Source: Cryobacterium soli
GTDB taxonomy: Bacteria > Actinomycetota > Actinomycetes > Actinomycetales > Microbacteriaceae
Direction of reading: 5' to 3'
Assembly (NCBI RefSeq): GCF_003611035.1
Contig: NZ_CP030033.1
Coordinates: 3,658,001-3,722,000 of the forward strand
Length of the DNA: 64,000 bases
Shown piece after piece: positions 1 to 64,000 of this stretch. The notes beneath the pieces are model-generated. The model made no database searches and was not told where the DNA came from. It saw only the letters and a list, made by a program, of their open reading frames with translations. The position numbers and the translations under genes are program-made. How positions within the stretch are numbered: the stretch's first letter is position 1; each line of letters starts with the position of its first letter.

Positions 1-477
1 GCCGTGGTCGGGTTCGTGGCGATCACCGCCGGCGGCCTCGAAGCACTGCAGCCGGCCGACCTGCTGCTGGCGGGCGCGGTCGCGCTCGCCGCGATCGGCT
101 ACGGCGAGGGCGCCCTGCTGTCCCGCGAGCTCGGCTCCTGGCAGACCATCTGCTGGGCCCTGATCGTGGCGCTGCCCGTGATGGTGCCGCTGATGCTCGT
201 CGGGCTCGGCTCCGGCTGGCCCCGGGCGGATGCGCCGGCCTGGCTGGCCTTCGCCTACCTCGCCGGGGTGAGCATGTTCCTCGGGTTCTTCGCCTGGTAC
301 CGCGGGTTGGCGATCGGGCCGATCGCCCGGGTGAGCCAGATCCAGCTCGTGCAACCCGTGCTCACGATAGTGTGGGCCGCCCTGCTGCTCGGGGAGCGGC
401 TCGACCTCGTGGTGCTGGTCGGCGCGGTCGCGGTGATCGCCTGCGCGGCGACCGCGGTGCGCGCCCGCATCCGCTGA
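1..477 (+). CDS. EamA/DMT-family transporter, C-terminal part (5' end outside window)
   Basis: The reading frame is open from base 1, so the gene begins upstream of the window. The visible 158 or so residues hold about five hydrophobic helices. The last part reads as the second EamA repeat, with YRGLAIGPIARVSQIQLVQP followed by an LLLGERL-type loop and a final helix, then a short Arg-rich tail before TGA. EamA proteins are inner-membrane exporters of small metabolites, including amino acids. The substrate cannot be told from sequence. It is the first gene before the IS110 element and the Pls-type synthetase, so an export role linked to that locus is possible but unproven. Confidence 0.85.
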   Translation, partial: AVVGFVAITAGGLEALQPADLLLAGAVALAAIGYGEGALLSRELGSWQTICWALIVALPVMVPLMLVGLGSGWPRADAPAWLAFAYLAGVSMFLGFFAWYRGLAIGPIARVSQIQLVQPVLTIVWAALLLGERLDLVVLVGAVAVIACAATAVRARIR

Positions 478-639
478 CGGCGCTCGCCACCGCCGCCCGA
501 AAGCGGTGCCCCGAGTGCACAACTCCTGCACTGTGACCTGGCTGCACCCCACGGCCCCCGGAAATCCGCCGTTGGGGCCGGCCGGGCGGGAAAATTGCAG
601 GAGCGGTGGACCCCCTTGGGGCACTGTGGGTACAGAAAA

Positions 640-885
640 TACGTCTGTGGTCGCGTTTGTGAGTCTGGCTTGCGGGGGCGATGTGGCGGATGATGTCGGT
701 GTCTGTCACGGCGACGCCGATCTTAACTTGGTGCTGTTTTGTGAGCCTGCGCAGGAGCGTGGTGTGGAGGACTCCCACGGGAACCGTGGATTGTTGCTAC
801 GAGCACGAGTGTTAGATTCCGTTTTTTGCCCCTGTCCTCCCCGTGACAGATCCGAATATTGGGTTGAACGGTGAGGAGTTGAATC
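640..885 (+). ncRNA. Candidate IS110 bridge (guide) RNA leader
   Basis: In the IS110 group of the IS110 family the bridge RNA is encoded in the non-coding left end upstream of the transposase (established for IS621). Here the equivalent stretch holds no convincing gene. It contains self-complementary elements: CCTGCGCAGG at 746-755 and the hairpin CCACGG-GAA-CCGTGG at 775-789. It is richer in T and less GC-biased than the flanking chromosome. The exact RNA ends, the donor loop and the target loop were not resolved by eye. The call rests on position and family knowledge, so it is an inference. Confidence 0.35.
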
Positions 886-2121
886 ATGGATGTTGTTCAC
901 GACCGGGCCGCGGGAATCGATGTGTCCAAGCGCGACGCGAAGGTCTGTGTTCGAGTGCCGGAGGGCAGGCCGGGACGGTTCACCACCACGGTGACAACGT
1001 GGGGGTCCACAACGAATCAGATCCTGGAGCTACGGGCGTATCTGATGCGTCACCAGGTGACGACGGTGATCCTGGAAGCGACCAGCGATTACTGGAAACC
1101 GTTCTACTACCTCCTTGAGGAAACCCTGCCGTTGATGCTCGTCAACGCGAAGGCTGCCCGGAATATGCCGGGCCGCAAAACCGATGTTGCCGACGCGGTC
1201 TGGCTGGCTGAATTAGCCGCGCACGGTTTGTTGCGGGCGTCGTTCGTGCCGCCGGAACCGATCCGGGAACTGCGCGATCTGACTCGGGCACGCGCGACCG
1301 TGGTCCGGGACCGGACCCGGGAGATCCATCGGTTGGAGAAGTTCCTAGAAAGCACCGGCATCAAGCTCTCTTCGGTCGTCACTGACCTCACCGGTGTTTC
1401 CGCCAGGGCCATGCTCGAAGCGTTGATCGCGGGCGAACACGACCCCGACGTCCTCGCGGAGTTGGCTCAAGGACGGATGCGGTCCAAGAAACCCGAACTC
1501 GTCGAAGCGTTGGTGGGCCGCTTCGGCGAGCACCACGCATTCATGACCCGCTCACACCTGGGCCAGATCGATGTGTTCACCGACCGCATCACCGAGCTGG
1601 ACGCGCGGATCGAGGCGTCGATGGCGCCCTTTCGTCCACTCCGAGACGCCCTCACCACCATCCCGGGAGTCTCAACCATCGTCGCTGACATGATCATCGC
1701 CGAGACCGGCGGTGACATGAATGTGTTCCCCACCGCTGAACAACTCGCGTCCTGGGCAGGCGTTTGTCCGGGCTCGAACCAGTCCGCGGGCCGCATCAAA
1801 TCCACCCACATCTTGCCCGGAAACAAGTACCTCAAAGCCGCTCTCGGCACTGCGGCGATAGCCGCCGCCCGGTCGAGGAACACTTACCTCGCCGCCCAAT
1901 ACCGCCGAATCACCGCACGCCGCGGCCGGCCCAAAGCGATCGTCGCTCTCGAGCACACCATCCTCACCGCGACCTGGAACATGCTCACCACCGGCGAGTG
2001 TTACACCGACCCCGGAGCAGACTTCTATGCGCGGCTCGCCCCGGAACGCACGAAGAACCGAGCCCTCAACCAGCTCCGCACACTCGGATACGACGTCACC
2101 CTCACACCGGCAGCCGCATGA
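886..2121 (+). CDS. IS110-family transposase/recombinase
   Basis: 411 residues, close to the usual IS110 length. The N-terminal RuvC-like DEDD domain starts with DRAAGIDVSKRDAKV (first catalytic Asp in GIDVSK), with VILEATSDYWKP as the Glu-containing second motif and KTDVADAVWLAEL as the third. A helical middle region follows. The C-terminal Transposase_20 domain holds TIPGVSTIVADMIIAETG and the conserved Ser-containing block SWAGVCPGSNQSAG. All key blocks are present, so the enzyme looks intact. It would cut and rejoin DNA at sites chosen by a bridge RNA. The ATG follows TGAGGAG by a normal distance. Confidence 0.95.
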   Translation: MDVVHDRAAGIDVSKRDAKVCVRVPEGRPGRFTTTVTTWGSTTNQILELRAYLMRHQVTTVILEATSDYWKPFYYLLEETLPLMLVNAKAARNMPGRKTDVADAVWLAELAAHGLLRASFVPPEPIRELRDLTRARATVVRDRTREIHRLEKFLESTGIKLSSVVTDLTGVSARAMLEALIAGEHDPDVLAELAQGRMRSKKPELVEALVGRFGEHHAFMTRSHLGQIDVFTDRITELDARIEASMAPFRPLRDALTTIPGVSTIVADMIIAETGGDMNVFPTAEQLASWAGVCPGSNQSAGRIKSTHILPGNKYLKAALGTAAIAAARSRNTYLAAQYRRITARRGRPKAIVALEHTILTATWNMLTTGECYTDPGADFYARLAPERTKNRALNQLRTLGYDVTLTPAAA

Positions 2122-2279
2122 CCTCACGTTTATTTTCGTGTTAGTTATGCGCATCGCCGGGCGGGATGGCGGGCAGGGGAGGAGAATGTGCCTGTGTGAC
2201 GTGCGTTCACCCGCCGGTTACCTGATCGTCTTAGGCTGGCCGCGTCGCGGTTCGTCGCGAAAGCCGGACAGGAGCGTGC

Positions 2280-5200
2280 GTGACCCCGAACCATCCAGAG
2301 CCCGATAAGCGCTCAGCCGACTCACTCGCCAGCACAGTCTCGATGCCGGCCACCACGTCGTTTCCCGGCACCGCGATCTCAGACCCGTATGTGCACGCCC
2401 ACGAGCAAGGCGTGCTGGATGCCGGCCATCTGGTGCACCCTGAGCGCACCCTCGTCGATATCCTGCGGGCCACCGCCGAGGAGTACCCCACCGCTCTGGC
2501 GCTCGAAGACGCCGCGGGGGCGCTCAGCTACCGCCGCCTGGTGCGGCTGGTCAGCGACCAGGCCGTGCAGCTCAGCCGCGCGGGCGTGCGCCGCGGCGAC
2601 ACCGTGGGCATCCGCATCCCGTCCGGCACCCGCGAGCTCTACCTGTCGATCCTGGCCACCCTCAGCGTGGGCGCCGCCTATGTGCCGGTGGACGCGGACG
2701 ACCCCGACGAACGTGCCCGGTTGGTGTTCGGCGAGGCCCATGTCGTGGGGGTGATCGGGGCCGGCGGCCGGTTCGCCGTGCGCGACGGCCTCGACGCCGG
2801 TGTGCTCACCGAGCGCCCGGTGCCGGCCGGGGAAGACCCGTCGCTGGCGCACTGGGGCGAGCCGATGCCGGGGCCCGACGACGACGCCTGGATCATCTTC
2901 ACGTCCGGCTCCACGGGTGTGCCCAAGGGTGTCGCCGTGACGCACCGCTCCGCCGCGGCGTTCGTGGACGCCGAGGCCGGGCTGTTCCTGGCCGGCGAAC
3001 CGATCGCGCCGGGCGACCGGGTGCTGGCCGGCCTCTCGGTGGCGTTCGACGCCTCCTGCGAGGAGATGTGGCTGGCCTGGCGGAACGGCGCGTGCCTGGT
3101 GCCGGCCCCGCGCTCCCTCGTGCGCAGCGGCGCCGACCTCGGCCCCTGGCTGATCGCGCACGGCATCACCGTGGTCTCCACGGTACCCACCCTCGCCGCG
3201 CTCTGGCCCGAGGAGGCACTGGAATCCGTGCGCCTGGTGATCTTCGGCGGCGAGGCCTGCCCACCCGAGCTGGCCGCCCGTATCAGCGGCCGCGGCCGCG
3301 AGGTGTGGAACACCTACGGCCCCACCGAGGCCACCGTCGTGGCCTGCGGCGCTCTGCTCGACGGCAGTGACCCCGTGCGCATCGGCCTGCCGCTGGACGG
3401 GTGGAGGCTCGCCGTGGTCGACGCCGACGGCGTCCGGGTGCCCGCCGGTGCGACCGGGGAGCTGATCATCGGCGGCGTGGGCCTGGCCCGCTACCTCGAC
3501 GCGACGCAGGATGCCGTGAAGTACGCCCCGTACGCCGGCCTCGGCTGGGACCGCGCCTATCGCAGCGGCGACCTGGTGCGCTTCGACCCCACCGGGCTCG
3601 TGTTCGTGGGCCGCGCCGACGACCAGATCAAACTCGGCGGGCGTCGCATCGAACTCGGTGAGATCGATGCGGCGCTGCAGGCCCTGCCGGGCGTGGCCGG
3701 TGCCGCCGCGGTGGTGCAGACGACCCCGGCCGGCAACCAGGTGCTGGTGGGCTACCTCTCTCTCGTCGACCCCGCCCCGGCCGGGCCGGCCGACCCCGCG
3801 GCCTTCGACCTGACCGCCGCCACCGAGGCCCTGCGTGTCGCGTTGCCGGCCGCGCTCGTGCCGTTGCTCGCCGTGGTCGACACCATCCCCACCCGCACCT
3901 CGGGCAAGGTCGACCGGGCCGCCCTGCCCTGGCCGCTGCCCAGCCTGGCCGGCGCCGGCACCGACACGGATGCGCTCACCCCCACGGCCGTCTGGCTCGC
4001 CGAGCACTGGGCCGCGATCCTCGGGCTGCCGGTCGCCGACGCCGACAGCGACTTCTTCGCCTACGGCGGCGGTTCGCTCTCGGCCGCCCAGTTCGTCTCC
4101 GCGATCCGGGAGCGCTACCCCGACACCCGGGTCAGTGACATCTACGACCACCCCCGCATCGGCGCGCTGGCCGCCGAACTCGACGGCCGCACCCCGCCGG
4201 TGGCCCGTCGGAGCCGCGCGGTGCTGCCCACCCCGGCGCGGAGCGGTCTGCTGCAGAGCCTGCTCGGCATCCCGCTGCACCTGCTCGTGGGCGCCAAATG
4301 GCTGGTCTACCTGGCCGCGGCCAACAACGTGCTGTCTGCCGCCGGCGCATCCTTCGCCCCCACAGTGTCGTGGTGGTGGATCCTCGCAGGGTTCCTCCTG
4401 CTCGTCACGCCGCTGGGCAAGATGGGCATCTCGGTGGCTGCGGCCCGGCTGCTGCTCCGGGGCGTCAAGCCGGGCGCCTACCCGCGCGGCGGATCGGTGC
4501 ACCTGCGGTTGTGGCTGGCCGAACAGGTGGCCCAGTTCGTCGACGCCGCCAGCCTGGCCGGGGCGCCGTGGATCAGCTACTACGCCCGCCTGCTCGGCGC
4601 CCGCATAGAACCCGGCGTCGACCTGCACTCGGTGCCGCCGGTCACCGGGATGCTCAGCATCGGCGAGCGCGCCGCGATCGAACCAGAGGTGGACCTGGCC
4701 GGGTATTGGCTCGACGGCGACACCCTACGCCTGGGGCAGGTGAAGATCGGCGCCGAGGCCGTGATCGGCTCCCGCAGCACGCTGCTCGGCGGCGCGAAGA
4801 TCGGCGCCGGCGCCGAGATCGAACCGGGCTCCGCGGTCTCCGGCCGGGTCCCGGCCGGCGAACGCTGGGCCGGCTCACCCGCCGCCCGGGTCGGCTCCGC
4901 CCGGCACGCCTGGCCGGCCGAGCGCCCGCCGAGCGCCCGCCGCTGGCTGCTCGCCTACGGTGCCGGCTCGGTCGGTCTCACCGCCATCCCCACGGCCGCG
5001 GTGCTGCTCGGCGTGCTCATCGTCGGGCTGCTCGTAGGGGATGCCGCCAGCCTCGGCGCCGCCGTGGGCCGTGCGGCCCTGGCCGTGCCGCTCGCGGTGC
5101 TCGCCGCCGGCCTGCTCTACGCCGGGGCCGTGATCGGCGCGGTGCGGCTGCTCGGCTTGGGGCTGTCCGAGGGGCACCATCCGGTGCGCAGCCGCGTGGG

Positions 5201-6338
5201 CTGGCAGGTCTGGATGACCGAACGCTTGCTCGACGGCGCCCGCACCCTGCTCTTCCCGGTCTACGCGAGCCTGATCACCCCGGTGTGGCTGCGGTTGCTC
5301 GGCGCCAAGGTCGGCCCCGGCGTCGAGGCCTCCACGGTGCTGCTCGTGCCCGCGCTCACCACCATCGCGCCCGGCGCGTTCCTGGCCGACGACACCATGG
5401 TCGCCTGCTACGAGCTCGGCGGCGGCTGGATGCGCATCGACCGGGCCAAGATCGGCCGCCGGGCGTTCCTGGGCAACAGCGGCATCGCCGGCCCCGGCCG
5501 CACCGTGCCACGGGACGGCCTCGTGGCCGTGCTCTCCTCCACCCCGCGGAAGGCCAAGCGCGGCTCGTCCTGGCTGGGCAACCCGCCGGCGCGGCTGCGT
5601 CGCCGGGTCACCGACATCGACGAGGCCCGCACCTTCCACCCGCCGGCGCGGCTGCGGCTGGCCCGGTCGCTCTGGGAATTGCTGCGCCTGGTGCCGGTGT
5701 TTGTCTCCGCCTGGATCGCCCTCGGCGTGCTGGCCGTGCTGGAGACGCTCTGGCTTGCGGCCGGCCCCGGCTGGGCGCTGCTGCTGTCCGGGTTCGTGCT
5801 CATCGGCGCGGGCGTGGTCGCGGCGGCGGTCAGCACGGCTGCCAAGTGGCTGCTCGTGGGCCGCATCCGCGCCACCGAGCATCCGCTCTGGTCGTCGTTC
5901 ATCTGGCGCAACGAGGTGTCCGACACCTTTGTGGAGATGGTGGCCCGGCCCTGGTTCGCGCAGAACGCGTCGGGCACCCCGGCCCTGGCGCTGTGGCTGC
6001 GCTCGCTCGGCGCCCGGATCGGCCGGGGCGTGTGGTGCGAGTCGTACTGGCTGCCCGAGGCGGACCTGGTCACCCTCGCCGCCGGCAGCAGCGTCAACCG
6101 CGGCTGCGTGGTGCAGACGCACCTGTTCCACGACCGGATCATGCAACTGGACACCGTGCACATCGGCGCCGGCGGCACCCTGGGGCCCAACAGCGTGATC
6201 CTGCCCGCGGCTCGGATCGACGACCATGCCACCGTAGGGCCCGGCTCCCTGGTGATGCGCGGTGAGCGGGTGCCCACCGACTCGCTCTGGGCCGGCAACC
6301 CGATTGCGCCGTGGCACCGTCCGCCATGGAAGACTTGA
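2280..6338 (+). CDS. Pls/PosA-family single-module non-ribosomal peptide synthetase (poly-lysine synthetase-like)
   Basis: 1352 residues starting at GTG after AGGAG. The order is an adenylation domain (about residues 40-545; A3 FTSGSTGVPKG near 205, A5 NTYGPTE near 343, A8 GRADDQIKLGGRRIELGE near 443, A10 SGKVDRAALP near 537), one carrier domain with GGGSLS near 596, and a membrane part of about six helices. The membrane part alternates with three left-handed beta-helix acyltransferase-like regions (about 780-870, 1003-1107, 1240-1346). There is no condensation or thioesterase domain, which is the hallmark of epsilon-poly-L-lysine synthetase and relatives. Aligning by hand to GrsA gives the pocket code D-A-E-S-I-G-T-V-V-K, near published lysine codes. 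The substrate and chain length are inferred, the family is clear. Confidence 0.93.
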   Translation: MTPNHPEPDKRSADSLASTVSMPATTSFPGTAISDPYVHAHEQGVLDAGHLVHPERTLVDILRATAEEYPTALALEDAAGALSYRRLVRLVSDQAVQLSRAGVRRGDTVGIRIPSGTRELYLSILATLSVGAAYVPVDADDPDERARLVFGEAHVVGVIGAGGRFAVRDGLDAGVLTERPVPAGEDPSLAHWGEPMPGPDDDAWIIFTSGSTGVPKGVAVTHRSAAAFVDAEAGLFLAGEPIAPGDRVLAGLSVAFDASCEEMWLAWRNGACLVPAPRSLVRSGADLGPWLIAHGITVVSTVPTLAALWPEEALESVRLVIFGGEACPPELAARISGRGREVWNTYGPTEATVVACGALLDGSDPVRIGLPLDGWRLAVVDADGVRVPAGATGELIIGGVGLARYLDATQDAVKYAPYAGLGWDRAYRSGDLVRFDPTGLVFVGRADDQIKLGGRRIELGEIDAALQALPGVAGAAAVVQTTPAGNQVLVGYLSLVDPAPAGPADPAAFDLTAATEALRVALPAALVPLLAVVDTIPTRTSGKVDRAALPWPLPSLAGAGTDTDALTPTAVWLAEHWAAILGLPVADADSDFFAYGGGSLSAAQFVSAIRERYPDTRVSDIYDHPRIGALAAELDGRTPPVARRSRAVLPTPARSGLLQSLLGIPLHLLVGAKWLVYLAAANNVLSAAGASFAPTVSWWWILAGFLLLVTPLGKMGISVAAARLLLRGVKPGAYPRGGSVHLRLWLAEQVAQFVDAASLAGAPWISYYARLLGARIEPGVDLHSVPPVTGMLSIGERAAIEPEVDLAGYWLDGDTLRLGQVKIGAEAVIGSRSTLLGGAKIGAGAEIEPGSAVSGRVPAGERWAGSPAARVGSARHAWPAERPPSARRWLLAYGAGSVGLTAIPTAAVLLGVLIVGLLVGDAASLGAAVGRAALAVPLAVLAAGLLYAGAVIGAVRLLGLGLSEGHHPVRSRVGWQVWMTERLLDGARTLLFPVYASLITPVWLRLLGAKVGPGVEASTVLLVPALTTIAPGAFLADDTMVACYELGGGWMRIDRAKIGRRAFLGNSGIAGPGRTVPRDGLVAVLSSTPRKAKRGSSWLGNPPARLRRRVTDIDEARTFHPPARLRLARSLWELLRLVPVFVSAWIALGVLAVLETLWLAAGPGWALLLSGFVLIGAGVVAAAVSTAAKWLLVGRIRATEHPLWSSFIWRNEVSDTFVEMVARPWFAQNASGTPALALWLRSLGARIGRGVWCESYWLPEADLVTLAAGSSVNRGCVVQTHLFHDRIMQLDTVHIGAGGTLGPNSVILPAARIDDHATVGPGSLVMRGERVPTDSLWAGNPIAPWHRPPWKT

Positions 6339-6345
6339 CCCCGTT

Positions 6346-7680
6346 ATGTTGTCTCCCACGCCTCCCATCATCGGCTCCACGTCAGCGGGCGACCCCTACC
6401 TGCCGGCGAGTGGGAACGGCGGCTACCAGGTCGAGCACTACGACCTGGTGCTCGACTACCGGGTCTCCTCCAATCGGCTGACCGCGACCGCCACGATCAC
6501 CGCGCGCGCCCTCACCCGGCTCGACCGGTTCAGCCTCGACCTGGCCGGCCTCAGCGTCGACAAGGTCACCGTGGCCGGGCGGATGCCCACCAAGACCACG
6601 CACACCGCCCGCAAGCTGGTGCTCACCCCAGCCGTGCCGCTGCAGCCGGGCGAGCGATTCGACGTGGTCGTGGCGTACCGCGGTGCGCCGCACCCGGTGC
6701 GCAGCCACTGGGGCGAGCTGGGCTGGGAGGAACTCACCGACGGCGTGCTCGTCGCCGGGCAACCGAGCGGCGCACCGTCGTGGTTCCCCTGCAACGACCA
6801 CCCCAGCGACAAGGCCACGTTCCGCATCCAGCTCAGCTGCGAGGCCCCGTACACCGTGGTGAGCAACGGGCCGCTCGTGGCCAAGACCAGCAGGTCCGGC
6901 CGCACCACCTGGACCTTCGAGGTGCGCGAGCCGATGGCCGCCTATCTGGCCAGCGTGCAGATCGGCCGGTACCGCCGGCAGGACGTGACCGCCACCCCGG
7001 TGGCCTACAGCCTCTTCTACCCGCCCGCGCTGGCCCGGCCGGTCGCGGTGGACTTCGCCAGGCTGGGCGACATGATTTCAGTGTTCGGTGAGGCATTCGG
7101 CCCCTACCCGTTCCCGGCGTTCTCCGTGATCGTCACGGCTGATGAGCTGGAGATCCCGCTCGAGGCGCACGGGTTGGCCGTGTTCGGCCGCAACCACGTG
7201 GACGGCCTGCACGGCAGCGACCGGCTCATCGCCCACGAGCTGGCCCACCAGTGGTTCGGCAACAGTCTCACCCTCACGCGGTGGGCGGACATCTGGCTGC
7301 ACGAGGGCTTCGCCTGCTACGCCGAGTGGATCTGGGCGGAGGCCAGCGGCGGACTCACCGCGCACGAGAGCGCGGTGCAGCACCGGGCCGAGGTCGACCT
7401 GCTGCCCAAGAACATCGTCGTCGGCGACCCCGGCCCGCAGGACATGTTCGACGACAGGGTCTACAAGCGCGGCGCCCTGGCCCTGCACGCCGTGCGCCAG
7501 GCCATCGGCGATGAGGCCTTCTTCACGGCGCTCCGCGCGTACACGCGCACCCACCGGCACGGCAGCGTCACCACCGACGACCTGCTCGGCTGCTTCGATG
7601 TGGCCTCCGGTACCCGCGTCGCCGACAAGATCATCGCCCGCTGGGTGTCGGGCAAGAGCCTGCCGCCGCTGGCCGCCTAA
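6346..7680 (+). CDS. M1-family zinc metallopeptidase (aminopeptidase)
   Basis: 444 residues from ATG 6346, only 7 bases after the synthetase stop, so co-transcription is likely. An earlier in-frame ATG at 6262 lies inside the synthetase and is not preferred. The N-terminal beta domain starts GYQVEHYDLVLDYRV. The zinc site HELAHQWFGN (near residue 299) is followed 18 residues later by the ligand Glu in WLHEGFACYAEW. The exopeptidase loop reads LEIPLEAHGLAVFG rather than GAMEN. No signal peptide is seen, so it is probably cytoplasmic. It is shorter than PepN because the C-terminal helical domain is missing. Position beside a Pls-type gene suggests it hydrolyses the polymer or its precursor. Confidence 0.92.
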   Translation: MLSPTPPIIGSTSAGDPYLPASGNGGYQVEHYDLVLDYRVSSNRLTATATITARALTRLDRFSLDLAGLSVDKVTVAGRMPTKTTHTARKLVLTPAVPLQPGERFDVVVAYRGAPHPVRSHWGELGWEELTDGVLVAGQPSGAPSWFPCNDHPSDKATFRIQLSCEAPYTVVSNGPLVAKTSRSGRTTWTFEVREPMAAYLASVQIGRYRRQDVTATPVAYSLFYPPALARPVAVDFARLGDMISVFGEAFGPYPFPAFSVIVTADELEIPLEAHGLAVFGRNHVDGLHGSDRLIAHELAHQWFGNSLTLTRWADIWLHEGFACYAEWIWAEASGGLTAHESAVQHRAEVDLLPKNIVVGDPGPQDMFDDRVYKRGALALHAVRQAIGDEAFFTALRAYTRTHRHGSVTTDDLLGCFDVASGTRVADKIIARWVSGKSLPPLAA

Positions 7681-8070
7681 CCTGCCGCCGGCCGGGGCTC
7701 GCGCGCCCGACGTCCACGAGGCGCCGCCCAAGTCACAGTCGGCAGCCGGGACGGGGCACTTCGAGGCGACTCGAGCGAACGTTCTCGCCGCATCCGTCAC
7801 GGGCCGCGACCTGCCCGGCGGATGCCCGGGGAGGGTTTCGTGCGGACGCCATGCGAGCAGCGCGTCTCCGGGCCGGTTTCCGCAAGCCAGACTCCTCGGC
7901 TCGCTCGACCCCCTGTGCTCCGTTCGATGAGTTGTCACTTTGCGCCCGCACACGCTCACCGAATGGCCGACGTGCACCGCGTGGCCAGCGCGCCCGCGCA
8001 CGAGTGCGTGTTCCATCACGATCGAGTTCTCCCCGATGCTGATCGCGCCGCCGACGCCACTGCAGGCGAA
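7681..8070. other. Gene-free interval
   Basis: About 390 bases between the M1 peptidase and the convergent Cys-rich protein gene. No frame on either strand shows a recognisable protein, and no strong terminator or repeat was seen. Confidence 0.5.
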
Positions 8071-8475
8071 CTACACGGTGTCGGGCTCGAAGACCTCGAA
8101 GACCTCCAGAAGCGCGGTGCAGGCCGCGATGGCGCGGTGGGCGGCGGGACCGCAGGAGGCCCAGTGCGGGCGGCCCGGCAGCATCCGCTCGCAGGCCGCC
8201 ATCGAGACGGATGCGGCCTCACGACAGGCGCGCAGCAGGGCCTGCGTCGTGGGCCCGTCGGTGCCGGAGCGCCAGCCCAGCAGCCGGGTCGTGGCCGCGC
8301 AGACCTCCACGCAGTCCAGGTCAGCCAGGAAGCATGTCGTGACGACCCCGTCGCCGCCCAGCCGCAGGCAAGCCTCCGCACAGTCCTCACTCACCCGCTC
8401 GAGCTCGGCGCAGGCGTCGATGCAGTCCTGTACCTCTACAGGTGGGGCTATGGTCAACCGTTTGGCGTCCATCAC
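8071..8475 (-). CDS. Cys-rich four-helix-bundle protein, copper-storage (Csp/DUF326)-like
   Basis: 134 residues with cysteines spaced as in four-helix copper-storage proteins: CIDAC, then CAEAC, CFLADLDCVEVC, RACREAASVSMAAC and a final HWASC ... AAC block. About twelve Cys would line the inside of a helical bundle and bind Cu(I). No signal peptide is visible, so it would be a cytosolic Csp3-type protein. It is transcribed divergently from the P-type ATPase. The shared 160-base interval could carry a metal-responsive promoter, but no operator was recognised. The start could also be the second ATG one codon in. Family call is by motif only. Confidence 0.75.
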   Translation of the reverse strand: MMDAKRLTIAPPVEVQDCIDACAELERVSEDCAEACLRLGGDGVVTTCFLADLDCVEVCAATTRLLGWRSGTDGPTTQALLRACREAASVSMAACERMLPGRPHWASCGPAAHRAIAACTALLEVFEVFEPDTV

Positions 8476-8636
8476 CTCACGCTAATCCCGACGACCGGGA
8501 CGGTGCCAGCCCTGCGCCGATTCGGCTGTCGCCGGCACACCGCGCGGCCGTCGTGGCGACTACGGTGCGATCGCGGAGAGGCGGAGGTAATGTGGCCGGT
8601 GCCGGCCGTGGCCGGGCGGGTGAGAAGGGACACACG

Positions 8637-11027
8637 GTGACCATTGCTGCGACCGGGTTGAGTGCCGTTGAGGTTGAGGAGCGCGTGGCCACCGGCCGTA
8701 CCAACGCCTTCGTGCAAGACACCAGCCGGAGTATCTGGAGCATCCTGCGTGCCAACGTGCTCACCCTGTTCAACGGCATCATCCTGGCCTGCTTCCTTGT
8801 TCTGCTCGCGATCGGGCGATGGCAAGACGCTCTGTTCGGCTTCAGCGCCATCGCGAACGCGGTCATCGGCACGGTGCAGGAGTACCGCGCGAAGCTGGCG
8901 TTGGACCGGCTGGCGCTCCTGAACGCACCGAACGCCCGCGTGCTGCGCGAGGCGGGGGAGGAGGAGATCCCGATCGAGGCGGTCGTGCTCGACGACATCC
9001 TCGTCTTGCGGGCCGGCGATCAGGTCGCTGCCGACGCAATCGTGACCGGCTCCCGCGGCCTTCAACTCGACGAGTCCATGCTCACCGGCGAATCGGATGC
9101 CGTCGAGAAGTCCCCGGGCGACCGGGTGCTGTCCGGCTCCGTCGTTGTAGCCGGGGAAGGCACCGGCGCCGTCGACAGGGTGGGCGCCGACTCCTTTGCC
9201 AATTCCCTCGCTGCCGAAGCGAAGAAGTTCTCCCTGGTGGCGTCGGAGCTCCGCTCGTCGATCAACCGGGTGCTCACCTGGGTGGCCTGGATCATCGGGC
9301 CGATCGCGCTGTTGGTGCTGAACGCCCAGATGGTCGCGCAGGGTGGCTGGGAAGATGCGACCGCCAGCGGGGCGTGGCGGGACGCGGTCACCGCCACCAT
9401 CGCCGCCGTCGTGGCGATGGTGCCGCTCGGGCTGGTGCTCATGACGAGCATCACTTTCGCGGTGGGAGCCGTGAAGCTGGCCCGGCAGCAGGTGCTCGTG
9501 CAGGAACTGCCCGCCGTCGAGGGGCTGGCGCGGGTGGACCTGATCTGCCTCGACAAGACGGGAACTCTCACGCAGGGCGACATCGTCTTCGATGCGGCGC
9601 ATCCGTTGACCGCCGTGACCGGTTGGCAGGGCGTGCTGGCCTGGTACGGGATTCAGAACGATGCGAACGCGACCGCGCGCAGCCTGGCCGGGCGATTCGA
9701 CGACCCGGTCGGGGAGGAACCGCTGGACCGGGTTCCGTTCTCGTCCGCCCGCAAGTGGAGCGCCGTGATCTTCGGCGACGGCATGTGGGTTCTCGGCGGG
9801 CCCGAGATGGTCTTCCCGGCCGCCGCTTCCGGAGACCCGGTGCTGCAGGAGCTTGCCAGCCGGGCCGGAGAGCTTGCCGCGACCGGCCGGCGCACCCTGG
9901 TTCTCGCGCACGGCAGCCCCACCCACGACGAAACCGTGCCCGTGGACGCCGTGCCGGTTGTGCTGCTCACGTTCAAGGAGAACATCCGGCCCGACGCCGC
10001 CGAAACGCTCTCCTTCTTCGCCGCGCAAGGCGTGGGCGTGCGGATCATCTCGGGGGACAACCCGCAGACCGTCGCGGCGATCGCCCGTGAGGTGGGTCTG
10101 GATGCGCCGTCCGGCTTCGACGCCCGCGAACTGCCGGACACCGACGCCGAGTTGCTCACGGTGCTCGACGACTACCTGGTGTTCGGCCGCGTGACGCCCG
10201 ACCAGAAGCGTCGCATCGTGGTGGCTCTCAAATCGGCCGGGCACACCGTGGCCATGACCGGCGACGGTGTGAACGACGCGCTCGCCATCAAGGAGGCGGA
10301 CATCGGCGTGGCCATGAACTCCGGCGCGGCCGCCACGAAGGCCGTGGCCCGGCTGGTGCTACTCGACGGACGCTTCTCACATCTGCCCAGCGTCGTGGCG
10401 GAGGGGCGGCAGGTGATCGCGAACATCGAACGCGTCTCGATGCTCTTCCTCACCAAGACGTCGTACGCGACGTTCCTCGCGATCACCTTCGGCATCCTCC
10501 TGCTCCCGTTCCCGTTCCTGCCCCGGCAGCTCTCGGTCACCGACGGGCTCACCATCGGCATCCCGGCGTTCTTCCTCGCGCTGCTGCCCAACGCGCAGCG
10601 CTACGTGCCCGGGTTTCTCCGCCGCTCCCTGACCTTCGCGGTCCCGGCCGGTCTGGCCGTGACCTTCGGCCTGGCCGTCTACGCGCGGCTCGCGGCGGAC
10701 CTGGCGATCCCGGAGGCGGAGATCCGCAGCGGGTCCACCCTCATCCTCACCATCATCGGCCTGTGGATCCTCGTGGTGCTGTCCCGTCCCGTCACGCGCT
10801 TCAAGGGGCTCGTCATCGGAACCATGATGATCGGGCTGGTCCTGATGTACACGCTGCCGATCAGTCGCGACTTCCTGCAGCTGGTGGACCTCACCCTGGC
10901 CACGGCGGTGCTCGCGCTGGGCACCTCACTGGTGTGCATCGCACTCATCGAGATCGTGCGGTTCGTGCACCGGCGGGTCTCCCGCCGCGACGCGGAGCGG
11001 GCGTCGCGTCAGCGCATCGCGAAATAG
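8637..11027 (+). CDS. Cation-translocating P-type ATPase, CtpE-like
   Basis: 796 residues from GTG 8637, preceded by GAGAAGGGA; upstream in-frame sequence to 8442 is not conserved-looking. Domains in order: N-terminal actuator with LDESMLTGESD, membrane pair, phosphorylation motif DKTGTLTQ (Asp near residue 305), nucleotide domain, GDNPQT, hinge MTGDGVNDALAIKEADIG (near 541), and six C-terminal helices. The helix before the phosphorylation site reads VPLGL, not CPC, and there is no N-terminal heavy-metal domain, so a copper pump is unlikely. Length and motifs resemble mycobacterial CtpE, a calcium-uptake ATPase. The 3' end overlaps the convergent gene by 19 bases. Confidence 0.85.
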   Translation: MTIAATGLSAVEVEERVATGRTNAFVQDTSRSIWSILRANVLTLFNGIILACFLVLLAIGRWQDALFGFSAIANAVIGTVQEYRAKLALDRLALLNAPNARVLREAGEEEIPIEAVVLDDILVLRAGDQVAADAIVTGSRGLQLDESMLTGESDAVEKSPGDRVLSGSVVVAGEGTGAVDRVGADSFANSLAAEAKKFSLVASELRSSINRVLTWVAWIIGPIALLVLNAQMVAQGGWEDATASGAWRDAVTATIAAVVAMVPLGLVLMTSITFAVGAVKLARQQVLVQELPAVEGLARVDLICLDKTGTLTQGDIVFDAAHPLTAVTGWQGVLAWYGIQNDANATARSLAGRFDDPVGEEPLDRVPFSSARKWSAVIFGDGMWVLGGPEMVFPAAASGDPVLQELASRAGELAATGRRTLVLAHGSPTHDETVPVDAVPVVLLTFKENIRPDAAETLSFFAAQGVGVRIISGDNPQTVAAIAREVGLDAPSGFDARELPDTDAELLTVLDDYLVFGRVTPDQKRRIVVALKSAGHTVAMTGDGVNDALAIKEADIGVAMNSGAAATKAVARLVLLDGRFSHLPSVVAEGRQVIANIERVSMLFLTKTSYATFLAITFGILLLPFPFLPRQLSVTDGLTIGIPAFFLALLPNAQRYVPGFLRRSLTFAVPAGLAVTFGLAVYARLAADLAIPEAEIRSGSTLILTIIGLWILVVLSRPVTRFKGLVIGTMMIGLVLMYTLPISRDFLQLVDLTLATAVLALGTSLVCIALIEIVRFVHRRVSRRDAERASRQRIAK

Positions 11028-11416
11028 CGCCGGCCCGGCCCGACCCACAGCGGCAGGACCACGGCTGCCACCAGGACCAGCTGGATCGTCACCCCCGACC
11101 AGTCCCCGTCGTCGGCGACCACCAGGTCGATGACCGAGAGCGCCAACCCCAGCAGGATCACCACGGTCGCGCCCAGCCGCGACGCCCTGCTGCCGCGCGC
11201 GACGCCCGACGCGAGGGCCACCACGAACAGGCCGAACAGGATGATGCCGGCTCCGACCAACGTGACGCCGAGCGCGATACCGTCGGCAGCCACGTCGGGG
11301 GCGTAGCGCAGGAAGAGGGTCACGATCCCGAGCGCGATCTGGGTGATCCCGCCGATGTACATCAGGACCACGGCCCAGGTGACCCAGCCGGGGCGGGAGG
11401 GTTCGTCGCCTGTCAT
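11009..11416 (-). CDS. Small integral membrane protein, unknown function
   Basis: 135 residues from ATG at 11416 (a longer frame to 11566 has an implausible Arg/Cys-rich leader). Four hydrophobic stretches are visible: WVTWAVVLMYIGGITQIALG, a GIALGVTLVGAGIILFGLFV segment, LGATVVILLGLALSVIDLVV and VTIQLVLVAAVVLPLWVG. It resembles the DUF7144-type or other four-helix actinobacterial membrane proteins, but no motif assigns a role. Its end overlaps the end of the convergent P-type ATPase gene. Confidence 0.7.
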   Translation of the reverse strand: MTGDEPSRPGWVTWAVVLMYIGGITQIALGIVTLFLRYAPDVAADGIALGVTLVGAGIILFGLFVVALASGVARGSRASRLGATVVILLGLALSVIDLVVADDGDWSGVTIQLVLVAAVVLPLWVGPGRRYFAMR

Positions 11417-11589
11417 GACAGTAGGACACCGTTCGCGCGGTGGTGCAGCCTGTACGTCATCGAAACCGGCCTCCTCGCCGATGCGGTCAGGCTGCAGGCT
11501 GTCGAACTGACAGGGCAGCCAACCGATGTTGCGGTCAGGATACCGACGCAACATCCGTCTGTGCAATCACCGCCGAGAGGGTGACACGA

Positions 11590-11627
11590 ACGAGCCCCGC
11601 CCTGCCCGAAGGCAGGACGAGGCTCGT
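11590..11627 (-). terminator. Hairpin terminator after the repeat-rich M1 peptidase gene
   Basis: CGAGCC (11591-11596) and CCTGCC (11601-11606) pair with GGCAGG (11611-11616) and GGCTCG (11621-11626) around a CGAA tetraloop, with a small internal mismatch. It lies just past the stop of the minus-strand peptidase and before the head of the neighbouring gene. The T-run is weak. Confidence 0.65.
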
Positions 11628-11659
11628 CGGCTGAACGGATCGGCCGCTGGCCGTCGCGG

Positions 11660-14600
11660 CTACTTCACCGTGGCCGTCTTCGCGCTGGTGTTGTACAGCG
11701 TGACGTAGCCGGGCTTGGTGGCGGTCACCTTCACCGTGATGCTCTTACCCGCGAGAGCCGGGGTGAGCTTCAGCGTTTTGGTGTTGCCACCGATCGCGTG
11801 CAGGTTGGCGTACCAGGTGTACGACAGCGTGACGCCGGCGTCGTACGTCGCCGTCTTCACCGCCAGAGTCTGGCCGACCTTGGCCGTGCCGGTGATGGTC
11901 GCTCTCGGGGAGAGCGTCTGCACTCCTGCGACGATGCGCTTTCCGGCACTCGTCTTGCTGGCCGACGTGTACCCGGCCTTCGAACCGGTCACCCGGACGG
12001 CGACGCTGTGGGCGTTGTCCGCGGCGACGGGTTTGTAGGCAGTGCCGGTCGCTCCGGCGATCGCCTTGCCGTCTCGGAGCCACTGTATCTTCAGAGCGGT
12101 CCCGGAATCCCAGGTGCCTGTCGTGGCGGTGAGCGTCCGGCCCACCTGAGCTGTTCCGGTGACGACAGGGACCGGCGTCGCCGACAGGGTTCCGGCGGCA
12201 ATGGAGGCTGTCGCACGGCTCGTCCGGATGACCGTGGCATAGCCGGCCTTCGACCCCGTCACTGTGACGGTCAGGGTATGACCGTTGTCTGCGGCGATCA
12301 ATTTGTAGGCCGTGCCGGTCGCTCCGGTGATCGGCTTACCGTCTCGGAGCCACTGCGTTTTCAGTGCGGTACCGGTGTCCCAGGTGCCCGTCGCAGCGGT
12401 GAGCGTCCGGCCGACCCGTACCGTTCCGGTGACGACCGGGACCGGCGTCGCCGACAGAGTGCCGACAACAACGGACGCTGTCGAGCGGCTCGTCGTGGTG
12501 AGTGAGGCGTAGCCCTTCTTGGATCCGGTCACCGAGACGGCCAGCGCGTGTGCGAGGTCCGCAGCGGCCACTGTGTACGATCCGCCGTTCGCTCCGGCGA
12601 TCGCCTTGCCGTCTCGGAGCCACTGGATGCGGAGCGACGTCCCGGCGTCCCACGTTCCGGTGGCGGCCTTGACGACCTTGCCCACCTGCACCGTGCCGGT
12701 GATGGTGGGGACCGGAGTCGCCACCAGACTGCCGGACGCGACCTTGGCCGTAGCCGTGCTGGTCGTGCTCAGCGGCGCGTATGCGGTCTTGGTGCCGGTC
12801 ACTGTGACGGTGATCGTCGAGCCGACAGTGTTCGCGGTCGGACTGTACGTCGCCCCGGTAGCGCCGGAGATCGCCACACCGTCGGCAAGCCACTGGTAGG
12901 CCAGGGTCGCCCCGTCGTCCCAGGTGCCGGGGACGACGGTGAGCGCGACGCCCACCTTCGGTGCGCCTTGGATGAGAGGAACCGGTGTCGACGTGAGATG
13001 CCCAGCGGCGACCTTGCGGGTCGCCGTGCTGGAGGTGACAACCGTGGCGTACCCGGTCTTGGTGCCTGTGACCGTGACGGTGATGACCGAACCGAGCTGG
13101 TTCGCTGCGGGGGTGTAGGTCGGGCCGGTGGCGCCCTCGACGGGTGTGCCGTCGACGTTCCACTGGAAGGTCAGGTCGGTGTCCGCGTCCCAGGTGCCCG
13201 GATCGGCTGTGAGTTCGACGGCGACCTGGGCGGTTCCGGTGATGGTGGGAACGGGCGCGTGCACCAGGGTCCCGGGAACGACCGCCTTGGTGGGCTCGCT
13301 GGATTCGGAGACCGTGACGTACCCGGTCTTGGTGCCTGTGACCGTGACGGTGATGACCGAACCGAGCTGGTTCGCTGCGGGGGTGTAGGTCGGGCCGGTG
13401 GCGCCCTCGACGGGTGTGTCGTCGACGTTCCACTGGTACGTCAGGTCGGTGCCCTCGTCCCAGGTGCCCGGATCGGCCGTCAGGTCGAGGCCGACCTGGG
13501 CGGCTCCGGTGATGGTGGGTACGGGCGCGTGCACCAGGGTCCCGGGAACGACCGTCTGGGTGGGCTCGCTGGATTCGGAGACCGTGACGTACCCGGTCTT
13601 GGTGCCCGTGACCGTGACCGTGATGACCGAACCAAGCTGAGCGCCGGCGGGGGTGAAGCTCGCGCCGGTGGCGCCGTCGACGGCTACGCCGTCGGCCATC
13701 CACTGGTAGCTGAGCGTCGAGCCCTCATCCCAGGTGCCGGGGTGAGCGCTGAGTTCGACATTCACCCGAGCGGTTCCGCTGATGGTCGGCGTCGGCGTGA
13801 AGCTCAGGGCTCCGGCCGCGATGGGGGCCGTCGGGTTGCTCGTCTTGGACACGTCAGCGTAGGAGTCCTTGGTGCTCGTGACGGCGACCGTGATGGTGTC
13901 GCCCACCATGCTCGCCTCGACGGCGAAGGTGAGGCCGCTGGCCCCGTCGACCGCGGTACCGTTCCTCAACCACTGGTAGCGGAGAGCGGTTCCGGAATCC
14001 CACACGCCGGGATCCACTGTCAATGTGGAATCGACCTGTGCCGATCCACTGATCACCGGGGTGGGCGTGAGGGTCTGGGCGGCGGGCGCGATCTTGACCG
14101 AGTCGCTGGACACCGTGACCGGTGAGAACCCGATCTTGGTGCCGGTGACGGACACGACGAGTGATCCACCGATCTGGCCGATCAAGGGCGTGTAGCTCGC
14201 GCTCGTCGCACCGCTGACGGGAACGCCGTCCACCGACCACTGGTAGCTGTACGTTGTGCCGTCCGCCCAGAATCCGGGCACGGCCTGGACAGGCGACTGT
14301 GCTCGCGGTGTGGAGGAGAGCGTGGGGGATGGAGGCGTCGTGAAGGCGCCGGCGGCAACGGCAGCGGATGCCGCGCTCGTGCGGGCGAGGGTCGTGTAGC
14401 CGGCCTTCGTGCCCGTGACGGTGACGGCGAGGGTCTGCCCCAGTTGCGTCGCCACAGCAGGGGTGTAGACCGGAGCGGTGGCGCCCGAGATCGGGGCGCC
14501 GTTTGCGGACCACTGGTAGGTGAAGTACGCACCGGAATCCCAGGTTCCCGGGTCGACGGAGAGCGGCTTCCCGAACTGCGGGGTTCCGACGATCACCGGC

Positions 14601-16864
14601 GTGGACGCCGCGAACGTCGCTCGCGTCACAACGGCGGAGGCCGCGCTTGTCGTGGTGACCGGGGATGAGGAGCCGTTGGATCCGGTGGTCTTCAGCGTCA
14701 GGGTAAGACCGAGCGTTCCAGGTGTGGGGGTGTAGGTGTTGTTCGTGGCGCCGTCGATGGGCGTACCGTCGACAAACCACTGGTAGGACAGCTTTGTGCC
14801 CGCGCCCCATCCGGCGGTGTCTGCGGTGAACGGCTGGCCGACGGAAGGGGTGCCGGTGAAGGTCGGCACCGCTGACGGAGCAACCGGCTCGGCGCCGATG
14901 ACGAGACTCGGTGAGCAGTCAATGCAGGTCGAGCCCAGCGTGTCGGCTCTCGCGACGGCGCTGAGGGTTGCCCCGACGGTGCCGGCGCGGGGCACGGCCG
15001 TGAACGACGCCGTCGTGGTGGCGCCGACCGCCGTCGACGGCACGGCCCAGGTGAGCGTGGCGCCCGAAATCGTGACGCCCTCCGGAAGGGTGCCCAGTTC
15101 CGCCTTGTCGACGATCTTGCTGATGTCGACCGTCACCGTGCTGCCCGCTTGAACGACCTTGCCCGTGTTGCGGCTGGTGAGGGTGTAGGTGGCGGTGTCG
15201 CCCTCGTTGAGAGGTGCAGCGGGGCCGGTGAGGCTGAGGTTGAACTTCGCGGGCCACGCCGGCTTGCCCGGCGTGTAGATCCAGGAGGCGAAGAACGCCG
15301 TGAGATCGCGGCCCGAAATCTCCTCGGCCAGGTCGATGAACTCCGCGGTGCTCCTGCTTGTGCCCGTGTGTCGGAGCTGGTCCTGCTGCATGACCTGCGC
15401 GAAGTTCGCCGCTCCGATGGCGGTGCGCAGTGCCTCCAGCGCGATCGAACCCCGCGTGTAGGTCTGGTTGCCGAAGAGCTGAGATGCCTGAGTCATCTTG
15501 GCGGTCGGAACGGTCCAGAGCGAGCTGGTCGACGAGGCGGAATTCCAGGCGGAGTAGTAGGACGTTTCGGGGGAGTTGGCTGTCGAGCCGGCGCTTTCGA
15601 AGGGGACCTGCTGCTCGGTGTACGTCGCCGATCCCTCGTTGAGCCAGATGTCATTCCAGTCTTTCGGGGAGACACCGTCACCGAACCACTGGTGCATGAT
15701 CTCGTGGATCGCAGTGCCGCGACTGGCGCTGTTCGGGAAGAACGAGCGGTCCTGGGTCTCCAGGGCATAGTTGATGGCCGAGGGGACGATATCGGTGACG
15801 AAACCCACGCTCTTGCCGGGGTAAGGGCCGTACTTCGACTCCAGGAAGTCGAGGATCGACTTCAGCTGGGCTCGGGTGGCATGGGTGGTGGCCTGGTTGG
15901 CCACCGAGATCGCCGGGTCGATGAACGTCCATTCGTGGAGGGTGCGTCCACTGGCCAGCAGGATGTCCGATTCATAGCTCGTGTACCGGCCCACCGAGAT
16001 CAGAACCAGCTCGCTCGCCATGGGCTTGGTCTCATCCCACTGCCAGGTGGTGCGGCTGCCGTCGGCGCTGGGCGTCCGGGAGATCAACTCTCCGTTGCTC
16101 ACCACGGCAGCGTCCCGCAGACCTGGATTGGCGGTGGCGGCGGTGGCCGATGTGCCCAGCTTGCTCGGGGCGTCGACCGTGATCGTGTACGTCGCCTTGT
16201 CGCTGGGCGTGTTGTTGTTCGGGAAAGCGGTCATGGCCCCGACAGGCTGGTTGACGAACGTGGCACCGTCGGTGGTGTTGTTCCACCCCTCGGACGAACC
16301 ATCGGTGTCGGTGTGCGCGACCGGTGTGCCGGAGTACTTCACGACGGTGGTGAAGGTGCCGTCGACGGGTGTGGCCGGTGTGACGATGAGCTTGTGCACA
16401 TCCGTTGTCGCATTGGCGGTGGTGGTGTTCTCGATGCGCGTGAACGTCGCCGCCGCTCCATTCACGGAGACAGATTCCACGTTGAGCGTGCTCGCCTCGA
16501 GGGTGCTCGTGGAACCCTGGAAATCGAAGGAGTAGGACGACAGGGGGCCGGCGGTGGTGGCGGCCTGAATCGAGGCGGTCGCCGCGGAGATGGTGGTGGA
16601 GGAGACAGCGTTGTTGGTGGCCGAGACGGCGACCTTGACGGACATGTTGATGTCGTAGTGCAGGGCGTCGTAGCCGGAGTTGCCCTGATTGGGGAACAGT
16701 GTGTCACCGGACGTCTGACCGCCGGCGGCTGCATCGGCCGCGTGGGCGGAGGCGGAGACCGGGATCTGGCTGCCCGCGACAAGCCCGGTGATCAGCAGCG
16801 CGGCTGCCGCTCGGTTGGCTCGCCTGTTCGGTTGCCGGGATGGGGGGAATCGGTATTCGTGCAT
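11660..16864 (-). CDS. Secreted M1-family metallopeptidase with about 12 C-terminal Ig-like repeats
   Basis: 1734 residues from ATG 16864; GAGGAG lies about 11 bases upstream. A long signal peptide has an Arg-rich start, the core AAAALLITGLVAGSQIPVSA and a likely AxA cleavage near HAADA. The M1 catalytic region has HEIMHQWFGD (near residue 387) followed by the Glu ligand in WLNEGSATYTE. A DUF11/CARDB-like linker follows, then from about residue 665 twelve repeats of about 85 residues built on G(T/S)WD.G..L.YQW...G..I.GAT..TY.P. No LPXTG or membrane anchor is seen at the C-terminus, which ends ...KTATVK. It probably degrades extracellular peptides while bound to wall or polysaccharide. Confidence 0.92.
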   Translation of the reverse strand: MHEYRFPPSRQPNRRANRAAAALLITGLVAGSQIPVSASAHAADAAAGGQTSGDTLFPNQGNSGYDALHYDINMSVKVAVSATNNAVSSTTISAATASIQAATTAGPLSSYSFDFQGSTSTLEASTLNVESVSVNGAAATFTRIENTTTANATTDVHKLIVTPATPVDGTFTTVVKYSGTPVAHTDTDGSSEGWNNTTDGATFVNQPVGAMTAFPNNNTPSDKATYTITVDAPSKLGTSATAATANPGLRDAAVVSNGELISRTPSADGSRTTWQWDETKPMASELVLISVGRYTSYESDILLASGRTLHEWTFIDPAISVANQATTHATRAQLKSILDFLESKYGPYPGKSVGFVTDIVPSAINYALETQDRSFFPNSASRGTAIHEIMHQWFGDGVSPKDWNDIWLNEGSATYTEQQVPFESAGSTANSPETSYYSAWNSASSTSSLWTVPTAKMTQASQLFGNQTYTRGSIALEALRTAIGAANFAQVMQQDQLRHTGTSRSTAEFIDLAEEISGRDLTAFFASWIYTPGKPAWPAKFNLSLTGPAAPLNEGDTATYTLTSRNTGKVVQAGSTVTVDISKIVDKAELGTLPEGVTISGATLTWAVPSTAVGATTTASFTAVPRAGTVGATLSAVARADTLGSTCIDCSPSLVIGAEPVAPSAVPTFTGTPSVGQPFTADTAGWGAGTKLSYQWFVDGTPIDGATNNTYTPTPGTLGLTLTLKTTGSNGSSSPVTTTSAASAVVTRATFAASTPVIVGTPQFGKPLSVDPGTWDSGAYFTYQWSANGAPISGATAPVYTPAVATQLGQTLAVTVTGTKAGYTTLARTSAASAAVAAGAFTTPPSPTLSSTPRAQSPVQAVPGFWADGTTYSYQWSVDGVPVSGATSASYTPLIGQIGGSLVVSVTGTKIGFSPVTVSSDSVKIAPAAQTLTPTPVISGSAQVDSTLTVDPGVWDSGTALRYQWLRNGTAVDGASGLTFAVEASMVGDTITVAVTSTKDSYADVSKTSNPTAPIAAGALSFTPTPTISGTARVNVELSAHPGTWDEGSTLSYQWMADGVAVDGATGASFTPAGAQLGSVITVTVTGTKTGYVTVSESSEPTQTVVPGTLVHAPVPTITGAAQVGLDLTADPGTWDEGTDLTYQWNVDDTPVEGATGPTYTPAANQLGSVITVTVTGTKTGYVTVSESSEPTKAVVPGTLVHAPVPTITGTAQVAVELTADPGTWDADTDLTFQWNVDGTPVEGATGPTYTPAANQLGSVITVTVTGTKTGYATVVTSSTATRKVAAGHLTSTPVPLIQGAPKVGVALTVVPGTWDDGATLAYQWLADGVAISGATGATYSPTANTVGSTITVTVTGTKTAYAPLSTTSTATAKVASGSLVATPVPTITGTVQVGKVVKAATGTWDAGTSLRIQWLRDGKAIAGANGGSYTVAAADLAHALAVSVTGSKKGYASLTTTSRSTASVVVGTLSATPVPVVTGTVRVGRTLTAATGTWDTGTALKTQWLRDGKPITGATGTAYKLIAADNGHTLTVTVTGSKAGYATVIRTSRATASIAAGTLSATPVPVVTGTAQVGRTLTATTGTWDSGTALKIQWLRDGKAIAGATGTAYKPVAADNAHSVAVRVTGSKAGYTSASKTSAGKRIVAGVQTLSPRATITGTAKVGQTLAVKTATYDAGVTLSYTWYANLHAIGGNTKTLKLTPALAGKSITVKVTATKPGYVTLYNTSAKTATVK
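11663..14880 (-). repeat. Tandem coding repeats (about 12 Ig-like modules) inside the M1 peptidase gene
   Basis: Each module is about 255-260 bases. Modules 6 and 7 (around 13060-13560) and modules 10 and 11 (around 12060-12440) are nearly identical at DNA level, so they arose by recent duplication or gene conversion. The outermost modules have diverged strongly. Copy number is likely to vary between strains. Confidence 0.85.
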
Positions 16865-17272
16865 GGCTGTGGCATCTCCTCGATGAGTGGGACCTGACGG
16901 CGCGGCATCGATCCCGGGTGCACTGAATTCGAGGTGGAGAAGGGGGGTAAAACCACATCGGGATGGATGCACAGAATGCAGCATAGAAGTGGGTCATTTC
17001 TTGCGTATTACAAAAGGAATACGAGAAAAATCTCGCTATATCCCCTGATTTTTGCTCAAATCACGTGTCAAACGTCGTTGCGAATCTGATTTATTGCGCT
17101 CAGCACCTTTTCTGGGCTGATCCGGACGGATGGGCCGGGAAATGCGCTCGGTGCCCGCCAATCATGCCCGCGGCGCGACGCTTATGAGGATCACCAAAAT
17201 AGGGGGCACCCGCACAGGGGAGGGTGCGTCGGTCTCGACACGGGTCGGCTGCAGGACGGGCGGACCCGCCCG
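16865..17272. promoter_or_regulatory. AT-rich divergent-looking upstream region of the secreted M1 peptidase
   Basis: About 400 bases without a gene. The part 17000-17110 is strikingly AT-rich for this genome and holds a small inverted repeat CGAGA-AAAA-TCTCG (17022-17035). It is the obvious place for the peptidase promoter on the minus strand. The remainder toward 17272 is downstream of the phosphopantetheinyl transferase and shows no gene. Confidence 0.45.
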
Positions 17273-18028
17273 CTATCCGACCCGGGCGGGCATCACGTAC
17301 AGCTCCGGGCGGCAGGCGCCGACGATGGCGACGGTCGCCGCGGTTCCTGGGGGAGAGGACACCGGCAGCAGGTGCAGCGCGGTCGGGGGAAACGGAGACT
17401 GAGGCCAGTCGACGAGTCGGCGGCGCGCCATCGTGGCGTTTGGCCCTGGGGCGGTGGCGGGCCCGTCGAGAGAGACGGTGAGGTCACGGGGGTCGACCCG
17501 GAGACCCACCCCGGCGACCTTGAGTATCGCCTCTTTCGTGGTCCACAGTGCGGCCACTGCTGCTTGGGCGACGTGCGGGGACAACGCGCTCAGGGCATCC
17601 GTTTCGGCTGGGGACAGCAGAACGTCGGTGATCGGTGCCCGGGCGAGGTCGGCGAGCGACTCGAGGTCGATGCCCACCGGGCCGGCGGCGGTGACCGCAA
17701 GGGCCAGCCGCCCGCCCGCCCGGGCCAGGCTCACCCAGGGCGCGACGGAGGTGGAGCCCGCGATGCTCACCCGCAATGGGCCGTGGTCGCCCGCGCCGCA
17801 GCGGGGGCATCGTTGGGTGAGGGTGACGGATGCGGCGTCCACGCCGGTCAACCGGGCCACCAGCTCGGCGAGGAGGGCATGGTCGCCGGCCTTGGTGTCC
17901 GCGCAGTCGCCCAGCGCCACGACCACGGTGTGCGGCAGATCGACCGCGGAGGGGCCGCCGCTCGGCCGGGCGTTGCCCGGCGGACCAGTCGACGGCAGGC
18001 CGTTGACGGGGGCGGGAGTATCGGGCAC
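17273..18028 (-). CDS. 4'-phosphopantetheinyl transferase, Sfp-type
   Basis: 251 residues from GTG 18028. The family signatures are VGIDLE (magnesium-binding Asp and Glu) and WTTKEAILKVAGVGL, spaced as in Sfp/AcpT-type enzymes. A CPRCGAGDHGPL block precedes them. The enzyme moves phosphopantetheine from CoA to the serine of carrier domains. The only carrier domain in this window is the one in the Pls-type synthetase about 11 kb away (GGGSLS), so that protein is a plausible client, by inference. The N-terminal 25 residues are Pro/Gly-rich and the true start may be further in. Confidence 0.9.
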   Translation of the reverse strand: MPDTPAPVNGLPSTGPPGNARPSGGPSAVDLPHTVVVALGDCADTKAGDHALLAELVARLTGVDAASVTLTQRCPRCGAGDHGPLRVSIAGSTSVAPWVSLARAGGRLALAVTAAGPVGIDLESLADLARAPITDVLLSPAETDALSALSPHVAQAAVAALWTTKEAILKVAGVGLRVDPRDLTVSLDGPATAPGPNATMARRRLVDWPQSPFPPTALHLLPVSSPPGTAATVAIVGACRPELYVMPARVG

Positions 18029-18198
18029 GCCCTCACCCTAACGCCGCCGGCCTTCGGCGGGGTCTGGCGCTGGCAAACCGCCTGCGTGGCCCTTGTTCGG
18101 GGGCCGTGCGGGTGCGAGAATCAACGGGACCAGCCCTTCTGGATGCACGTTGGCGTGCGAGGGCTGTCGAGGCTCCAGGCGCGGTGGGTGAGGATTCA

Positions 18199-18816
18199 GT
18201 GAAGCGGTTCGAAGGTCTGGCGAAGCCATCCACCCTCGCTGCCGGAGCGGTCTTCCTGATCGGCGGCATCCTCGACCAGGTCTTGCGCCTGACCGGGGAT
18301 CCGGCCAGCGAGGTCGTGCTGAGCCCGCTCTACGCGGTGCGCTCCATCGCCCTGCTGGGCGGGGCGCTCCTCCTGATCCTGTCTTTGGTGTCGATCTACG
18401 AGCGCCACGCCAAACAGATCGGACCGTTCGGGTTCTCCGCGGCCATCGTGGCCGGCACCGGCACCATCCTGCTCAGCGGCCAATTCTGGGCCGAGTCCTT
18501 CCTCTATCCCACCCTGGGCCGCGTCGCCCCCGGACTGCTCGACGGCACAGATCGGGCCGGCTCCTACGCGTTCGGGTTGCTGCTGACCGCTGCGGTGTTC
18601 GGGGTCGGCTGGCTGCTGCTCGGCAGCGCGATCCTGCGCGCCCGGGTCTACCGGGTGCTTCCCGCCGTCGTGATCATGGCCGGCGGCGCCGTCTCGCTGC
18701 TCCCCGGCAACGCGCTGGGCCAGGCGGTGCTTGGCGCCGGCCTTGTGCTGCTCTCCTTCAGCCCCACCTATCGCAAGCACGAGGGCCCGCAGCGGCAAGC
18801 CAGCCCGGCGCGCTGA
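18199..18816 (+). CDS. Integral membrane protein, DUF4386-like, unknown function
   Basis: 205 residues from GTG 18199, which follows GGTGAGGA; the longer frame from 18106 is not preferred. Six hydrophobic helices alternate with short loops (ending near TYRKHEGPQRQASPAR). The pattern LIGGILDQVLRL and the pairs of helices are like DUF4386-type membrane proteins, but the match is only by feel. No catalytic motif is visible. It is followed after 63 bases by corA, without clear functional link. Confidence 0.7.
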   Translation: MKRFEGLAKPSTLAAGAVFLIGGILDQVLRLTGDPASEVVLSPLYAVRSIALLGGALLLILSLVSIYERHAKQIGPFGFSAAIVAGTGTILLSGQFWAESFLYPTLGRVAPGLLDGTDRAGSYAFGLLLTAAVFGVGWLLLGSAILRARVYRVLPAVVIMAGGAVSLLPGNALGQAVLGAGLVLLSFSPTYRKHEGPQRQASPAR

Positions 18817-18879
18817 CGCCCGGCTGTGCGGTGCGCCCCTCCGCTGGTGGCACACTTGTACGGCGAGTGAGGAGCAGCA

Positions 18880-19896
18880 GTGGCGCTGATTGATGACGCG
18901 ATCTATGTGGATGGCCGTCGGGTGGCAACCCCGGAAACGTTGCAGGATGTGTTCGAGGTACTCAAAGAGAAGGACGGTTTTGCCTGGATCGGCCTGTACC
19001 GGCCGACCGACGACGAGGTGCGGTCGGTCGCGGACGAGTTCACGCTGCACCACCTCGCCATCGAGGACGCGCTCAAGGGCCATCAGCGAGCCAAGATCGA
19101 ACGCTACTCCGACACCCTGTTCCTGGTGCTGCGTCCGGCCCGCTACATCGACGCAGAGGAGCGGGTGGAGTTCGGCGAGCTGCACGTCTTCGTCGGCCCC
19201 GACTTCGTCGTGACCATCCGGCACGCCGAATCGCCCGACCTCGCCTCGGTGCGGCAGCGACTGGAGAGCACGCCCAAGCTCCTCGCCTTCGGCCCGCAGG
19301 CGGTGCTGTACGCCATCCTCGACCAGGTGATCGACGAGTACGCGCCGGTCGTGGCCGGCCTCGAGAACGACATCGACGAAATTGAGGACCAGCTCTTCGA
19401 CGGCGACCAGGCCGTCTCCCGGCGTATCTACGCCCTCTCCCGGGAGGTCATCGAGTTCCAGCGCGCCACTCAGCCGCTGATCGGCATGCTCGAGTCTCTC
19501 CAGGAGGGCTTCGAGAAGCACAATGTGGACGTGGAGCTGCATCGGCACCTGCGAGATGTGCTCGACCACACCATCCGGGTCGTCGAACGGGGGGATGCGT
19601 TCCGGCAGCTGTTGCAGAACGCGCTCACTGTGCACAGCACCCTCGTGGCCCAGCGACAGAACGACGAGACCCGCCGACTCTCCGAAACGGGTCTGGCGCA
19701 GAGCGAAGAGGTGAAGAAAATCTCCAGTTGGGCGGCGATCTTGTTCGCCCCCACACTGGTCGGCACCATCTACGGCATGAATTTCACCCACATGCCCGAG
19801 CTAAAATGGCAGTTCGGCTATCCGTTCGCGATCACCTTGATGGTCGCCATGGGGTTCGGGCTCTACGCCGTCTTCAAGCGCAAAGACTGGCTCTAG
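18880..19896 (+). CDS. corA: CorA-family magnesium/cobalt channel
   Basis: 338 residues from GTG 18880 with GAGGAGCAG upstream. A long acidic cytoplasmic funnel domain is followed by two C-terminal helices. The selectivity motif YGMNFTHMPE lies between them and the protein ends with the basic KRKDWL. These are the defining features of CorA. It forms a homopentamer in the membrane and lets Mg2+ (or Co2+) in. No riboswitch was seen upstream. It stands alone, with 93 bases before the next gene. Confidence 0.95.
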   Translation: MALIDDAIYVDGRRVATPETLQDVFEVLKEKDGFAWIGLYRPTDDEVRSVADEFTLHHLAIEDALKGHQRAKIERYSDTLFLVLRPARYIDAEERVEFGELHVFVGPDFVVTIRHAESPDLASVRQRLESTPKLLAFGPQAVLYAILDQVIDEYAPVVAGLENDIDEIEDQLFDGDQAVSRRIYALSREVIEFQRATQPLIGMLESLQEGFEKHNVDVELHRHLRDVLDHTIRVVERGDAFRQLLQNALTVHSTLVAQRQNDETRRLSETGLAQSEEVKKISSWAAILFAPTLVGTIYGMNFTHMPELKWQFGYPFAITLMVAMGFGLYAVFKRKDWL

Positions 19897-19989
19897 ACAC
19901 CCGATTGTGGTCAAACACCCCCAGAATCCTGCGAATGCGGCAAATAAGCGGGTGGCCTAACCAAGATCGGACCGGCGGAGAAATAGGGT

Positions 19990-22900
19990 GTGGGTGTGTG
20001 GCGCCTCGATAGAAAACCAGAAGATGACGATTTCACATCGGATTACCCCGATGTGTCCTCGCCCGGCTCGCGTCAAGCGACCTCCCCGGACTCGGTGAGC
20101 CTGGGGGACCCGTCGCTGGTCGCCGGGAACATCGCCGAACCGACCTGGCAACGCTGGCGGGACGAACTCGCCCTGGTCGGCGGGCACTCTCCACTGCTGC
20201 ACTTCGGTGACAGCCCCCGCTCCCGCATCGAACTGTCCGCCACCCACCCGGGCGGACTGCCGCAATTCATCACGGGCAAGACCACCTTGCTGTCCAACCT
20301 GATCCGCGACGAGCTGGCGCTGCGCAACGCCCGCCTGGCCGCCAACGAGATCACCCAGAAGGGCATCGAACTGCGCTCCATGCGCGGTATCGAGTCGGTG
20401 CACCTGGCCATCGGACTGGCCCAGTGGCGACACGGCGACGTGGAGTTCACCGCGCCGGTGCTGCTGCGCCCCCTCGCCATCCGCCGCTACGGCCGCGACT
20501 TCGAACTCAAGCTCAAGGGCCAGCCGTTCCTCAACCCCGAACTGGCCAGGGCCCTGCACGATCAGTTCCAGATCACCCTCGACGCCGACGCGTTCGTGGC
20601 GCTGGCCGTGACCAACGGCGCGTTCAAGCCGCAACCCGTGATCGACCGGCTGCGCGGCCTCACTTCGCACCTGCCCTGGTTCAACGTGGTGCCCCGCCTG
20701 GTGGCGTCCTCCTTCGCCGACGTCGGCCGCGCCATGGCCGTCGACGCGCACAAGCTCACGCATCCGGTGCTCGACGCCGTCGCCGGCAATCCCACTGCCC
20801 GCCGCGCCATCGAAATGGCGTACAACCCGGTGCTGCCGATCGGCCAGGACGTGCGCCCGCCCGGTACCGACACGTTGCTGCTGGATGCCGACGCCGAGCA
20901 GGAGAACGTCGTTGCGCAGATCAGCGCCGGCAACTCCCTCGTCGTGAAGACCCTGCCCGGCACCGGCGGCACCCAGACCATCGTGAACGCCATCGGCTCG
21001 CTCGTCGCGCAGCACAAGCGCGTGCTCGTGGTCAGCGCCCGGCGCTCCAGCCTCGACGGCATCGCGCACCGCCTCGTGCAGGTGGGCCTGCCCGGTGTTG
21101 CCGTGACGCCGCGTACGCTCCGCCGCGACCTGATCCAGTCGATCACCCGCAACGAGAAGGCCGCCCAGCCGCGCGTCGGCGACGTCGACGACGCGCTGGT
21201 GCGCCTGCGCAAGGTGCTGCTCGACTACCGCTCCGCCCTCACCCGCAAGGACGGCGCCCTCGGCGTCTCGGTGCTCGACGCGCTCGGCGAGCTCGCCCGG
21301 CTCGCCCAGTTGCCCGCGCCGCCGTCGACGACTGCCCGGCTCGACCGGGTGGCCCTCGAGCGCCTCGCCCACGACCGGTCCAGTGCCGCCGCGATCCTGA
21401 TCAAGGCGGCCGTCCTCGGCCAGTTCCGCTACGGCCCGGGCGACTCACCCTGGTACGGCGCCTCCTTCTCCTCCACGGCGGATGCCGGTGCCTCGCACGA
21501 GCTCGCCAAGCGGCTCAGCAACACCGACGTGCCCCGGCTGCTCGAGCGCGCCGGCCACCTGGTCGGCCAGACCCGACTGCGCCCGTTCGAAACGGTGCAC
21601 GAGTTGGGCATCTACCTGCGCCTTCTCCTGGATATCCGCGAAACCCTGGACAAGTTCCAGCCCGCTGTATTCGACCGGTCGCTGACCGAACTCATCGCCG
21701 CCACCTCGGCCCGCCGCGACTCGCCGGAGATGACCTCGAGCAACCGTCGCCGGCTGCGCAAACTCGCCGACGAGTACCTGCGGCCCGGCGTGCACGTGAG
21801 TGACATGAACGAGAGCCTGCGCCGCATCCAGCAGCAGCGCACCCTCTGGCAGCGCTACGCCGCCGCGGGCGTCACACCCGAGGTTCCCGTGGGCATCAAC
21901 GATGTGCACGTGGCCTTCCAACGGGTCTCCGAAGACCTCGGCAAGCTCGATGTGCCGCTCGGCAACGCCGGGACTCCGCGCCAGTTGGTCTCCCGTCCGG
22001 TGAAGGAGCTGCTGCGCACACTCGTGGGCCTCGCCGCCGAGAGCGAGGTGCTCGCGAACCTGCACGAGCGCACCGCCCTGCTCGCCACCCTGCGCGAGCA
22101 CAACCTCGACCCGCTGATGACCGACCTGTCCCAGCGGCACGTGTCGGAGCAGAACGTGGCCGCCGAGCTCGAACTCGCCTGGTGGCAGTCGGTGCTCGAG
22201 GTCATGCTCAGCGGCGACAGGGCCCTGCTCAACGCCAATACCCAGGTGCTCGACCGGCTCGAGGCCGACTTCAAGCTCGTCGACGAGGCGCATGCCTCCA
22301 CGACCGGGCAGATCCTGGCCTGGCTGCTCGCCGAGACGTGGAAGATCGGCGTGGTGGACTGGCCAGAGGAGGCCGACCAGCTGCGCCGCCTGCTGCGCGC
22401 CGACCGTGCCACCCCTGCCCGCATCAACGAGGCCGCCCCGCACCTGGGTCGCGTGCTCGCGCCGGTCTGGCTCGCCTCGCCGTACGAGGTCGCCGGACTC
22501 GACGACACGATGACGTTCGACGCCGTGCTGCTCGTCGACGCCGGCGCTACCACCCTGGCCGAGAACGTCGGCGCGATCCGCCGCGCCAAGCAGGTCGTGG
22601 CCTTCGGCGACCCGGTCACCCAGACGCCGTCCGGCTTCGAGACCGGCATCGTGGAACCGGCCGACGTTCCCCGCCCGCAGGAGACCAACGTCGACGCCCT
22701 GCACGCCGACTCTGCGCTGGCCCGGCTGGGCGAACTGCTGCCCACCCTCACCCTCACCCGCAGCTACCGGGCCGGCGGCGAGGACCTCGCCGAGCTGGTC
22801 AACCACCGGTTCTACGGCGGCCGGATCGACTCGCTGCCCTGGGCGGGCAGCTTCCTCGGCCACGGCAGCCTCACCCTGAATTACGTCAAGGGCGGCCACG

Positions 22901-23745
22901 GCATGCCCGACGTCGACAGCGGCGCCGTCGAGAGCGTCGATGCCGAGGTCGCGAAGGTTGTCGACCTGGTCATGGACCATGCCGTCAAGCGCCCCCGCGA
23001 GTCCCTCATGGTGATCACCGCCAGCGCCCGGCACGCAGTGCGGGTGCACCAGGCCGTGCTCGCCGCGTTCGCCAAGCGCACCGACCTGAGCGACTTCATC
23101 CTCAAGGACCGCGCCGAACCGTTCACGGTGCTCACCCTCGAGCAGGCCGTGGCGCAGAGCCGCGATCGGGTGATCTTCTCCATCGGCTACGGCCGCACCC
23201 CGCACGGCCGGCTGCTGAGCAATTTCGGTTCGCTCGGCGAACCCGGCGGCGAACGCCTGCTCGCGATCGGCATGACGCGTGCCCGCCGCGCCATGGACAT
23301 CGTCTCGTGCTTCCGCCCCATCGACATCGACGCCGACCGCCAGCGGCACGGCATCCTGGCCCTGTCGCAGGTGCTCACCGAGACCGAGGCGCGCCGCAAC
23401 GAGGTCGCGGTGCCGGATGCCCGCGAGGCCATGCTCGTCGACCTCGCCCGCCGCCTGGAACGTAAGGGCCTCACCGTCTCGCTCGGGCACCGTGGCAAGC
23501 TCGCGCTGGCCGCCTCGCACGCCGGCCGCGCCGTCGTGGTGGAGACCGACGCCGTGGTCAACAGGGCCAGCCTGCGCGAATCGCTGCGCCTCCGCCCCGA
23601 GGTGCTGCGCCGGCTGGGCTGGCACTACCTGCGTGTGCACAGCTTCGAACTCTTCAGCAACCCGGATGCCGTCGCCGCCCGCGTCGCCGCCCTCGCGGGC
23701 GTCGTGCCGGCCGAAGGGTCTGGCGGTCCGGCGCACCGTGCCTGA
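19990..23745 (+). CDS. Large SF1-helicase-like protein with degenerate ATPase motifs
   Basis: 1251 residues from GTG 19990 with GGAG upstream. The fold order resembles UPF1/DUF4011-type helicases: an N-terminal region, then the Walker A position LPGTGGTQTIV (near residue 323), a long helical insert, the Walker B position VLLVDAGATT (near 848), GDPVTQTPSGF (near 873) and the C-terminal motif GMTRARRAMDI (near 1094). Against the usual PPGTGKTQT and DEAS, the Walker lysine is glycine and the DE pair is DA. It may therefore bind nucleic acid without hydrolysing ATP, or work with a partner. The next gene overlaps its stop by 8 bases, so the two are probably translated together. Confidence 0.8.
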   Translation: MGVWRLDRKPEDDDFTSDYPDVSSPGSRQATSPDSVSLGDPSLVAGNIAEPTWQRWRDELALVGGHSPLLHFGDSPRSRIELSATHPGGLPQFITGKTTLLSNLIRDELALRNARLAANEITQKGIELRSMRGIESVHLAIGLAQWRHGDVEFTAPVLLRPLAIRRYGRDFELKLKGQPFLNPELARALHDQFQITLDADAFVALAVTNGAFKPQPVIDRLRGLTSHLPWFNVVPRLVASSFADVGRAMAVDAHKLTHPVLDAVAGNPTARRAIEMAYNPVLPIGQDVRPPGTDTLLLDADAEQENVVAQISAGNSLVVKTLPGTGGTQTIVNAIGSLVAQHKRVLVVSARRSSLDGIAHRLVQVGLPGVAVTPRTLRRDLIQSITRNEKAAQPRVGDVDDALVRLRKVLLDYRSALTRKDGALGVSVLDALGELARLAQLPAPPSTTARLDRVALERLAHDRSSAAAILIKAAVLGQFRYGPGDSPWYGASFSSTADAGASHELAKRLSNTDVPRLLERAGHLVGQTRLRPFETVHELGIYLRLLLDIRETLDKFQPAVFDRSLTELIAATSARRDSPEMTSSNRRRLRKLADEYLRPGVHVSDMNESLRRIQQQRTLWQRYAAAGVTPEVPVGINDVHVAFQRVSEDLGKLDVPLGNAGTPRQLVSRPVKELLRTLVGLAAESEVLANLHERTALLATLREHNLDPLMTDLSQRHVSEQNVAAELELAWWQSVLEVMLSGDRALLNANTQVLDRLEADFKLVDEAHASTTGQILAWLLAETWKIGVVDWPEEADQLRRLLRADRATPARINEAAPHLGRVLAPVWLASPYEVAGLDDTMTFDAVLLVDAGATTLAENVGAIRRAKQVVAFGDPVTQTPSGFETGIVEPADVPRPQETNVDALHADSALARLGELLPTLTLTRSYRAGGEDLAELVNHRFYGGRIDSLPWAGSFLGHGSLTLNYVKGGHGMPDVDSGAVESVDAEVAKVVDLVMDHAVKRPRESLMVITASARHAVRVHQAVLAAFAKRTDLSDFILKDRAEPFTVLTLEQAVAQSRDRVIFSIGYGRTPHGRLLSNFGSLGEPGGERLLAIGMTRARRAMDIVSCFRPIDIDADRQRHGILALSQVLTETEARRNEVAVPDAREAMLVDLARRLERKGLTVSLGHRGKLALAASHAGRAVVVETDAVVNRASLRESLRLRPEVLRRLGWHYLRVHSFELFSNPDAVAARVAALAGVVPAEGSGGPAHRA

Positions 23746-24118
23746 CCGGGCGGGCGCGCCTGAGGGTGCTGCGGTGCCCGAGGAGGCCGCTGGGTTCGAG
23801 GGCGACGCTGCGTCTCAGGGAGATGCTGGGTCTGAGCGTGCCGTGGACCTCGAGGATCGCCCCGATCCCGAGAAGAGGCCTGTCCACGAGAGCGACACGG
23901 TACCCGCGGCATCCGTCGGCGAACCCGGATCGGTGGAGCCGCGCCAGTCGGTGATCCGGTCGGCCGGTGCTCGCCGCGCCCGCCTGACGCCCGCGCCGAA
24001 CACCGACACCCGCCCGGAGCCGCCCTCCCGCGAAGAAGGCGGCCAGACCTCCGGCGATGGTTCGTCGACGAGCGCAAACGACGCCCGGCTGCGCCAGGAC
24101 AAACCCCCGCACTGGTAG
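23738..24118 (+). CDS. Small acidic/low-complexity protein coupled to the helicase-like gene
   Basis: 126 residues from GTG 23738, whose start overlaps the upstream stop (GTGCCTGA). The N-terminal two thirds are Ala/Glu/Pro/Asp-rich and look disordered. The end DARLRQDKPPHW is more conserved in character and resembles tails I associate with small actinobacterial genes after this helicase-like protein. No enzyme motif is visible. Overlap suggests it works with the preceding protein, perhaps as an adaptor. The assignment as a real gene rests on overlap, codon bias and absence of stops. Confidence 0.6.
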   Translation: MPDRAGAPEGAAVPEEAAGFEGDAASQGDAGSERAVDLEDRPDPEKRPVHESDTVPAASVGEPGSVEPRQSVIRSAGARRARLTPAPNTDTRPEPPSREEGGQTSGDGSSTSANDARLRQDKPPHW

Positions 24119-24152
24119 GGCCGCCCCGCGCCCGACTGGCGCATCCGCGATT

Positions 24153-24211
24153 CTGAGTTGCCACTTCAGGCCCTCTGGGACGCGCCCAACGGGCACGAAC
24201 TGGCAAGTCAG
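24153..24211. repeat. Long-armed imperfect palindrome
   Basis: Arms of 21 bases at 24153-24173 (starting CTGAGTTGCCACTTC) and 24191-24211 (ending CTGGCAAGTCAG) match at 18 of 21 positions and enclose a 17-base loop. It lies 34 bases past the previous gene. It has no T-run, so it is not a typical intrinsic terminator. Confidence 0.75.
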
Positions 24212-24300
24212 CTCGTGTGAGTGTTGCACGTGGACGCGAAGGCCCCAGCCGGCCACCGATGGCGCCAAGGTGCCTCATCCAGGGGATCCACCCGGTCCCG

Positions 24301-24436
24301 AGATGCAGCAAAGCTCCCTCTCCGCTGCCGTGAGGGGGCTCTATGCCGCAAGTCGGCCCTATGCAACTCGGCGAGATGCAGCAAAGTGCCCCCTCCGGCG
24401 CCGTGAAAGGTGCTCTTGCGGCAAGTCGGCGACGTG
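24301..24436. repeat. Two copies of a dispersed intergenic repeat (about 60 bases each)
   Basis: Copy 1 (24301-24358) and copy 2 (24374-24436) share the order GATGCAGCAAAG, a CCCTCTCCG / GAGGGGG-like stem, then TGCCGCAAGTCGGC. Two further copies lie at 63560-63700 with the same order. The inner CCCTC and GAGGG can pair into a hairpin. They contain no gene and are not part of the IS elements in the window. Confidence 0.7.
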
Positions 24437-24440
24437 AAAG

Positions 24441-24488
24441 TCTTTGCGTCTTTGCGTCTTTGCGTCTTTGCGTCTTTGCGTCTTTGCG
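24441..24488. repeat. Tandem octamer array, six copies of TCTTTGCG
   Basis: Six exact head-to-tail copies of TCTTTGCG, followed by a decayed unit (TCTACGCA) and two copies of GCGGATGCA. It lies between the helicase-associated gene and the end of mscL. It is pyrimidine-rich on one strand, unlike its neighbourhood, and could vary in length by slippage. Confidence 0.9.
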
Positions 24489-24568
24489 TCTACGCAGCGG
24501 ATGCAGCGGATGCAGCGAGGAGTGCGGGGTGACGCTCCTGCGGGTGCATCGGGGGAGAGGTGGGACGG

Positions 24569-25069
24569 CTAGAGGGTGTGCTTGGCGCCGTCGGGCCCAC
24601 TGGGAGAGGTGCCTGCGGTGTACGGAGCGGGGGCATCCGTGGCGGCGGAGGGCGTGACGGCGGCGTTCTGCGCAGCGAGCAGGTCGCGGATCTCGGTGAG
24701 CAGGTCGAGGTCGGTGACGGGGTTCTTCTTGGGGTCCAGCGGCACGCCGGCCTGACGGCGACGGGCCTGGTGCTCTTTGAGTGTGTTGAGCGGCATCACG
24801 AAGGCGAAGTACACGACCGCGGCCACGAGCAGGAATTGGATCAGGGCGGCCAGGACGACTCCGAACGAAATGACGCTGGCGCCCAGCGGCACGTTCAGGG
24901 AACCGTTGAGGGACTCCGCGTTGAAGAGCGCGCCGATCAGAGGGTTGAAAACGCCCTCGACGATAGCCGTGACCACCTTCGTGAACGCGGCCCCGATGAC
25001 AACGGCGACAGCGAGCTCGATGACATTGCCGCGCATGATGAATTCTTTGAAACCGTTGATCATGCCCAT
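24569..25069 (-). CDS. mscL: Large-conductance mechanosensitive channel
   Basis: 166 residues from ATG 25069, preceded by AAGGAG. The N-terminal signature FKEFIMRGNVIELAVAVVIG and the second helix LIQFLLVAAVVYFAFVMPLN are typical of MscL. The C-terminal tail is longer than in E. coli, Thr/Ala-rich, and includes the conserved basic-acidic bundle VTDLDLLTEIRDLLAAQ. The pentamer opens under membrane tension and releases solutes during osmotic downshock. It precedes, on the same strand order, the FmdB-type and FTHF cyclo-ligase genes, a conserved arrangement in actinobacteria. Confidence 0.96.
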   Translation of the reverse strand: MGMINGFKEFIMRGNVIELAVAVVIGAAFTKVVTAIVEGVFNPLIGALFNAESLNGSLNVPLGASVISFGVVLAALIQFLLVAAVVYFAFVMPLNTLKEHQARRRQAGVPLDPKKNPVTDLDLLTEIRDLLAAQNAAVTPSAATDAPAPYTAGTSPSGPDGAKHTL

Positions 25070-25135
25070 TCGATTACTCCTTGTTGTGCTGCAGTGCGCG
25101 TGCGTGGTCGTGCAGGTGCGTTGGTGTCTGACGGA

Positions 25136-25525
25136 TCAGGTCGACTTCGGCGCCGGAGTCGGCGATGAACTCGAGGAGGAGGAGGAGGAGGAAGACGACG
25201 ACGACCCGCCTGACGACGACCCGCTCGACGAGGTAGATGCGGCGGCGCCGGACTTCTCGGCCGGCTTCGCGGCCGGGGACGAGTCGGACTTGCTGTCCGA
25301 CTTGGTCGCGCTCTTCTCTGCGGACAGCGATGACTTGCCGCTGGACTCAGCGCGCGAATCGTTGCGGTAGAAGCCCGAGCCGGTGAAGCTCACCCCGATC
25401 GACGAGTAGACCTTGCGCAGCTTGCCGCCGCAGGTGGGGCACTCGGTGAGGGTGTTGTCGGTGAACGCCTGCTGGATATCGAAGGCGGTGTCACACTCGG
25501 TGCAACGGTAGGAATAGGTAGGCAC
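25136..25525 (-). CDS. FmdB-family zinc-ribbon protein with Ser-rich tail
   Basis: 129 residues if started at GTG 25525 (PTYSYRCTECDTAFD), which matches the family start better than the ATG at 25549. Two CxxC pairs, CTEC and CPTCGG, form the zinc ribbon within the first 45 residues, followed by KVYSSIGVSFTGSGFYRND. The rest is a low-complexity Ser/Lys then Ser-only run, encoded by repeated TCC/TCG codons (25150-25250). FmdB proteins are putative regulators of unknown mechanism. The tail varies in length between relatives and is prone to slippage. Confidence 0.88.
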   Translation of the reverse strand: MPTYSYRCTECDTAFDIQQAFTDNTLTECPTCGGKLRKVYSSIGVSFTGSGFYRNDSRAESSGKSSLSAEKSATKSDSKSDSSPAAKPAEKSGAAASTSSSGSSSGGSSSSSSSSSSSSSSPTPAPKST

Positions 25526-25592
25526 TGCGTCTTTTCGGTTCGTGAACACGGGTGGTTCGTGGATCAGGCCGGCAGGTGCCGGTCGGCAAAGT

Positions 25593-26171
25593 CTAGAAGA
25601 CGACGATGCGAGTGGGCGTGACGAGACCGTTCACCGGCTGGTCGTGCACCTCGCGTGGAACCTCGTCCACATACTCATTGTCGTAGACGACGGCGTACAC
25701 CGGCGGGCATTTCTCCATCGAGCCGAGGGTCTTGTCGAAATAACCGCGCCCCCAGCCCATCCGCAGGCCGGTGTGGTCGATGGCCGCGGCCGGAACGATG
25801 ATCAGGTCGACGTCGTTGATGGCGATGGGTCCCAGCAGTTCGCCCTGGGGCTCCGGGGCACCGGAGATACCCTGCACCTCGGTCTCCTCCTCGCCGACGG
25901 TCCAGTCGAGCAGGCCGTCGTCGCGCGACACCGGGAACAGCACCCGGATGCCGCGGGCCTCGGCCCAATTCACGAACGGGCGGGTATTGGGCTCGGTGGG
26001 GCTGGAGAGGTAGCAGGAAATCGACCGGGCGGACAGGTCGAGCACGATGCTCTGCAGGTTTTCGGTGAACCCGGCGGTGGCCGCGTCGCGTTCAGCCGCC
26101 GTCATGGTGTGCCGGCGCTCCCGCAGCTCTGCGCGGAGCGCCCGCTTTCGGTGCTCGATGTCAGAATCCAT
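25593..26171 (-). CDS. 5-formyltetrahydrofolate cyclo-ligase (5,10-methenyl-THF synthetase)
   Basis: 192 residues from ATG 26171, with AGGA eight bases upstream; an ATG nine bases earlier is possible. The N-terminal helix KRALRAELRERRHTM is basic as in the family. The ATP/folate-binding signature is MGWGRGYFDKTLG near the C-terminal third, with LIIVPAAAID before it. The enzyme converts 5-formyl-THF to 5,10-methenyl-THF using ATP. It is divergently transcribed from galU, the usual actinobacterial arrangement. Confidence 0.95.
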   Translation of the reverse strand: MDSDIEHRKRALRAELRERRHTMTAAERDAATAGFTENLQSIVLDLSARSISCYLSSPTEPNTRPFVNWAEARGIRVLFPVSRDDGLLDWTVGEEETEVQGISGAPEPQGELLGPIAINDVDLIIVPAAAIDHTGLRMGWGRGYFDKTLGSMEKCPPVYAVVYDNEYVDEVPREVHDQPVNGLVTPTRIVVF

Positions 26172-26180
26172 ACAAGTCAT

Positions 26181-26222
26181 CCTAGGTGCGTAAGCCTTTC
26201 AGCTTGCCGCTAACCTAATGCC
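26181..26222 (+). promoter_or_regulatory. Divergent promoter region; probable leaderless galU promoter
   Basis: The interval between the cyclo-ligase gene and galU is only about 50 bases. TAACCT at 26211-26216 is a good -10 candidate, and the expected start point falls on or next to the galU ATG at 26223. No Shine-Dalgarno sequence is present before that ATG, which supports a leaderless transcript. Confidence 0.5.
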
Positions 26223-27116
26223 ATGGTTACTCACATTACGAAGGCTGTTATCCCCGCTGCCGGTATGGGAACCCGGTTTCTGCCGGCGACCAAGGCCATG
26301 CCCAAAGAGATGTTGCCGGTGGTGGACAAGCCCGCCATCCAGTACGTCGTCGAAGAGGCCGTCGCCGCCGGACTCACCGACGTGCTCATGATCACGGGCC
26401 GCAACAAGAACGCACTGGAGAACCATTTCGACCGGGTCACCGAGCTCGAGGCGGTGCTCATCCAGAAGGGTGACCGCGACCGTCTCGCCAAGGTGAACGA
26501 GTCGACCGACCTCGCCGACATGCACTACGTGCGTCAGGGTGACCCGCTGGGCCTGGGGCACGCCGTGCTCCGCGCCAAGATGCACGTGGGCAACGAGCCC
26601 TTCGCCGTGCTCCTCGGCGACGACATCATCGACGCCCGCGACCCGCTGCTCGACAAGATGCTCGCCGAGCAGATCGGCCGCAACACCAGCGTCGTCGCGC
26701 TCCTCGAGGTCGACCCGTCGCAGATCCACCTCTACGGTGCCGCTGCGATCGAGAAGACCGACGACCCGGACGTGGTGCGCATCACCGGCCTGGTCGAGAA
26801 GCCGTCGGCAGCGGATGCGCCGTCGAACCTGGCCATCATCGGCCGTTATGTGCTGCGCCCCGAGGTGTTCGAGGTACTCGAGCACACCGCGCCGGGCAAG
26901 GGCAACGAGATCCAGCTCACCGACGCCCTGCAGGAGATGGCGGTCAACCCGGAGACCACAGGCGGCGTGTACGGCGTCATCTTCCGCGGTCGTCGCTACG
27001 ACACCGGTGACCGGCTGGACTACATCAAGGCCATCATCCAGCTCGCCGTGGACCGGGACGACCTCGGCACCGAGCTGCGCCCGTGGCTGAAGGAGTTCAC
27101 CGCCACTCTCGAGTAG
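26223..27116 (+). CDS. galU: UTP-glucose-1-phosphate uridylyltransferase
   Basis: 297 residues. The nucleotide-binding N-terminus AVIPAAGMGTRFLPATKAMPKEMLP is classical GalU, followed by VDKPAIQYVVEEA and the LLGDDIID metal-binding motif, with GLVEKP and GRYVLRPEVF further on. It makes UDP-glucose from UTP and glucose-1-phosphate for cell-wall and exopolysaccharide synthesis. There is no Shine-Dalgarno sequence, so translation is probably leaderless. It is followed after 63 bases by the rimJ-like gene. Confidence 0.97.
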   Translation: MVTHITKAVIPAAGMGTRFLPATKAMPKEMLPVVDKPAIQYVVEEAVAAGLTDVLMITGRNKNALENHFDRVTELEAVLIQKGDRDRLAKVNESTDLADMHYVRQGDPLGLGHAVLRAKMHVGNEPFAVLLGDDIIDARDPLLDKMLAEQIGRNTSVVALLEVDPSQIHLYGAAAIEKTDDPDVVRITGLVEKPSAADAPSNLAIIGRYVLRPEVFEVLEHTAPGKGNEIQLTDALQEMAVNPETTGGVYGVIFRGRRYDTGDRLDYIKAIIQLAVDRDDLGTELRPWLKEFTATLE

Positions 27117-27179
27117 GTCGGGCGCGGGCTAAGCTGCGAGACATCATCGGGCCTCGGCCCCCAAGTAGACGGGCTCATC

Positions 27180-27839
27180 GTGCCGACCGCGATACCTACG
27201 CTCCGCGAGGGTGCAGTGACCCTGCGCCCGATCCGCCTGCGGGATGCCCGCGCCCTGGAGCGCGAGCTGATGGCGAACCGGTCCTGGCTGCGCACCTGGG
27301 AGGCGACCAGCCCGTACGCACCCATGTCGTTCGACACCCGGGCGAGCATCCGCAGCCTGCTCGCCCACTCGCGCACCGGCAGCGGGCTGCCGTTCCTGAT
27401 CGAGTACAACGGGGAACTCGCCGGTCAGCTGAACGTCTCGTCGATCACCTGGGGATCGCTCTCGAGCGCGTCGATCGGTTACTGGGTGGGCGAGGAGTTC
27501 GCCGGCCGGTCGATCACCCCCACGGCGGTGGCGCTGGCCACCGACTACTGCTTCGCCCAGCTGGGCCTGCACCGGATGGAGATCTGCATCCGCCCCGAGA
27601 ACGGGCCGTCGCTGCGGGTCGTGGAGAAACTGGGTTTCCGCTACGAGGGCCTCCGCCGCCGGTTCATCCACATCAACGGTGCCTGGCGCGACCACTTCGC
27701 CTTCGGCCTGGTGGCCGAGGAAGTGCGCAATGGTGTGCTGCGCCGCTGGCAGGACGGCCTCGTACCGCCCGGAAACGCCACCGTGAACGAGTACGACCGG
27801 GCCGCCGCGCAGCATCCGTTGCAGGTGGCCGACAAGTGA
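27180..27839 (+). CDS. GNAT acetyltransferase, RimJ/RimL-like
   Basis: 219 residues from GTG 27180. It starts with VTLRPIRLRDARALERELM, as in RimJ-type proteins, and has the acetyl-CoA region IGYWVGEEFAGRSITPTAVA followed by LGLHRMEICIRPENGPSLRV and KLGFRYEGLRRRFIHING. The protein probably acetylates an N-terminus or a small amine. The galU - rimJ - sepX/glpR order is conserved in many actinobacteria, sometimes with moeA between galU and rimJ, which is absent here. Confidence 0.9.
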   Translation: MPTAIPTLREGAVTLRPIRLRDARALERELMANRSWLRTWEATSPYAPMSFDTRASIRSLLAHSRTGSGLPFLIEYNGELAGQLNVSSITWGSLSSASIGYWVGEEFAGRSITPTAVALATDYCFAQLGLHRMEICIRPENGPSLRVVEKLGFRYEGLRRRFIHINGAWRDHFAFGLVAEEVRNGVLRRWQDGLVPPGNATVNEYDRAAAQHPLQVADK

Positions 27840-27893
27840 CACACCCCTCGGTAATCAGGCACGGAGGGGCGCGGGACTCATACCGTAGGGAGC

Positions 27894-28880
27894 ATGAGTA
27901 GCGAAGTCCTGGGTGGGGGAGTGATGGTGGCCGTGGCCGCCGCGCTCTGGGTGACGTATCTCATGCCGACATGGGCGAGACGACGGCAGTATCTCGCCAC
28001 CGAACGCAACGCCGTGCGACTGCAGCAGACCCTGCGCATTCTCGCCGAGACGTCGGAAATTCCCCAGGAGGTTCGCGTGGAGACCAACGCGCGCGGTGTG
28101 TCCGCCCAACGCAAGCTGCTGGCCCAGGCCGAAGAAGACGCCCGGATCGCCTCCAAGGCCGCCGGTGACGCCGCCACGGCCGCCCGTCGTGCCGCAGTGC
28201 TGCGCGCCGCCGCCGCGCGGCCCAAGGCGCTCACCCCGGCCGGCAAGGCCCGCCGCCTGCGCGCCATGCGGGCCCTCTCGACACTGCTGCTGCTCATCGG
28301 CCTGGTCAGCGCCGTCGCCGGGCTCACCCTGCTCTCCGCGGGCCTGTGGACCCTTCTGGTCGGGGGCCTCGTCGCCGCCGGCACCGCCCTCGCCGCGCTC
28401 GGCCGACTGGCCAGCGTGAGCCGGTCCGCCCGCGCCCCGCGTCGGGCGACGGATGCGGTGACCACCGAGACCCGCCGCGTTCCCGCGGGCACCCGCGGCC
28501 AGCGTTTCGAACCCGTGCACTTCGAGGAGGCGCCCGTGGCAGCGCCGACCCCGTGGACCCCGCAGCCGCTGCCCAAGCCCCTGCACCTCTCGCCCGGCTC
28601 GATCGCCCAGGCGGCCATGGCGTCGGTGGATGCCGCAGCCCAGCTGCGCCAGGCGGCCGCAGAGGCCGAGCTGCAGCGCCGGGCGCAGGCCCTCGCCGAC
28701 GCGATCGCGCCATCTGAGGTCACCCCGATCACCCGCCCGGTGGCCGCGCGCGCCGCCGCGGCCAAAGCGTCGCCGCAGGCCGCGCCGAGCCGGTTCGCGA
28801 AGATGGGCATCGTCGGCGAGACCGAGCCGGGCATGACCGACCTGGACGACGTGCTGCGCCGCCGTCGGGCCGTCGGCTGA
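27894..28880 (+). CDS. SepX/GlpR-like actinobacterial membrane protein
   Basis: 328 residues. An N-terminal helix VMVAVAAALWVTYLMPTWARR is followed by a long Ala/Arg-rich cytoplasmic stretch, then a helix pair around residues 125-170 (LLLLIGLVSAVAGLTLLSAG and LLVGGLVAAGTALAALG) and a disordered C-terminus. The LWVTYLMPTW-RR start and the place after galU-rimJ fit the SepX/GlpR family, which in Streptomyces helps assemble the divisome. The identity is from order and N-terminus, not from a catalytic motif. Confidence 0.75.
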   Translation: MSSEVLGGGVMVAVAAALWVTYLMPTWARRRQYLATERNAVRLQQTLRILAETSEIPQEVRVETNARGVSAQRKLLAQAEEDARIASKAAGDAATAARRAAVLRAAAARPKALTPAGKARRLRAMRALSTLLLLIGLVSAVAGLTLLSAGLWTLLVGGLVAAGTALAALGRLASVSRSARAPRRATDAVTTETRRVPAGTRGQRFEPVHFEEAPVAAPTPWTPQPLPKPLHLSPGSIAQAAMASVDAAAQLRQAAAEAELQRRAQALADAIAPSEVTPITRPVAARAAAAKASPQAAPSRFAKMGIVGETEPGMTDLDDVLRRRRAVG

Positions 28881-28935
28881 GGCCCGGCCCGGTTCGAAGC
28901 GGTAGCGCTCGCGTGATATTGTAAATACGCAGTCT

Positions 28936-29011
28936 GGGGCTATGGCGCAGTTGGTAGCGCGTCTCGTTCGCAATGAGAAGGTCAGGAGTTCGAATCTCCT
29001 TAGCTCCACCA
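28936..29011 (+). tRNA. tRNA-Ala (anticodon CGC)
   Basis: Acceptor arms GGGGCTA (28936-28942) and TAGCTCC (29001-29007) pair with a G3:U70 wobble, the alanine identity element. The D arm is GGCGCAGTTGGTAGCGC. The anticodon stem TCTCG/TGAGA holds the loop TTCGCAA with anticodon CGC, and the T arm is AGGAGTTCGAATCTCCT. CCA is encoded (29009-29011). A -10-like TATTGT lies near 28917. Confidence 0.97.
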
Positions 29012-29020
29012 CTGAAGAAG

Positions 29021-29050
29021 AAGGACCGCAGCCCCCGGGTTGCGGTCCTT
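29021..29050 (+). terminator. Intrinsic terminator of tRNA-Ala
   Basis: Perfect 10-base stem AAGGACCGCA (29021-29030) with TGCGGTCCTT (29041-29050) and a GC-rich 10-base loop, right after the tRNA. The following sequence is only moderately T-rich. Confidence 0.85.
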
Positions 29051-29300
29051 CGTCGTTTCCCGGGTATTCCTGGCCCGTGCTGCGCATATCTCCTGCAATT
29101 CAACGCCGGGCGAGCAGCGGATGCCGAAATCACGCGGGTGAACACGGCTTCCCCGGAATTCTGCAGGAGTCATGCTCCCCGCCGGGGCGGGGTGGCCGGG
29201 CGGGCGGGGCGGAGGCGTTGGTTAGGATTGGGGTCACTGCCGGGGCCGGGCAGGCCGGGGAGCCTCGCGGTTCCACTGTTCGAGACACGCGGAGACGATC

Positions 29301-29714
29301 ATGACAGCGCACCAGGACCAGCCGGTGACGGCGCCACCCGCAGAGGTCGTCGAGGGTGTCTTCGCTCTGGCGAGGGAGGGCCGCACCGGCCCGCTCGGCG
29401 AGATGCTCGACGCCGGGGTGTCGTTGGACCTGGTCAACGGTCGCGGCGACAGTCTGCTGATCGTGGCCGCGTACGCGCAACACCGGGACACCGTGCTGGA
29501 GCTCCTCCGGCGCGGCGCCGACACCGCCGTGGTCAACGAAATGGGCCAGACCGCTCTCGCCTGCGCCGTGTTCCGGGGCAACGAGGCGATTCTCCTCGAC
29601 CTGCTCGCGGCCGGCGCCGACCCCGACCTGGGTAGCCACACCGGCATCCAGATCGCCGACCAGTTCGCCCTGCCGCGGATGCGAGAGGTCATCGAGGCCC
29701 ACACCGGCGCCTGA
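29301..29714 (+). CDS. Ankyrin-repeat protein
   Basis: 137 residues from ATG 29301. After an 18-residue leader, an acidic helix VVEGVFALAREGRTGPLGEM begins a series of three to four ankyrin repeats, recognisable from NGRGDSLLIVAAYAQHRDTV, NEMGQTALACAVFRGNEAIL and the LLAAGADPDLG turn. There is no signal peptide or catalytic domain, so it is probably a cytosolic protein-binding scaffold. Similar short ankyrin proteins are common in actinobacteria. It is monocistronic, and a palindrome follows 20 bases later. Confidence 0.92.
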   Translation: MTAHQDQPVTAPPAEVVEGVFALAREGRTGPLGEMLDAGVSLDLVNGRGDSLLIVAAYAQHRDTVLELLRRGADTAVVNEMGQTALACAVFRGNEAILLDLLAAGADPDLGSHTGIQIADQFALPRMREVIEAHTGA

Positions 29715-29734
29715 GGGACCCTCCGCGCACCCAT

Positions 29735-29783
29735 TTGCGGACATCCCGCCTTCCCCGACGAAACGAAGCCCGGAAGTCCGCAA
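29735..29783. repeat. Long-spaced imperfect palindrome
   Basis: Arms TTGCGGACATCC (29735-29746) and GGAAGTCCGCAA (29772-29783) match at 11 of 12 positions around a 25-base spacer. It lies between the ankyrin gene and the zinc-ribbon protein. There is no T-run. Confidence 0.65.
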
Positions 29784-29869
29784 CTCATTTCGCGCACCCG
29801 GGCGCCGATGTCGCCGGTCGAGGTTACCGTGGTGGCACCTCGACTTCGAGGTGCAGCAGCGACGGGCAG

Positions 29870-30655
29870 ATGCGGATGGACCAGGACTCGGGCACGGCGG
29901 GCATCGCCGTGCGGTTCCGCTGCGGGCACGGGGCGGATGCCGCCGAGGCGCGCATCACCCTGCAGCGGGCCTGCCCTCTGTGCATGCTGCTCGGCGAGAC
30001 CAAGCGCAGCCGCGAGGAGCTGCTGCGCCGCGCGGCACCGGCCGGCCGGGCGGCCTTGGCCCGGGAGACCCGCATCGGCGCGACTTACCAGTGGATTTGC
30101 ACGCGCGGGCATTCCCGGTACGAGGCCACCGTGCGAGAAACCCTCACCGGTCCCGGCTGCCCGAAATGCCAGCGGAACGCGGCTGCGCCCGCGGCCCGGC
30201 ACGAGGGCGGGGTGCCGTTCATGAAGCCCGGGCTGAAGACCCGTACCTCGCAGGCGGAACAGAAGCTGCGAATGCTGCTGGGCGAGCGCATCCGGCTGCC
30301 GCACCGGGTGAACGCCATCCGGATCAACCGGAGCTTCTACGGCAAGCCCGAGGCATGGCCCGACATCATCATCCCGGGGCTGTTGGTGGCGATCGAATAC
30401 GACTCGCCGGGGCGGGAGCGCACCGCGCACCGAGGCCTCAAAGAGGCTTCCGACCGCGAGAAGGACGCGGCTCTCGCCGAGGTGGGCTGGGCGGTGATCC
30501 GGGTGCGCGCCGACGGGCTGGAACCGCTCGGACCGTACAGCATCGCCTGCGCCGGGGTCACCGCCGCGGTGGTGGACGAGGTGCTGCGCACGCTCGTGCT
30601 GATTCGCGGGGAGGAGGCCGTGGCCGCCCTTATGCGAACAGATCCGAGTGGCTAG
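29870..30655 (+). CDS. Zinc-ribbon protein with Vsr/DUF559-like PD-(D/E)xK nuclease fold
   Basis: 261 residues from ATG 29870 (29876 also possible; no strong Shine-Dalgarno). Two metal-binding blocks are visible: FRCGHG ... CPLC near residues 15-40 and ICTRGH ... CPKC near 75-105. The C-terminal half starts with KTRTSQAEQKLRMLL and contains PDIIIPGLLVAIEYDSPG, then REKDAALAEVGWAVIRVR. That order (PD, then E-x-D, then a basic Glu/Lys helix) is the Vsr/DUF559 restriction-endonuclease-like core. No methylase or repair gene is next to it. The target and any activity are unknown. Confidence 0.7.
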   Translation: MRMDQDSGTAGIAVRFRCGHGADAAEARITLQRACPLCMLLGETKRSREELLRRAAPAGRAALARETRIGATYQWICTRGHSRYEATVRETLTGPGCPKCQRNAAAPAARHEGGVPFMKPGLKTRTSQAEQKLRMLLGERIRLPHRVNAIRINRSFYGKPEAWPDIIIPGLLVAIEYDSPGRERTAHRGLKEASDREKDAALAEVGWAVIRVRADGLEPLGPYSIACAGVTAAVVDEVLRTLVLIRGEEAVAALMRTDPSG

Positions 30656-30759
30656 AGTGGGCCGGGTAAGGGGCTCACGGTCGAGCAGAGGAGTCGAGCA
30701 GTTCGTCGAGCAGGGGGACGGCACGTGGGCACACTCTCGCCAACCGAAGGAGCCTGGTC

Positions 30760-31896
30760 GTGCTGCACACCGATATACCCACCCGAGACGACGTCGACAC
30801 CCTGGCCGCGGTGCGGCAACATCCCTGCGTCTCGGTCTACCTCAGCACGACCCCGCTGCCGCAGGATTCGGACAAGGCCCGGGTGGAGCTGAAGAACTGC
30901 CTGGCGGAGGCGGTGCAGCAGCTGCGCGACGCGAACACCGACAAGGGCGTCATCGAGGCGGTGCAGGAGATCCTCGGGGACCTCGTTGAAGACTCCGACT
31001 TCTGGCGCTCCCTGTCGTACAGCCTGGCCATTTTCGCCACGCCCGACAGCGTGCGTACGTTCCGGCTGCCCAACCGGCTCAGCGGCGCCCTGGAGGTCTC
31101 CGACCGGTTCTACCTCAAGCCCCTCTTGCGCGCGGTCACGTTCCCGCAGGCGGCATTCGTGCTCGCACTCGCGCAGAACTCCGTGCGGTTGCTTGAAATC
31201 AGCGCAGAGGGTCCCGTTTACGCGGTGCCCGTACCCGGCCTCCCCAGCGACGTGGCCAGTTCGGTAGGGCTGCCGTCGATCAGCGGCCGCAGCCAGGACG
31301 GCCACAGCATGAACGGGCGAATCCAGGGCAGCGAGGGCCAGAAGGTGCGGATGCGCCAATACGCGCGGGCCATCGACCGGGCGCTCCGCCCGGTGCTCAG
31401 CGGCCTCGACCTGCCATTGGTGCTCGCCGCCGCCGAACCCCTTGCGGGCATCTACAGGTCGGTGAACAGCTACCCCAACCTCACCGAGGGCATCATCGCC
31501 GGCAACCCGGAGGAGACCCCGGATGAGGAGCTCGGCCGGGCGGCGCGGGGGATCCTCGACCAGCTCTACGCGGCCGAACTCGACGCCCTCAAGGACCGGA
31601 TGGCCAGCCGGGCCGCGCACGGTCGCGCCGTCACCGACCTGAGCGACGTGGCCAGGGCGGCCACCTACGGCGCCGTCGAGACCCTCTTCGTGGACATCGA
31701 CCGGAGCGTGCCCGGAGTGGTCGACGAGCAGACGGGGGCGATCACCCTGAGCGACACCGAAGACGCCGTGACGTACGGCGTGGTCGACGAGATCCTGCGC
31801 CGGGCGCTCTTGTCGGGTGCCGAGATCTTCGCGGTGCGGGCCGATGACATACCGGGCGGCGGGGCGGTGGCGGCCGGGGTGCGGTTCGTGGTCTGA
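30760..31896 (+). CDS. baeRF (bacterial archaeo-eukaryotic release factor-like) family protein
   Basis: 378 residues from GTG 30760 with AAGGAG upstream. The start LHTDIPTRDDVDTLAAVRQHPCVSVYLSTTP is typical of the baeRF11-like group. The middle FALALAQNSVRLLEI region and the C-terminal L7Ae-like part (DLSDVARAATYGAVETLFVD, then VDEILRRALLSGAEIFAVR) follow in order. The family is related to eRF1 and is thought to act on stalled or hibernating ribosomes. It lacks the GGQ loop needed for true termination, as far as can be seen. It stands alone. Confidence 0.85.
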   Translation: MLHTDIPTRDDVDTLAAVRQHPCVSVYLSTTPLPQDSDKARVELKNCLAEAVQQLRDANTDKGVIEAVQEILGDLVEDSDFWRSLSYSLAIFATPDSVRTFRLPNRLSGALEVSDRFYLKPLLRAVTFPQAAFVLALAQNSVRLLEISAEGPVYAVPVPGLPSDVASSVGLPSISGRSQDGHSMNGRIQGSEGQKVRMRQYARAIDRALRPVLSGLDLPLVLAAAEPLAGIYRSVNSYPNLTEGIIAGNPEETPDEELGRAARGILDQLYAAELDALKDRMASRAAHGRAVTDLSDVARAATYGAVETLFVDIDRSVPGVVDEQTGAITLSDTEDAVTYGVVDEILRRALLSGAEIFAVRADDIPGGGAVAAGVRFVV

Positions 31897-31955
31897 GTCA
31901 CCGCGCCGGCCGGCGTCGGGTTGCTATCGAGCGGGGCCGGGGCGGCGGGGGCGAG

Positions 31956-31991
31956 AAAAACCGGTGCCGCCCGTGGACGGGCGACACCGGT
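31956..31991 (-). terminator. Intrinsic terminator of the 39-residue basic protein gene
   Basis: Arms ACCGGTG (31960-31966) with CACCGGT (31985-31991) and CGCCCG (31968-31973) with CGGGCG (31978-31983), one mismatch, TGGA loop. On the minus strand it is followed by five T residues (AAAAA at 31956-31960). Confidence 0.9.
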
Positions 31992-32031
31992 GAGTCTGGC
32001 GGGTCGGGCGAGTTCGCCCGGCCGGAAGTGG

Positions 32032-32151
32032 TCAGCGCTTGCGAGCCTTCTCGGTCTCAGCGGACTTGGCCTGCTTGTCGGCGCGCTTTTCCTTGAGCGA
32101 CTTGCCGGCGACCTTCTTGGTCGCATCCTTCTTGGGTGATTTGTCAGCCAT
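32032..32151 (-). CDS. Small Lys-rich basic protein (39 residues)
   Basis: 39 residues, starting at ATG 32151, with a strong AAGGAG 6 bases upstream and a strong terminator downstream. The sequence starts MADKSPKKDATKKVAG and continues KSLKEKRADKQAKSAE, almost wholly Lys, Ala, Ser, Glu. Short proteins of this type are widespread in Microbacteriaceae; function is not known. Charge and length suggest nucleic-acid binding or disorder. The longer frame up to 32274 is not supported. Confidence 0.8.
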   Translation of the reverse strand: MADKSPKKDATKKVAGKSLKEKRADKQAKSAETEKARKR

Positions 32152-32382
32152 GTGTACTCCTTCGGACCTGGCCGTGCGGCCAGATGCTTTGACCCTACGC
32201 GGGTTCGCCGCAAAGATCATCTCGACGCGGCGGGCCAGCTCAAGCGGGGGCCCGCGCGGCTGCCGGAGCGGCATCCAGAGGTGCGCTGCCGGTGCCCTGT
32301 GCCTTTTGATCGTGTCGACGTAGGCTGTCTGCGATGAGACGCCTCGTCAGTGGGACGGGAAGGCGCAGGAGGCCGGGAGATC

Positions 32383-32628
32383 ATGAGCTCACAGGGAACA
32401 TACAAGGCAGTGCTGTTCGGTCCGAACGTGATCGGGTCCGGCACGGAGGTGGAACTGCACTACGCCAACGGCGGGTACCAGGACGTGGTGGTGCTCGAAG
32501 CCGTCGAGGACGGCCAGAAGATCACCCGCACCTACAAGAAGGGCCGGGAAACCGAAGAGCCCATCCCGTACCGTTTCGTCGACGAAGACGTCAGCGACGA
32601 GACCGCCGAGGGCGAAGTCCCCAACTAG
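32383..32628 (+). CDS. Small conserved-looking hypothetical protein (81 residues)
   Basis: 81 residues from ATG 32383, preceded by GGAG. The N-terminus SSQGTYKAVLFGPNVIGSGT reads like a beta-rich fold and the C-terminal tail is very acidic (DEDVSDETAEGEVPN). No enzyme motif seen. The gene ends with TAG at 32626-32628, which is part of the 6-base duplicated target of the adjoining IS481 derivative, so the insertion left the protein unchanged. Confidence 0.7.
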   Translation: MSSQGTYKAVLFGPNVIGSGTEVELHYANGGYQDVVVLEAVEDGQKITRTYKKGRETEEPIPYRFVDEDVSDETAEGEVPN

Positions 32629-32629
32629 C
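32624..32629. repeat. Target-site duplication ACTAGC (left copy)
   Basis: ACTAGC at 32624-32629 is repeated at 33083-33088 immediately outside the other end of the IS481 derivative. It fits the NCTAGN target known for IS481. Confidence 0.9.
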
Positions 32630-33082
32630 TGTACTGAGCCGACAGGTTGGTGACAGTCGGGGTTGAAAAAAAGGAGAACCTCCGGTTCTAGTGGAGATGT
32701 CTAAGTCGCCACGAACACGGAGGTTCTCATGCCCCACGCTAATACCCGTTTGACCCTTCACGGTAGGGCATTGCTGATCGAACGAGTCATCAGCGACAAC
32801 GCCTTCGCCTACCGAAAATCAACAAAGTTCAAAGAAGCCGTCGCCAGGATCGGTGCCGAGCAACGCTTCATCAAAGCGCACTGCCCGTGGACCAACGGCA
32901 AGGTTGAACGGCTCAACCGCACCCTCGCCACCGAGTGGGCATACAAGCGCAAGTACACCAGCAACCAACACCGCGCTGACGCTCTTGCACCCTGGCTGCA
33001 GTTCTATAACACTGAACGCATCCACACCGGCATCGGAGCAACACCCATCAGCCGAGTGTCACCAACGTGATGGCTCAGTACA
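32630..33082 (+). mobile_element. Internally deleted IS481-family element (453 bases, MITE-like)
   Basis: Terminal inverted repeats TGTACTGAGCC (32630-32640) and GGCTCAGTACA (33072-33082) with further matches inward (GTTGGTGACA), and ACTAGC duplicated on both sides. It is less than half the length of a full IS481. The reading frame keeps the first 20 or so residues and the last 95 of the transposase, so the DNA-binding and most of the catalytic core are missing. Ends differ from those of the intact element at 53117-54229, so it derives from another IS481 subgroup. Confidence 0.92.
32729..33070 (+). pseudogene. IS481-type transposase remnant with internal deletion
   Basis: 113 codons. MPHANTRLTLHGRALLIERV is the normal start of an IS481 transposase, and it continues directly into VISDNAFAYR, the start of the third catalytic block. 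It then runs through KAHCPWTNGKVERLNRTL and NTERIHTGIGATPISRV to the normal end. About 200 residues between these are gone, in frame. The junction lies in similar-looking LLIERV / ERVISDN sequence, which suggests deletion by recombination between short repeats. The frame is open but could not be catalytic. Confidence 0.9.
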
Positions 33083-33088
33083 ACTAGC
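33083..33088. repeat. Target-site duplication ACTAGC (right copy)
   Basis: Exact copy of 32624-32629, immediately outside the right inverted repeat. It contains the CTAG core. Confidence 0.9.
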
Positions 33089-33169
33089 CGGCCGGCATCC
33101 GAGCGGCACGAGCGTCGTACGAAAGCGCGGATGCGTGCCCGTGCGACGCTCTCGTGCGCCCGGGCCGGG

Positions 33170-34783
33170 TCAGATGCGGGTGCCTGGGCCGGGGTTGCGG
33201 CCCAGCCGCACGGGCAGGGCCATGAGCGGACCGACGAAGCGGCGCTGCAGGCGCCGGCCCGGACCCCAGACGTACTGCACGATCAGTTGCGCCAGGATGG
33301 CGCTGGCCGCCAGCGCCACGGCGATCGCACCGGCGGTGAGCAGGTTGAGCAGCCCGTTGATGTCGCCGTCGGACATCTGCAGCAGCCCGCGGAACAGCGC
33401 GAGGCCCGGCACCAGCGGAACCAGGGCGCAGACGATGATCACCAGCGGCGGGGTGCGCACGATGCGCGCGCCGACCGCCGCGAGGAGGCCCGCCCCCATG
33501 GCTGCCGCGCCTGAGGACCAGACCAGCCCGAACCCGGAGCTGGTGGCGCCGAGGTAGATGGCCTCGGCCACCGCGCCGAGCAGGGACACCACCCAGATCG
33601 CCCGCCAGGGCACCTGGGTGGCCAGGCCGAAGCCGACCACGATCACCACGGCGGCGACGAGCTGGATGGCGAGGTTGCCCAGCGTGGGGGAGACATCGGC
33701 GTTGATGCGCAGGTCGAGACCGAACCGGGCCAGCACCAACGAGGACCCGGCGACCCCGGCGACCAGCCCGCCGGTGATCAATAGCGCCTCGATCAAGCGC
33801 GCGGTTCCGGTGAGATAGAACCCGGAAAGGGTGTCGTGCACCGCACCGAAGGTGGTGACCCCGGCCAGGAGCATGATGATCGTGGCGACGACGACGAGCG
33901 ACGGAGTCGCAGTGGGGTCGACCAGGGGTACGAACGCGGCGAAAATCGGCCCGATGGCCCCGCCGACGACGGTCTGGTAGAACAACGGCACCCGCCGGTT
34001 GTCCAGTGCGGTGGTGAGCAGGTCGATCACGAACGCGGCCACGAAGGCGGCCAGGATCACGATCGGGCCACCGCCGATCAGTGCGGCGGCGCCGGCGCCG
34101 ACCAGGCTCCAGCCGAAGCGCCGGTAGAGCAGCGGCACCTGCGGCTTCGAGCTCACGATGGTGGCCAGGCGCTTGCGGGCCTCCGCGACGTCCGTGGGCT
34201 CTTCGATGAGATCGGCGATGAGCTCGGAGGTGGCGGTGAGCTTGGCGTAGTTGAGGGTGCGGTACTTCACGTCACGGCTGCGGGAGATGGCCTCGTGCGT
34301 GGACTGGTCCTCATGGGTGAGGGTGATGATGGTGTGCGTGATGTTGGCGTCGGTGCCGCGCAGCCCGTAGGCGCGGGTGAGTGCGTGCATGGCCGCTGTG
34401 GCGTCCTCGGCGCCGGCGCCCGACGCGAAGATCACCTCCGCCAGCCGCATGGTGAGGTCGAGCACCGAGCGGGTGTACGCGGCGATGTCGATCACCGGAA
34501 CGGCGATCGTGGACGTGCTCGGGGCATCCTCGTAGGCTCGCACGGCGGCGATGCCCGTGGCGTCGGCACGCAGGATCGGGATGCTCGTGGTGACCGGGCG
34601 CGGGGTGGTGGGGTGCGGCGCCCGGTAGGGGGTGCGGGCGACGTTCACCGGTTCGGTGGGTGTGGGGCTCACCGTGGGGGCGGTCACGGTCGGGCTGGTC
34701 TGGGGCACTGCAGTCAACGGGACAACTTCAACACTTCGGGGATCGGGGATGCGGGTGGGAATGGGGCGGGTGCGCTCACTCAT
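33170..34783 (-). CDS. ThrE-type threonine/serine exporter family protein
   Basis: 537 residues from ATG 34783, overlapping the upstream gene stop within ATGAGTGA. An N-terminal Pro/Thr-rich cytoplasmic part is followed by the ThrE domain with VIFASGAGAEDATAAM and, later, AGVTTFGAVHDTLSGFYLTG. About ten hydrophobic helices lie between residues 235 and 510. The N-terminal domain resembles the amidase-like part of ThrE and the second half the DUF3815-type membrane part. It would export threonine, serine or related compounds. It is translationally coupled to the acyl-CoA dehydrogenase gene. Confidence 0.88.
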   Translation of the reverse strand: MSERTRPIPTRIPDPRSVEVVPLTAVPQTSPTVTAPTVSPTPTEPVNVARTPYRAPHPTTPRPVTTSIPILRADATGIAAVRAYEDAPSTSTIAVPVIDIAAYTRSVLDLTMRLAEVIFASGAGAEDATAAMHALTRAYGLRGTDANITHTIITLTHEDQSTHEAISRSRDVKYRTLNYAKLTATSELIADLIEEPTDVAEARKRLATIVSSKPQVPLLYRRFGWSLVGAGAAALIGGGPIVILAAFVAAFVIDLLTTALDNRRVPLFYQTVVGGAIGPIFAAFVPLVDPTATPSLVVVATIIMLLAGVTTFGAVHDTLSGFYLTGTARLIEALLITGGLVAGVAGSSLVLARFGLDLRINADVSPTLGNLAIQLVAAVVIVVGFGLATQVPWRAIWVVSLLGAVAEAIYLGATSSGFGLVWSSGAAAMGAGLLAAVGARIVRTPPLVIIVCALVPLVPGLALFRGLLQMSDGDINGLLNLLTAGAIAVALAASAILAQLIVQYVWGPGRRLQRRFVGPLMALPVRLGRNPGPGTRI

Positions 34784-35969
34784 CGAGGGGACCGAGCCAG
34801 GCGGCGGCCACGGTGGCGTGGGCTGAGTCGGCGTTGGACGGGTGGAACAGCCCGGCCAACACATCGCGATAGAGCCGGCCGAGCTCGTCGCCGGTGAAAT
34901 AGCTGGCCCCGCCGTTCACGCGCACCATGAGGTCGACCACCTCTTTGGCGCTCTCCACCGCCCGGTGTTTCAGGCCGGACAGCCGGGCGAACCAGAACGG
35001 GCCGTGGTCGACGAGGGCGTCCACATCGCGGGCCAGGGTCTCGATCTGTGGGTACAGGGCATCCAGCAGCATCGCCGCCTGCGCGATGCGGCGGCGGATG
35101 TCGGGATCCTGGCTGAGCGCCCGACCGTCGTTCTTGGCCGAGCGGCGTCGCTTCGCCGCCAGGACGCCCAGCTCGAGCGCCCGTTGCGCCAGGCCCGTGT
35201 ACACGGAGGCGAGCAGGATCTCGAAGGTGGCGAAGATGCCGAAGATCAGCGGGTCGGCCACCGGACCGGGCGGGAGTTTCCGCACCACGCGGTGGGCGGG
35301 CGCGTACACGGCGTCGAGCCGGGTGGTCTGGCTCTGGCTGCCGCGCATGCCCAGGGTGTCCCAGTCGTCGGACCGGGTGATGCCCGCCTCGGCGCGGTCG
35401 AGGAACGCCCAGACGATCAGGGGCCGGTCGGGGTCGCTGGCGTCCAGGCCCATGGTGCCCAGGCTGGTCCAGACCGGGGAGAGCGAGGTGAAGACCTTGG
35501 TGCCGGTGAACCTGTAGCCGCCGTCGGGCTGGGGCGCGGCCTCCGTGCCCGACCCGAACAACACCAGGTCGTTGCCGGGTTCGCTCACCCCGAAACCGAA
35601 GATCGCTCCGGCGGCGGCTTCGGTGAGGACGAAGTTCAGGGTGGTGTCCCCCCGGTCATGCATGGCCTTGGCGACGCCGGTCCAGACCAGGTGCATGTTG
35701 ACGGCGAGTGCCGTGGCCGGGGCGTGCGCGGCGAGCCGGGCCTGCTCGGCGGCCAGCTGCGGCAGGGTGAGGCCGAGCCCGCCGAACCGGGTGGGCACCA
35801 GGGCGCGGAGGTAGCCGGCCTCGGCGAGTTCGGCGACGTCGTCGAACGGGAAGGAGTTGGCGGCGTCGTGGGCCGCGGCGCGCGAGCGGATGCGGGCCAG
35901 GAGTGCGTCGTCGAGCAGCGCCGGTGGGGCGGCGGCGGAGGATGCAGCGGGACGGGAAGACTCGGTCAC
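34776..35969 (-). CDS. Acyl-CoA dehydrogenase family protein
   Basis: 397 residues if started at GTG 35969. GGAGG lies immediately before that codon, an unusually short spacing, so a different start is possible. FAD-enzyme blocks are visible: GFGVSEPGNDLVLFG (the ligand loop), FTGTKVFTSLSPVWT, and the C-terminal VDLMVRVNGGASYFTGDELGRLYRDVLAG helices. Substrate is not deducible. It lies between the DUF4349 lipoprotein and ThrE-like genes, tightly packed (10 bases from the former, 8-base overlap with the latter), so one operon is likely. Confidence 0.9.
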   Translation of the reverse strand: MTESSRPAASSAAAPPALLDDALLARIRSRAAAHDAANSFPFDDVAELAEAGYLRALVPTRFGGLGLTLPQLAAEQARLAAHAPATALAVNMHLVWTGVAKAMHDRGDTTLNFVLTEAAAGAIFGFGVSEPGNDLVLFGSGTEAAPQPDGGYRFTGTKVFTSLSPVWTSLGTMGLDASDPDRPLIVWAFLDRAEAGITRSDDWDTLGMRGSQSQTTRLDAVYAPAHRVVRKLPPGPVADPLIFGIFATFEILLASVYTGLAQRALELGVLAAKRRRSAKNDGRALSQDPDIRRRIAQAAMLLDALYPQIETLARDVDALVDHGPFWFARLSGLKHRAVESAKEVVDLMVRVNGGASYFTGDELGRLYRDVLAGLFHPSNADSAHATVAAAWLGPLDE

Positions 35970-35979
35970 ACCTCCAAGC

Positions 35980-36930
35980 CTACGTAGCCTTTCCCTTGCG
36001 GGTGAACAGGCGCACGATGAGAAAGACGATCCCGCCGAAGACGGCGAGGATCGCCAGCCACGGCAGGGCGAATCCGATGCCCACCAGGAGGCCACCGAGC
36101 GCCGCCACGAGGGTGTCCCAGCCGGCCACGATGCCGGTCCAGAAATTGTCCGGCGCGCCGGGGGCGACGGTGCCCGTGGAGTACAGCTCGAGGCTCACTG
36201 TGGAGTACTCGACTTGGTCGCTGAGGTAGTCGCGCTGCGAGCGCATGCTCTCCAGCTCGGCCTGCCGGGTGGAGAGTTCGCCCTCGATGGCGACAAGGTC
36301 GGTGGTGCTCGTGGCCTGCGTCATGAGCGCGAGCAGCCTGTCGACCGAGGTGCTCAACGCGGTGATGCGGGCATCGAGATCCTGGCTCTGCTGGGTGACG
36401 TCGGAGGCGTTCAGCGACACGTAGTTGACCGTGCCGAGCGCGCGGAGTTCGTCGAGGGTGCGGTCGAGGTCGCCGGCGGGGATGCGCAGCGACAGGTTCG
36501 CGCTCGCGGGCTGGTTCTCGGTCCTGGGGTTCTCGGTGCGGGAGTCGACCCGGCCGCCGGCCTCCTCGACGATGGTCACGGCGTCCTCGGCCGCGCCGAT
36601 CGGGTCCTCGACGGTCACCGACACCGAGCCGGTTGTGATCACGGACCGGTCGGTGCTGGCCGCGTCGCCGGCGGCGGGCTCGCCGGGCGCGACGGGTTGG
36701 CCGGGAACGGCGCCGGCATCCATCGACTCGGCGGACTGGGCGTCGGAGGTGCCCGAGCTGGAGGTCGTGCACCCGGCCAGGAGGACGGCCGCGAGGACGA
36801 CCCCGGCGGCCAGGCCGAGCCGCGGGCGGCGCCGGGCCGCGCCGGTGCGAGCCGGCCGGCTGAGTGTCGCGCGGCTACCGCCGGCCGGGTCGCTGATGGC
36901 CGGACTGACTGTCTCCGCGGTGTGGCTCAT
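35980..36930 (-). CDS. DUF4349-family membrane lipoprotein
   Basis: 316 residues from ATG 36930. A basic N-terminus leads into a signal sequence ending LLAGC, a lipobox, then a Ser/Ala/Pro-rich spacer. The DUF4349 domain begins near TGSVSVTVEDPIGAAEDAV and has a coiled coil around residues 190-240 (ARITALSTSVDRLLALM). One C-terminal membrane helix pair ends in FTRKGKAT. The function of the family is unknown, probably envelope-linked. It heads a three-gene operon with the acyl-CoA dehydrogenase and ThrE-like genes. Confidence 0.88.
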   Translation of the reverse strand: MSHTAETVSPAISDPAGGSRATLSRPARTGAARRRPRLGLAAGVVLAAVLLAGCTTSSSGTSDAQSAESMDAGAVPGQPVAPGEPAAGDAASTDRSVITTGSVSVTVEDPIGAAEDAVTIVEEAGGRVDSRTENPRTENQPASANLSLRIPAGDLDRTLDELRALGTVNYVSLNASDVTQQSQDLDARITALSTSVDRLLALMTQATSTTDLVAIEGELSTRQAELESMRSQRDYLSDQVEYSTVSLELYSTGTVAPGAPDNFWTGIVAGWDTLVAALGGLLVGIGFALPWLAILAVFGGIVFLIVRLFTRKGKAT

Positions 36931-37093
36931 GGCCCCACTGTAGGGTCGGGTCGCAGCCGAAATCTGGGTGGATTCTGGGAGTCGGATCACAATCGAGTCT
37001 CGGCCCGGGCCCGCGTCGTACGCTCGAAGAGGCGCCGGAATCGTGCGGCGCCAGTGCCCGATCACCGATTCAGTTCGTGTTCTAGGAGGAACC

Positions 37094-37306
37094 ATGGGAT
37101 TCGCAGACGACGCCAAAGATGCCCTCGCGGCCACCGGCCAGAAGATCGGACGAGCCGCCGAAGACGCCAAGGAACGCGTCTCCGACAAGGTCGACGAGGT
37201 CAAGGCGGACGCCGAAGTCAAGAAAGCCGAGGGCGACGTCAAGCGCGCCGAGGCCGAGCGCGACGCCACGAAGGCCAAGAACGACTACAAGGAAGAGCTG
37301 CGCTAG
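37094..37306 (+). CDS. Small helical charged protein (CsbD-like/stress type)
   Basis: 70 residues from ATG 37094, with TAGGAGGA close upstream. It starts MGFADDAKDALAATGQKIG and continues as an uninterrupted Ala/Lys/Asp/Glu helix (AEVKKAEGDVKRAEAERDATKA). It resembles short, abundant actinobacterial stress proteins of the CsbD or DUF-type class. No motif proves a function. The alpha/beta hydrolase gene starts 26 bases downstream, so both may be on one transcript. Confidence 0.8.
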   Translation: MGFADDAKDALAATGQKIGRAAEDAKERVSDKVDEVKADAEVKKAEGDVKRAEAERDATKAKNDYKEELR

Positions 37307-37331
37307 CGCCCAGCGGAGCAGACGCTGCCTG

Positions 37332-38216
37332 ATGCCGCCCAGCCAGGGTGAGGGTCCGGCGCCGACGGGATGGTTCCGTCGGCGCCGGGCCCCGCGTCTG
37401 CACATCCACTCCGACACCGGCTCCGGCCCGGTCGTGATCCTGGTGCACGGCATCGCCTCCACCGCGGTCACCTTTCGTAAGGTCGTACCGTTGCTCGCCC
37501 CGAACCATCGGGTCATCACCGTCGACATCCTCGGCCACGGGGCCTCACCGAAACCAGTCGGCTGCGAATACACCCTCGACGATCACGTCGCGGCGCTCGC
37601 CGCGACCATCCAGCACCTCAGGTTGCGGGAGCCGTTCGTGCTCGTCGGACATTCGCTGGGCAGTCTCATCGCCACCCGGTACGCCTCGGAGCGACGCTGG
37701 TTCTCCCCGTCGGGCAGCCGCGTCTCCCGGCTGGTTCTGGTGGGCCCGCCGATCTACCTCTCGCCCACCGACATCGGCGACCCGTGGGTGCGGGCCAGGG
37801 TCACCGCGTACCTGCGCGCCTACGAGTTCCTGCGGGCGAACAAGGACTTCACCCTCGCCAACGCCGCGGTGCTGGCCCGACTGCTACCCAAGGGCATCCT
37901 GGAACTCACCGCGGAGAACTGGACGCCGTTCGTGAAGTCGCTCGAGCACTGCATCGAGTCGCAGACCATGGTGAGCGACATCGCCGGCCTGCGGATCCCC
38001 GTCGACCTGATCTACGGGGCGCTCGACGCCTTCGTCGCGCCCGGCAGCCTCCGGGTGGTCGAGCGGATGCGGCACGTCACCACGCACCGGGTGGAGGCCA
38101 ACGACCACATCGTGCGCAGCCGCATCGCCAAGGTGCTGGTGCGGGTGATCGATGGTGCGTCCGGCTCGGCGGCCGACACAGCGGGTGGGCCGACACCGGC
38201 CGAGGTGGCGGGCTGA
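37332..38216 (+). CDS. Alpha/beta-hydrolase fold protein
   Basis: 294 residues from ATG 37332. The oxyanion segment LVHGIASTAVTF, the nucleophile elbow GHSLGS (Ser), the acid in GALDAFV and the His in EANDHIV make a complete catalytic triad. The cap region between elbow and acid is helical and includes an unusual RRWFSPSG stretch. There is no signal peptide. It would cleave an ester, epoxide or C-C bond; substrate unknown. It follows the small charged protein by 26 bases. Confidence 0.92.
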   Translation: MPPSQGEGPAPTGWFRRRRAPRLHIHSDTGSGPVVILVHGIASTAVTFRKVVPLLAPNHRVITVDILGHGASPKPVGCEYTLDDHVAALAATIQHLRLREPFVLVGHSLGSLIATRYASERRWFSPSGSRVSRLVLVGPPIYLSPTDIGDPWVRARVTAYLRAYEFLRANKDFTLANAAVLARLLPKGILELTAENWTPFVKSLEHCIESQTMVSDIAGLRIPVDLIYGALDAFVAPGSLRVVERMRHVTTHRVEANDHIVRSRIAKVLVRVIDGASGSAADTAGGPTPAEVAG

Positions 38217-38347
38217 GCCGTCGCGCGCGACCGGGCGCGCTGTCCGGGTCGGCGAGGAGCATGTGCAGCCGCTGGACGACGCCTCGACGGAGTCGCCTGG
38301 GCCGAGCTGTGTGAACCGAGTTGCCTGGACGTTGGGGTGCTGCCAGC

Positions 38348-39145
38348 ATGGACCCGATGACACTAGCCACGGACTACCTGCAGGCCTACGACGCCCAGCT
38401 CCGAACCGATGCCGAAACACCCAGCGCTCTCAGCGTCACCCGACTGGGCCCGTTGCGGCTGGTGACCTTCGCCGGCGGGCGAGGCTTCATCACCTACCAG
38501 GATCTCGCCGGCGCCGACGAGCCGGCGATCGCGGCTCTGGTGGCGGGCGCGCTGGAGCACTTCCGAGCCGACCGGGAGATCACGACCGTGGAATGGAAGA
38601 GCCGCGGCCACGACCGAGCGCCCGGGTTGCACGAGGCATTGCTGGCGAACGGGTTCTCCGCGGACGAGCCCGAGTCGATCATGATCGGCCCGTTGGAGGC
38701 ACTGTGCCGCAACGCTCCCACACCCGCCGGCGTCACCCTGCGGCAGATCACCGCTGAGGCCGACGTGCGCGCGATGAGCGCGGCGGTCGACGAGGCGTTC
38801 GGGGAAGCCGTCGACACCCGGATGGCCCAGGCGCTGCTTGAGCGCCTCGCCCGTGACGACGGCATGGAACTGTGGGTGGCGGAGACCGATGGCCGGATCG
38901 TCTGCGGCGGCCGCCTCGAGCCGGTCCCCGGCACCGACTTCGTCGGCATCTGGGGCGGCGCCACCCTCCCGGCCTACCGCGGCCGCGGCATCTACCGTGC
39001 GCTGACGGCCGCTCGGGCCCGTTCCGCCCTCGCGTTGGGCAAGAAGTTCGTGCACAGCGACTCCACCGAGGACTCGAGGCCGATCCTGGAGCGATCCGGG
39101 CTCCTCCGCGTGTCGACGACAACCCCATACAACTGGACCCGGTAA
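38348..39145 (+). CDS. GNAT-family N-acetyltransferase
   Basis: 265 residues from ATG 38348. The N-terminal half is a divergent degenerate GNAT-like domain. The C-terminal half has the acetyl-CoA signature LPAYRGRGIYRALTAARA. This tandem arrangement resembles DUF4081-type or mycothiol synthase-like proteins, but the second domain is the only one with a clear motif. The substrate is unknown. It is separated from the aldo-keto reductase by 41 bases, and from the hydrolase by about 130 bases with no other gene. Confidence 0.88.
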   Translation: MDPMTLATDYLQAYDAQLRTDAETPSALSVTRLGPLRLVTFAGGRGFITYQDLAGADEPAIAALVAGALEHFRADREITTVEWKSRGHDRAPGLHEALLANGFSADEPESIMIGPLEALCRNAPTPAGVTLRQITAEADVRAMSAAVDEAFGEAVDTRMAQALLERLARDDGMELWVAETDGRIVCGGRLEPVPGTDFVGIWGGATLPAYRGRGIYRALTAARARSALALGKKFVHSDSTEDSRPILERSGLLRVSTTTPYNWTR

Positions 39146-39186
39146 GTCGACCGGGTTCTGTCGGGCCGCGTCGTTAGGCTGGCTTC

Positions 39187-40173
39187 ATGGATAAGAGAAC
39201 ACTGGGCAGAACCGGCCGCACCGTCTCCGTCATCGGACTGGGGACCTGGCAGCTGGGCGCCGACTGGGGCGACGTCACCGAGGCCGACGCCACCGCCGTG
39301 CTCGCCGCATCCGTGGATGCCGGCGTCACCTTCTTCGACACCGCGGACGTCTACGGCGACGGACGCAGCGAGCAGATCATCGGGCATTTCCTCGAGCACG
39401 GTGCCCCCGGAGTGGACATCACCGTCGCCACGAAGATGGGCCGCCGCCTCGAGCAGCTGCCGGAGAACTACGTTCTCGACAACTTCCGCGCCTGGACAGA
39501 GCGCTCGCGCCGCAACCTGGGCACCGAGACCCTCGACCTGGTGCAGCTGCACTGCCCGCCGAGCGCCGTGATCGAGTCGGGTGAGGTCTACGACGCGCTC
39601 GACACCCTCGTCGACGACGGTGTCATCGCCAACTACGGCGTGAGCGTGGAAACCTGCGAGCAGGCGCTGACCGCGATCGCTCGGCCCGGTATCGCGACGG
39701 TGCAGATCATCCTCAACGCCTTCCGGCTCAAGCCCCTCGACGAGGTCGTGCCGGCCGCGCGCGCCGCGGGTGTGGGCATCATCGCCCGGGTGCCGCTGGC
39801 CAGCGGGCTGCTCACCGGCAAGTACACCCGAGACACGGTGTTTGCCGAGAACGACCACCGCAACTACAACCGCGACGGCAGCGCTTTCGACGTGGGCGAG
39901 ACCTTCTCCGGTGTCGACTACGAGACCGGCCTGGCCGCGGCGGCGGAATTCGCCGCCCTGGTGCCCGAGGGCCTCACGCCGGCTCAGGCGGCCTTGGCCT
40001 GGGTGGCGCAGATCGACGGGGTGTCCTCGGTGATCCCTGGCGCCCGATCGGTGAAGCAGGCTCAGGGCAACGCATCCGCCGGCGCCGTGCCGGCCCTGCC
40101 CATCGAGTTCATGGAAGGCGTGCAGTCCATCTACGACCGCCTGCTGCGGGAGTCCATCCACCACCGCTGGTAG
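39187..40173 (+). CDS. Aldo/keto reductase (AKR, YghZ/Tas-type)
   Basis: 328 residues from ATG 39187. The catalytic tetrad is visible: Asp and Tyr in FFDTADVYGDG, Lys in VATKMG and His in VQLHCPP. The C-terminal NADPH-binding part has IPGARSVKQAQGN. It reduces aldehydes or ketones with NADPH. An intrinsic terminator within a larger palindrome follows 16 bases later. The next gene is also an aldo/keto reductase but from a different subgroup and on the other strand. Confidence 0.94.
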   Translation: MDKRTLGRTGRTVSVIGLGTWQLGADWGDVTEADATAVLAASVDAGVTFFDTADVYGDGRSEQIIGHFLEHGAPGVDITVATKMGRRLEQLPENYVLDNFRAWTERSRRNLGTETLDLVQLHCPPSAVIESGEVYDALDTLVDDGVIANYGVSVETCEQALTAIARPGIATVQIILNAFRLKPLDEVVPAARAAGVGIIARVPLASGLLTGKYTRDTVFAENDHRNYNRDGSAFDVGETFSGVDYETGLAAAAEFAALVPEGLTPAQAALAWVAQIDGVSSVIPGARSVKQAQGNASAGAVPALPIEFMEGVQSIYDRLLRESIHHRW

Positions 40174-40189
40174 CTCGCTCCACCATTCC

Positions 40190-40247
40190 GCGAACTGTGA
40201 CCAAAGCACGCCTCCGAGCCCCGAGGCGTGCTTTTTTCACAGTTCGC
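40190..40247. terminator. Bidirectional terminator nested in a longer palindrome
   Basis: Inner 9-base stem GCACGCCTC (40206-40214) / GAGGCGTGC (40223-40231) followed by TTTTTT (40232-40237). An outer 11-base stem GCGAACTGTGA (40190-40200) / TCACAGTTCGC (40237-40247) flanks it. It separates two convergent aldo/keto reductase genes. The outer arms recall the palindrome at 41124-41186, which starts CCGCGAACCG. Confidence 0.9.
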
Positions 40248-40263
40248 CGAGTGGTCGCGAGGG

Positions 40264-41082
40264 TCAGTCGAGGTCGTCGGGGTCTTTGCCGGTGCGTTCG
40301 CCGGCATCGAGCGCGGCGATGGCCTCTCGGTCGGCCGCATCCAGGGTGAAATCGAAGACGTCGAGGTTCTGGCGGATGCGCGACGGCGTCACCGACTTGG
40401 GAATCACCACGTTGCCGAGCTCGAGGTGCCAGCGAATCACCACCTGGGCCGCGGACTTGCCGTGCCGGGCACCGATGGCGTCGAGGGTGGCGTTGCCGAT
40501 CGCGCGGCCCCTGGCCAGCGGCGACCAGGCCTCGGTGAGGATGCCGTGGGCGGCGTTGTACGCGCGCGTCTCGGTCTGCGCTAGCCACGGATGCAGCTCG
40601 ATCTGGTTGACCGCCGGCACGATGTCGGTCTCGTCGAGGAGCCGGTCAAGGTGGTGTGGGTGGAAGTTGGATACTCCGATCGACCGGGCGCGGCCATCCG
40701 CCCGCAAACGTTCGAGCGCGCGGTAGGTCTCGACGTACCGGTTCTGCCGGGGTGCCGGCCAGTGGATCAGGTAGAGATCGACGTAGTCGAGGCCGAGCCT
40801 GGCCAGGCTCTCGTCGAAGGCGCGCAGGGTCTCGTCGTAGCCGTGCTGGTCGTTCCAGACCTTGGTGGTGACGAAGACCTCGTCGCGGGGCAACGCAGCC
40901 CGGGCCAGGCCCTCGCCGACGCCGCGTTCGTTGGCGTAGAGCGCGGCCGTGTCGATGTGCCGGTAACCGTCTTCCAGGGCGATCTGCACGGTGCCGGCGG
41001 CGAGGTCGTCGGGGATCTTGTAGACCCCGAGTCCGAGCTGGGGGATGGCGTGACCGTCGTTGAGCGTCAGAGCATGTTCCAT
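40264..41082 (-). CDS. Aldo/keto reductase, 2,5-diketogluconate reductase type
   Basis: 272 residues from ATG 41082. The family pattern is [20 protein letters not shown] (catalytic Asp, Tyr), VTTKVWNDQHGYD (Lys), LIHWPAPRQNRYVETY (His) and the C-terminal NVVIPKSVTPSRIRQNLDVF. Its closest relative in the window is at 62617-63450, with similar blocks but clear divergence. It reduces diverse aldehydes or ketones with NADPH. It is transcribed alone. Confidence 0.94.
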   Translation of the reverse strand: MEHALTLNDGHAIPQLGLGVYKIPDDLAAGTVQIALEDGYRHIDTAALYANERGVGEGLARAALPRDEVFVTTKVWNDQHGYDETLRAFDESLARLGLDYVDLYLIHWPAPRQNRYVETYRALERLRADGRARSIGVSNFHPHHLDRLLDETDIVPAVNQIELHPWLAQTETRAYNAAHGILTEAWSPLARGRAIGNATLDAIGARHGKSAAQVVIRWHLELGNVVIPKSVTPSRIRQNLDVFDFTLDAADREAIAALDAGERTGKDPDDLD

Positions 41083-41123
41083 GCCCCCATTAAACCTGCC
41101 CCCGCTGGTGTCCCCGCCCCGTT

Positions 41124-41186
41124 CCGCGAACCGAGAGAAAAGGCTCGGAATTCGGCGATTTTGGGTGTTTAACTCACGGTTCGCGG
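41124..41186. repeat. Long-spaced palindrome between aldo/keto reductase and MFS genes
   Basis: Arms CCGCGAACCGAGAG (41124-41137) and CTCACGGTTCGCGG (41173-41186) match at 13 of 14 positions with a 35-base spacer. The spacer includes GGCTCGGAATTCGGCG and AT-rich sequence. It has no T-run typical of a terminator. Confidence 0.7.
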
Positions 41187-41193
41187 GAGGGGA

Positions 41194-42402
41194 CTAGGAG
41201 ACCTGGATGCTGATGGGCTCGGTGTCGGGGATGGGGCTCACGTCTCGTCCGCGCAGGTCGGGGTGCCAGCGGCGGCCGAGCGCGGGGATGAGCGTCCCCA
41301 GCGCGGCGAACCCGGCGGCGACGTAGATCGCCGAGCCGGCGCCGGAGTGGTCGATCGCGAAGCCGGCCAGGGCCGAGCCGAGCGCCGCTCCGATGAGCTG
41401 ACCGGTGCCGATCCAGCCGTAGGCCTCGGCGGTGTCGCTGAACTTGACGCTCGCCGAGACGATGCCGAACAACACCGCGAACGACGGGGCGATGCCGATG
41501 CCGGCGATGAGCAGCGCGCCGGAGAGCCACCAGAAGTTGAGGAACAGGCCCGCGATGGCCAGGCCGATCGTGACGATGAGCATCCGGCTGGCCAGTGCCC
41601 ACGGGCCGATCGGGAGGTGCCCGAGGGCGAGCCCGCCGATGAGCGAGCCGACGGCGAAGATGCCCAGCACCCAGCCGGCGTTGGCGCTGCCGTGGCCGAA
41701 CACGGCGACGACGCCGGCCTCGACAGCGGCGCAGGCGGCGACGAGCATGAAGCCCACGACGGTGCTGAGCAGCACCTCGGGCTTCTTCAGCACCACGCCG
41801 AGCTTGCGGCGGCTGCGGGGGATGCGCACCCGGCCCACCTCGGGCAGCGCCACGAACCAGATTCCGCCGGCGACGAGGAAGAACGCGGCGAGCAGGATGC
41901 CCGCGGTGGTGCTGACCTGGATGGCGACGAAGGTCGCGATGACCGGGCCGAGCACCCAGATGATTTCCTGAGCCGAGGCGTCCAGGGAGAACAACGGGGT
42001 GAGCTGGCGGGAGTTGACCACCTTGGGGTAGATGGTGCGTACGGCCGGCTGGATGGGCGGCATCGACAGGCCGGCGATGAAGCCGATGATCATGAGCCCA
42101 ATGATCGGCAGCGGAACGAGAGCCATCGCCACGATCGACACGGTGCAGATGACCATGGTCGCGATGAGCACCGGGCGCATGCCGAGGCGGCCCATCAGCC
42201 GGGAGGTGAGCGGGCCGGCGATGGCCTGGCCGATACTCATGGCGGCCAGAACGAGGCCGGCCGCGGCGTAGGAATCGAAGAGCTTCTCGATGTGGATCAG
42301 GAATGCCAGCGAGAGCATCCCGAACGGGAATCGGGCGGTGAGCTGGGCTCCGATGAGACGGGCAACGCCCGGAGTTTTCAGAAGGGTCCAGTAGCTGCTC
42401 AC
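41194..42402 (-). CDS. Major facilitator superfamily transporter
   Basis: 402 residues from GTG 42402. Twelve hydrophobic helices, with an MFS loop SRLMGRLGMRPVLIATM between helices 2 and 3 (GxLxDRxGRR-like) and a charged central loop LPEVGRVRIPRSRRKLGVVLK between 6 and 7. Ends with a short acidic tail. The substrate is unknown. There is a 116-base gap to the sulfurtransferase, transcribed divergently. Confidence 0.92.
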   Translation of the reverse strand: MSSYWTLLKTPGVARLIGAQLTARFPFGMLSLAFLIHIEKLFDSYAAAGLVLAAMSIGQAIAGPLTSRLMGRLGMRPVLIATMVICTVSIVAMALVPLPIIGLMIIGFIAGLSMPPIQPAVRTIYPKVVNSRQLTPLFSLDASAQEIIWVLGPVIATFVAIQVSTTAGILLAAFFLVAGGIWFVALPEVGRVRIPRSRRKLGVVLKKPEVLLSTVVGFMLVAACAAVEAGVVAVFGHGSANAGWVLGIFAVGSLIGGLALGHLPIGPWALASRMLIVTIGLAIAGLFLNFWWLSGALLIAGIGIAPSFAVLFGIVSASVKFSDTAEAYGWIGTGQLIGAALGSALAGFAIDHSGAGSAIYVAAGFAALGTLIPALGRRWHPDLRGRDVSPIPDTEPISIQVS

Positions 42403-42518
42403 AACCGTCCAGTCTACGGCCGGAGGAGGGCTCGGCGTATCACGAGGGGCCGAGGTCGGCTGACCGTCTGCTGCGTGGTGTCGGGTGGGGTCGGCGCGGC
42501 TACGGCTAACGTGAACGG

Positions 42519-43553
42519 GTGCACACTCTGATCACGCCGGCGGATCTGGCCGCGCTCCTCGTCGTCGGGCCCGCCCCGCGAATCCTCGATGTGCGGTGGA
42601 AGCTCGGCGGCCCTCCCGGTCGTATGGAATTCCGCCGCGGTCACCTGCCCGGCGCCGTGTACGTGGACCTCGACACGGAGCTGGCCGGGCACGGCGAGCC
42701 GGCCGATGGCCGGCATCCGCTGCCCGCGCCGGCCGATCTGCAGGCCGCCGCGCGCCGGTGGGGCCTGAACGACGGCGACACCGTGGTGGTCTACGACGAC
42801 CTGGGCAACATGTCGTCCGCCCGCGCGTGGTGGTTGCTGCGGCACGCGGGCGTGCGCGACGTGCGCCTGCTCGACGGCGGCCTCGGCGCCTGGCGCGCGG
42901 ACGGCCTTCCCGTGGTGGAGGGCGAGGAACCGGTGGCGCCGGGTTCGGTGTCCCTGGCGTTCGGCGCGCTGCCCACGCTCGACGCGGATGCCGCGGCCGC
43001 GCTCGCCCAGGACGGCGTGCTCCTCGATGCTCGCGCCGCCGAACGCTACCGGGGCGACACCGAACCGATCGACCCCCGCGCCGGGCACATCCCCGGTGCG
43101 CTGAACGCGCCGACGGGCGGCAACCTCGACGCCGACGGACGCTTTCTGCCGGCCGCCGAGTTGCGAGCACGGTTCGAGGCGCTCGGGGTGCGGGCGCGTA
43201 GCGGGGCGGATGCGCCTGCCGAACGGGCCGCGGAGGTCGCTCCACCGACTGAATCTGCTTCGCCGATGGAGACCGTGTCGCCGGGAGCAGCGGGCGCCGA
43301 CGAGACGGCAGCCTGGACCGGCGCATCCGGCAGCACGGCCGCGGTGCCCGATGAGGCCGGGCCGGGCGCATCCGGTGGCACTGACGCAGGGTCCGACGTG
43401 GGCGTGTACTGCGGATCCGGGGTGACGGCCGCGCACGAGGCGGTGGCGCTCACGCTCGCGGGCTTCGCTCCGGCGTTGTATCCCGGCTCCTGGTCGCAGT
43501 GGTCGAACCTGCCGGGCCGCCCGGTCGCGACGGGCGACGCTCCCGGACACTAG
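42519..43553 (+). CDS. Tandem-rhodanese sulfurtransferase with low-complexity insert
   Basis: 344 residues from GTG 42519. The first rhodanese-like domain (ILDVRWKLGGPPGR ... GHLPGAVYVDLD) has VVYDDLGNMSSAR where the active-site Cys loop should be, so it is inactive as usual in these enzymes. The second has LLDARAAERYRGD and GHIPGALNAP, and the active-site loop YCGSGVTAAHE with the catalytic Cys. Between residues about 230 and 298 lies an extra stretch, rich in Ala, Ser, Gly, Glu, before the active site. The enzyme moves sulfane sulfur from thiosulfate or 3-mercaptopyruvate to an acceptor. Confidence 0.92.
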   Translation: MHTLITPADLAALLVVGPAPRILDVRWKLGGPPGRMEFRRGHLPGAVYVDLDTELAGHGEPADGRHPLPAPADLQAAARRWGLNDGDTVVVYDDLGNMSSARAWWLLRHAGVRDVRLLDGGLGAWRADGLPVVEGEEPVAPGSVSLAFGALPTLDADAAAALAQDGVLLDARAAERYRGDTEPIDPRAGHIPGALNAPTGGNLDADGRFLPAAELRARFEALGVRARSGADAPAERAAEVAPPTESASPMETVSPGAAGADETAAWTGASGSTAAVPDEAGPGASGGTDAGSDVGVYCGSGVTAAHEAVALTLAGFAPALYPGSWSQWSNLPGRPVATGDAPGH

Positions 43554-43582
43554 TCCGGAGCATTGCGCCGCGCAGGATGCGT

Positions 43583-43691
43583 CTCGCAGCCCGTGGTAAT
43601 CACACCCAGCGTGCACTAAGGCTCGCAGCGTGCCCTAAGGCGCACGCCGCGAGCGCTGCCGCACGCTGCCGGCATTTTCGCGGGCTGCGAG
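43583..43691. repeat. Perfect 11-base inverted repeat enclosing direct repeats
   Basis: CTCGCAGCCCG (43583-43593) and CGGGCTGCGAG (43681-43691) are exact inverse copies 87 bases apart. Inside are two similar blocks, CAGCGTGCACTAAGGC and CAGCGTGCCCTAAGGC. No gene lies here. Confidence 0.75.
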
Positions 43692-43825
43692 CCATGGATG
43701 CGCGGCCGTCCACGCGTGGTTTCGTGGTGAGGCGGACGCGGAACGGGTGTTGCTGGCATGCGGTCTGCAGCCCCGCAGGGTCGTCGTGGCGCAGGTTAGG
43801 CCTCGTGGCGCACGATACGCGGCCC
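43692..43825. other. Gene-free stretch before the minisatellite
   Basis: Between the inverted repeat and the tandem array no gene or signal was recognised. The sulfurtransferase and PhzF-like genes converge here. Confidence 0.4.
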
Positions 43826-43920
43826 TTTTTCCTGCGCCGCGAGGTTTTTCCTGCGCCGCGAGGTTTTTCCTGCGCCGCGAGGTTTTTCCTGCGCCGCGAG
43901 GTTCTTCCTGCGCCGCGAGC
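43826..43920. repeat. Minisatellite: five tandem 19-base units
   Basis: Unit TTTTTCCTGCGCCGCGAGG repeats head to tail; four units are exact and the fifth differs at two positions (TTCTTCC, final C). The array ends 2 bases before the stop of the PhzF-like gene on the minus strand, so it is transcribed as that gene's 3' tail. There are no unique spacers. Confidence 0.95.
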
Positions 43921-43922
43921 GG

Positions 43923-44789
43923 TCAGGCGATCTCCGCGGCGGCGCCGCTCACCACGATGCCGCCGGTGACGGGCACGTCCACCAGGAGCAGGCTCGGCCG
44001 GCCCACGTGCCGGCCCTGGTGGATGACCACCCGGGTCGGCGGGCGCACCAACCCGAGCTCGCGCAGGTAGCCGCCCACCGACGCCGCGGCCGAGCCGGTG
44101 GCCGGGTCCTCGACGAGTGTGCCGACCGGGAACAGGTTGCGCGCCTCGAACTCTCCGTCGCCCCGGACCGACAGGGTGGTGACGGTGCCGGCCCAGCCCT
44201 GCTCGTCCATCAGCGCGCGCATGGCCGCGGGGTCGAAGGTGAACGCGTCGAACTCGGCCGCGTCGGTGAAGACCAGCACCGGATGCCAATTGCCCGCGAA
44301 CGCCAGCCGGGGCGGGTATCCGGGATGCAGCGACGAGGGGGATGCCCCGAGCAATGCCAGCAGCCGGGCGAGGACCTCGGGTGCGAGGGCGCGCACCTGC
44401 GGATCGACGCTCGTGAACGACGCGGTGAGGCCGGCATCCGTGGCCCGGGTCTGGATGGTGATGGGACCCACGCTGGTCTCGAACGTGAGGGCGCCCACGC
44501 CGTCGCGGCGGGCCAGCGCCACGGCGGTGGCGACGGTGGCGTGCCCGCAGAACGGCACCTCGGCTACGGGGGAGAAGTAGCGCAGCCGGCTGTGCCGCGG
44601 GTCGCCTCCGACCGACCGCTCCGTGACGAAGGCGGTCTCGGCGTAACCGACCTCGGCCGCAATCGCCTGCATCGCCGCGTCGTCGAGTGCGCTCGCGTCA
44701 AGCACGACCCCGGCCGGGTTGCCCCCGGCGGACGCATCGGCACGGTTGGGGTCGGTGAAGGCGGCAAGGCGCAGCACGGGCACGGTCAT
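43923..44789 (-). CDS. PhzF-family isomerase/epimerase
   Basis: 288 residues from ATG 44789. The start VPVLRLAAFTDPN ... GNPAGVVLDA is typical, with the conserved catalytic Glu in VGYAETAFV. Further conserved blocks are PFCGHATVATAVAL, LFPVGTLVEDPATGSAAASVGGYL and VIHQGRHVGRPS. PhzF proteins have a diaminopimelate epimerase-like fold and act on a range of small substrates; there is no phenazine cluster here, so the substrate is not known. The minisatellite follows its stop. Confidence 0.94.
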   Translation of the reverse strand: MTVPVLRLAAFTDPNRADASAGGNPAGVVLDASALDDAAMQAIAAEVGYAETAFVTERSVGGDPRHSRLRYFSPVAEVPFCGHATVATAVALARRDGVGALTFETSVGPITIQTRATDAGLTASFTSVDPQVRALAPEVLARLLALLGASPSSLHPGYPPRLAFAGNWHPVLVFTDAAEFDAFTFDPAAMRALMDEQGWAGTVTTLSVRGDGEFEARNLFPVGTLVEDPATGSAAASVGGYLRELGLVRPPTRVVIHQGRHVGRPSLLLVDVPVTGGIVVSGAAAEIA

Positions 44790-44911
44790 GCCTCCATGGT
44801 GCCAGCCCGCAGCCCGCTCGGCGACGGTCCAATCCGCAATCCGTGGACGTCTCCTCTGCCAGCCAACCGGCCGCAGCCCGATTGTCGCGGCCCCGCCGCC
44901 GCCTGTCATAC

Positions 44912-44930
44912 TTAGGTAATGCTTACCTCA
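44912..44930 (+). promoter_or_regulatory. DtxR/IdeR iron box over the start of the ferric-siderophore permease gene
   Basis: TTAGGTAATGCTTACCTCA matches 15 of 19 positions of the DtxR/IdeR consensus TTAGGTTAGGCTAACCTAA. The box covers the ATG at 44919. CATACT at 44907-44912 is a -10 candidate whose start point falls on that ATG, suggesting a leaderless, iron-repressed transcript. Confidence 0.8.
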
Positions 44931-45995
44931 GTGGATCCGGGGACGACGGGCGCGCCCGCTCGCGGCTCGGCGCTGCCCACCGAGGCGGTGCGGATGCCGC
45001 GCCGCCGGCAGCTGGCCGGCCTGCTGATCGCCGTGGCGCTTCTGGTGCTCGCGATCACGGCCTCGCTCGTGGTGGGCAGCCGCGAGATCCCGCTGGGCAC
45101 CGTGCTCGACGCGTTGCTGCACCCCGACCTCAGCCTGACCGACCACACCGTGGTGCTCGACCTGCGCGTGCCCCGCACCGCCATCGGCCTGCTCGCGGGC
45201 CTCGCCCTCGGCCTGGCCGGCGCGCTCATGCAGGGCATCACCCGCAACCCGCTCGCCGACCCCGGCCTGCTCGGCGTCAACGCCGGCGCCTCGCTCTTCG
45301 TCGTGGCCGGCATCGCGTGGTTCGGCGTCAGCTCGGCGCTCGGTTACGTCTGGTTCGCGTTCGCCGGCGCGTTCGTCGCGGCGGTGATCGTCTATGTCAT
45401 CGGGTCGCTCGGCCGCGAGGGCGCCACCCCGGTGAAGCTGGCGCTGGCCGGCACCGCGCTCACCGCCTCGCTCACCTCGCTGATCACCATCGTGCTGCTC
45501 GGCGATTCCGCGGCCTTCGACAAGTACCGGTTCTGGTCGGCCGGGTCACTCGTGGCCCGTGACCTCAGCTCTGCCCTGCAACTGGCCCCGTTCATCGGCG
45601 TCGGGGTGCTGCTGTGTCTGCTGGCCGGGCGGATGCTCAACGCTCTGGCGCTCGGTGACGACCTGGCCCGCGGCCTCGGCCAGAACCTCGTCGCGGCGCG
45701 CATCGTCTGCGCGGTCGCCGTGGTGCTGCTCTGCGGTTCCGCCACCGCGCTGGCCGGCCCGATCGTTTTCGTGGGTCTGGCCGTGCCGCACATCGCCCGC
45801 CGCTTCACCGGCCCCGACTACCGCTGGATCCTGCTCTACTCCGCGGTACTCGGCCCGGTGCTGTTGCTGGCTGCCGACGTGCTCGGCCGTGTGATCGCCC
45901 CGCCCGGCGAGATCGAGGCAGGCCTGGTCGTGGCGTTCCTGGGTGCCCCGATGCTCATCGCCCTGGTGCGCCGCGTGAAGCTGGCCGGCCTGTGA
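44919..45995 (+). CDS. FecCD-family iron-siderophore ABC permease (first)
   Basis: 358 residues from ATG 44919, inside the iron box; starting at an internal codon such as 44931 is possible. Nine or ten helices; family blocks are VVLDLRVPRTAIGLLAGLAL, ALMQGITRNPLADPGLLGVNAGA, and FVGLAVPHIARRFTGPDYRW near the C-terminus. Subunit of the inner-membrane channel for ferric siderophore or heme. The next permease overlaps its stop (GTGA), and the ATPase and lipoprotein follow. Confidence 0.93.
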   Translation: MLTSVDPGTTGAPARGSALPTEAVRMPRRRQLAGLLIAVALLVLAITASLVVGSREIPLGTVLDALLHPDLSLTDHTVVLDLRVPRTAIGLLAGLALGLAGALMQGITRNPLADPGLLGVNAGASLFVVAGIAWFGVSSALGYVWFAFAGAFVAAVIVYVIGSLGREGATPVKLALAGTALTASLTSLITIVLLGDSAAFDKYRFWSAGSLVARDLSSALQLAPFIGVGVLLCLLAGRMLNALALGDDLARGLGQNLVAARIVCAVAVVLLCGSATALAGPIVFVGLAVPHIARRFTGPDYRWILLYSAVLGPVLLLAADVLGRVIAPPGEIEAGLVVAFLGAPMLIALVRRVKLAGL

Positions 45996-47094
45996 GCGCC
46001 GGCCGCGGAGCATCCGTGCGCCCCCGCCCGCGCACCGGTGCCGCGAACTTGACGACCGAAGCGGAGGCCGCCGCCCCGCTGGTTCTCGCCCGATTCGTGC
46101 GGCACCGCCGGGAACGCCGGGTGGTGCTGGTGCTGGCCAGCCTGGTGCTCCTCGTGGCCGCCGTGAGCCTGATGGTGGGCGCGTACAACCTCAGCGTGCC
46201 CGACCTGCTCCGCACCCTGGTGGGCCAGGGCGCCACAAGCGAGAACTTCATCGTCTTCAAGCTGCGCCTGCCGCGGCTCACCCTGGCGATCCTGGTGGGC
46301 GTCGCATTCGCGGTCTCCGGCGCCCTGTTCCAGACCGTGCTGCGCAACCCCCTGGCCAGCCCCGACATCATCGGCGTCACCGGGGGAGCGAGCGCCGCCG
46401 CGGTGTTCGGCATGCTCGTGCTGGGCGTGGGCAGCGTGGCGACCTCGTTCATGGCGTTCGGCGGCGCGATGGTGGTGGCCTGCGCCATATACCTGCTCGC
46501 CTGGCGTGGTGGCGTGGCCGGCTACCGCTTCGTACTCATCGGCGTGGGCGTCGCATTCATGGTGCAGGGCCTGCTCGGCTACCTGCTCTCCCGCGCCGAC
46601 CTCCGGAACGCCGAGGACGCCCTCACCTGGCTGGTCGGCAGCGTCAGCGGCGCTCGGTGGCCCGAAATCGCCGTACTGGCCGCCTTCCTCGCGGTGCTGT
46701 TGCCGGGTGTGGCCGTGTTGGCGGGGCGGATGCGGATGCTCCAGCTCGGCGACGACACCGCCAGCGCCCTCGGGGTGCGCGCCGAGCGGTCCCGGCTGGC
46801 GTTGCTCGTGGCCGCGGTCGCGCTCGCGGCCCTCGCCACGGCCTTCGTGGGGCCGCTCGCCTTCGTCGCCTTCGTGTCCGCGCCCATCGCCCGCCGGCTC
46901 GTCGCCACCGGCAGCCTCGCCCTGGTGCCGGCCGCACTGATCGGCGTGCTCATCACCACGGTGGCGGACTTCACCGCCCAACACCTGCTTCCCGGCGCCC
47001 TCAACCTGCCGGCCGGCATCATCACAGGTGCCATCGGCGCGCCCTATCTGCTCTGGCTGCTGGCCACCCAGAACCGAATCGGAAAGGGAGCCTG

Positions 47095-47095
<1 letters not shown>
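45992..47095 (+). CDS. FecCD-family iron-siderophore ABC permease (second)
   Basis: 367 residues from GTG 45992, overlapping the first permease by four bases. The blocks KLRLPRLTLAILVGVAFAVS, LFQTVLRNPLASPDIIGVTGGA and FVGPLAFVAFVSAPIARRLV are present. A short cytoplasmic N-terminus precedes the helices. Together with the first permease it forms a heterodimer. The ATPase start overlaps its stop by one base. Order and overlap indicate one operon. Confidence 0.93.
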
Positions 47096-47988
<893 letters not shown>

Positions 47989-47997
47989 CCCGCTATA

Positions 47998-48016
47998 TTA
48001 GGTGAGGCTACCCTAA
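47998..48016 (+). promoter_or_regulatory. DtxR/IdeR iron box upstream of the siderophore-binding lipoprotein
   Basis: TTAGGTGAGGCTACCCTAA matches 17 of 19 consensus positions. TATATT at 47994-47999 overlaps its left edge as a -10 candidate. The gene starts 39 bases downstream of the box, so this promoter would be shut by iron-loaded IdeR. Confidence 0.88.
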
Positions 48017-48054
48017 TCACGGGCGGCCTTCCTTTTCCAGAACCGGAGTTACCT

Positions 48055-49080
48055 GTGCCCAGACGTCTGACCACCGTGCTCGCCGCCGCCGCGGCCATCG
48101 CCGCCCTCACGCTCAGCGGATGCTCCGCCACGCCCGCCACCGACACGACCACCGACGGTGCAAGCAGCGATGCGTTCCCCGTCACCATCGAGCACGCCTT
48201 CGGCGAGACCACGATCGACGCCGAACCGACCCGCGTGGTCACCTGGGGCTGGGGCAGCGCCGATGACGCCATCGCGCTCGGCGTCATCCCCGTCGCGATC
48301 CCGTTCCAGGCCTACGGTGGCGACGACAAGGGCGTGCTGCCCTGGATCTCCGAGGCCCTCGACGAACAGGGCGTCGAGACGCCCACGGTGCTCTCCGACT
48401 CCACCGAGCCGCCCTACGAGGAGATCGCGGCCGCCGCACCCGACGTCATCCTCGCTGCGTACTCCGGCCTCACCGAGGAGCAGTACGAGCTGCTCAGCGA
48501 CATCGCCCCCGTGGTGGCCTACCCCGACGAGCCCTGGTCCACCGACTGGCGCGAGCTGATCACGATCACCGGCACGGCCCTCGGCAAGTCCACCGAAGCC
48601 ACCGCGCTGCTCAGCGACATCGACGCCACCATCGCCGAGAAGGCCGCCGCACACCCCGAATTCGCCGGCAAGTCCGTCGCGCTCACCTCCGACAGCGGCG
48701 GAGTCTTCTACGTCTACACGGATGCCGACCCGCGCGTGACCTTCGCCACCGACCTGGGCTTCACCAGTGCCCCGAGCGTCGCCGACCTCGCCAACGGTGA
48801 GTCCTCGTTCTACTACACGCTCAGCTACGAGCAGCTCGACCAGCTCTCCAGTGACGTGCTGGTCAACTTCGGCGCCACCCAGGAGGAGTCCGACGCGTTC
48901 CTGAGCGCCGGCTACGCCCAGGTCATGCCGCAGGTGCAGTCCGGCGCCGTGGCCTCCCCGGTCGGTGCGGCCTTCATATCGTCGGTGTCGCCGCCGACGG
49001 GCCTCTCGCTGCCGTGGGGCATCGACGACTACGTCGACCTGCTTTCCACCGCAGCCCTCGCCGCGGACGCCGCCAAGTAA
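48055..49080 (+). CDS. Iron-siderophore ABC transporter substrate-binding lipoprotein
   Basis: 341 residues from GTG 48055, preceded by CGGAG. The signal peptide RRLTTVLAAAAAIAALTLSGC carries a lipobox with the Cys at LSGC. The type-III binding-protein pattern follows: VTIEHAFGETTIDAEPTRVV, then PDVILAAYSGLTEEQYELLSDIAP, and a helical backbone ending in PWGIDDYVDLLS. It captures ferric siderophore outside the membrane for the permease pair upstream. A strong hairpin lies just past the stop. Confidence 0.93.
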   Translation: MPRRLTTVLAAAAAIAALTLSGCSATPATDTTTDGASSDAFPVTIEHAFGETTIDAEPTRVVTWGWGSADDAIALGVIPVAIPFQAYGGDDKGVLPWISEALDEQGVETPTVLSDSTEPPYEEIAAAAPDVILAAYSGLTEEQYELLSDIAPVVAYPDEPWSTDWRELITITGTALGKSTEATALLSDIDATIAEKAAAHPEFAGKSVALTSDSGGVFYVYTDADPRVTFATDLGFTSAPSVADLANGESSFYYTLSYEQLDQLSSDVLVNFGATQEESDAFLSAGYAQVMPQVQSGAVASPVGAAFISSVSPPTGLSLPWGIDDYVDLLSTAALAADAAK

Positions 49081-49098
49081 CACCACCGCTCGCACGAG

Positions 49099-49132
49099 CG
49101 CTGCGCCCGGCCGGATTCGGCCGGGCGCAGCG
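49099..49132 (+). terminator. Long GC hairpin after the siderophore-binding protein gene
   Basis: Perfect 14-base arms CGCTGCGCCCGGCC (49099-49112) and GGCCGGGCGCAGCG (49119-49132) with a 6-base loop. There is no T-run, so it may work as a terminator or as an RNA-stability stem. Confidence 0.75.
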
Positions 49133-49308
49133 TGCTGCCTGGAGCGCGATAACCTTGACACGCGTCCGTGTCGACTGATCCCGAAGCCGCGATCGTACGA
49201 GCCGCATCCCAGCGCAGGGATTCTCAGGCTCGCTCCAGTCGAACCGTTCACGGACCGCTCAGTCGACTCGATCCCGTGAGGCCTCGAGACCCACGAAAAG
49301 GTTGTGCC

Positions 49309-50205
49309 ATGCGCGCTAAATACGTCCTCCCCGCCCTCGCCGCCGTAGCGGCGCTCACGCTCACCGGATGCGTCGACAACTCGACGCCCGCGACGTCCGG
49401 GTCCGCCGCAAGCACGGCTCCCGCCATCGCGAAGGACGACACGGCGGCAGCGCTGGTCCCGGCCGAGATCACCGATCGTGGCACCCTGATCATCGGCACC
49501 GAACCGACCTACGCGCCGAACGAGTTCAAGAACGAGGCCGGAGACCCCATCGGCTGGGACATCGAGCTCGCCGGCGGCATCGCCGCCAAGCTCGGCCTCA
49601 CGCCGACGTTCCAGGTCGCGAAGTTCGACAACATCATCCCGAGCGTGGCCGGCGGCAAGGCCGACATCGGCGCCTCTTCCTTCACCGACACCGTGGAGCG
49701 CGAACAGCAGGTCGACTTCGTCAACTACTACAACGCCGGCATCCAGTGGGCGTCGGCCACGGGCACGGACGTCGACCCCGACAACGCCTGCGGCCTGAAG
49801 GTGGCCGTGCAGACCGCCACCTACGAAGACACCGATGAGGTGCCCGCCAAGAGCGACGCCTGCGTCGCCGCCGGCAAGCCGCCGATCGACAAGCTGAAGT
49901 TCGACACCCAGGCCGACGTGGCCAACGCGGTCGTGCTCGGCCAGGCCGACGCCCTCAGCGCCGACTCCCCGGTCACGCTGTACGCGATCGCCCAGACCGG
50001 CGACAAGTTGCAGGCGGCCGGTGAGACCTTCGATGAGGCCCCGTACGGCATGGTCGTCGCCAAGGGTTCCGACCTGACCGCCGCCGTGCAGGCAGCACTG
50101 CAGTCCATGGTCGTCGACGGCAGCTACACGGCCATTCTCGATGCCTGGGGTGTCACCGACGGTGGCGTGGCCGAGATCACGATCAACGCAGCCGCGAACG
50201 GCTGA
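49309..50205 (+). CDS. Polar amino-acid ABC transporter substrate-binding lipoprotein (copy 1)
   Basis: 298 residues from ATG 49309 with GAAAAGG upstream. Signal peptide with lipobox ALTLTGC, then the SBP_bac_3 fold: LIIGTEPTYAPNEF, DIELAGGIAAKLGL, FTDTVEREQQVDFVNYY, LKVAVQTATYEDTDEV and GTDVDPDNACGLKVA. It binds a small polar amino acid or related compound. The downstream gene at 50390 is a close copy and even the upstream regions resemble one another. It is followed by permease and ATPase. Confidence 0.93.
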   Translation: MRAKYVLPALAAVAALTLTGCVDNSTPATSGSAASTAPAIAKDDTAAALVPAEITDRGTLIIGTEPTYAPNEFKNEAGDPIGWDIELAGGIAAKLGLTPTFQVAKFDNIIPSVAGGKADIGASSFTDTVEREQQVDFVNYYNAGIQWASATGTDVDPDNACGLKVAVQTATYEDTDEVPAKSDACVAAGKPPIDKLKFDTQADVANAVVLGQADALSADSPVTLYAIAQTGDKLQAAGETFDEAPYGMVVAKGSDLTAAVQAALQSMVVDGSYTAILDAWGVTDGGVAEITINAAANG

Positions 50206-50389
50206 CCCCGGCAAGACGCCCCCAGGAGTCCGGCCCCGCGGGACGCGGTAGCCTTGGCGGGCGTCCGTTGGGCTGTTCCCGAACCGATATCGCCGAGCCG
50301 TTCCCCCAGCGCAGGGGTGTATTAGGCTCACTGCAGTCGTACCGTCCAGTCGAATCGAAACCTCGACGCCCTACGAAGAAGGTCGTGCC

Positions 50390-51286
50390 ATGCGCGCTAG
50401 ATACGTACTCCCCGCCCTCGCCGCCGCTGCGGCCCTGATGCTCACCGGATGCGTCGACAACTCGACGCCCGCGACATCCGGGTCCGACGCCAGTACGGCC
50501 CCCGCAATCGCAAAGGACGACGCCGCGGCGGCGCTGGTGCCCGCCGAGGTCGCCGACACCGGCAAACTCGTCATCGGCACCGACCCGACCTACGCCCCCA
50601 ACGAGTTCAAGAACGAGGCCGGCGAGCCGATCGGCTGGGGCGTCGAGATCGCCAGCGGCATCGCCGCCAAGCTCGGTCTCGAGCCCGAGTTCCAGGTCGC
50701 CAAGTTCGACAACATCATCCCGAGCGTCTCCGGCGGCAAGGCCGACATGGGCTCGTCGTCGTTCACCGATACCGTCGAGCGCGAGCAGCAGGTCGACTTC
50801 GTCAACTACTACACCGCCGGCATCCAGTGGGCTTCCCAGGCTGGTAAAGACGTCGACCCCAACAACGCCTGCGGCCTGAAGGTCGCCGTGCAGGCCACCA
50901 CCTACGAGGACACCGACGAGGTACCCGCCAAGAGCGACGCCTGCGTTGCCGCCGGCAAGCCCGCCATCGAGAAGCTCAAGTTCGACACCCAGGACGCCGC
51001 GACCAACGCCGTGGTGCTCGGCCAGGCCGACGCGCTCAGCGCCGACTCGCCGGTCACGCTCTACGCCATCTCGCAGACCGGCGACAAGCTGCAGCCGGCG
51101 GGCGAGACCTTCGACGTGGCCCCGTACGGCATGGTCGTCGCCAAGGGCTCCGAGCTCTCGAAGGCCATCCAGGCCGCCCTTCAGTCCATGGTCGACGACG
51201 GCAGCTACACGGCGATCCTCGATCAGTGGGGCGTCGCGGACGGCGGCATCGACGAGATCACGATCAACGCGGCCGCGAACGGTTAA
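50390..51286 (+). CDS. Polar amino-acid ABC transporter substrate-binding lipoprotein (copy 2)
   Basis: 298 residues from ATG 50390, exactly the same length as copy 1 and very similar throughout (same LTGCVDNSTPATSGS lipobox region, LVIGTDPTYAPNEF, YEDTDEVPAKSDACVAAGKP). The differences cluster in some ligand-facing positions (for example GWGVEIASG versus GWDIELAGG), so ligand preference may differ. The promoter-proximal sequence (CCAGCGCAGGG) is also duplicated. This is a recent tandem duplication. Confidence 0.93.
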   Translation: MRARYVLPALAAAAALMLTGCVDNSTPATSGSDASTAPAIAKDDAAAALVPAEVADTGKLVIGTDPTYAPNEFKNEAGEPIGWGVEIASGIAAKLGLEPEFQVAKFDNIIPSVSGGKADMGSSSFTDTVEREQQVDFVNYYTAGIQWASQAGKDVDPNNACGLKVAVQATTYEDTDEVPAKSDACVAAGKPAIEKLKFDTQDAATNAVVLGQADALSADSPVTLYAISQTGDKLQPAGETFDVAPYGMVVAKGSELSKAIQAALQSMVDDGSYTAILDQWGVADGGIDEITINAAANG

Positions 51287-51289
51287 ACC

Positions 51290-52324
51290 GTGAGCACCAC
51301 GAACGTGAACGAACCCGCGGCGGCGACCCCGCCGCGTGGCGAACCCGCACCCAGTGAGCCGATCAAGGCCATCCGGCTGCGGCACCCATGGCGCCTCGTG
51401 TTCGCCGTGCTCCTGGTGGCGATCTTCGCGTGGTTCGTCGTGGATGCGGCCTTCCGCCCGGCCTACGACTGGCCGTCGGTAGGCAAGTACCTCTTCGACC
51501 GGCGCATCTCGATGGCCGCGCTGGTCACGATCGAGCTGACGGTGTTCTCGATGGTGATCGCCATCATCCTCGGCGTGATCCTGGCCGTGATGCGGCTGTC
51601 GCCGAATCCGGTGGTCAAGAGCGTGGCCTGGTTCTACCTGTGGATCTTCCGCGGCACCCCGGTGTACGTGCAGCTGACCATCTGGGGCCTGATCTCGCTG
51701 ATCTACACGAGCATCGACATCGGCCTGCCGTTCATGACGCCGTGGATCTCGTTCAGCACCAATGCGGCATTGAACACCTTTACACTGGCCGTCATCGGTC
51801 TGGCGCTGAACGAGGCCGCGTACATGGCCGAGATCGTGCGTGCAGGACTGCTCTCGGTCGACAAGGGCCAGGAAGAGGCCTCGGTCGCCCTGGGCATGAG
51901 CTGGTCGCAGACGATGACCCGGGTCATCCTGCCGCAGTCGATGCGGGTGATCATCCCGCCGACCGGCAACGAGGTGATCTCGATGCTGAAAACCACCTCG
52001 CTGGTCACGGCCGTGCCGTTCAGCCTCGAGCTGTTCACCCGGTCGCGGGACATCTCGGCCGAGACCTTCAACCCGATCCCGCTGCTCATCGTGGCGTCGA
52101 TCTGGTACCTGTTCTTCACCTCGATCCTCATGGTGGGCCAGTACTTCCTGGAGAAGCGCTTCTCCCGTGGGGTGGGCGACCGGCAGACCGACAAGAACGA
52201 CGTGGGTACCGGCACCGGCGTCATCACGGGCGTGGTGCCCGTGGTGGGCGCGGGCCAGCCGACCGTGATCGCGCCGCCGAAGACCGACAATCCGGGTGCG
52301 CCCGGCGACGGGGGAGCACGATGA
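51290..52324 (+). CDS. Polar amino-acid ABC transporter permease (HisM/GlnP type)
   Basis: 344 residues from GTG 51290, three bases after the copy-2 stop. A 50-residue N-terminal leader precedes five helices. The permease signature (EAA loop) reads [22 protein letters not shown], with [12 protein letters not shown] earlier. A long Gly/Pro-rich C-terminal tail, with VTGV-type repeats, is unusual. A single permease would act as a homodimer. The ATPase start overlaps its stop by four bases. Confidence 0.93.
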
Positions 52325-53115
52325 GCGACACGATAGTGGGGGGCGTCGCATCCGACGTGCCGATGGTGCTGGCCGAGCAGGTGACCAAGAGCTTCGGCTC
52401 GCACGAGGTGCTCAAGGGCATCACGCTCGAGGTGAAGCGCGGCGAGGTGATGTGCCTGGTCGGACCCTCGGGCTCCGGCAAGTCCACGTTCCTGCGCTGC
52501 ATCAACCACCTCGAGGTGCTCTCGGCCGGCCGGCTCAGCGTGGACGGCGAGCTGATCGGCTACCGCGAGGCCAACGGCAAGCTCTACGAAATGGCGCCGA
52601 AGGAAGCCGCGAAGCAGCGCCGGGACATCGGCATGGTGTTCCAGCGGTTCAACCTGTTCCCGCACATGACCGCTCTGCAGAACGTCATGGAGGCGCCGAT
52701 GCGCGTCAAGGGCTTGCCCAAGGCGAAGGTCGAGTCGAGCGCGCGTGACCTGCTGGCCCGGGTGGGCCTGGCCGACCGTGCCGACTACTACCCGGCGCAC
52801 CTCTCCGGTGGCCAGCAGCAGCGAGTGGCGATCGCCCGGGCGCTGGCCATGGAACCCAAGCTGATGCTCTTCGACGAGCCCACCAGCGCGCTCGACCCCG
52901 AACTCGTCGGCGAGGTGCTCGACGTGATGAAGGGCCTGGCCAAGGAGGGCATGACCATGATCGTGGTGACCCACGAGATGGGCTTCGCCCGCGAGGTGGC
53001 CGACTCCCTGGTGTTCATGGACGCCGGCGTCGTCGTCGAATCGGGCCTCCCCTCGGAGGTCCTGGCCAACCCGCGGCACGCCCGCACCCAGGCGTTCCTC
53101 TCCAAGGTGCTCTAG
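52321..53115 (+). CDS. Polar amino-acid ABC transporter ATP-binding protein
   Basis: 264 residues from ATG 52321 (overlap ATGA). Motifs: Walker [11 protein letters not shown]-loop [11 protein letters not shown], signature [15 protein letters not shown], Walker [14 protein letters not shown]-loop [13 protein letters not shown]. The stop codon TAG (53113-53115) is part of the TCTAGG target duplicated by the adjoining IS481 element, so the protein is intact but its native terminator now lies 1.1 kb away. Confidence 0.96.
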
Positions 53116-53116
53116 G
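53111..53116. repeat. Target-site duplication TCTAGG (left copy)
   Basis: TCTAGG at 53111-53116 is repeated at 54230-54235, directly outside the right end of the IS481 element. It includes the CTAG core and the stop codon of the ATPase gene. Confidence 0.95.
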
Positions 53117-54229
53117 TGTACTGCCCAGGGACGTTGGTTGAATCGGTGTGACGACTCGCTGTAGTCGCTGAAACGGGGTGAGGGCCCCTCGATGCAAAGT
53201 GGAGCTGCTTAGACAACCACTGTCGCGACCGAGAGGCCCTCATGACCCACGCTAATGCTGCCCTGACCCCGCGTCACCGATTACGGATTGCGCGCCTGAT
53301 AATCGACGACGGCTGGACCGTCGCGGCGGCGGCGAAGTACTTCCACGTGTCTTGGCCGACCGCGAACCGGTGGGCCACCCGGTATGAGGCGATGGGCGCT
53401 GCCGGCGTCGAGGACCGTTCCTCCCGTCCGCACGTGAGCCCGACGAAAACGTCGCAAGAGCTGGTGCGAAAGATCGGGCACCTGCGGTGGAAACAGCGCC
53501 TGGGACCGGTCGGGATCGCCGCGAAGCTGGGTATGCCGGCATCGACGGTGCATGCAGTGTTGGTGCGCTGCCGGATCAATAAACTGCACCACATCGACAA
53601 GCGCACCGGCGAAGTGATTCGCCGTTACGAGCACCCCTACCCCGGATCGATGATCCACGTGGATGTGACGAAGTTTGGCAATATTCCTGATGGTGGCGGG
53701 CATCGCTTCGTCGGCCGGGTCCAAGGCAGCAAGAACCGCATCACAACTCCTGGGGCAGCGGTCAACAAATACCACAACCGCAATGTGGGCAAGGCGTTCG
53801 TGCATACCGTCATCGACGACCATTCCCGGGTCGCCTACGCAGAGATCCACACTGACGAGACAGCCGACACTGCTGTTGAGGTGCTGAAGCGGGCAGTGTC
53901 CTGGTTTGCCGACCGTGGCGTGACCGTCGAGCGCGTCCTGTCGGATAACGGCAGCGCATACCGGTCACATCACTGGCGCGACACGTGCGCGCAGCTGGGC
54001 ATCGCCCCGAAGAAGACCCGGCCCTACCGGCCGCAGACCAACGGCAAGATCGAACGCTTCCACCGCACCCTCGCCGAGGGCTGGGCGTTCCGGCGGATGT
54101 ATTCAACCGAGTCCGCGCGCCGCAACGCTCTGCCCGGCTGGTTGCATGAATACAATCACCACAGGCCCCACACGGCCATCGGAGGACACCCACCCATCAG
54201 CCGATTAACCTACGTGCCTGGGCAGTACA
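53117..54229 (+). mobile_element. Intact IS481-family insertion sequence (1113 bases)
   Basis: Terminal inverted repeats TGTACTGCCCAGG (53117-53129) and CCTGGGCAGTACA (54217-54229), with further similarity inward (ACGTTGGTTGA against its partner). Flanked by TCTAGG duplicates of six bases. The transposase fills most of the element. The element sits exactly on the stop codon of the upstream ABC-transporter ATPase gene. Both ends and length agree with the IS481 family. Confidence 0.95.
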
Positions 54230-54234
54230 TCTAG
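53242..54234 (+). CDS. IS481-family transposase
   Basis: 330 residues from ATG 53242. N-terminal helix-turn-helix: RLIIDDGWTVAAAAKYFHV. The DDE core has the first Asp in MIHVDVTKFGNI, the second in VIDDHSRVAYAEIHTDE and the Glu in YRPQTNGKIERFHRTL. C-terminal RPHTAIGGHPPISRL is family-typical. The stop codon TAG (54232-54234) lies outside the element, in the duplicated target TCTAGG; the last sense codon ATC is half element, half target. The protein looks complete and active. Confidence 0.96.
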   Translation: MTHANAALTPRHRLRIARLIIDDGWTVAAAAKYFHVSWPTANRWATRYEAMGAAGVEDRSSRPHVSPTKTSQELVRKIGHLRWKQRLGPVGIAAKLGMPASTVHAVLVRCRINKLHHIDKRTGEVIRRYEHPYPGSMIHVDVTKFGNIPDGGGHRFVGRVQGSKNRITTPGAAVNKYHNRNVGKAFVHTVIDDHSRVAYAEIHTDETADTAVEVLKRAVSWFADRGVTVERVLSDNGSAYRSHHWRDTCAQLGIAPKKTRPYRPQTNGKIERFHRTLAEGWAFRRMYSTESARRNALPGWLHEYNHHRPHTAIGGHPPISRLTYVPGQYI

Positions 54235-54235
54235 G
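54230..54235. repeat. Target-site duplication TCTAGG (right copy)
   Basis: Right-hand copy of the 6-base duplication next to the IS481 element. It supplies the stop codon for the transposase. Confidence 0.95.
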
Positions 54236-54289
54236 GCAGGCGCTCTGGCCATCGGTGACGGTCGCCAATAAGGAAAAAGGTCGCAAAAG

Positions 54290-54319
54290 AGGACGGAATC
54301 TGCGATTCCGTCCTTTTTT
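54290..54319. terminator. Strong bidirectional terminator
   Basis: 11-base stem AGGACGGAATC (54290-54300) / GATTCCGTCCT (54304-54314) with a TGC loop, AAAAG on the left and TTTTTT at 54313-54319 on the right. Before the IS481 insertion it would have closed the amino-acid ABC operon; it also serves the converging DoxX gene. Confidence 0.93.
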
Positions 54320-54349
54320 GGTGACTCTTTCCTGATTTACCTGTGCGCC

Positions 54350-54727
54350 CTAGAACGCCCAGGGGCCGAAGCGGGTGATGGCCACGACGAGGGCCAGGAT
54401 GCCGAGGATCACGCTGGGCATGGTCTCCTTCGCGCCATCGCCGGCACGCACGTGCCAGACGACCGCGCCGATCATGATCACGGTGAGGGCGGCCGCGGCG
54501 ATGGGCACCAGGATCGGGGCGATACCGGTGACCGCGGGGAGGATCAGGCCGAGGCCACCGAGCAGTTCGGCGAGACCCACGAGCTTGACGCCGGCATCCG
54601 AGTAGTCGTTGGTCCAGGCCATGCCGCTGGCGGCGAGCTTGGCGCGCGGCTGGGCGACCTTCATGATGCCGGCGGCGATGAAGGCGAGGGCGAGCAGGCC
54701 GGTGATGATCCAGATGGCGATGTTCAT
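54350..54727 (-). CDS. DoxX-family membrane protein
   Basis: 125 residues from ATG 54727; an upstream in-frame extension to 54826 covers the promoter region and is not preferred. Four helices; the DoxX pattern includes AFIAAGIMKVAQPRAKL and LVGLAELLGGLGLILPA. The family acts with oxidoreductases or as a quinone-linked redox membrane subunit, exact role unknown. Divergently transcribed from a MarR regulator, with a palindromic operator between them, so it is probably repressed by MarR. Confidence 0.88.
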   Translation of the reverse strand: MNIAIWIITGLLALAFIAAGIMKVAQPRAKLAASGMAWTNDYSDAGVKLVGLAELLGGLGLILPAVTGIAPILVPIAAAALTVIMIGAVVWHVRAGDGAKETMPSVILGILALVVAITRFGPWAF

Positions 54728-54777
54728 GGGGGACTCCTGGGGTGGTGGCCGGGTCGAGGCCGAGGTGATTGCATCCG

Positions 54778-54832
54778 AATTAGTTGACGCGTCAAATAAG
54801 TTAGCGCGAACTACTTTCCGTGTCAACTAATT
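54778..54832. promoter_or_regulatory. MarR-type operator region between doxX-like and marR-like genes
   Basis: An 11-base inverted repeat AATTAGTTGAC (54778-54788) / GTCAACTAATT (54822-54832) flanks the region. A perfect palindrome TTGACGCGTCAA (54784-54795) overlaps the left arm. The segment is AT-rich against the genome background and covers the promoter area of both genes. Confidence 0.8.
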
Positions 54833-54849
54833 CTCGGTAGGCTGGGGTC

Positions 54850-55326
54850 ATGGCTGAACCGGAGTGGCTGACCCCCGTGGAGCACGACGCCTGGATGGCC
54901 CTCGCGGAGGTGCTGTTCCGGCTCCCCGCCGGGCTCGAGTCGCAGTTGCAGCGGGACGCCGGGCTGGCCATGGCGGACTACATGGTGCTCGTGATGCTCT
55001 CCGAACGGGACGACCACTGCATGCGCATGAGTGAGCTCGCATCATCCGCCAGCACGTCGCAGTCGCGGCTGTCACGCATCGTGGCCCGGCTCGAGGCCGC
55101 GGGCTACGTGACCCGAGAGATGGCGGCGGATGACCGGCGCGCGGTGATCGCGACCCTCACCGAGTCGGGTCTGGCCAAGCTCGTCGCCGCAGCGCCCGGC
55201 CACGTGGCCCAAGTGCGCAAGCTCGTCTTCGACCGCCTGACGCCGGCCCAGGTGCTCTCCCTCACCGACATCGCGCGCTCCCTCGCCCACCCCGACGATT
55301 CCGAAGCCTGCGACGGGGCCCCCTAA
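54850..55326 (+). CDS. MarR-family transcriptional regulator
   Basis: 158 residues from ATG 54850. Winged-helix core: MRMSELASSASTSQSRLSRIVARLEAAGYV with the wing TREMAADDRRAVIATLTESG. Flanking helices for dimerisation are present at both ends. Binds DNA as a dimer and usually responds to phenolics or oxidants. It probably represses itself and the divergent DoxX gene through the palindrome between them. Confidence 0.93.
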   Translation: MAEPEWLTPVEHDAWMALAEVLFRLPAGLESQLQRDAGLAMADYMVLVMLSERDDHCMRMSELASSASTSQSRLSRIVARLEAAGYVTREMAADDRRAVIATLTESGLAKLVAAAPGHVAQVRKLVFDRLTPAQVLSLTDIARSLAHPDDSEACDGAP

Positions 55327-55346
55327 CGCAGGCGTGGTCACCCGGT

Positions 55347-55425
55347 CTCGACAAGCTCGACCAGCGTGTGGGTCGCGACCAATCGTTGATCGAGCTTGTC
55401 GAGCGCCGTACTGAGCTTGTCGAAG
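55347..55425. repeat. REP-like palindromic repeat (CTCGACAAGCTCGA type) with a third half-site
   Basis: CTCGACAAGCTCGA (55347-55360) and TCGAGCTTGTCGAG (55390-55403) are exact inverse copies of 14 bases. A further partial copy, TGAGCTTGTCGAAG, lies at 55412-55425. A variant GTCTCGACAGGCTCGACC occurs inside hrpA at 56597-56614. Repeats of this kind (translated as VEPVETP in one frame) are widespread in actinobacteria. Confidence 0.85.
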
Positions 55426-55443
55426 TGACCTCGCGAGGCGAGG

Positions 55444-58400
55444 CTAGGAGGCGAGGACCTTCTGGATGCGCTGCAGGGAGACGGACTCGGCGGCTCGCAG
55501 CTCCTGGGCGAAGAGGCTGATGCGCAGCTCCTCGATCATCCAGCGCGCCCGCACCAGGTTCGGTGCCGCGGTCTCCGGCAGCGGGATACGCCCACCCGCG
55601 TCGGTGAACTTCGCTGTGGCCGACTGCACCTCGTTCATCCACACCCGGTCGCGGTTGGGGTTGTCGAGGAGCTTCTCGATGCGGGCCGTGATGCCGCCGA
55701 GGTAACGTGGCAGGTGCCGCAGCTGGGCGAGGCCGGTGGCACTGACGAAACCGGGGTAGACCAGCCCGTTCAGTTGCTCGCGGGCATCCGTGAGAGCGGC
55801 CAGAAGGGCCATGCTCGTGGAGGCCTTGAGCGCCTTGTCGGCCGCGCGCGAGGCCGTGAGGATGCGGGCCACGAGGCCGACGGTTTCGAACATCGAGTCC
55901 ATCACCACGCCGGAGACCCGGTCGCGGATGCTGTCGAATTCGGCCTTCATGAACACCTGGCCGTCGGGCCGCACCCTGTAGAGCACATCGTCGACGGCGG
56001 CCGCGAGGCAGTCGTCGAACAGGGCCTGGGTGGAACGGTACGGGCTGGTGGCCAAAGAGAGCTTCTCGCCGCCCTTGAGGTGCTGCTGCACGTAGGCCAC
56101 CGGGGAGGCCGTGGCCAGCAGCAGCAGCCGGCGCACACCATTGGGCAGCGTGCGGGCCTGCTCGTCGACGGTGCTCATCATGCGGATGCTCACCGAGGTG
56201 CCGTCGTCGATCAGGGTGGGGTAGCCGCGGATGGTGTTGTCACCCTGCTTGGTGTCGATGAAGCGGGGCAGCTCGACGAAGTCCCAGGTGGTGAGGCCCG
56301 AGCGCTCGATCGCGTTCGTGGGTACGGCGGCGGAGGCCTTGGCGACGGACTCGCGCACCTTGTTGCCCAGGCGCCGCTGCAGCTCCCCGAGGTCCTTGCC
56401 GCTGGCGACGCTCTTGCCGCGCTCGTCGACGACCCGGAAGGTCATGCGCAGGTGCGCGGGCACCCGGGTGAGGTCGAAGTCGCGCACGGTGACGGGCACG
56501 TAGGTGAGGCGCTGGATGAGTGCGGCGAGGGTTTCGGCGAAGGAGGGGTCGGACGAGTCACCGTGAGTGTTGCTGCGATTTGAGGCACCGTGCGGGGTCT
56601 CGACAGGCTCGACCGACGAACGCACGACACCGGGGGCTTCCGGCAATTCGGCGAGCAGGCGCACCGCCCAGTCGGCGGCGGGCACCACGTTACGGCGGAT
56701 GGCCTTGGGCAGCGACTTGATCAGCGAGGTGACCAGGTCGGCGCGGAGGCCCGGCACCTGCCAGTCGAACCCGGTGGGGGAGACCCGGGCCAAGAGCGCC
56801 AGCGGCACCTGCACGGTCACACCGTCGTCTTCGGCGCCCGGTTCGAACCGGTAGCTCAGCGCGAAGCGCTGGTCGCGCTGCTGCCAGGACGGCGGGAAGA
56901 GGGACTCGTCGATCTCCGGCGCATCCTCGGGCACGAGCGCCTCGGCGGTCATGGTGAGCAGGTCGGGCGTTGCCGCGCGGGCCACGCGCCACCAGGTCTC
57001 GAAGGTGCGGGTGCTGTGCACCTCGGCGGGGATGCGCCGGTGGTAGAACTCGAACACGGCCTCGTCGTCGAAGAGGATGTCGCGGCGCCGGGTGCGTTCC
57101 TCGAGCTCGGCCAGTTCCTTGCGCAGGGCCGTGTTGGCGCGGTCGAACGCGGTGACCCGCTGGTCGACCCGGTCGAGGTCCCACTCGCCGTCGACGAGGG
57201 CGTGCCGGATGAACAGCTCGCGGGCGTAGGCCGGGTCGACCCGGGAGAACTGCACCCGGCGGCGCGGCACGATCGGCACGCCGTAGAGGGTGACCCGCTC
57301 GTAGGCAACCACGGCGCCCTGCTTCTTCTCCCAGTGTGGCTCCGAGTAGCTGCGCTTGCAGAGGTCGCCGGCGAGCTGTTCGGCCCAGGCCGGGTCGACG
57401 ACGGCGTTCATCCGGGCGAACAGACGGCTGGTCTCCACCAGTTCGGCGCTCATCACGGCGTTGGGCTGCTTCTTGGCCAGCGCGGAGCCGGGGAACAGCA
57501 CGAAGCGCTGCTGCCTGGCGCCGATGTAATCCTTCTTGGCCACGTCCTTCAGGCCGATGTGCGAGAGCAGGCCGGAGAGCATGGACCGGTGGATGCCGTC
57601 GGGGTTCACGGCCGGGTCGCCGATGTGCAGGCCGAGCGGCTTGGCCAGCTGGCGGAGCTGCTTGTAGACGTCCTGCCACTCGCGCACCCGCAGGTAGTTG
57701 AGGTACTCGTTCTTGCACAGCCGCCGGAACGCGCTCGAGCCGAGCTCCTTCTGCTGCGTCTCGAGGTAGTTCCAGAGGTTCAGCAGCGAGAGGAAATCGC
57801 TGGTGGGGTCGGCGAACCTGGCGTGCTTCTCGTCCGCGGAGCCGCGGCGCTCGAGCGGGCGCTCGCGCACGTCCTGGATGGTGAGCCCGGCCACGATGGC
57901 CATCACCTCGCGGCTGGTGCCCTGCACCTTGGACTCGATCACCATGCGGCCGAACCGGGGATCGATGGGCAGCTGGGCGAGCTGCTGGCCCACCCGGGTG
58001 AGGCTGTGGGTGCCGGCCGTCACGGCCATCCGCCCGCCCTGGCCACCACGGCCACCGTCACGGCCGCCGCGCCCGCGCCCGCCGTCTCGGCCGGACCGCC
58101 CGCCGGCCTGGCTCGGGTCTTCGGTGGGGGTGCCGGTGGGAGCCACGACGGCCTTGACGGCGCCGAGCTCGGTGAGCAGGTCGAGGCCGTCCTTGATGTT
58201 GCGGGAGTCCGGCGGGGTGAGGAACGGGAACTGCGCGATGTCGCCCAGACCCAGCGAGATCATCTGCAGGATGACCGCGGCGAGGTTGGTGCGCAGGATC
58301 TCGGGCTCGGTGTACTCGGGCCGGCGGGTGAAGTCTTCTTCGCTGTACAGGCGGATGGCGATGCCGTCGCTGGTGCGGCCGGAGCGGCCCGAGCGCTGGT

Positions 58401-59454
58401 TGGCGGAGGCCTGGGCGATGGCCTCGATCGGCAGCCGCTGCACCTTCGAGCGCACGCTGTAGCGGCTGATGCGGGCGGTGCCGGCGTCGATGACGTAACG
58501 GATGCCCGGCACGGTGAGGCTGGTCTCGGCCACGTTGGTGGCGAGGATGATGCGGCGGCGCACTCCTGCCACGGTGGAGGGCTGGAACACCCGGTGCTGG
58601 TCGGCGGAGGAGAGCCGGCCGTAGAGCGGCAGCACCTCGGTGGGGCTGGTGCGGTCGCCGCCGGCGAACTTGCCCTGCAGGGCGTCGGCCGCGTCGCGGA
58701 TCTCGGTCTCGCCGGAGAGGAACACCAGCACGTCGCCGTTGGACTCCCGCTCGAGTTCGTCGAGCGCGGCGGAGATGCCCTCGATGTAGTCGCGGTCCAC
58801 GCTGGGCGCGGCATCCGAGAGCTCGTCGTCGTCGTCGATCGCGGCCTCGGCCACGAGCGGGCGGTAGCGGATCTCAACCGGGTAGGTGCGGCCGGAGACC
58901 TCGATGATGGGCGCCGGGGTGCCGTCGGCGGCCGCGAAGTGCTTGGCGAAGCTGGCCGGGTCGATGGTGGCGCTGGTGATGATGAGCTTGAGGTCGGGCC
59001 GTTGGGGGAGCAGCTGCTGCAGGTAGCCGAGCAGGAAGTCGATGTTGAGGCTGCGCTCGTGGGCCTCGTCGATGATGATGGTGTCGTACTTGCGCAGCAT
59101 CCGGTCGCGGTGGATCTCGTTGAGCAGGATGCCGTCGGTCATCAGCTTGATGCGGGTGTCGGCGCCGACGCGGTCGGTGAAGCGCACCTGGTAGCCGACG
59201 AGTTCGCCGACCTCCTGGCCGAGTTCCTCGGCGATGCGCTCGGCGATGGTGCGCGCGGCGAGCCGGCGCGGCTGCGTGTGGCCGATACTCTCGCGCCCGA
59301 GCTCCAGGCAGATCTTGGGCAGCTGCGTGGTCTTGCCCGACCCGGTGGACCCGGCCACGATCACGACCTGGTTGTCGCGGATGGCGCGCGCGATGTCGTC
59401 GCGGCGCTGGCTGATCGGCAACTCGGGCGGGAAGGTGATTGTGACGGGAATCAT
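55444..59454 (-). CDS. hrpA: ATP-dependent RNA helicase HrpA (DEAH/RHA family)
   Basis: 1336 residues from ATG 59454. Helicase motifs: I GSTGSGKTTQ (near residue 35), II IIIDEAHERSLN (near 129), III SATIDPASFA, and VI QRSGRSGRTSDG. Then the HA2 and OB-fold regions and the long C-terminal HrpA-specific domain. A Gly/Arg-rich linker (GGRGRGGRDGGRGG) lies near residue 465. A stretch near residue 951 (SSVEPVETP) is a translated REP-like repeat. It remodels RNA with ATP and in some bacteria cleaves or matures mRNA. Monocistronic. It resembles HrpA (about 1300 residues) in length. Confidence 0.95.
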   Translation of the reverse strand: MIPVTITFPPELPISQRRDDIARAIRDNQVVIVAGSTGSGKTTQLPKICLELGRESIGHTQPRRLAARTIAERIAEELGQEVGELVGYQVRFTDRVGADTRIKLMTDGILLNEIHRDRMLRKYDTIIIDEAHERSLNIDFLLGYLQQLLPQRPDLKLIITSATIDPASFAKHFAAADGTPAPIIEVSGRTYPVEIRYRPLVAEAAIDDDDELSDAAPSVDRDYIEGISAALDELERESNGDVLVFLSGETEIRDAADALQGKFAGGDRTSPTEVLPLYGRLSSADQHRVFQPSTVAGVRRRIILATNVAETSLTVPGIRYVIDAGTARISRYSVRSKVQRLPIEAIAQASANQRSGRSGRTSDGIAIRLYSEEDFTRRPEYTEPEILRTNLAAVILQMISLGLGDIAQFPFLTPPDSRNIKDGLDLLTELGAVKAVVAPTGTPTEDPSQAGGRSGRDGGRGRGGRDGGRGGQGGRMAVTAGTHSLTRVGQQLAQLPIDPRFGRMVIESKVQGTSREVMAIVAGLTIQDVRERPLERRGSADEKHARFADPTSDFLSLLNLWNYLETQQKELGSSAFRRLCKNEYLNYLRVREWQDVYKQLRQLAKPLGLHIGDPAVNPDGIHRSMLSGLLSHIGLKDVAKKDYIGARQQRFVLFPGSALAKKQPNAVMSAELVETSRLFARMNAVVDPAWAEQLAGDLCKRSYSEPHWEKKQGAVVAYERVTLYGVPIVPRRRVQFSRVDPAYARELFIRHALVDGEWDLDRVDQRVTAFDRANTALRKELAELEERTRRRDILFDDEAVFEFYHRRIPAEVHSTRTFETWWRVARAATPDLLTMTAEALVPEDAPEIDESLFPPSWQQRDQRFALSYRFEPGAEDDGVTVQVPLALLARVSPTGFDWQVPGLRADLVTSLIKSLPKAIRRNVVPAADWAVRLLAELPEAPGVVRSSVEPVETPHGASNRSNTHGDSSDPSFAETLAALIQRLTYVPVTVRDFDLTRVPAHLRMTFRVVDERGKSVASGKDLGELQRRLGNKVRESVAKASAAVPTNAIERSGLTTWDFVELPRFIDTKQGDNTIRGYPTLIDDGTSVSIRMMSTVDEQARTLPNGVRRLLLLATASPVAYVQQHLKGGEKLSLATSPYRSTQALFDDCLAAAVDDVLYRVRPDGQVFMKAEFDSIRDRVSGVVMDSMFETVGLVARILTASRAADKALKASTSMALLAALTDAREQLNGLVYPGFVSATGLAQLRHLPRYLGGITARIEKLLDNPNRDRVWMNEVQSATAKFTDAGGRIPLPETAAPNLVRARWMIEELRISLFAQELRAAESVSLQRIQKVLAS
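56597..56614. repeat. REP-like repeat inside hrpA coding sequence
   Basis: GTCTCGACAGGCTCGACC, read as VEPVETP in hrpA, in a region without helicase motifs. It is a one-base variant of the intergenic repeat at 55347-55403. Confidence 0.8.
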
Positions 59455-59518
59455 TAGCCCTCCATGCTATTGCCTCGCGGGCATACCCCACTTCGAGCCA
59501 AACCCTTGTCGCGCAAAG

Positions 59519-59537
59519 TACTTTGTGTTACAAAGTA
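59519..59537 (+). promoter_or_regulatory. Operator-like inverted repeat upstream of the ABC export operon
   Basis: TACTTTGT (59519-59526) and ACAAAGTA (59530-59537) form a perfect 8-base inverted repeat with a 3-base spacer, four bases before the ATG at 59541. It is probably bound by the winged-helix protein coded two genes on. No Shine-Dalgarno sequence can fit after it, so the message may be leaderless. Confidence 0.75.
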
Positions 59538-59540
59538 GGT

Positions 59541-60197
59541 ATGGATGACACCAGAACCCCCGCCGTAGACCTCGACGAACCCCTGGGCGACCCGCGCGAG
59601 ATGCTCGCGCTGCTCGAGAAGCAGCAGCGCCAGGTGACGGATGCGCAGATCGCGCCCGTCGTCTGGCTGTACTTCATCTGGGGCATCGCCTGGTTGGTCG
59701 GCTTCCTCGCCCTCTGGTCGGGCGACGCCGACGGCAACCCCTGGTTCACGATTCCGGCCGGGCTCGCGACACCACTGTTCATCGTGCTGCTGGTGATCTC
59801 GATCGTGTCCTCAGCGGTGATCGGTATACGGATCAACCGGGGCGTGCGCGGAGTCTCCAGCTTCTCCGGCGCCGTCTACGGGCTGTCCTGGTCGGTCTGC
59901 GGCACTGCGTTCGCTTTGCTCGGCACCGCCCTGATCAGCCACGGCATGTCCACCGACCTCGCCAACCTCTACTTCCCGTCCGGCTACGCGCTGATGTGCG
60001 GAACCATCTACCTCGGCGGCGCCGCACTCTGGCGGGAGAAATCCCAGCTCATCCTCGGCCTGATCATGCTCACCGTCGGCGCGGCCGCACCGTTCGCCGG
60101 GTCGCCCGGCAACGACCTGGTCTTCGCTCTCGCCGGCGGCGGGGCCTTCCTGGTCGTCGCCGCCATCATGGCCGTGCGGCTACGCCGGAACCGCTGA
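59541..60197 (+). CDS. Integral membrane protein of the ABC export operon
   Basis: 218 residues from ATG 59541 (an earlier in-frame ATG at 59523 lies within the operator). An acidic 40-residue cytoplasmic leader (MLALLEKQQRQVTDAQI) is followed by about six helices grouped in pairs. No catalytic residues. It begins the operon whose next gene overlaps its stop by one base. Genes like this commonly lie beside winged-helix regulators and ABC-2 transporters in actinobacteria, possibly as membrane sensors. Confidence 0.8.
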   Translation: MDDTRTPAVDLDEPLGDPREMLALLEKQQRQVTDAQIAPVVWLYFIWGIAWLVGFLALWSGDADGNPWFTIPAGLATPLFIVLLVISIVSSAVIGIRINRGVRGVSSFSGAVYGLSWSVCGTAFALLGTALISHGMSTDLANLYFPSGYALMCGTIYLGGAALWREKSQLILGLIMLTVGAAAPFAGSPGNDLVFALAGGGAFLVVAAIMAVRLRRNR

Positions 60198-60493
60198 TGG
60201 ACGAACTCGACCCGGTGATCCACGCATCCGCCCGGCTCAAGATCACCGCCACCCTGGCCACACTCGAGGTGGGCGACCAGATCGCCTTCCCCCGCCTGCA
60301 GGAACTGCTCGGCATGACCGCCGGCAACCTGTCCACCCACCTGCGCAAGCTCGAAGACGCGGGCTATGTTGACGTCATCAAGTCGCACCAGGGCCGCACC
60401 CCCGCCACCTACCTGGCCCTGTCGCGCACGGGCCGGCGCGCATTCGAAGACTACCGAGAAGCCCTGCGCGACCTATTGGGAGAATCCGCATGA
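60197..60493 (+). CDS. Winged-helix transcriptional regulator (ArsR/PadR-like, DUF-type)
   Basis: 98 residues from ATG 60197. The helix-turn-helix lies in FPRLQELLGMTAGNLSTHLRKLEDAGYVDV and the wing in HQGRTPATYLALSRTGRRAF. No metal-binding Cys are seen. It probably binds TACTTTGT-N3-ACAAAGTA upstream of the operon. It overlaps the previous stop by one base and the next ATG by four. Confidence 0.92.
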   Translation: MDELDPVIHASARLKITATLATLEVGDQIAFPRLQELLGMTAGNLSTHLRKLEDAGYVDVIKSHQGRTPATYLALSRTGRRAFEDYREALRDLLGESA

Positions 60494-61497
60494 CAGTCCT
60501 AGCCCGCCTCGACCACGTCACCCGCCGCTTCGGCGAGGTGCTCGCCGTCGACGACGTCACCCTCGACATCCACTCCGGCAGCATCCTGGGCCTGCTCGGG
60601 CCCAACGGCGCCGGCAAGTCCACCGTGCTCACCATGCTGCAGGGGCTCCGCAAGCCGACAACCGGCACCGTCACCCTGTTCGGCGGGTCGCCCGGCGACT
60701 ACCGGATGCGCCAAAAGCTCGGCGGCACCCCGCAGGAGACCGCTCTGCCGCCGACCCTGCGGGTGGGCGAGGTCATCGACTTCGTCGGCCGGCACTTCGA
60801 CGAGCCGCTGAGCACCGCGGCCGTGGCCGAGGAGTTCGGACTGGGGGACCTGCTCAAACGCCAGACCGGCGCGCTCTCCGGTGGACAGAAACGCCGGCTC
60901 AGCGTGGCGCTCGCGTTCGTGGGCCAGCCACGGCTGGTGCTGCTCGACGAACCCACCACCGGGCTCGATGTGGATGCCCGCCGCACCCTGTGGGATGCCG
61001 TGCGCCGCCAGCACGACCGCGGCGCCACCGTGGTGGTCACCAGCCACTACCTCGAGGAGATCGAGGCGCTCGCCGAACGCGTGGTGGTGATGGGGCACGG
61101 CCGGGTGATCGCCGACGACACCGTCACCGCCGTGATCAACCAGGTCTCGCTGCGGCAGGTGCGCCTGGTCACCGACCAGCCCGACCGGGTGAGCGGACTA
61201 CCCGGCGTGGTCGGCCGCGACCTCGGCGACAACGGCAGCACCACCTTCTACGCCAACGACAGCGACCGGCTGATCGTGGAACTGGTGCGCTCCGGTATCC
61301 CGTTCACCGACCTCACCGTGCGCGGCGCCACCCTCGAAGAGGCGTTCCTCACCCTCACCGGGGCGACGGATGCGGCCACCGGGCAACCGGCCCGGCCCCC
61401 GCACGATGCCGAACCACTCGGCACCGCCGACCCGCGCGCCCACACCGGCTCGGCCCCGTCTGCTGTGCCCGCCGTCCAGAAGGAGATGAACCGATGA
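60490..61497 (+). CDS. ABC transporter ATP-binding protein (DrrA/CcmA type)
   Basis: 335 residues from ATG 60490. Walker A GPNGAGKSTVL, Q-loop region GGTPQETALP, signature LSGGQKRRLSVALAF, Walker B LVLLDEPTTGLD, H-loop VTSHYLEEIE. A C-terminal extension of about 100 residues is typical of the drug-export subgroup. Next gene is the matching permease. Overlaps the regulator by four bases and the permease by four. Confidence 0.94.
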   Translation: MTVLARLDHVTRRFGEVLAVDDVTLDIHSGSILGLLGPNGAGKSTVLTMLQGLRKPTTGTVTLFGGSPGDYRMRQKLGGTPQETALPPTLRVGEVIDFVGRHFDEPLSTAAVAEEFGLGDLLKRQTGALSGGQKRRLSVALAFVGQPRLVLLDEPTTGLDVDARRTLWDAVRRQHDRGATVVVTSHYLEEIEALAERVVVMGHGRVIADDTVTAVINQVSLRQVRLVTDQPDRVSGLPGVVGRDLGDNGSTTFYANDSDRLIVELVRSGIPFTDLTVRGATLEEAFLTLTGATDAATGQPARPPHDAEPLGTADPRAHTGSAPSAVPAVQKEMNR

Positions 61498-62321
61498 GCA
61501 CCCTCACCCCCACCCCGGCAGGCACCGCCCCCGGAACCGGGAGCCGCGTCCCGGCACTCGGCGGGCGCACGGGCGTCCTCGCCCTCACCTTCGTGCACGC
61601 CCGCATCAACCTCGTCGAGACGTTCCGCATCCCGGCCGCCCTGATCGGGTCGCTCGTGTTCCCCGGGCTCTCTTTGCTGTTCTTCGTGGTGCCGCAGCGC
61701 ACCGTCGCGGACAACCCGGAGTTCGCCACCCAGGCGGTGATCGCCCTGAGCGTGTTCGCGCTGATGTCCAACTCGCTGTTCAGCTTCGGCCTGAACATCT
61801 CGGCCAACCGGGAGCAGCCCTGGGACCCGTACCTGCGCACCCTGCCGGTGCCGGGCGTTTCCCGGGTGCTCGGCCAGATCTTCTCCACCGGGTTGATGGG
61901 GCTGGTCTCGATTCTGCCGGTGATCGCGATCGGGGCCCTGTTCACGGCGGCGGAGGCATCCGTTCTGGGCGTTCTCGGCGGGCTGGTGGCGCTGGGCATC
62001 TCGGCGCTGCCATTCATGTTCATCGGCATCTCGATCGGCTACTCGATGTCGTCCAAGGCCGCGATCGCGGTGGTGCAGATCGTGATGTTCGCCCTGGCGT
62101 TCGCGGGCGGGCTGTTCCTGCCGCCGTACCTCTTCGCCGACTGGCTCGACACGCTGTCGAAGCTCCTGCCGTCGCGGCAGGCCCGGGAGTTCGTGATCTG
62201 GGCCGTGCAGGGCGGCGAGCTCGAGCCGTGGGTGTGGATCGGCATCCTGGTCTGGACCGCCGTGACCTTCGCCCTGGCCCTGCGGCTCTTCCGCCGCGAC
62301 GAGGGCCGTCGCTACCACTGA
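61494..62321 (+). CDS. ABC-2 type transporter permease
   Basis: 275 residues from ATG 61494. A short cytoplasmic start precedes six helices (LIGSLVFPGLSLLFFVVPQR, VIALSVFALMSNSLFSFGL, through FALALRLFRRD at the end). This is the ABC-2 exporter topology. It pairs with the ATPase encoded just before. The transported compound is not known; families of this kind export drugs, lipids or peptides. The tandem palindromes follow 15 bases after the stop. Confidence 0.92.
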   Translation: MSTLTPTPAGTAPGTGSRVPALGGRTGVLALTFVHARINLVETFRIPAALIGSLVFPGLSLLFFVVPQRTVADNPEFATQAVIALSVFALMSNSLFSFGLNISANREQPWDPYLRTLPVPGVSRVLGQIFSTGLMGLVSILPVIAIGALFTAAEASVLGVLGGLVALGISALPFMFIGISIGYSMSSKAAIAVVQIVMFALAFAGGLFLPPYLFADWLDTLSKLLPSRQAREFVIWAVQGGELEPWVWIGILVWTAVTFALALRLFRRDEGRRYH

Positions 62322-62335
62322 CCCCCTCGGTGCCA

Positions 62336-62393
62336 TGACTCGCCCATTTTCGCTAGTGCACGGCCGCCTCGACTAGCGAACTTGGGCCACTCA
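62336..62393. repeat. Imperfect palindrome, first of two
   Basis: Arms of 22 bases, 62336-62357 (TGACTCGCCCATTTTCGC...) and 62372-62393 (ACTAGCGAACTTGGGCC...), match at 18 of 22 positions around a 14-base loop. Confidence 0.85.
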
Positions 62394-62438
62394 CGTCGGG
62401 CCCCTGTCCCGGACCGGGTGAAGCGCCGGCGCGAAGCG

Positions 62439-62500
62439 CATGACTGGCCCATTTTCGCTAGTACGACGGCAGATTTACTAGCAAAAATGGGCCAGTCATG
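62439..62500. repeat. Near-perfect palindrome, second of two
   Basis: Arms of 24 bases at 62439-62462 and 62477-62500 match at 23 of 24 positions around a 14-base loop. The arms share the core GGCCCATTTTCGCTAGT with the first palindrome, so the two are copies of one element about 100 bases apart. Confidence 0.92.
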
Positions 62501-62607
62501 TCTGGGCCGGGGCGTTGGGCGGGCCAGCCTGGGATTGAGGGGCTGTGGCGTGGGGCGGATTACGCTGTCGGCATGCGTGACGTGCGCCCCGGCCGCGCGC
62601 TCCGTAG

Positions 62608-63450
<843 letters not shown>

Positions 63451-63476
63451 CCCCACCCGGCTCCTGGCGTGCCACA

Positions 63477-63509
63477 AACGGCCCCTTCCGCACTCCGGAA
63501 GGGGCCGTT
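63477..63509 (+). terminator. Strong hairpin terminator
   Basis: Perfect 14-base arms AACGGCCCCTTCCG (63477-63490) and CGGAAGGGGCCGTT (63496-63509) with a 5-base loop, 27 bases after the aldo/keto reductase stop. Confidence 0.9.
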
Positions 63510-63559
63510 CTTGGCATCTCAGGGCGGCGTCGCGCATCGGAAGCGCCCGGGCCCCGTCG

Positions 63560-63700
63560 CCGACTTGCCGCACCGTGCCCTCTCCATGCCCGTGAGGGGG
63601 AGGTTTGCCGCGACTCGGCGAATGCGCCCGTCGTTCACTTGCCGCAAAGTGCCCTCTCCGCGCCCGCGAGGGGGTCGTTTGCCGCAACTCGGCGGATGCG
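63560..63700. repeat. Two further copies of the dispersed intergenic repeat
   Basis: Copy 3 (about 63560-63625) and copy 4 (about 63634-63700) share CTTGCCGCA, GTGCCCTCTCC, the CCCTC/GAGGG stem and TTTGCCGCAACTCGGCG. They match the copies at 24301-24436. The region between the aldo/keto reductase and the FMN reductase has no gene. Confidence 0.8.
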
Positions 63701-63782
63701 GCTGGGCCGGCGAGCATCCGCCGTCTTACGCCGTGTGTCGGCGCGGGTGGCGGCATCCGTGGCGGGCACTTAGCGTCGAAGC

Positions 63783-64000
63783 ATGTCGTACACCCTGAAC
63801 GTCGTCGCCGTCTCCGGCAGCCTGCACGCGCCCTCGAAGACCACCGCGCTGGTACGGGCCATCCTCGCCGCGCTGGAGCGCGAGCTGTCGATCGACGTGC
63901 ACCTGATCGAGCTCAGCCAGGTGGGCCGGGAGTTCTCCGGGGCGCTCCGCCGCGACGAGCTCTCCGCCGCGGCCGAGGCCGACCTCGTGCGCATCGAGGG
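63783..64000 (+). CDS. NAD(P)H-dependent FMN reductase (partial, 3' end outside window)
   Basis: 72 residues visible from ATG 63783. It starts MSYTLNVVAVSGSLHAPSKT, the flavodoxin-like phosphate-binding loop of the MsuE/SsuE group, and runs on as a Rossmann-like beta-alpha fold (ALVRAILAALERELSIDVHL). It would reduce FMN with NAD(P)H. No monooxygenase partner is visible inside the window. The reading frame is open at the right end. Confidence 0.88.
   Translation, partial: MSYTLNVVAVSGSLHAPSKTTALVRAILAALERELSIDVHLIELSQVGREFSGALRRDELSAAAEADLVRIE

Follow-up and report, generated by a model that had tools for sequence, protein, structure and literature searches.

A putative pls-pldII-type operon for epsilon-poly-L-lysine in Cryobacterium soli

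Within a 64,000-nucleotide stretch of the Cryobacterium soli genome (contig NZ_CP030033.1, hereafter the window), a large synthetase gene is followed by a zinc peptidase gene, raising the question of whether the two make and degrade a lysine homopolymer. A sequence-only reading had placed the genes with a gap of 7 bases between them, and both the coordinates and the gap hold. We put at roughly 0.88 the probability that the pair is a pls-pldII operon, in which the Pls would make epsilon-poly-L-lysine (epsilon-PL), the M1 peptidase would cut it, and a phosphopantetheinyl transferase encoded at 17273-18028 would arm the Pls. The observations behind this reading are the domain make-up, the identity of the substrate pocket, the conserved adjacency of the two genes and the presence of a single candidate transferase.

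The synthetase gene spans 2280-6338 on the forward strand, opens with a GTG start and encodes 1352 residues in an A-T-C1C2C3 arrangement. TIGR02353 matches the protein at 726.7 bits against an NCBIfam cut-off of 423.1, which assigns it to the Pls/PosA family of non-ribosomal peptide synthetases, and phmmer matches it to the structure 7WEW. As had been read by eye, there is one adenylation (A) domain (2442-3944) and one carrier (T) domain, which bears the motif GGGS (3993-4178; PF00550, residues 572-633). Pfam reports AMP-binding, one PP-binding and hexapeptide repeats in the synthetase, and neither a condensation nor a thioesterase domain; across the whole C. soli genome no Condensation match reaches E <= 0.001. 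An A domain and one T domain within a TIGR02353 protein, free of condensation and thioesterase domains, is the composition of the Pls class. The nearest named relative among the best 80 of at least 592 relatives, from Cryobacterium sp. 1639 (L008), is 87% identical. A search of window positions 1-20000 with 4227 RNA families returned none at gathering score.

The membrane polymerisation part (4251-6305, forward strand; TIGR02353 residues 658-1342) contains hexapeptide repeats and appears to be built of beta-helix-like segments parted by pairs of hydrophobic helices. Hydrophobic segments fall at residues 660-722, 894-963, 1017-1037 and 1130-1193, in which six helices in three pairs are not cleanly resolved. 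For the last 702 residues, AlphaFold run with 17 sequences gave a model of middling quality (pLDDT 73.5, pTM 0.80); the helix pairs are present and the third beta-helix is poorly modelled. Foldseek comparison of this model with the PDB gave 255 matches at E <= 10 and none at E <= 0.001, headed by serine, galactoside and maltose acetyltransferases, all at E > 0.001. The model and this list are consistent with a beta-helix architecture without amounting to proof of it.

Among solved structures, the closest relative of the A domain is 7WEW, an entry that bears the name epsilon-poly-L-lysine synthase (630 bits, E 1e-186; 7WEW residues 31-508), with 316 of 470 aligned residues (67%) identical. The pocket code D-A-E-S-I-G-T-V-V-K, previously read by eye, emerges unchanged from the alignment and is the same as that of 7WEW at all ten positions, which were located after GrsA through core motifs rather than by structure superposition. 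This is a closer likeness than the 8/10 agreement first noted with what we take to be the code of the lysine-activating domain of bacitracin synthetase, D-A-E-S-I-G-S-V-C-K. DAESIGTVVK also occurs in all 109 relatives in which it was read (the best 80 of at least 592, together with 29/29 loci of the same bacterial family). We infer that the substrate would be lysine and the product epsilon-linked. A neutral amino acid was set aside as substrate, the pocket being identical to that of 7WEW.

A different cationic polymer would result if the synthetase activated another diamino acid, namely ornithine, diaminobutyrate, diaminopropionate or beta-lysine. Some TIGR02353 members do so, according to the available passages of PMC10522769, and epsilon-poly-beta-lysine is likewise built from a C6 diamine. 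The same passages give DMEHNGTVSK with ornithine as substrate for PosA, DGESISVVNK for the beta-lysine enzyme, and at pocket position 2 an Ala in lysine enzymes, a Met in ornithine enzymes and a Phe in PDAP/PDAB enzymes. The window protein does not match the PosA code, differs from the beta-lysine enzyme and has Ala rather than Phe at position 2; the structure 8G95, which is PosA by that account, scores 202 bits against the A domain. A peptidase neighbour moreover sets pls apart from three other synthetases compared in PMC8117764, in the part of that paper available, and the Phe-pocket copies in our survey, described below, have no M1 neighbour. Judged by the codes in the passages of PMC10522769 at hand, ornithine, beta-lysine, diaminopropionate and diaminobutyrate are unlikely substrates, and we regard a polymer of any of them as highly improbable compared with epsilon-PL.

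The second gene (6346-7680, forward strand; ATG start, 444 residues) encodes a two-domain M1 zinc peptidase. Pfam detects only the two N-terminal M1 domains (PF01433 and PF17900), and these matches pass, whereas all NCBIfam matches fall under their curated cut-offs. The protein carries HELAH at 297-301, Glu320 after an 18-residue spacer and Glu273 at the place equivalent to GxMEN. This catalytic set, comprising the two His and the Glu of HExxH together with Glu320 and Glu273, is invariant in 109/109 relatives (again the best 80 of at least 592 plus 29 family loci). The best solved relatives are 6A8Z and 6IFF (215 and 212 bits, residues 10-442), and no signal peptide was seen by eye. Lying directly 3' of pls, the gene is PldII-type by position. 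The same pair is publicly annotated in two plasmid records, from Streptomyces and Kitasatospora, which fits with PldII being, as we assume, an M1 family member. By analogy, the substrate of the window peptidase would be epsilon-PL. According to the portions of PMC9223678 available, the pldII gene of Streptomyces albulus comes directly after pls, with translational coupling between the two, and its product is the major epsilon-PL-degrading enzyme. Literature on a trimming role is divided: that source reports longer chains on pldII repression, and earlier inactivation work cited there left the 25-35 range unchanged.

How regularly do the two genes travel together? Among the best 80 of at least 592 relatives, a sample biased towards close relatives, an M1 gene lies downstream on the same strand in 80/80, within 200 bases in 75 and 586-2128 bases away in 5; it also stands behind the synthetase, on the same strand, in 29/29 family loci. 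We then counted M1 matches above 350 bits on the same strand across 299 genomes of the family, Microbacteriaceae. At 116/120 synthetase places over the cut-off there is an adjacent M1 gene, its match starting 26-178 bases beyond the end of the synthetase domain match; 33 of these 116 had their ten-residue code read (L001, L088-L116 and three genus mates). By genome, 116 have both genes, one the synthetase only, one a close M1 gene only and 181 neither, counts that take related genomes as independent when they are not. The synthetase is over the cut-off in 117/299 genomes, including 6/6 of the genus with C. soli among them. The one genome with a synthetase and no M1 match (G219) has it on a contig of 6624 bases (L164) on which the match runs to 6618. 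The other three places are second copies in one genus, g72 (L156, L157 and L163), with the pocket DFECLSVVTK, and the 16 kb read there contain no M1 match. Because of the match scores and the adjacency at 116/120 places, a chance neighbour is rejected, and the conserved synteny proposed as a check on the sequence-only reading is present.

At phylum scale, a synthetase match at E <= 1e-50 occurs in 15/296 genomes. Of 19 places outside the C. soli genome, 13 were read: 9 have the lysine code, with an M1 gene behind it in 9/9, and the other 4 (L145, L146, L153 and L154) are distant TIGR02353 proteins, 26-34% identical in pieces, with neither a lysine code nor, over the 7.7-16 kb read, any M1 match. 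The codes at these four places came out broken (L153: DIWQSTADDK) and were discounted, since no single A-T-C frame was read there. In the loci read, it is the lysine pocket, and not TIGR02353 as such, that the peptidase accompanies, a code-dependent pairing that makes a useful annotation rule.

The pairing bears on whether the M1 gene might be a general aminopeptidase that merely adjoins pls. Two further M1 genes lie elsewhere in the C. soli genome, and one family genome (G293) has a close M1 gene (42% identical) with no synthetase over the cut-off, as would be expected of a general enzyme. Such an enzyme would hardly show the near one-to-one co-occurrence seen in the family or be absent beside the three Phe-pocket copies, and PldII, at the same position, degrades epsilon-PL according to the available text of PMC9223678. 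We consider a general aminopeptidase very unlikely. The proposal of a Pls-type cassette with its own degrading M1 peptidase thus draws support from both the pocket identity and the conserved pairing, as far as sequence comparison can tell.

A Pls would also depend on activation of its carrier domain. The transferase gene at 17273-18028, on the reverse strand, matches PF01648 at 45 bits (cut-off 25) and TIGR00556 at 28.9 bits, under the NCBIfam cut-off of 45.35; length and context mark it as a 4'-phosphopantetheinyl transferase of Sfp type. PF01648 matches twice in the C. soli genome, here and at an AcpS-like gene with frames interpreted as alr and glmS close by. PF00550 likewise matches twice, in the synthetase and in an acyl carrier protein whose adjoining frames were taken for FabH and FabF. 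Because transferase and synthetase each stand alone once AcpS and the fatty-acid carrier are accounted for, elimination indicates that the former probably activates the carrier domain of the latter. In L008 and five genus mates (L138-L142), a match to this transferase lies past the peptidase gene in the opposite orientation, starting 1344-1624 bases downstream of the synthetase, with corA next; an opposite-strand transferase lies in the downstream DNA read, up to 10 kb, in 16 of the best 80 of at least 592 relatives. The early assignment of this gene as carrier activator has therefore gained support from synteny in six Cryobacterium relatives and from elimination.

None of the six relatives gives a blastn match to the window sequence from about 7672 to 17322, which lies between the pair and the transferase. 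Comparison of its edges, 7601-8500 and 16801-17500, yielded no exact repeats of 14 bases or more. Cryobacterium and other Micrococcales may carry a three-gene unit of pls, a pldII-type peptidase and a convergent phosphopantetheinyl transferase, a self-contained system for a cationic polymer with its own carrier activator, for which we see the odds as evenly balanced. C. soli would be a variant with about 9.6 kb between the transferase and the pair. If the three-gene unit is real, a cationic polymer would be made by a cold-living genus in which no other nonribosomal synthesis was detected.

Taken together, these features suggest a model of the system. The transferase would attach the phosphopantetheine arm to the T domain of the Pls, the A domain would activate L-lysine as the adenylate, and lysine would then be loaded onto this arm. 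The membrane-bound, three-part C-terminal portion would join lysines singly via the epsilon-amino group and deliver epsilon-poly-L-lysine. The M1 peptidase would cleave this isopeptide polymer to shield the cell that makes it, and might also trim or recycle the product. The model presupposes that the pair is expressed and the polymer exported.

Expression leads to the upstream region. Window positions 1-478 and 2186-7671 are colinear by blastn with L008 9391-9868 and 9908-15307. Between the EamA gene (4-477; PF00892, 65.9 bits) and the synthetase leader, C. soli has about 1.7 kb holding an IS110 transposase gene (886-2121, forward strand; NF033542, 257.5 bits), a stretch with no match in L008 or L138-L142. 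The corresponding site in L138 is occupied by 1.4 kb that blastn does not align with the IS110 stretch and that includes a TerC-family frame. The leader itself (2186-2279, forward strand) is intact over its 94 bases, with an AGGAG ribosome-binding-site-like sequence. The pair could be silent in C. soli, with little or no product formed naturally, a possibility compatible with our reading of the enzymes, and the IS110 insertion lies just upstream of the leader. There is also a precedent, reported in the parts of PMC8117764 available: Pls from a pls-peptidase operon of Corynebacterium variabile gave epsilon-PL in S. coelicolor under an S. albulus promoter, and no epsilon-PL was found in C. variabile cultures or in C. 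glutamicum with the gene expressed. By that precedent, genes alone would not show polymer production. Yet both frames of the pair are intact, the M1 catalytic residues are kept, the leader is common by blastn to L008 and L138, though in L139-L142 the match stops short of it, and every genus genome surveyed has kept the synthetase. We therefore treat a silent pair as possible and somewhat doubtful.

The epsilon-PL operon reading extends a known antimicrobial-polymer pathway to Cryobacterium, where both the Pls and the degrading enzyme may be adapted to cold; it leaves the understanding of pls-pldII systems unchanged. The available text of PMC8117764 already describes pls-peptidase operons in Streptomyces and Corynebacterium, with Pls homologs in Microbacterium, Arthrobacter isolates and others, and clusters of the class, labelled NAPAA by antiSMASH, occur in two other genera of the family, Subtercola and Herbiconiux, according to the passages at hand of PMC9287328 and PMC10011130. 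The arrangement is therefore a known one; only the genus, for which the literature searched contained no report on Cryobacterium with polylysine or NAPAA, and the linked transferase are new here. The literature does mention Cryobacterium and poly-L-lysine together, in the visible text as a co-mention only, in work on Greenland fungi and algae.

Compared with known systems, the two halves of the pair have different points of reference. For the peptidase, these are 6A8Z and 6IFF, two-domain M1 proteins named zinc metalloprotease in the PDB, for which we know of no action on epsilon-polylysine. The delta-poly-L-ornithine synthetase PosA of Acinetobacter baumannii shares the TIGR02353-type architecture and differs in its pocket and substrate, as described in the part of PMC10522769 available. 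C. variabile offers a likewise actinobacterial, coryneform Pls and peptidase operon, belonging to another bacterial family and proven by heterologous expression. The pair agrees with Pls/PldII of S. albulus in the A-T-C1C2C3 architecture, the ten pocket residues and the peptidase gene directly behind the synthetase; it differs in an A domain that is 67% identical and, in C. soli, in a transferase nearby and an IS110 element upstream.

The window carries a stretch of about 9.6 kb (7672–17322) that finds no blastn match in the corresponding loci of six Cryobacterium relatives (L008 and L138–L142). Its contents include a P-type ATPase gene (8442–11027) and a large M1-type peptidase gene on the reverse strand (11660–16984), and a search of its edges for exact repeats of at least 14 bases returned none. 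The large M1-type gene, which lies 4 kb from the pls operon within this stretch unmatched in the relatives, encodes a protein of 1774 residues with approximately twelve tandem repeats of 88–90 residues and an N-terminus that, judged by eye, resembles a signal peptide. The ZirU profile NF040485 scores 92.6 bits on this protein, under its cut-off of 100. The product is possibly a second, secreted M1 enzyme. On the other side of the operon, an IS110 transposase insertion (479–2185) separates the leader of the synthetase gene from the EamA gene; the corresponding site in L138 holds an unrelated 1.4 kb with a TerC-family frame.

Beyond the genus, one genome of the Microbacteriaceae survey, G293, contains a close M1 gene (L165, 42% identical), of the kind found directly behind lysine-pocket synthetases, and no synthetase over the TIGR02353 cut-off. 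This lone gene could be a relic, or a detoxifier of polymer made by others. Synthetase relatives also occur on 19 of 72,556 plasmid records, and these 19 are listed under ten actinobacterial genera; the records read were L158 and L159.

The distant TIGR02353 loci L145, L146, L153, and L154 seem to encode the adenylation part in one frame and the membrane part in another. Within the family, second TIGR02353 synthetases from three genomes of one genus (L156, L157, and L163) have the pocket DFECLSVVTK and no M1 neighbor beside them. Their predicted product is probably another diamino-acid polymer.
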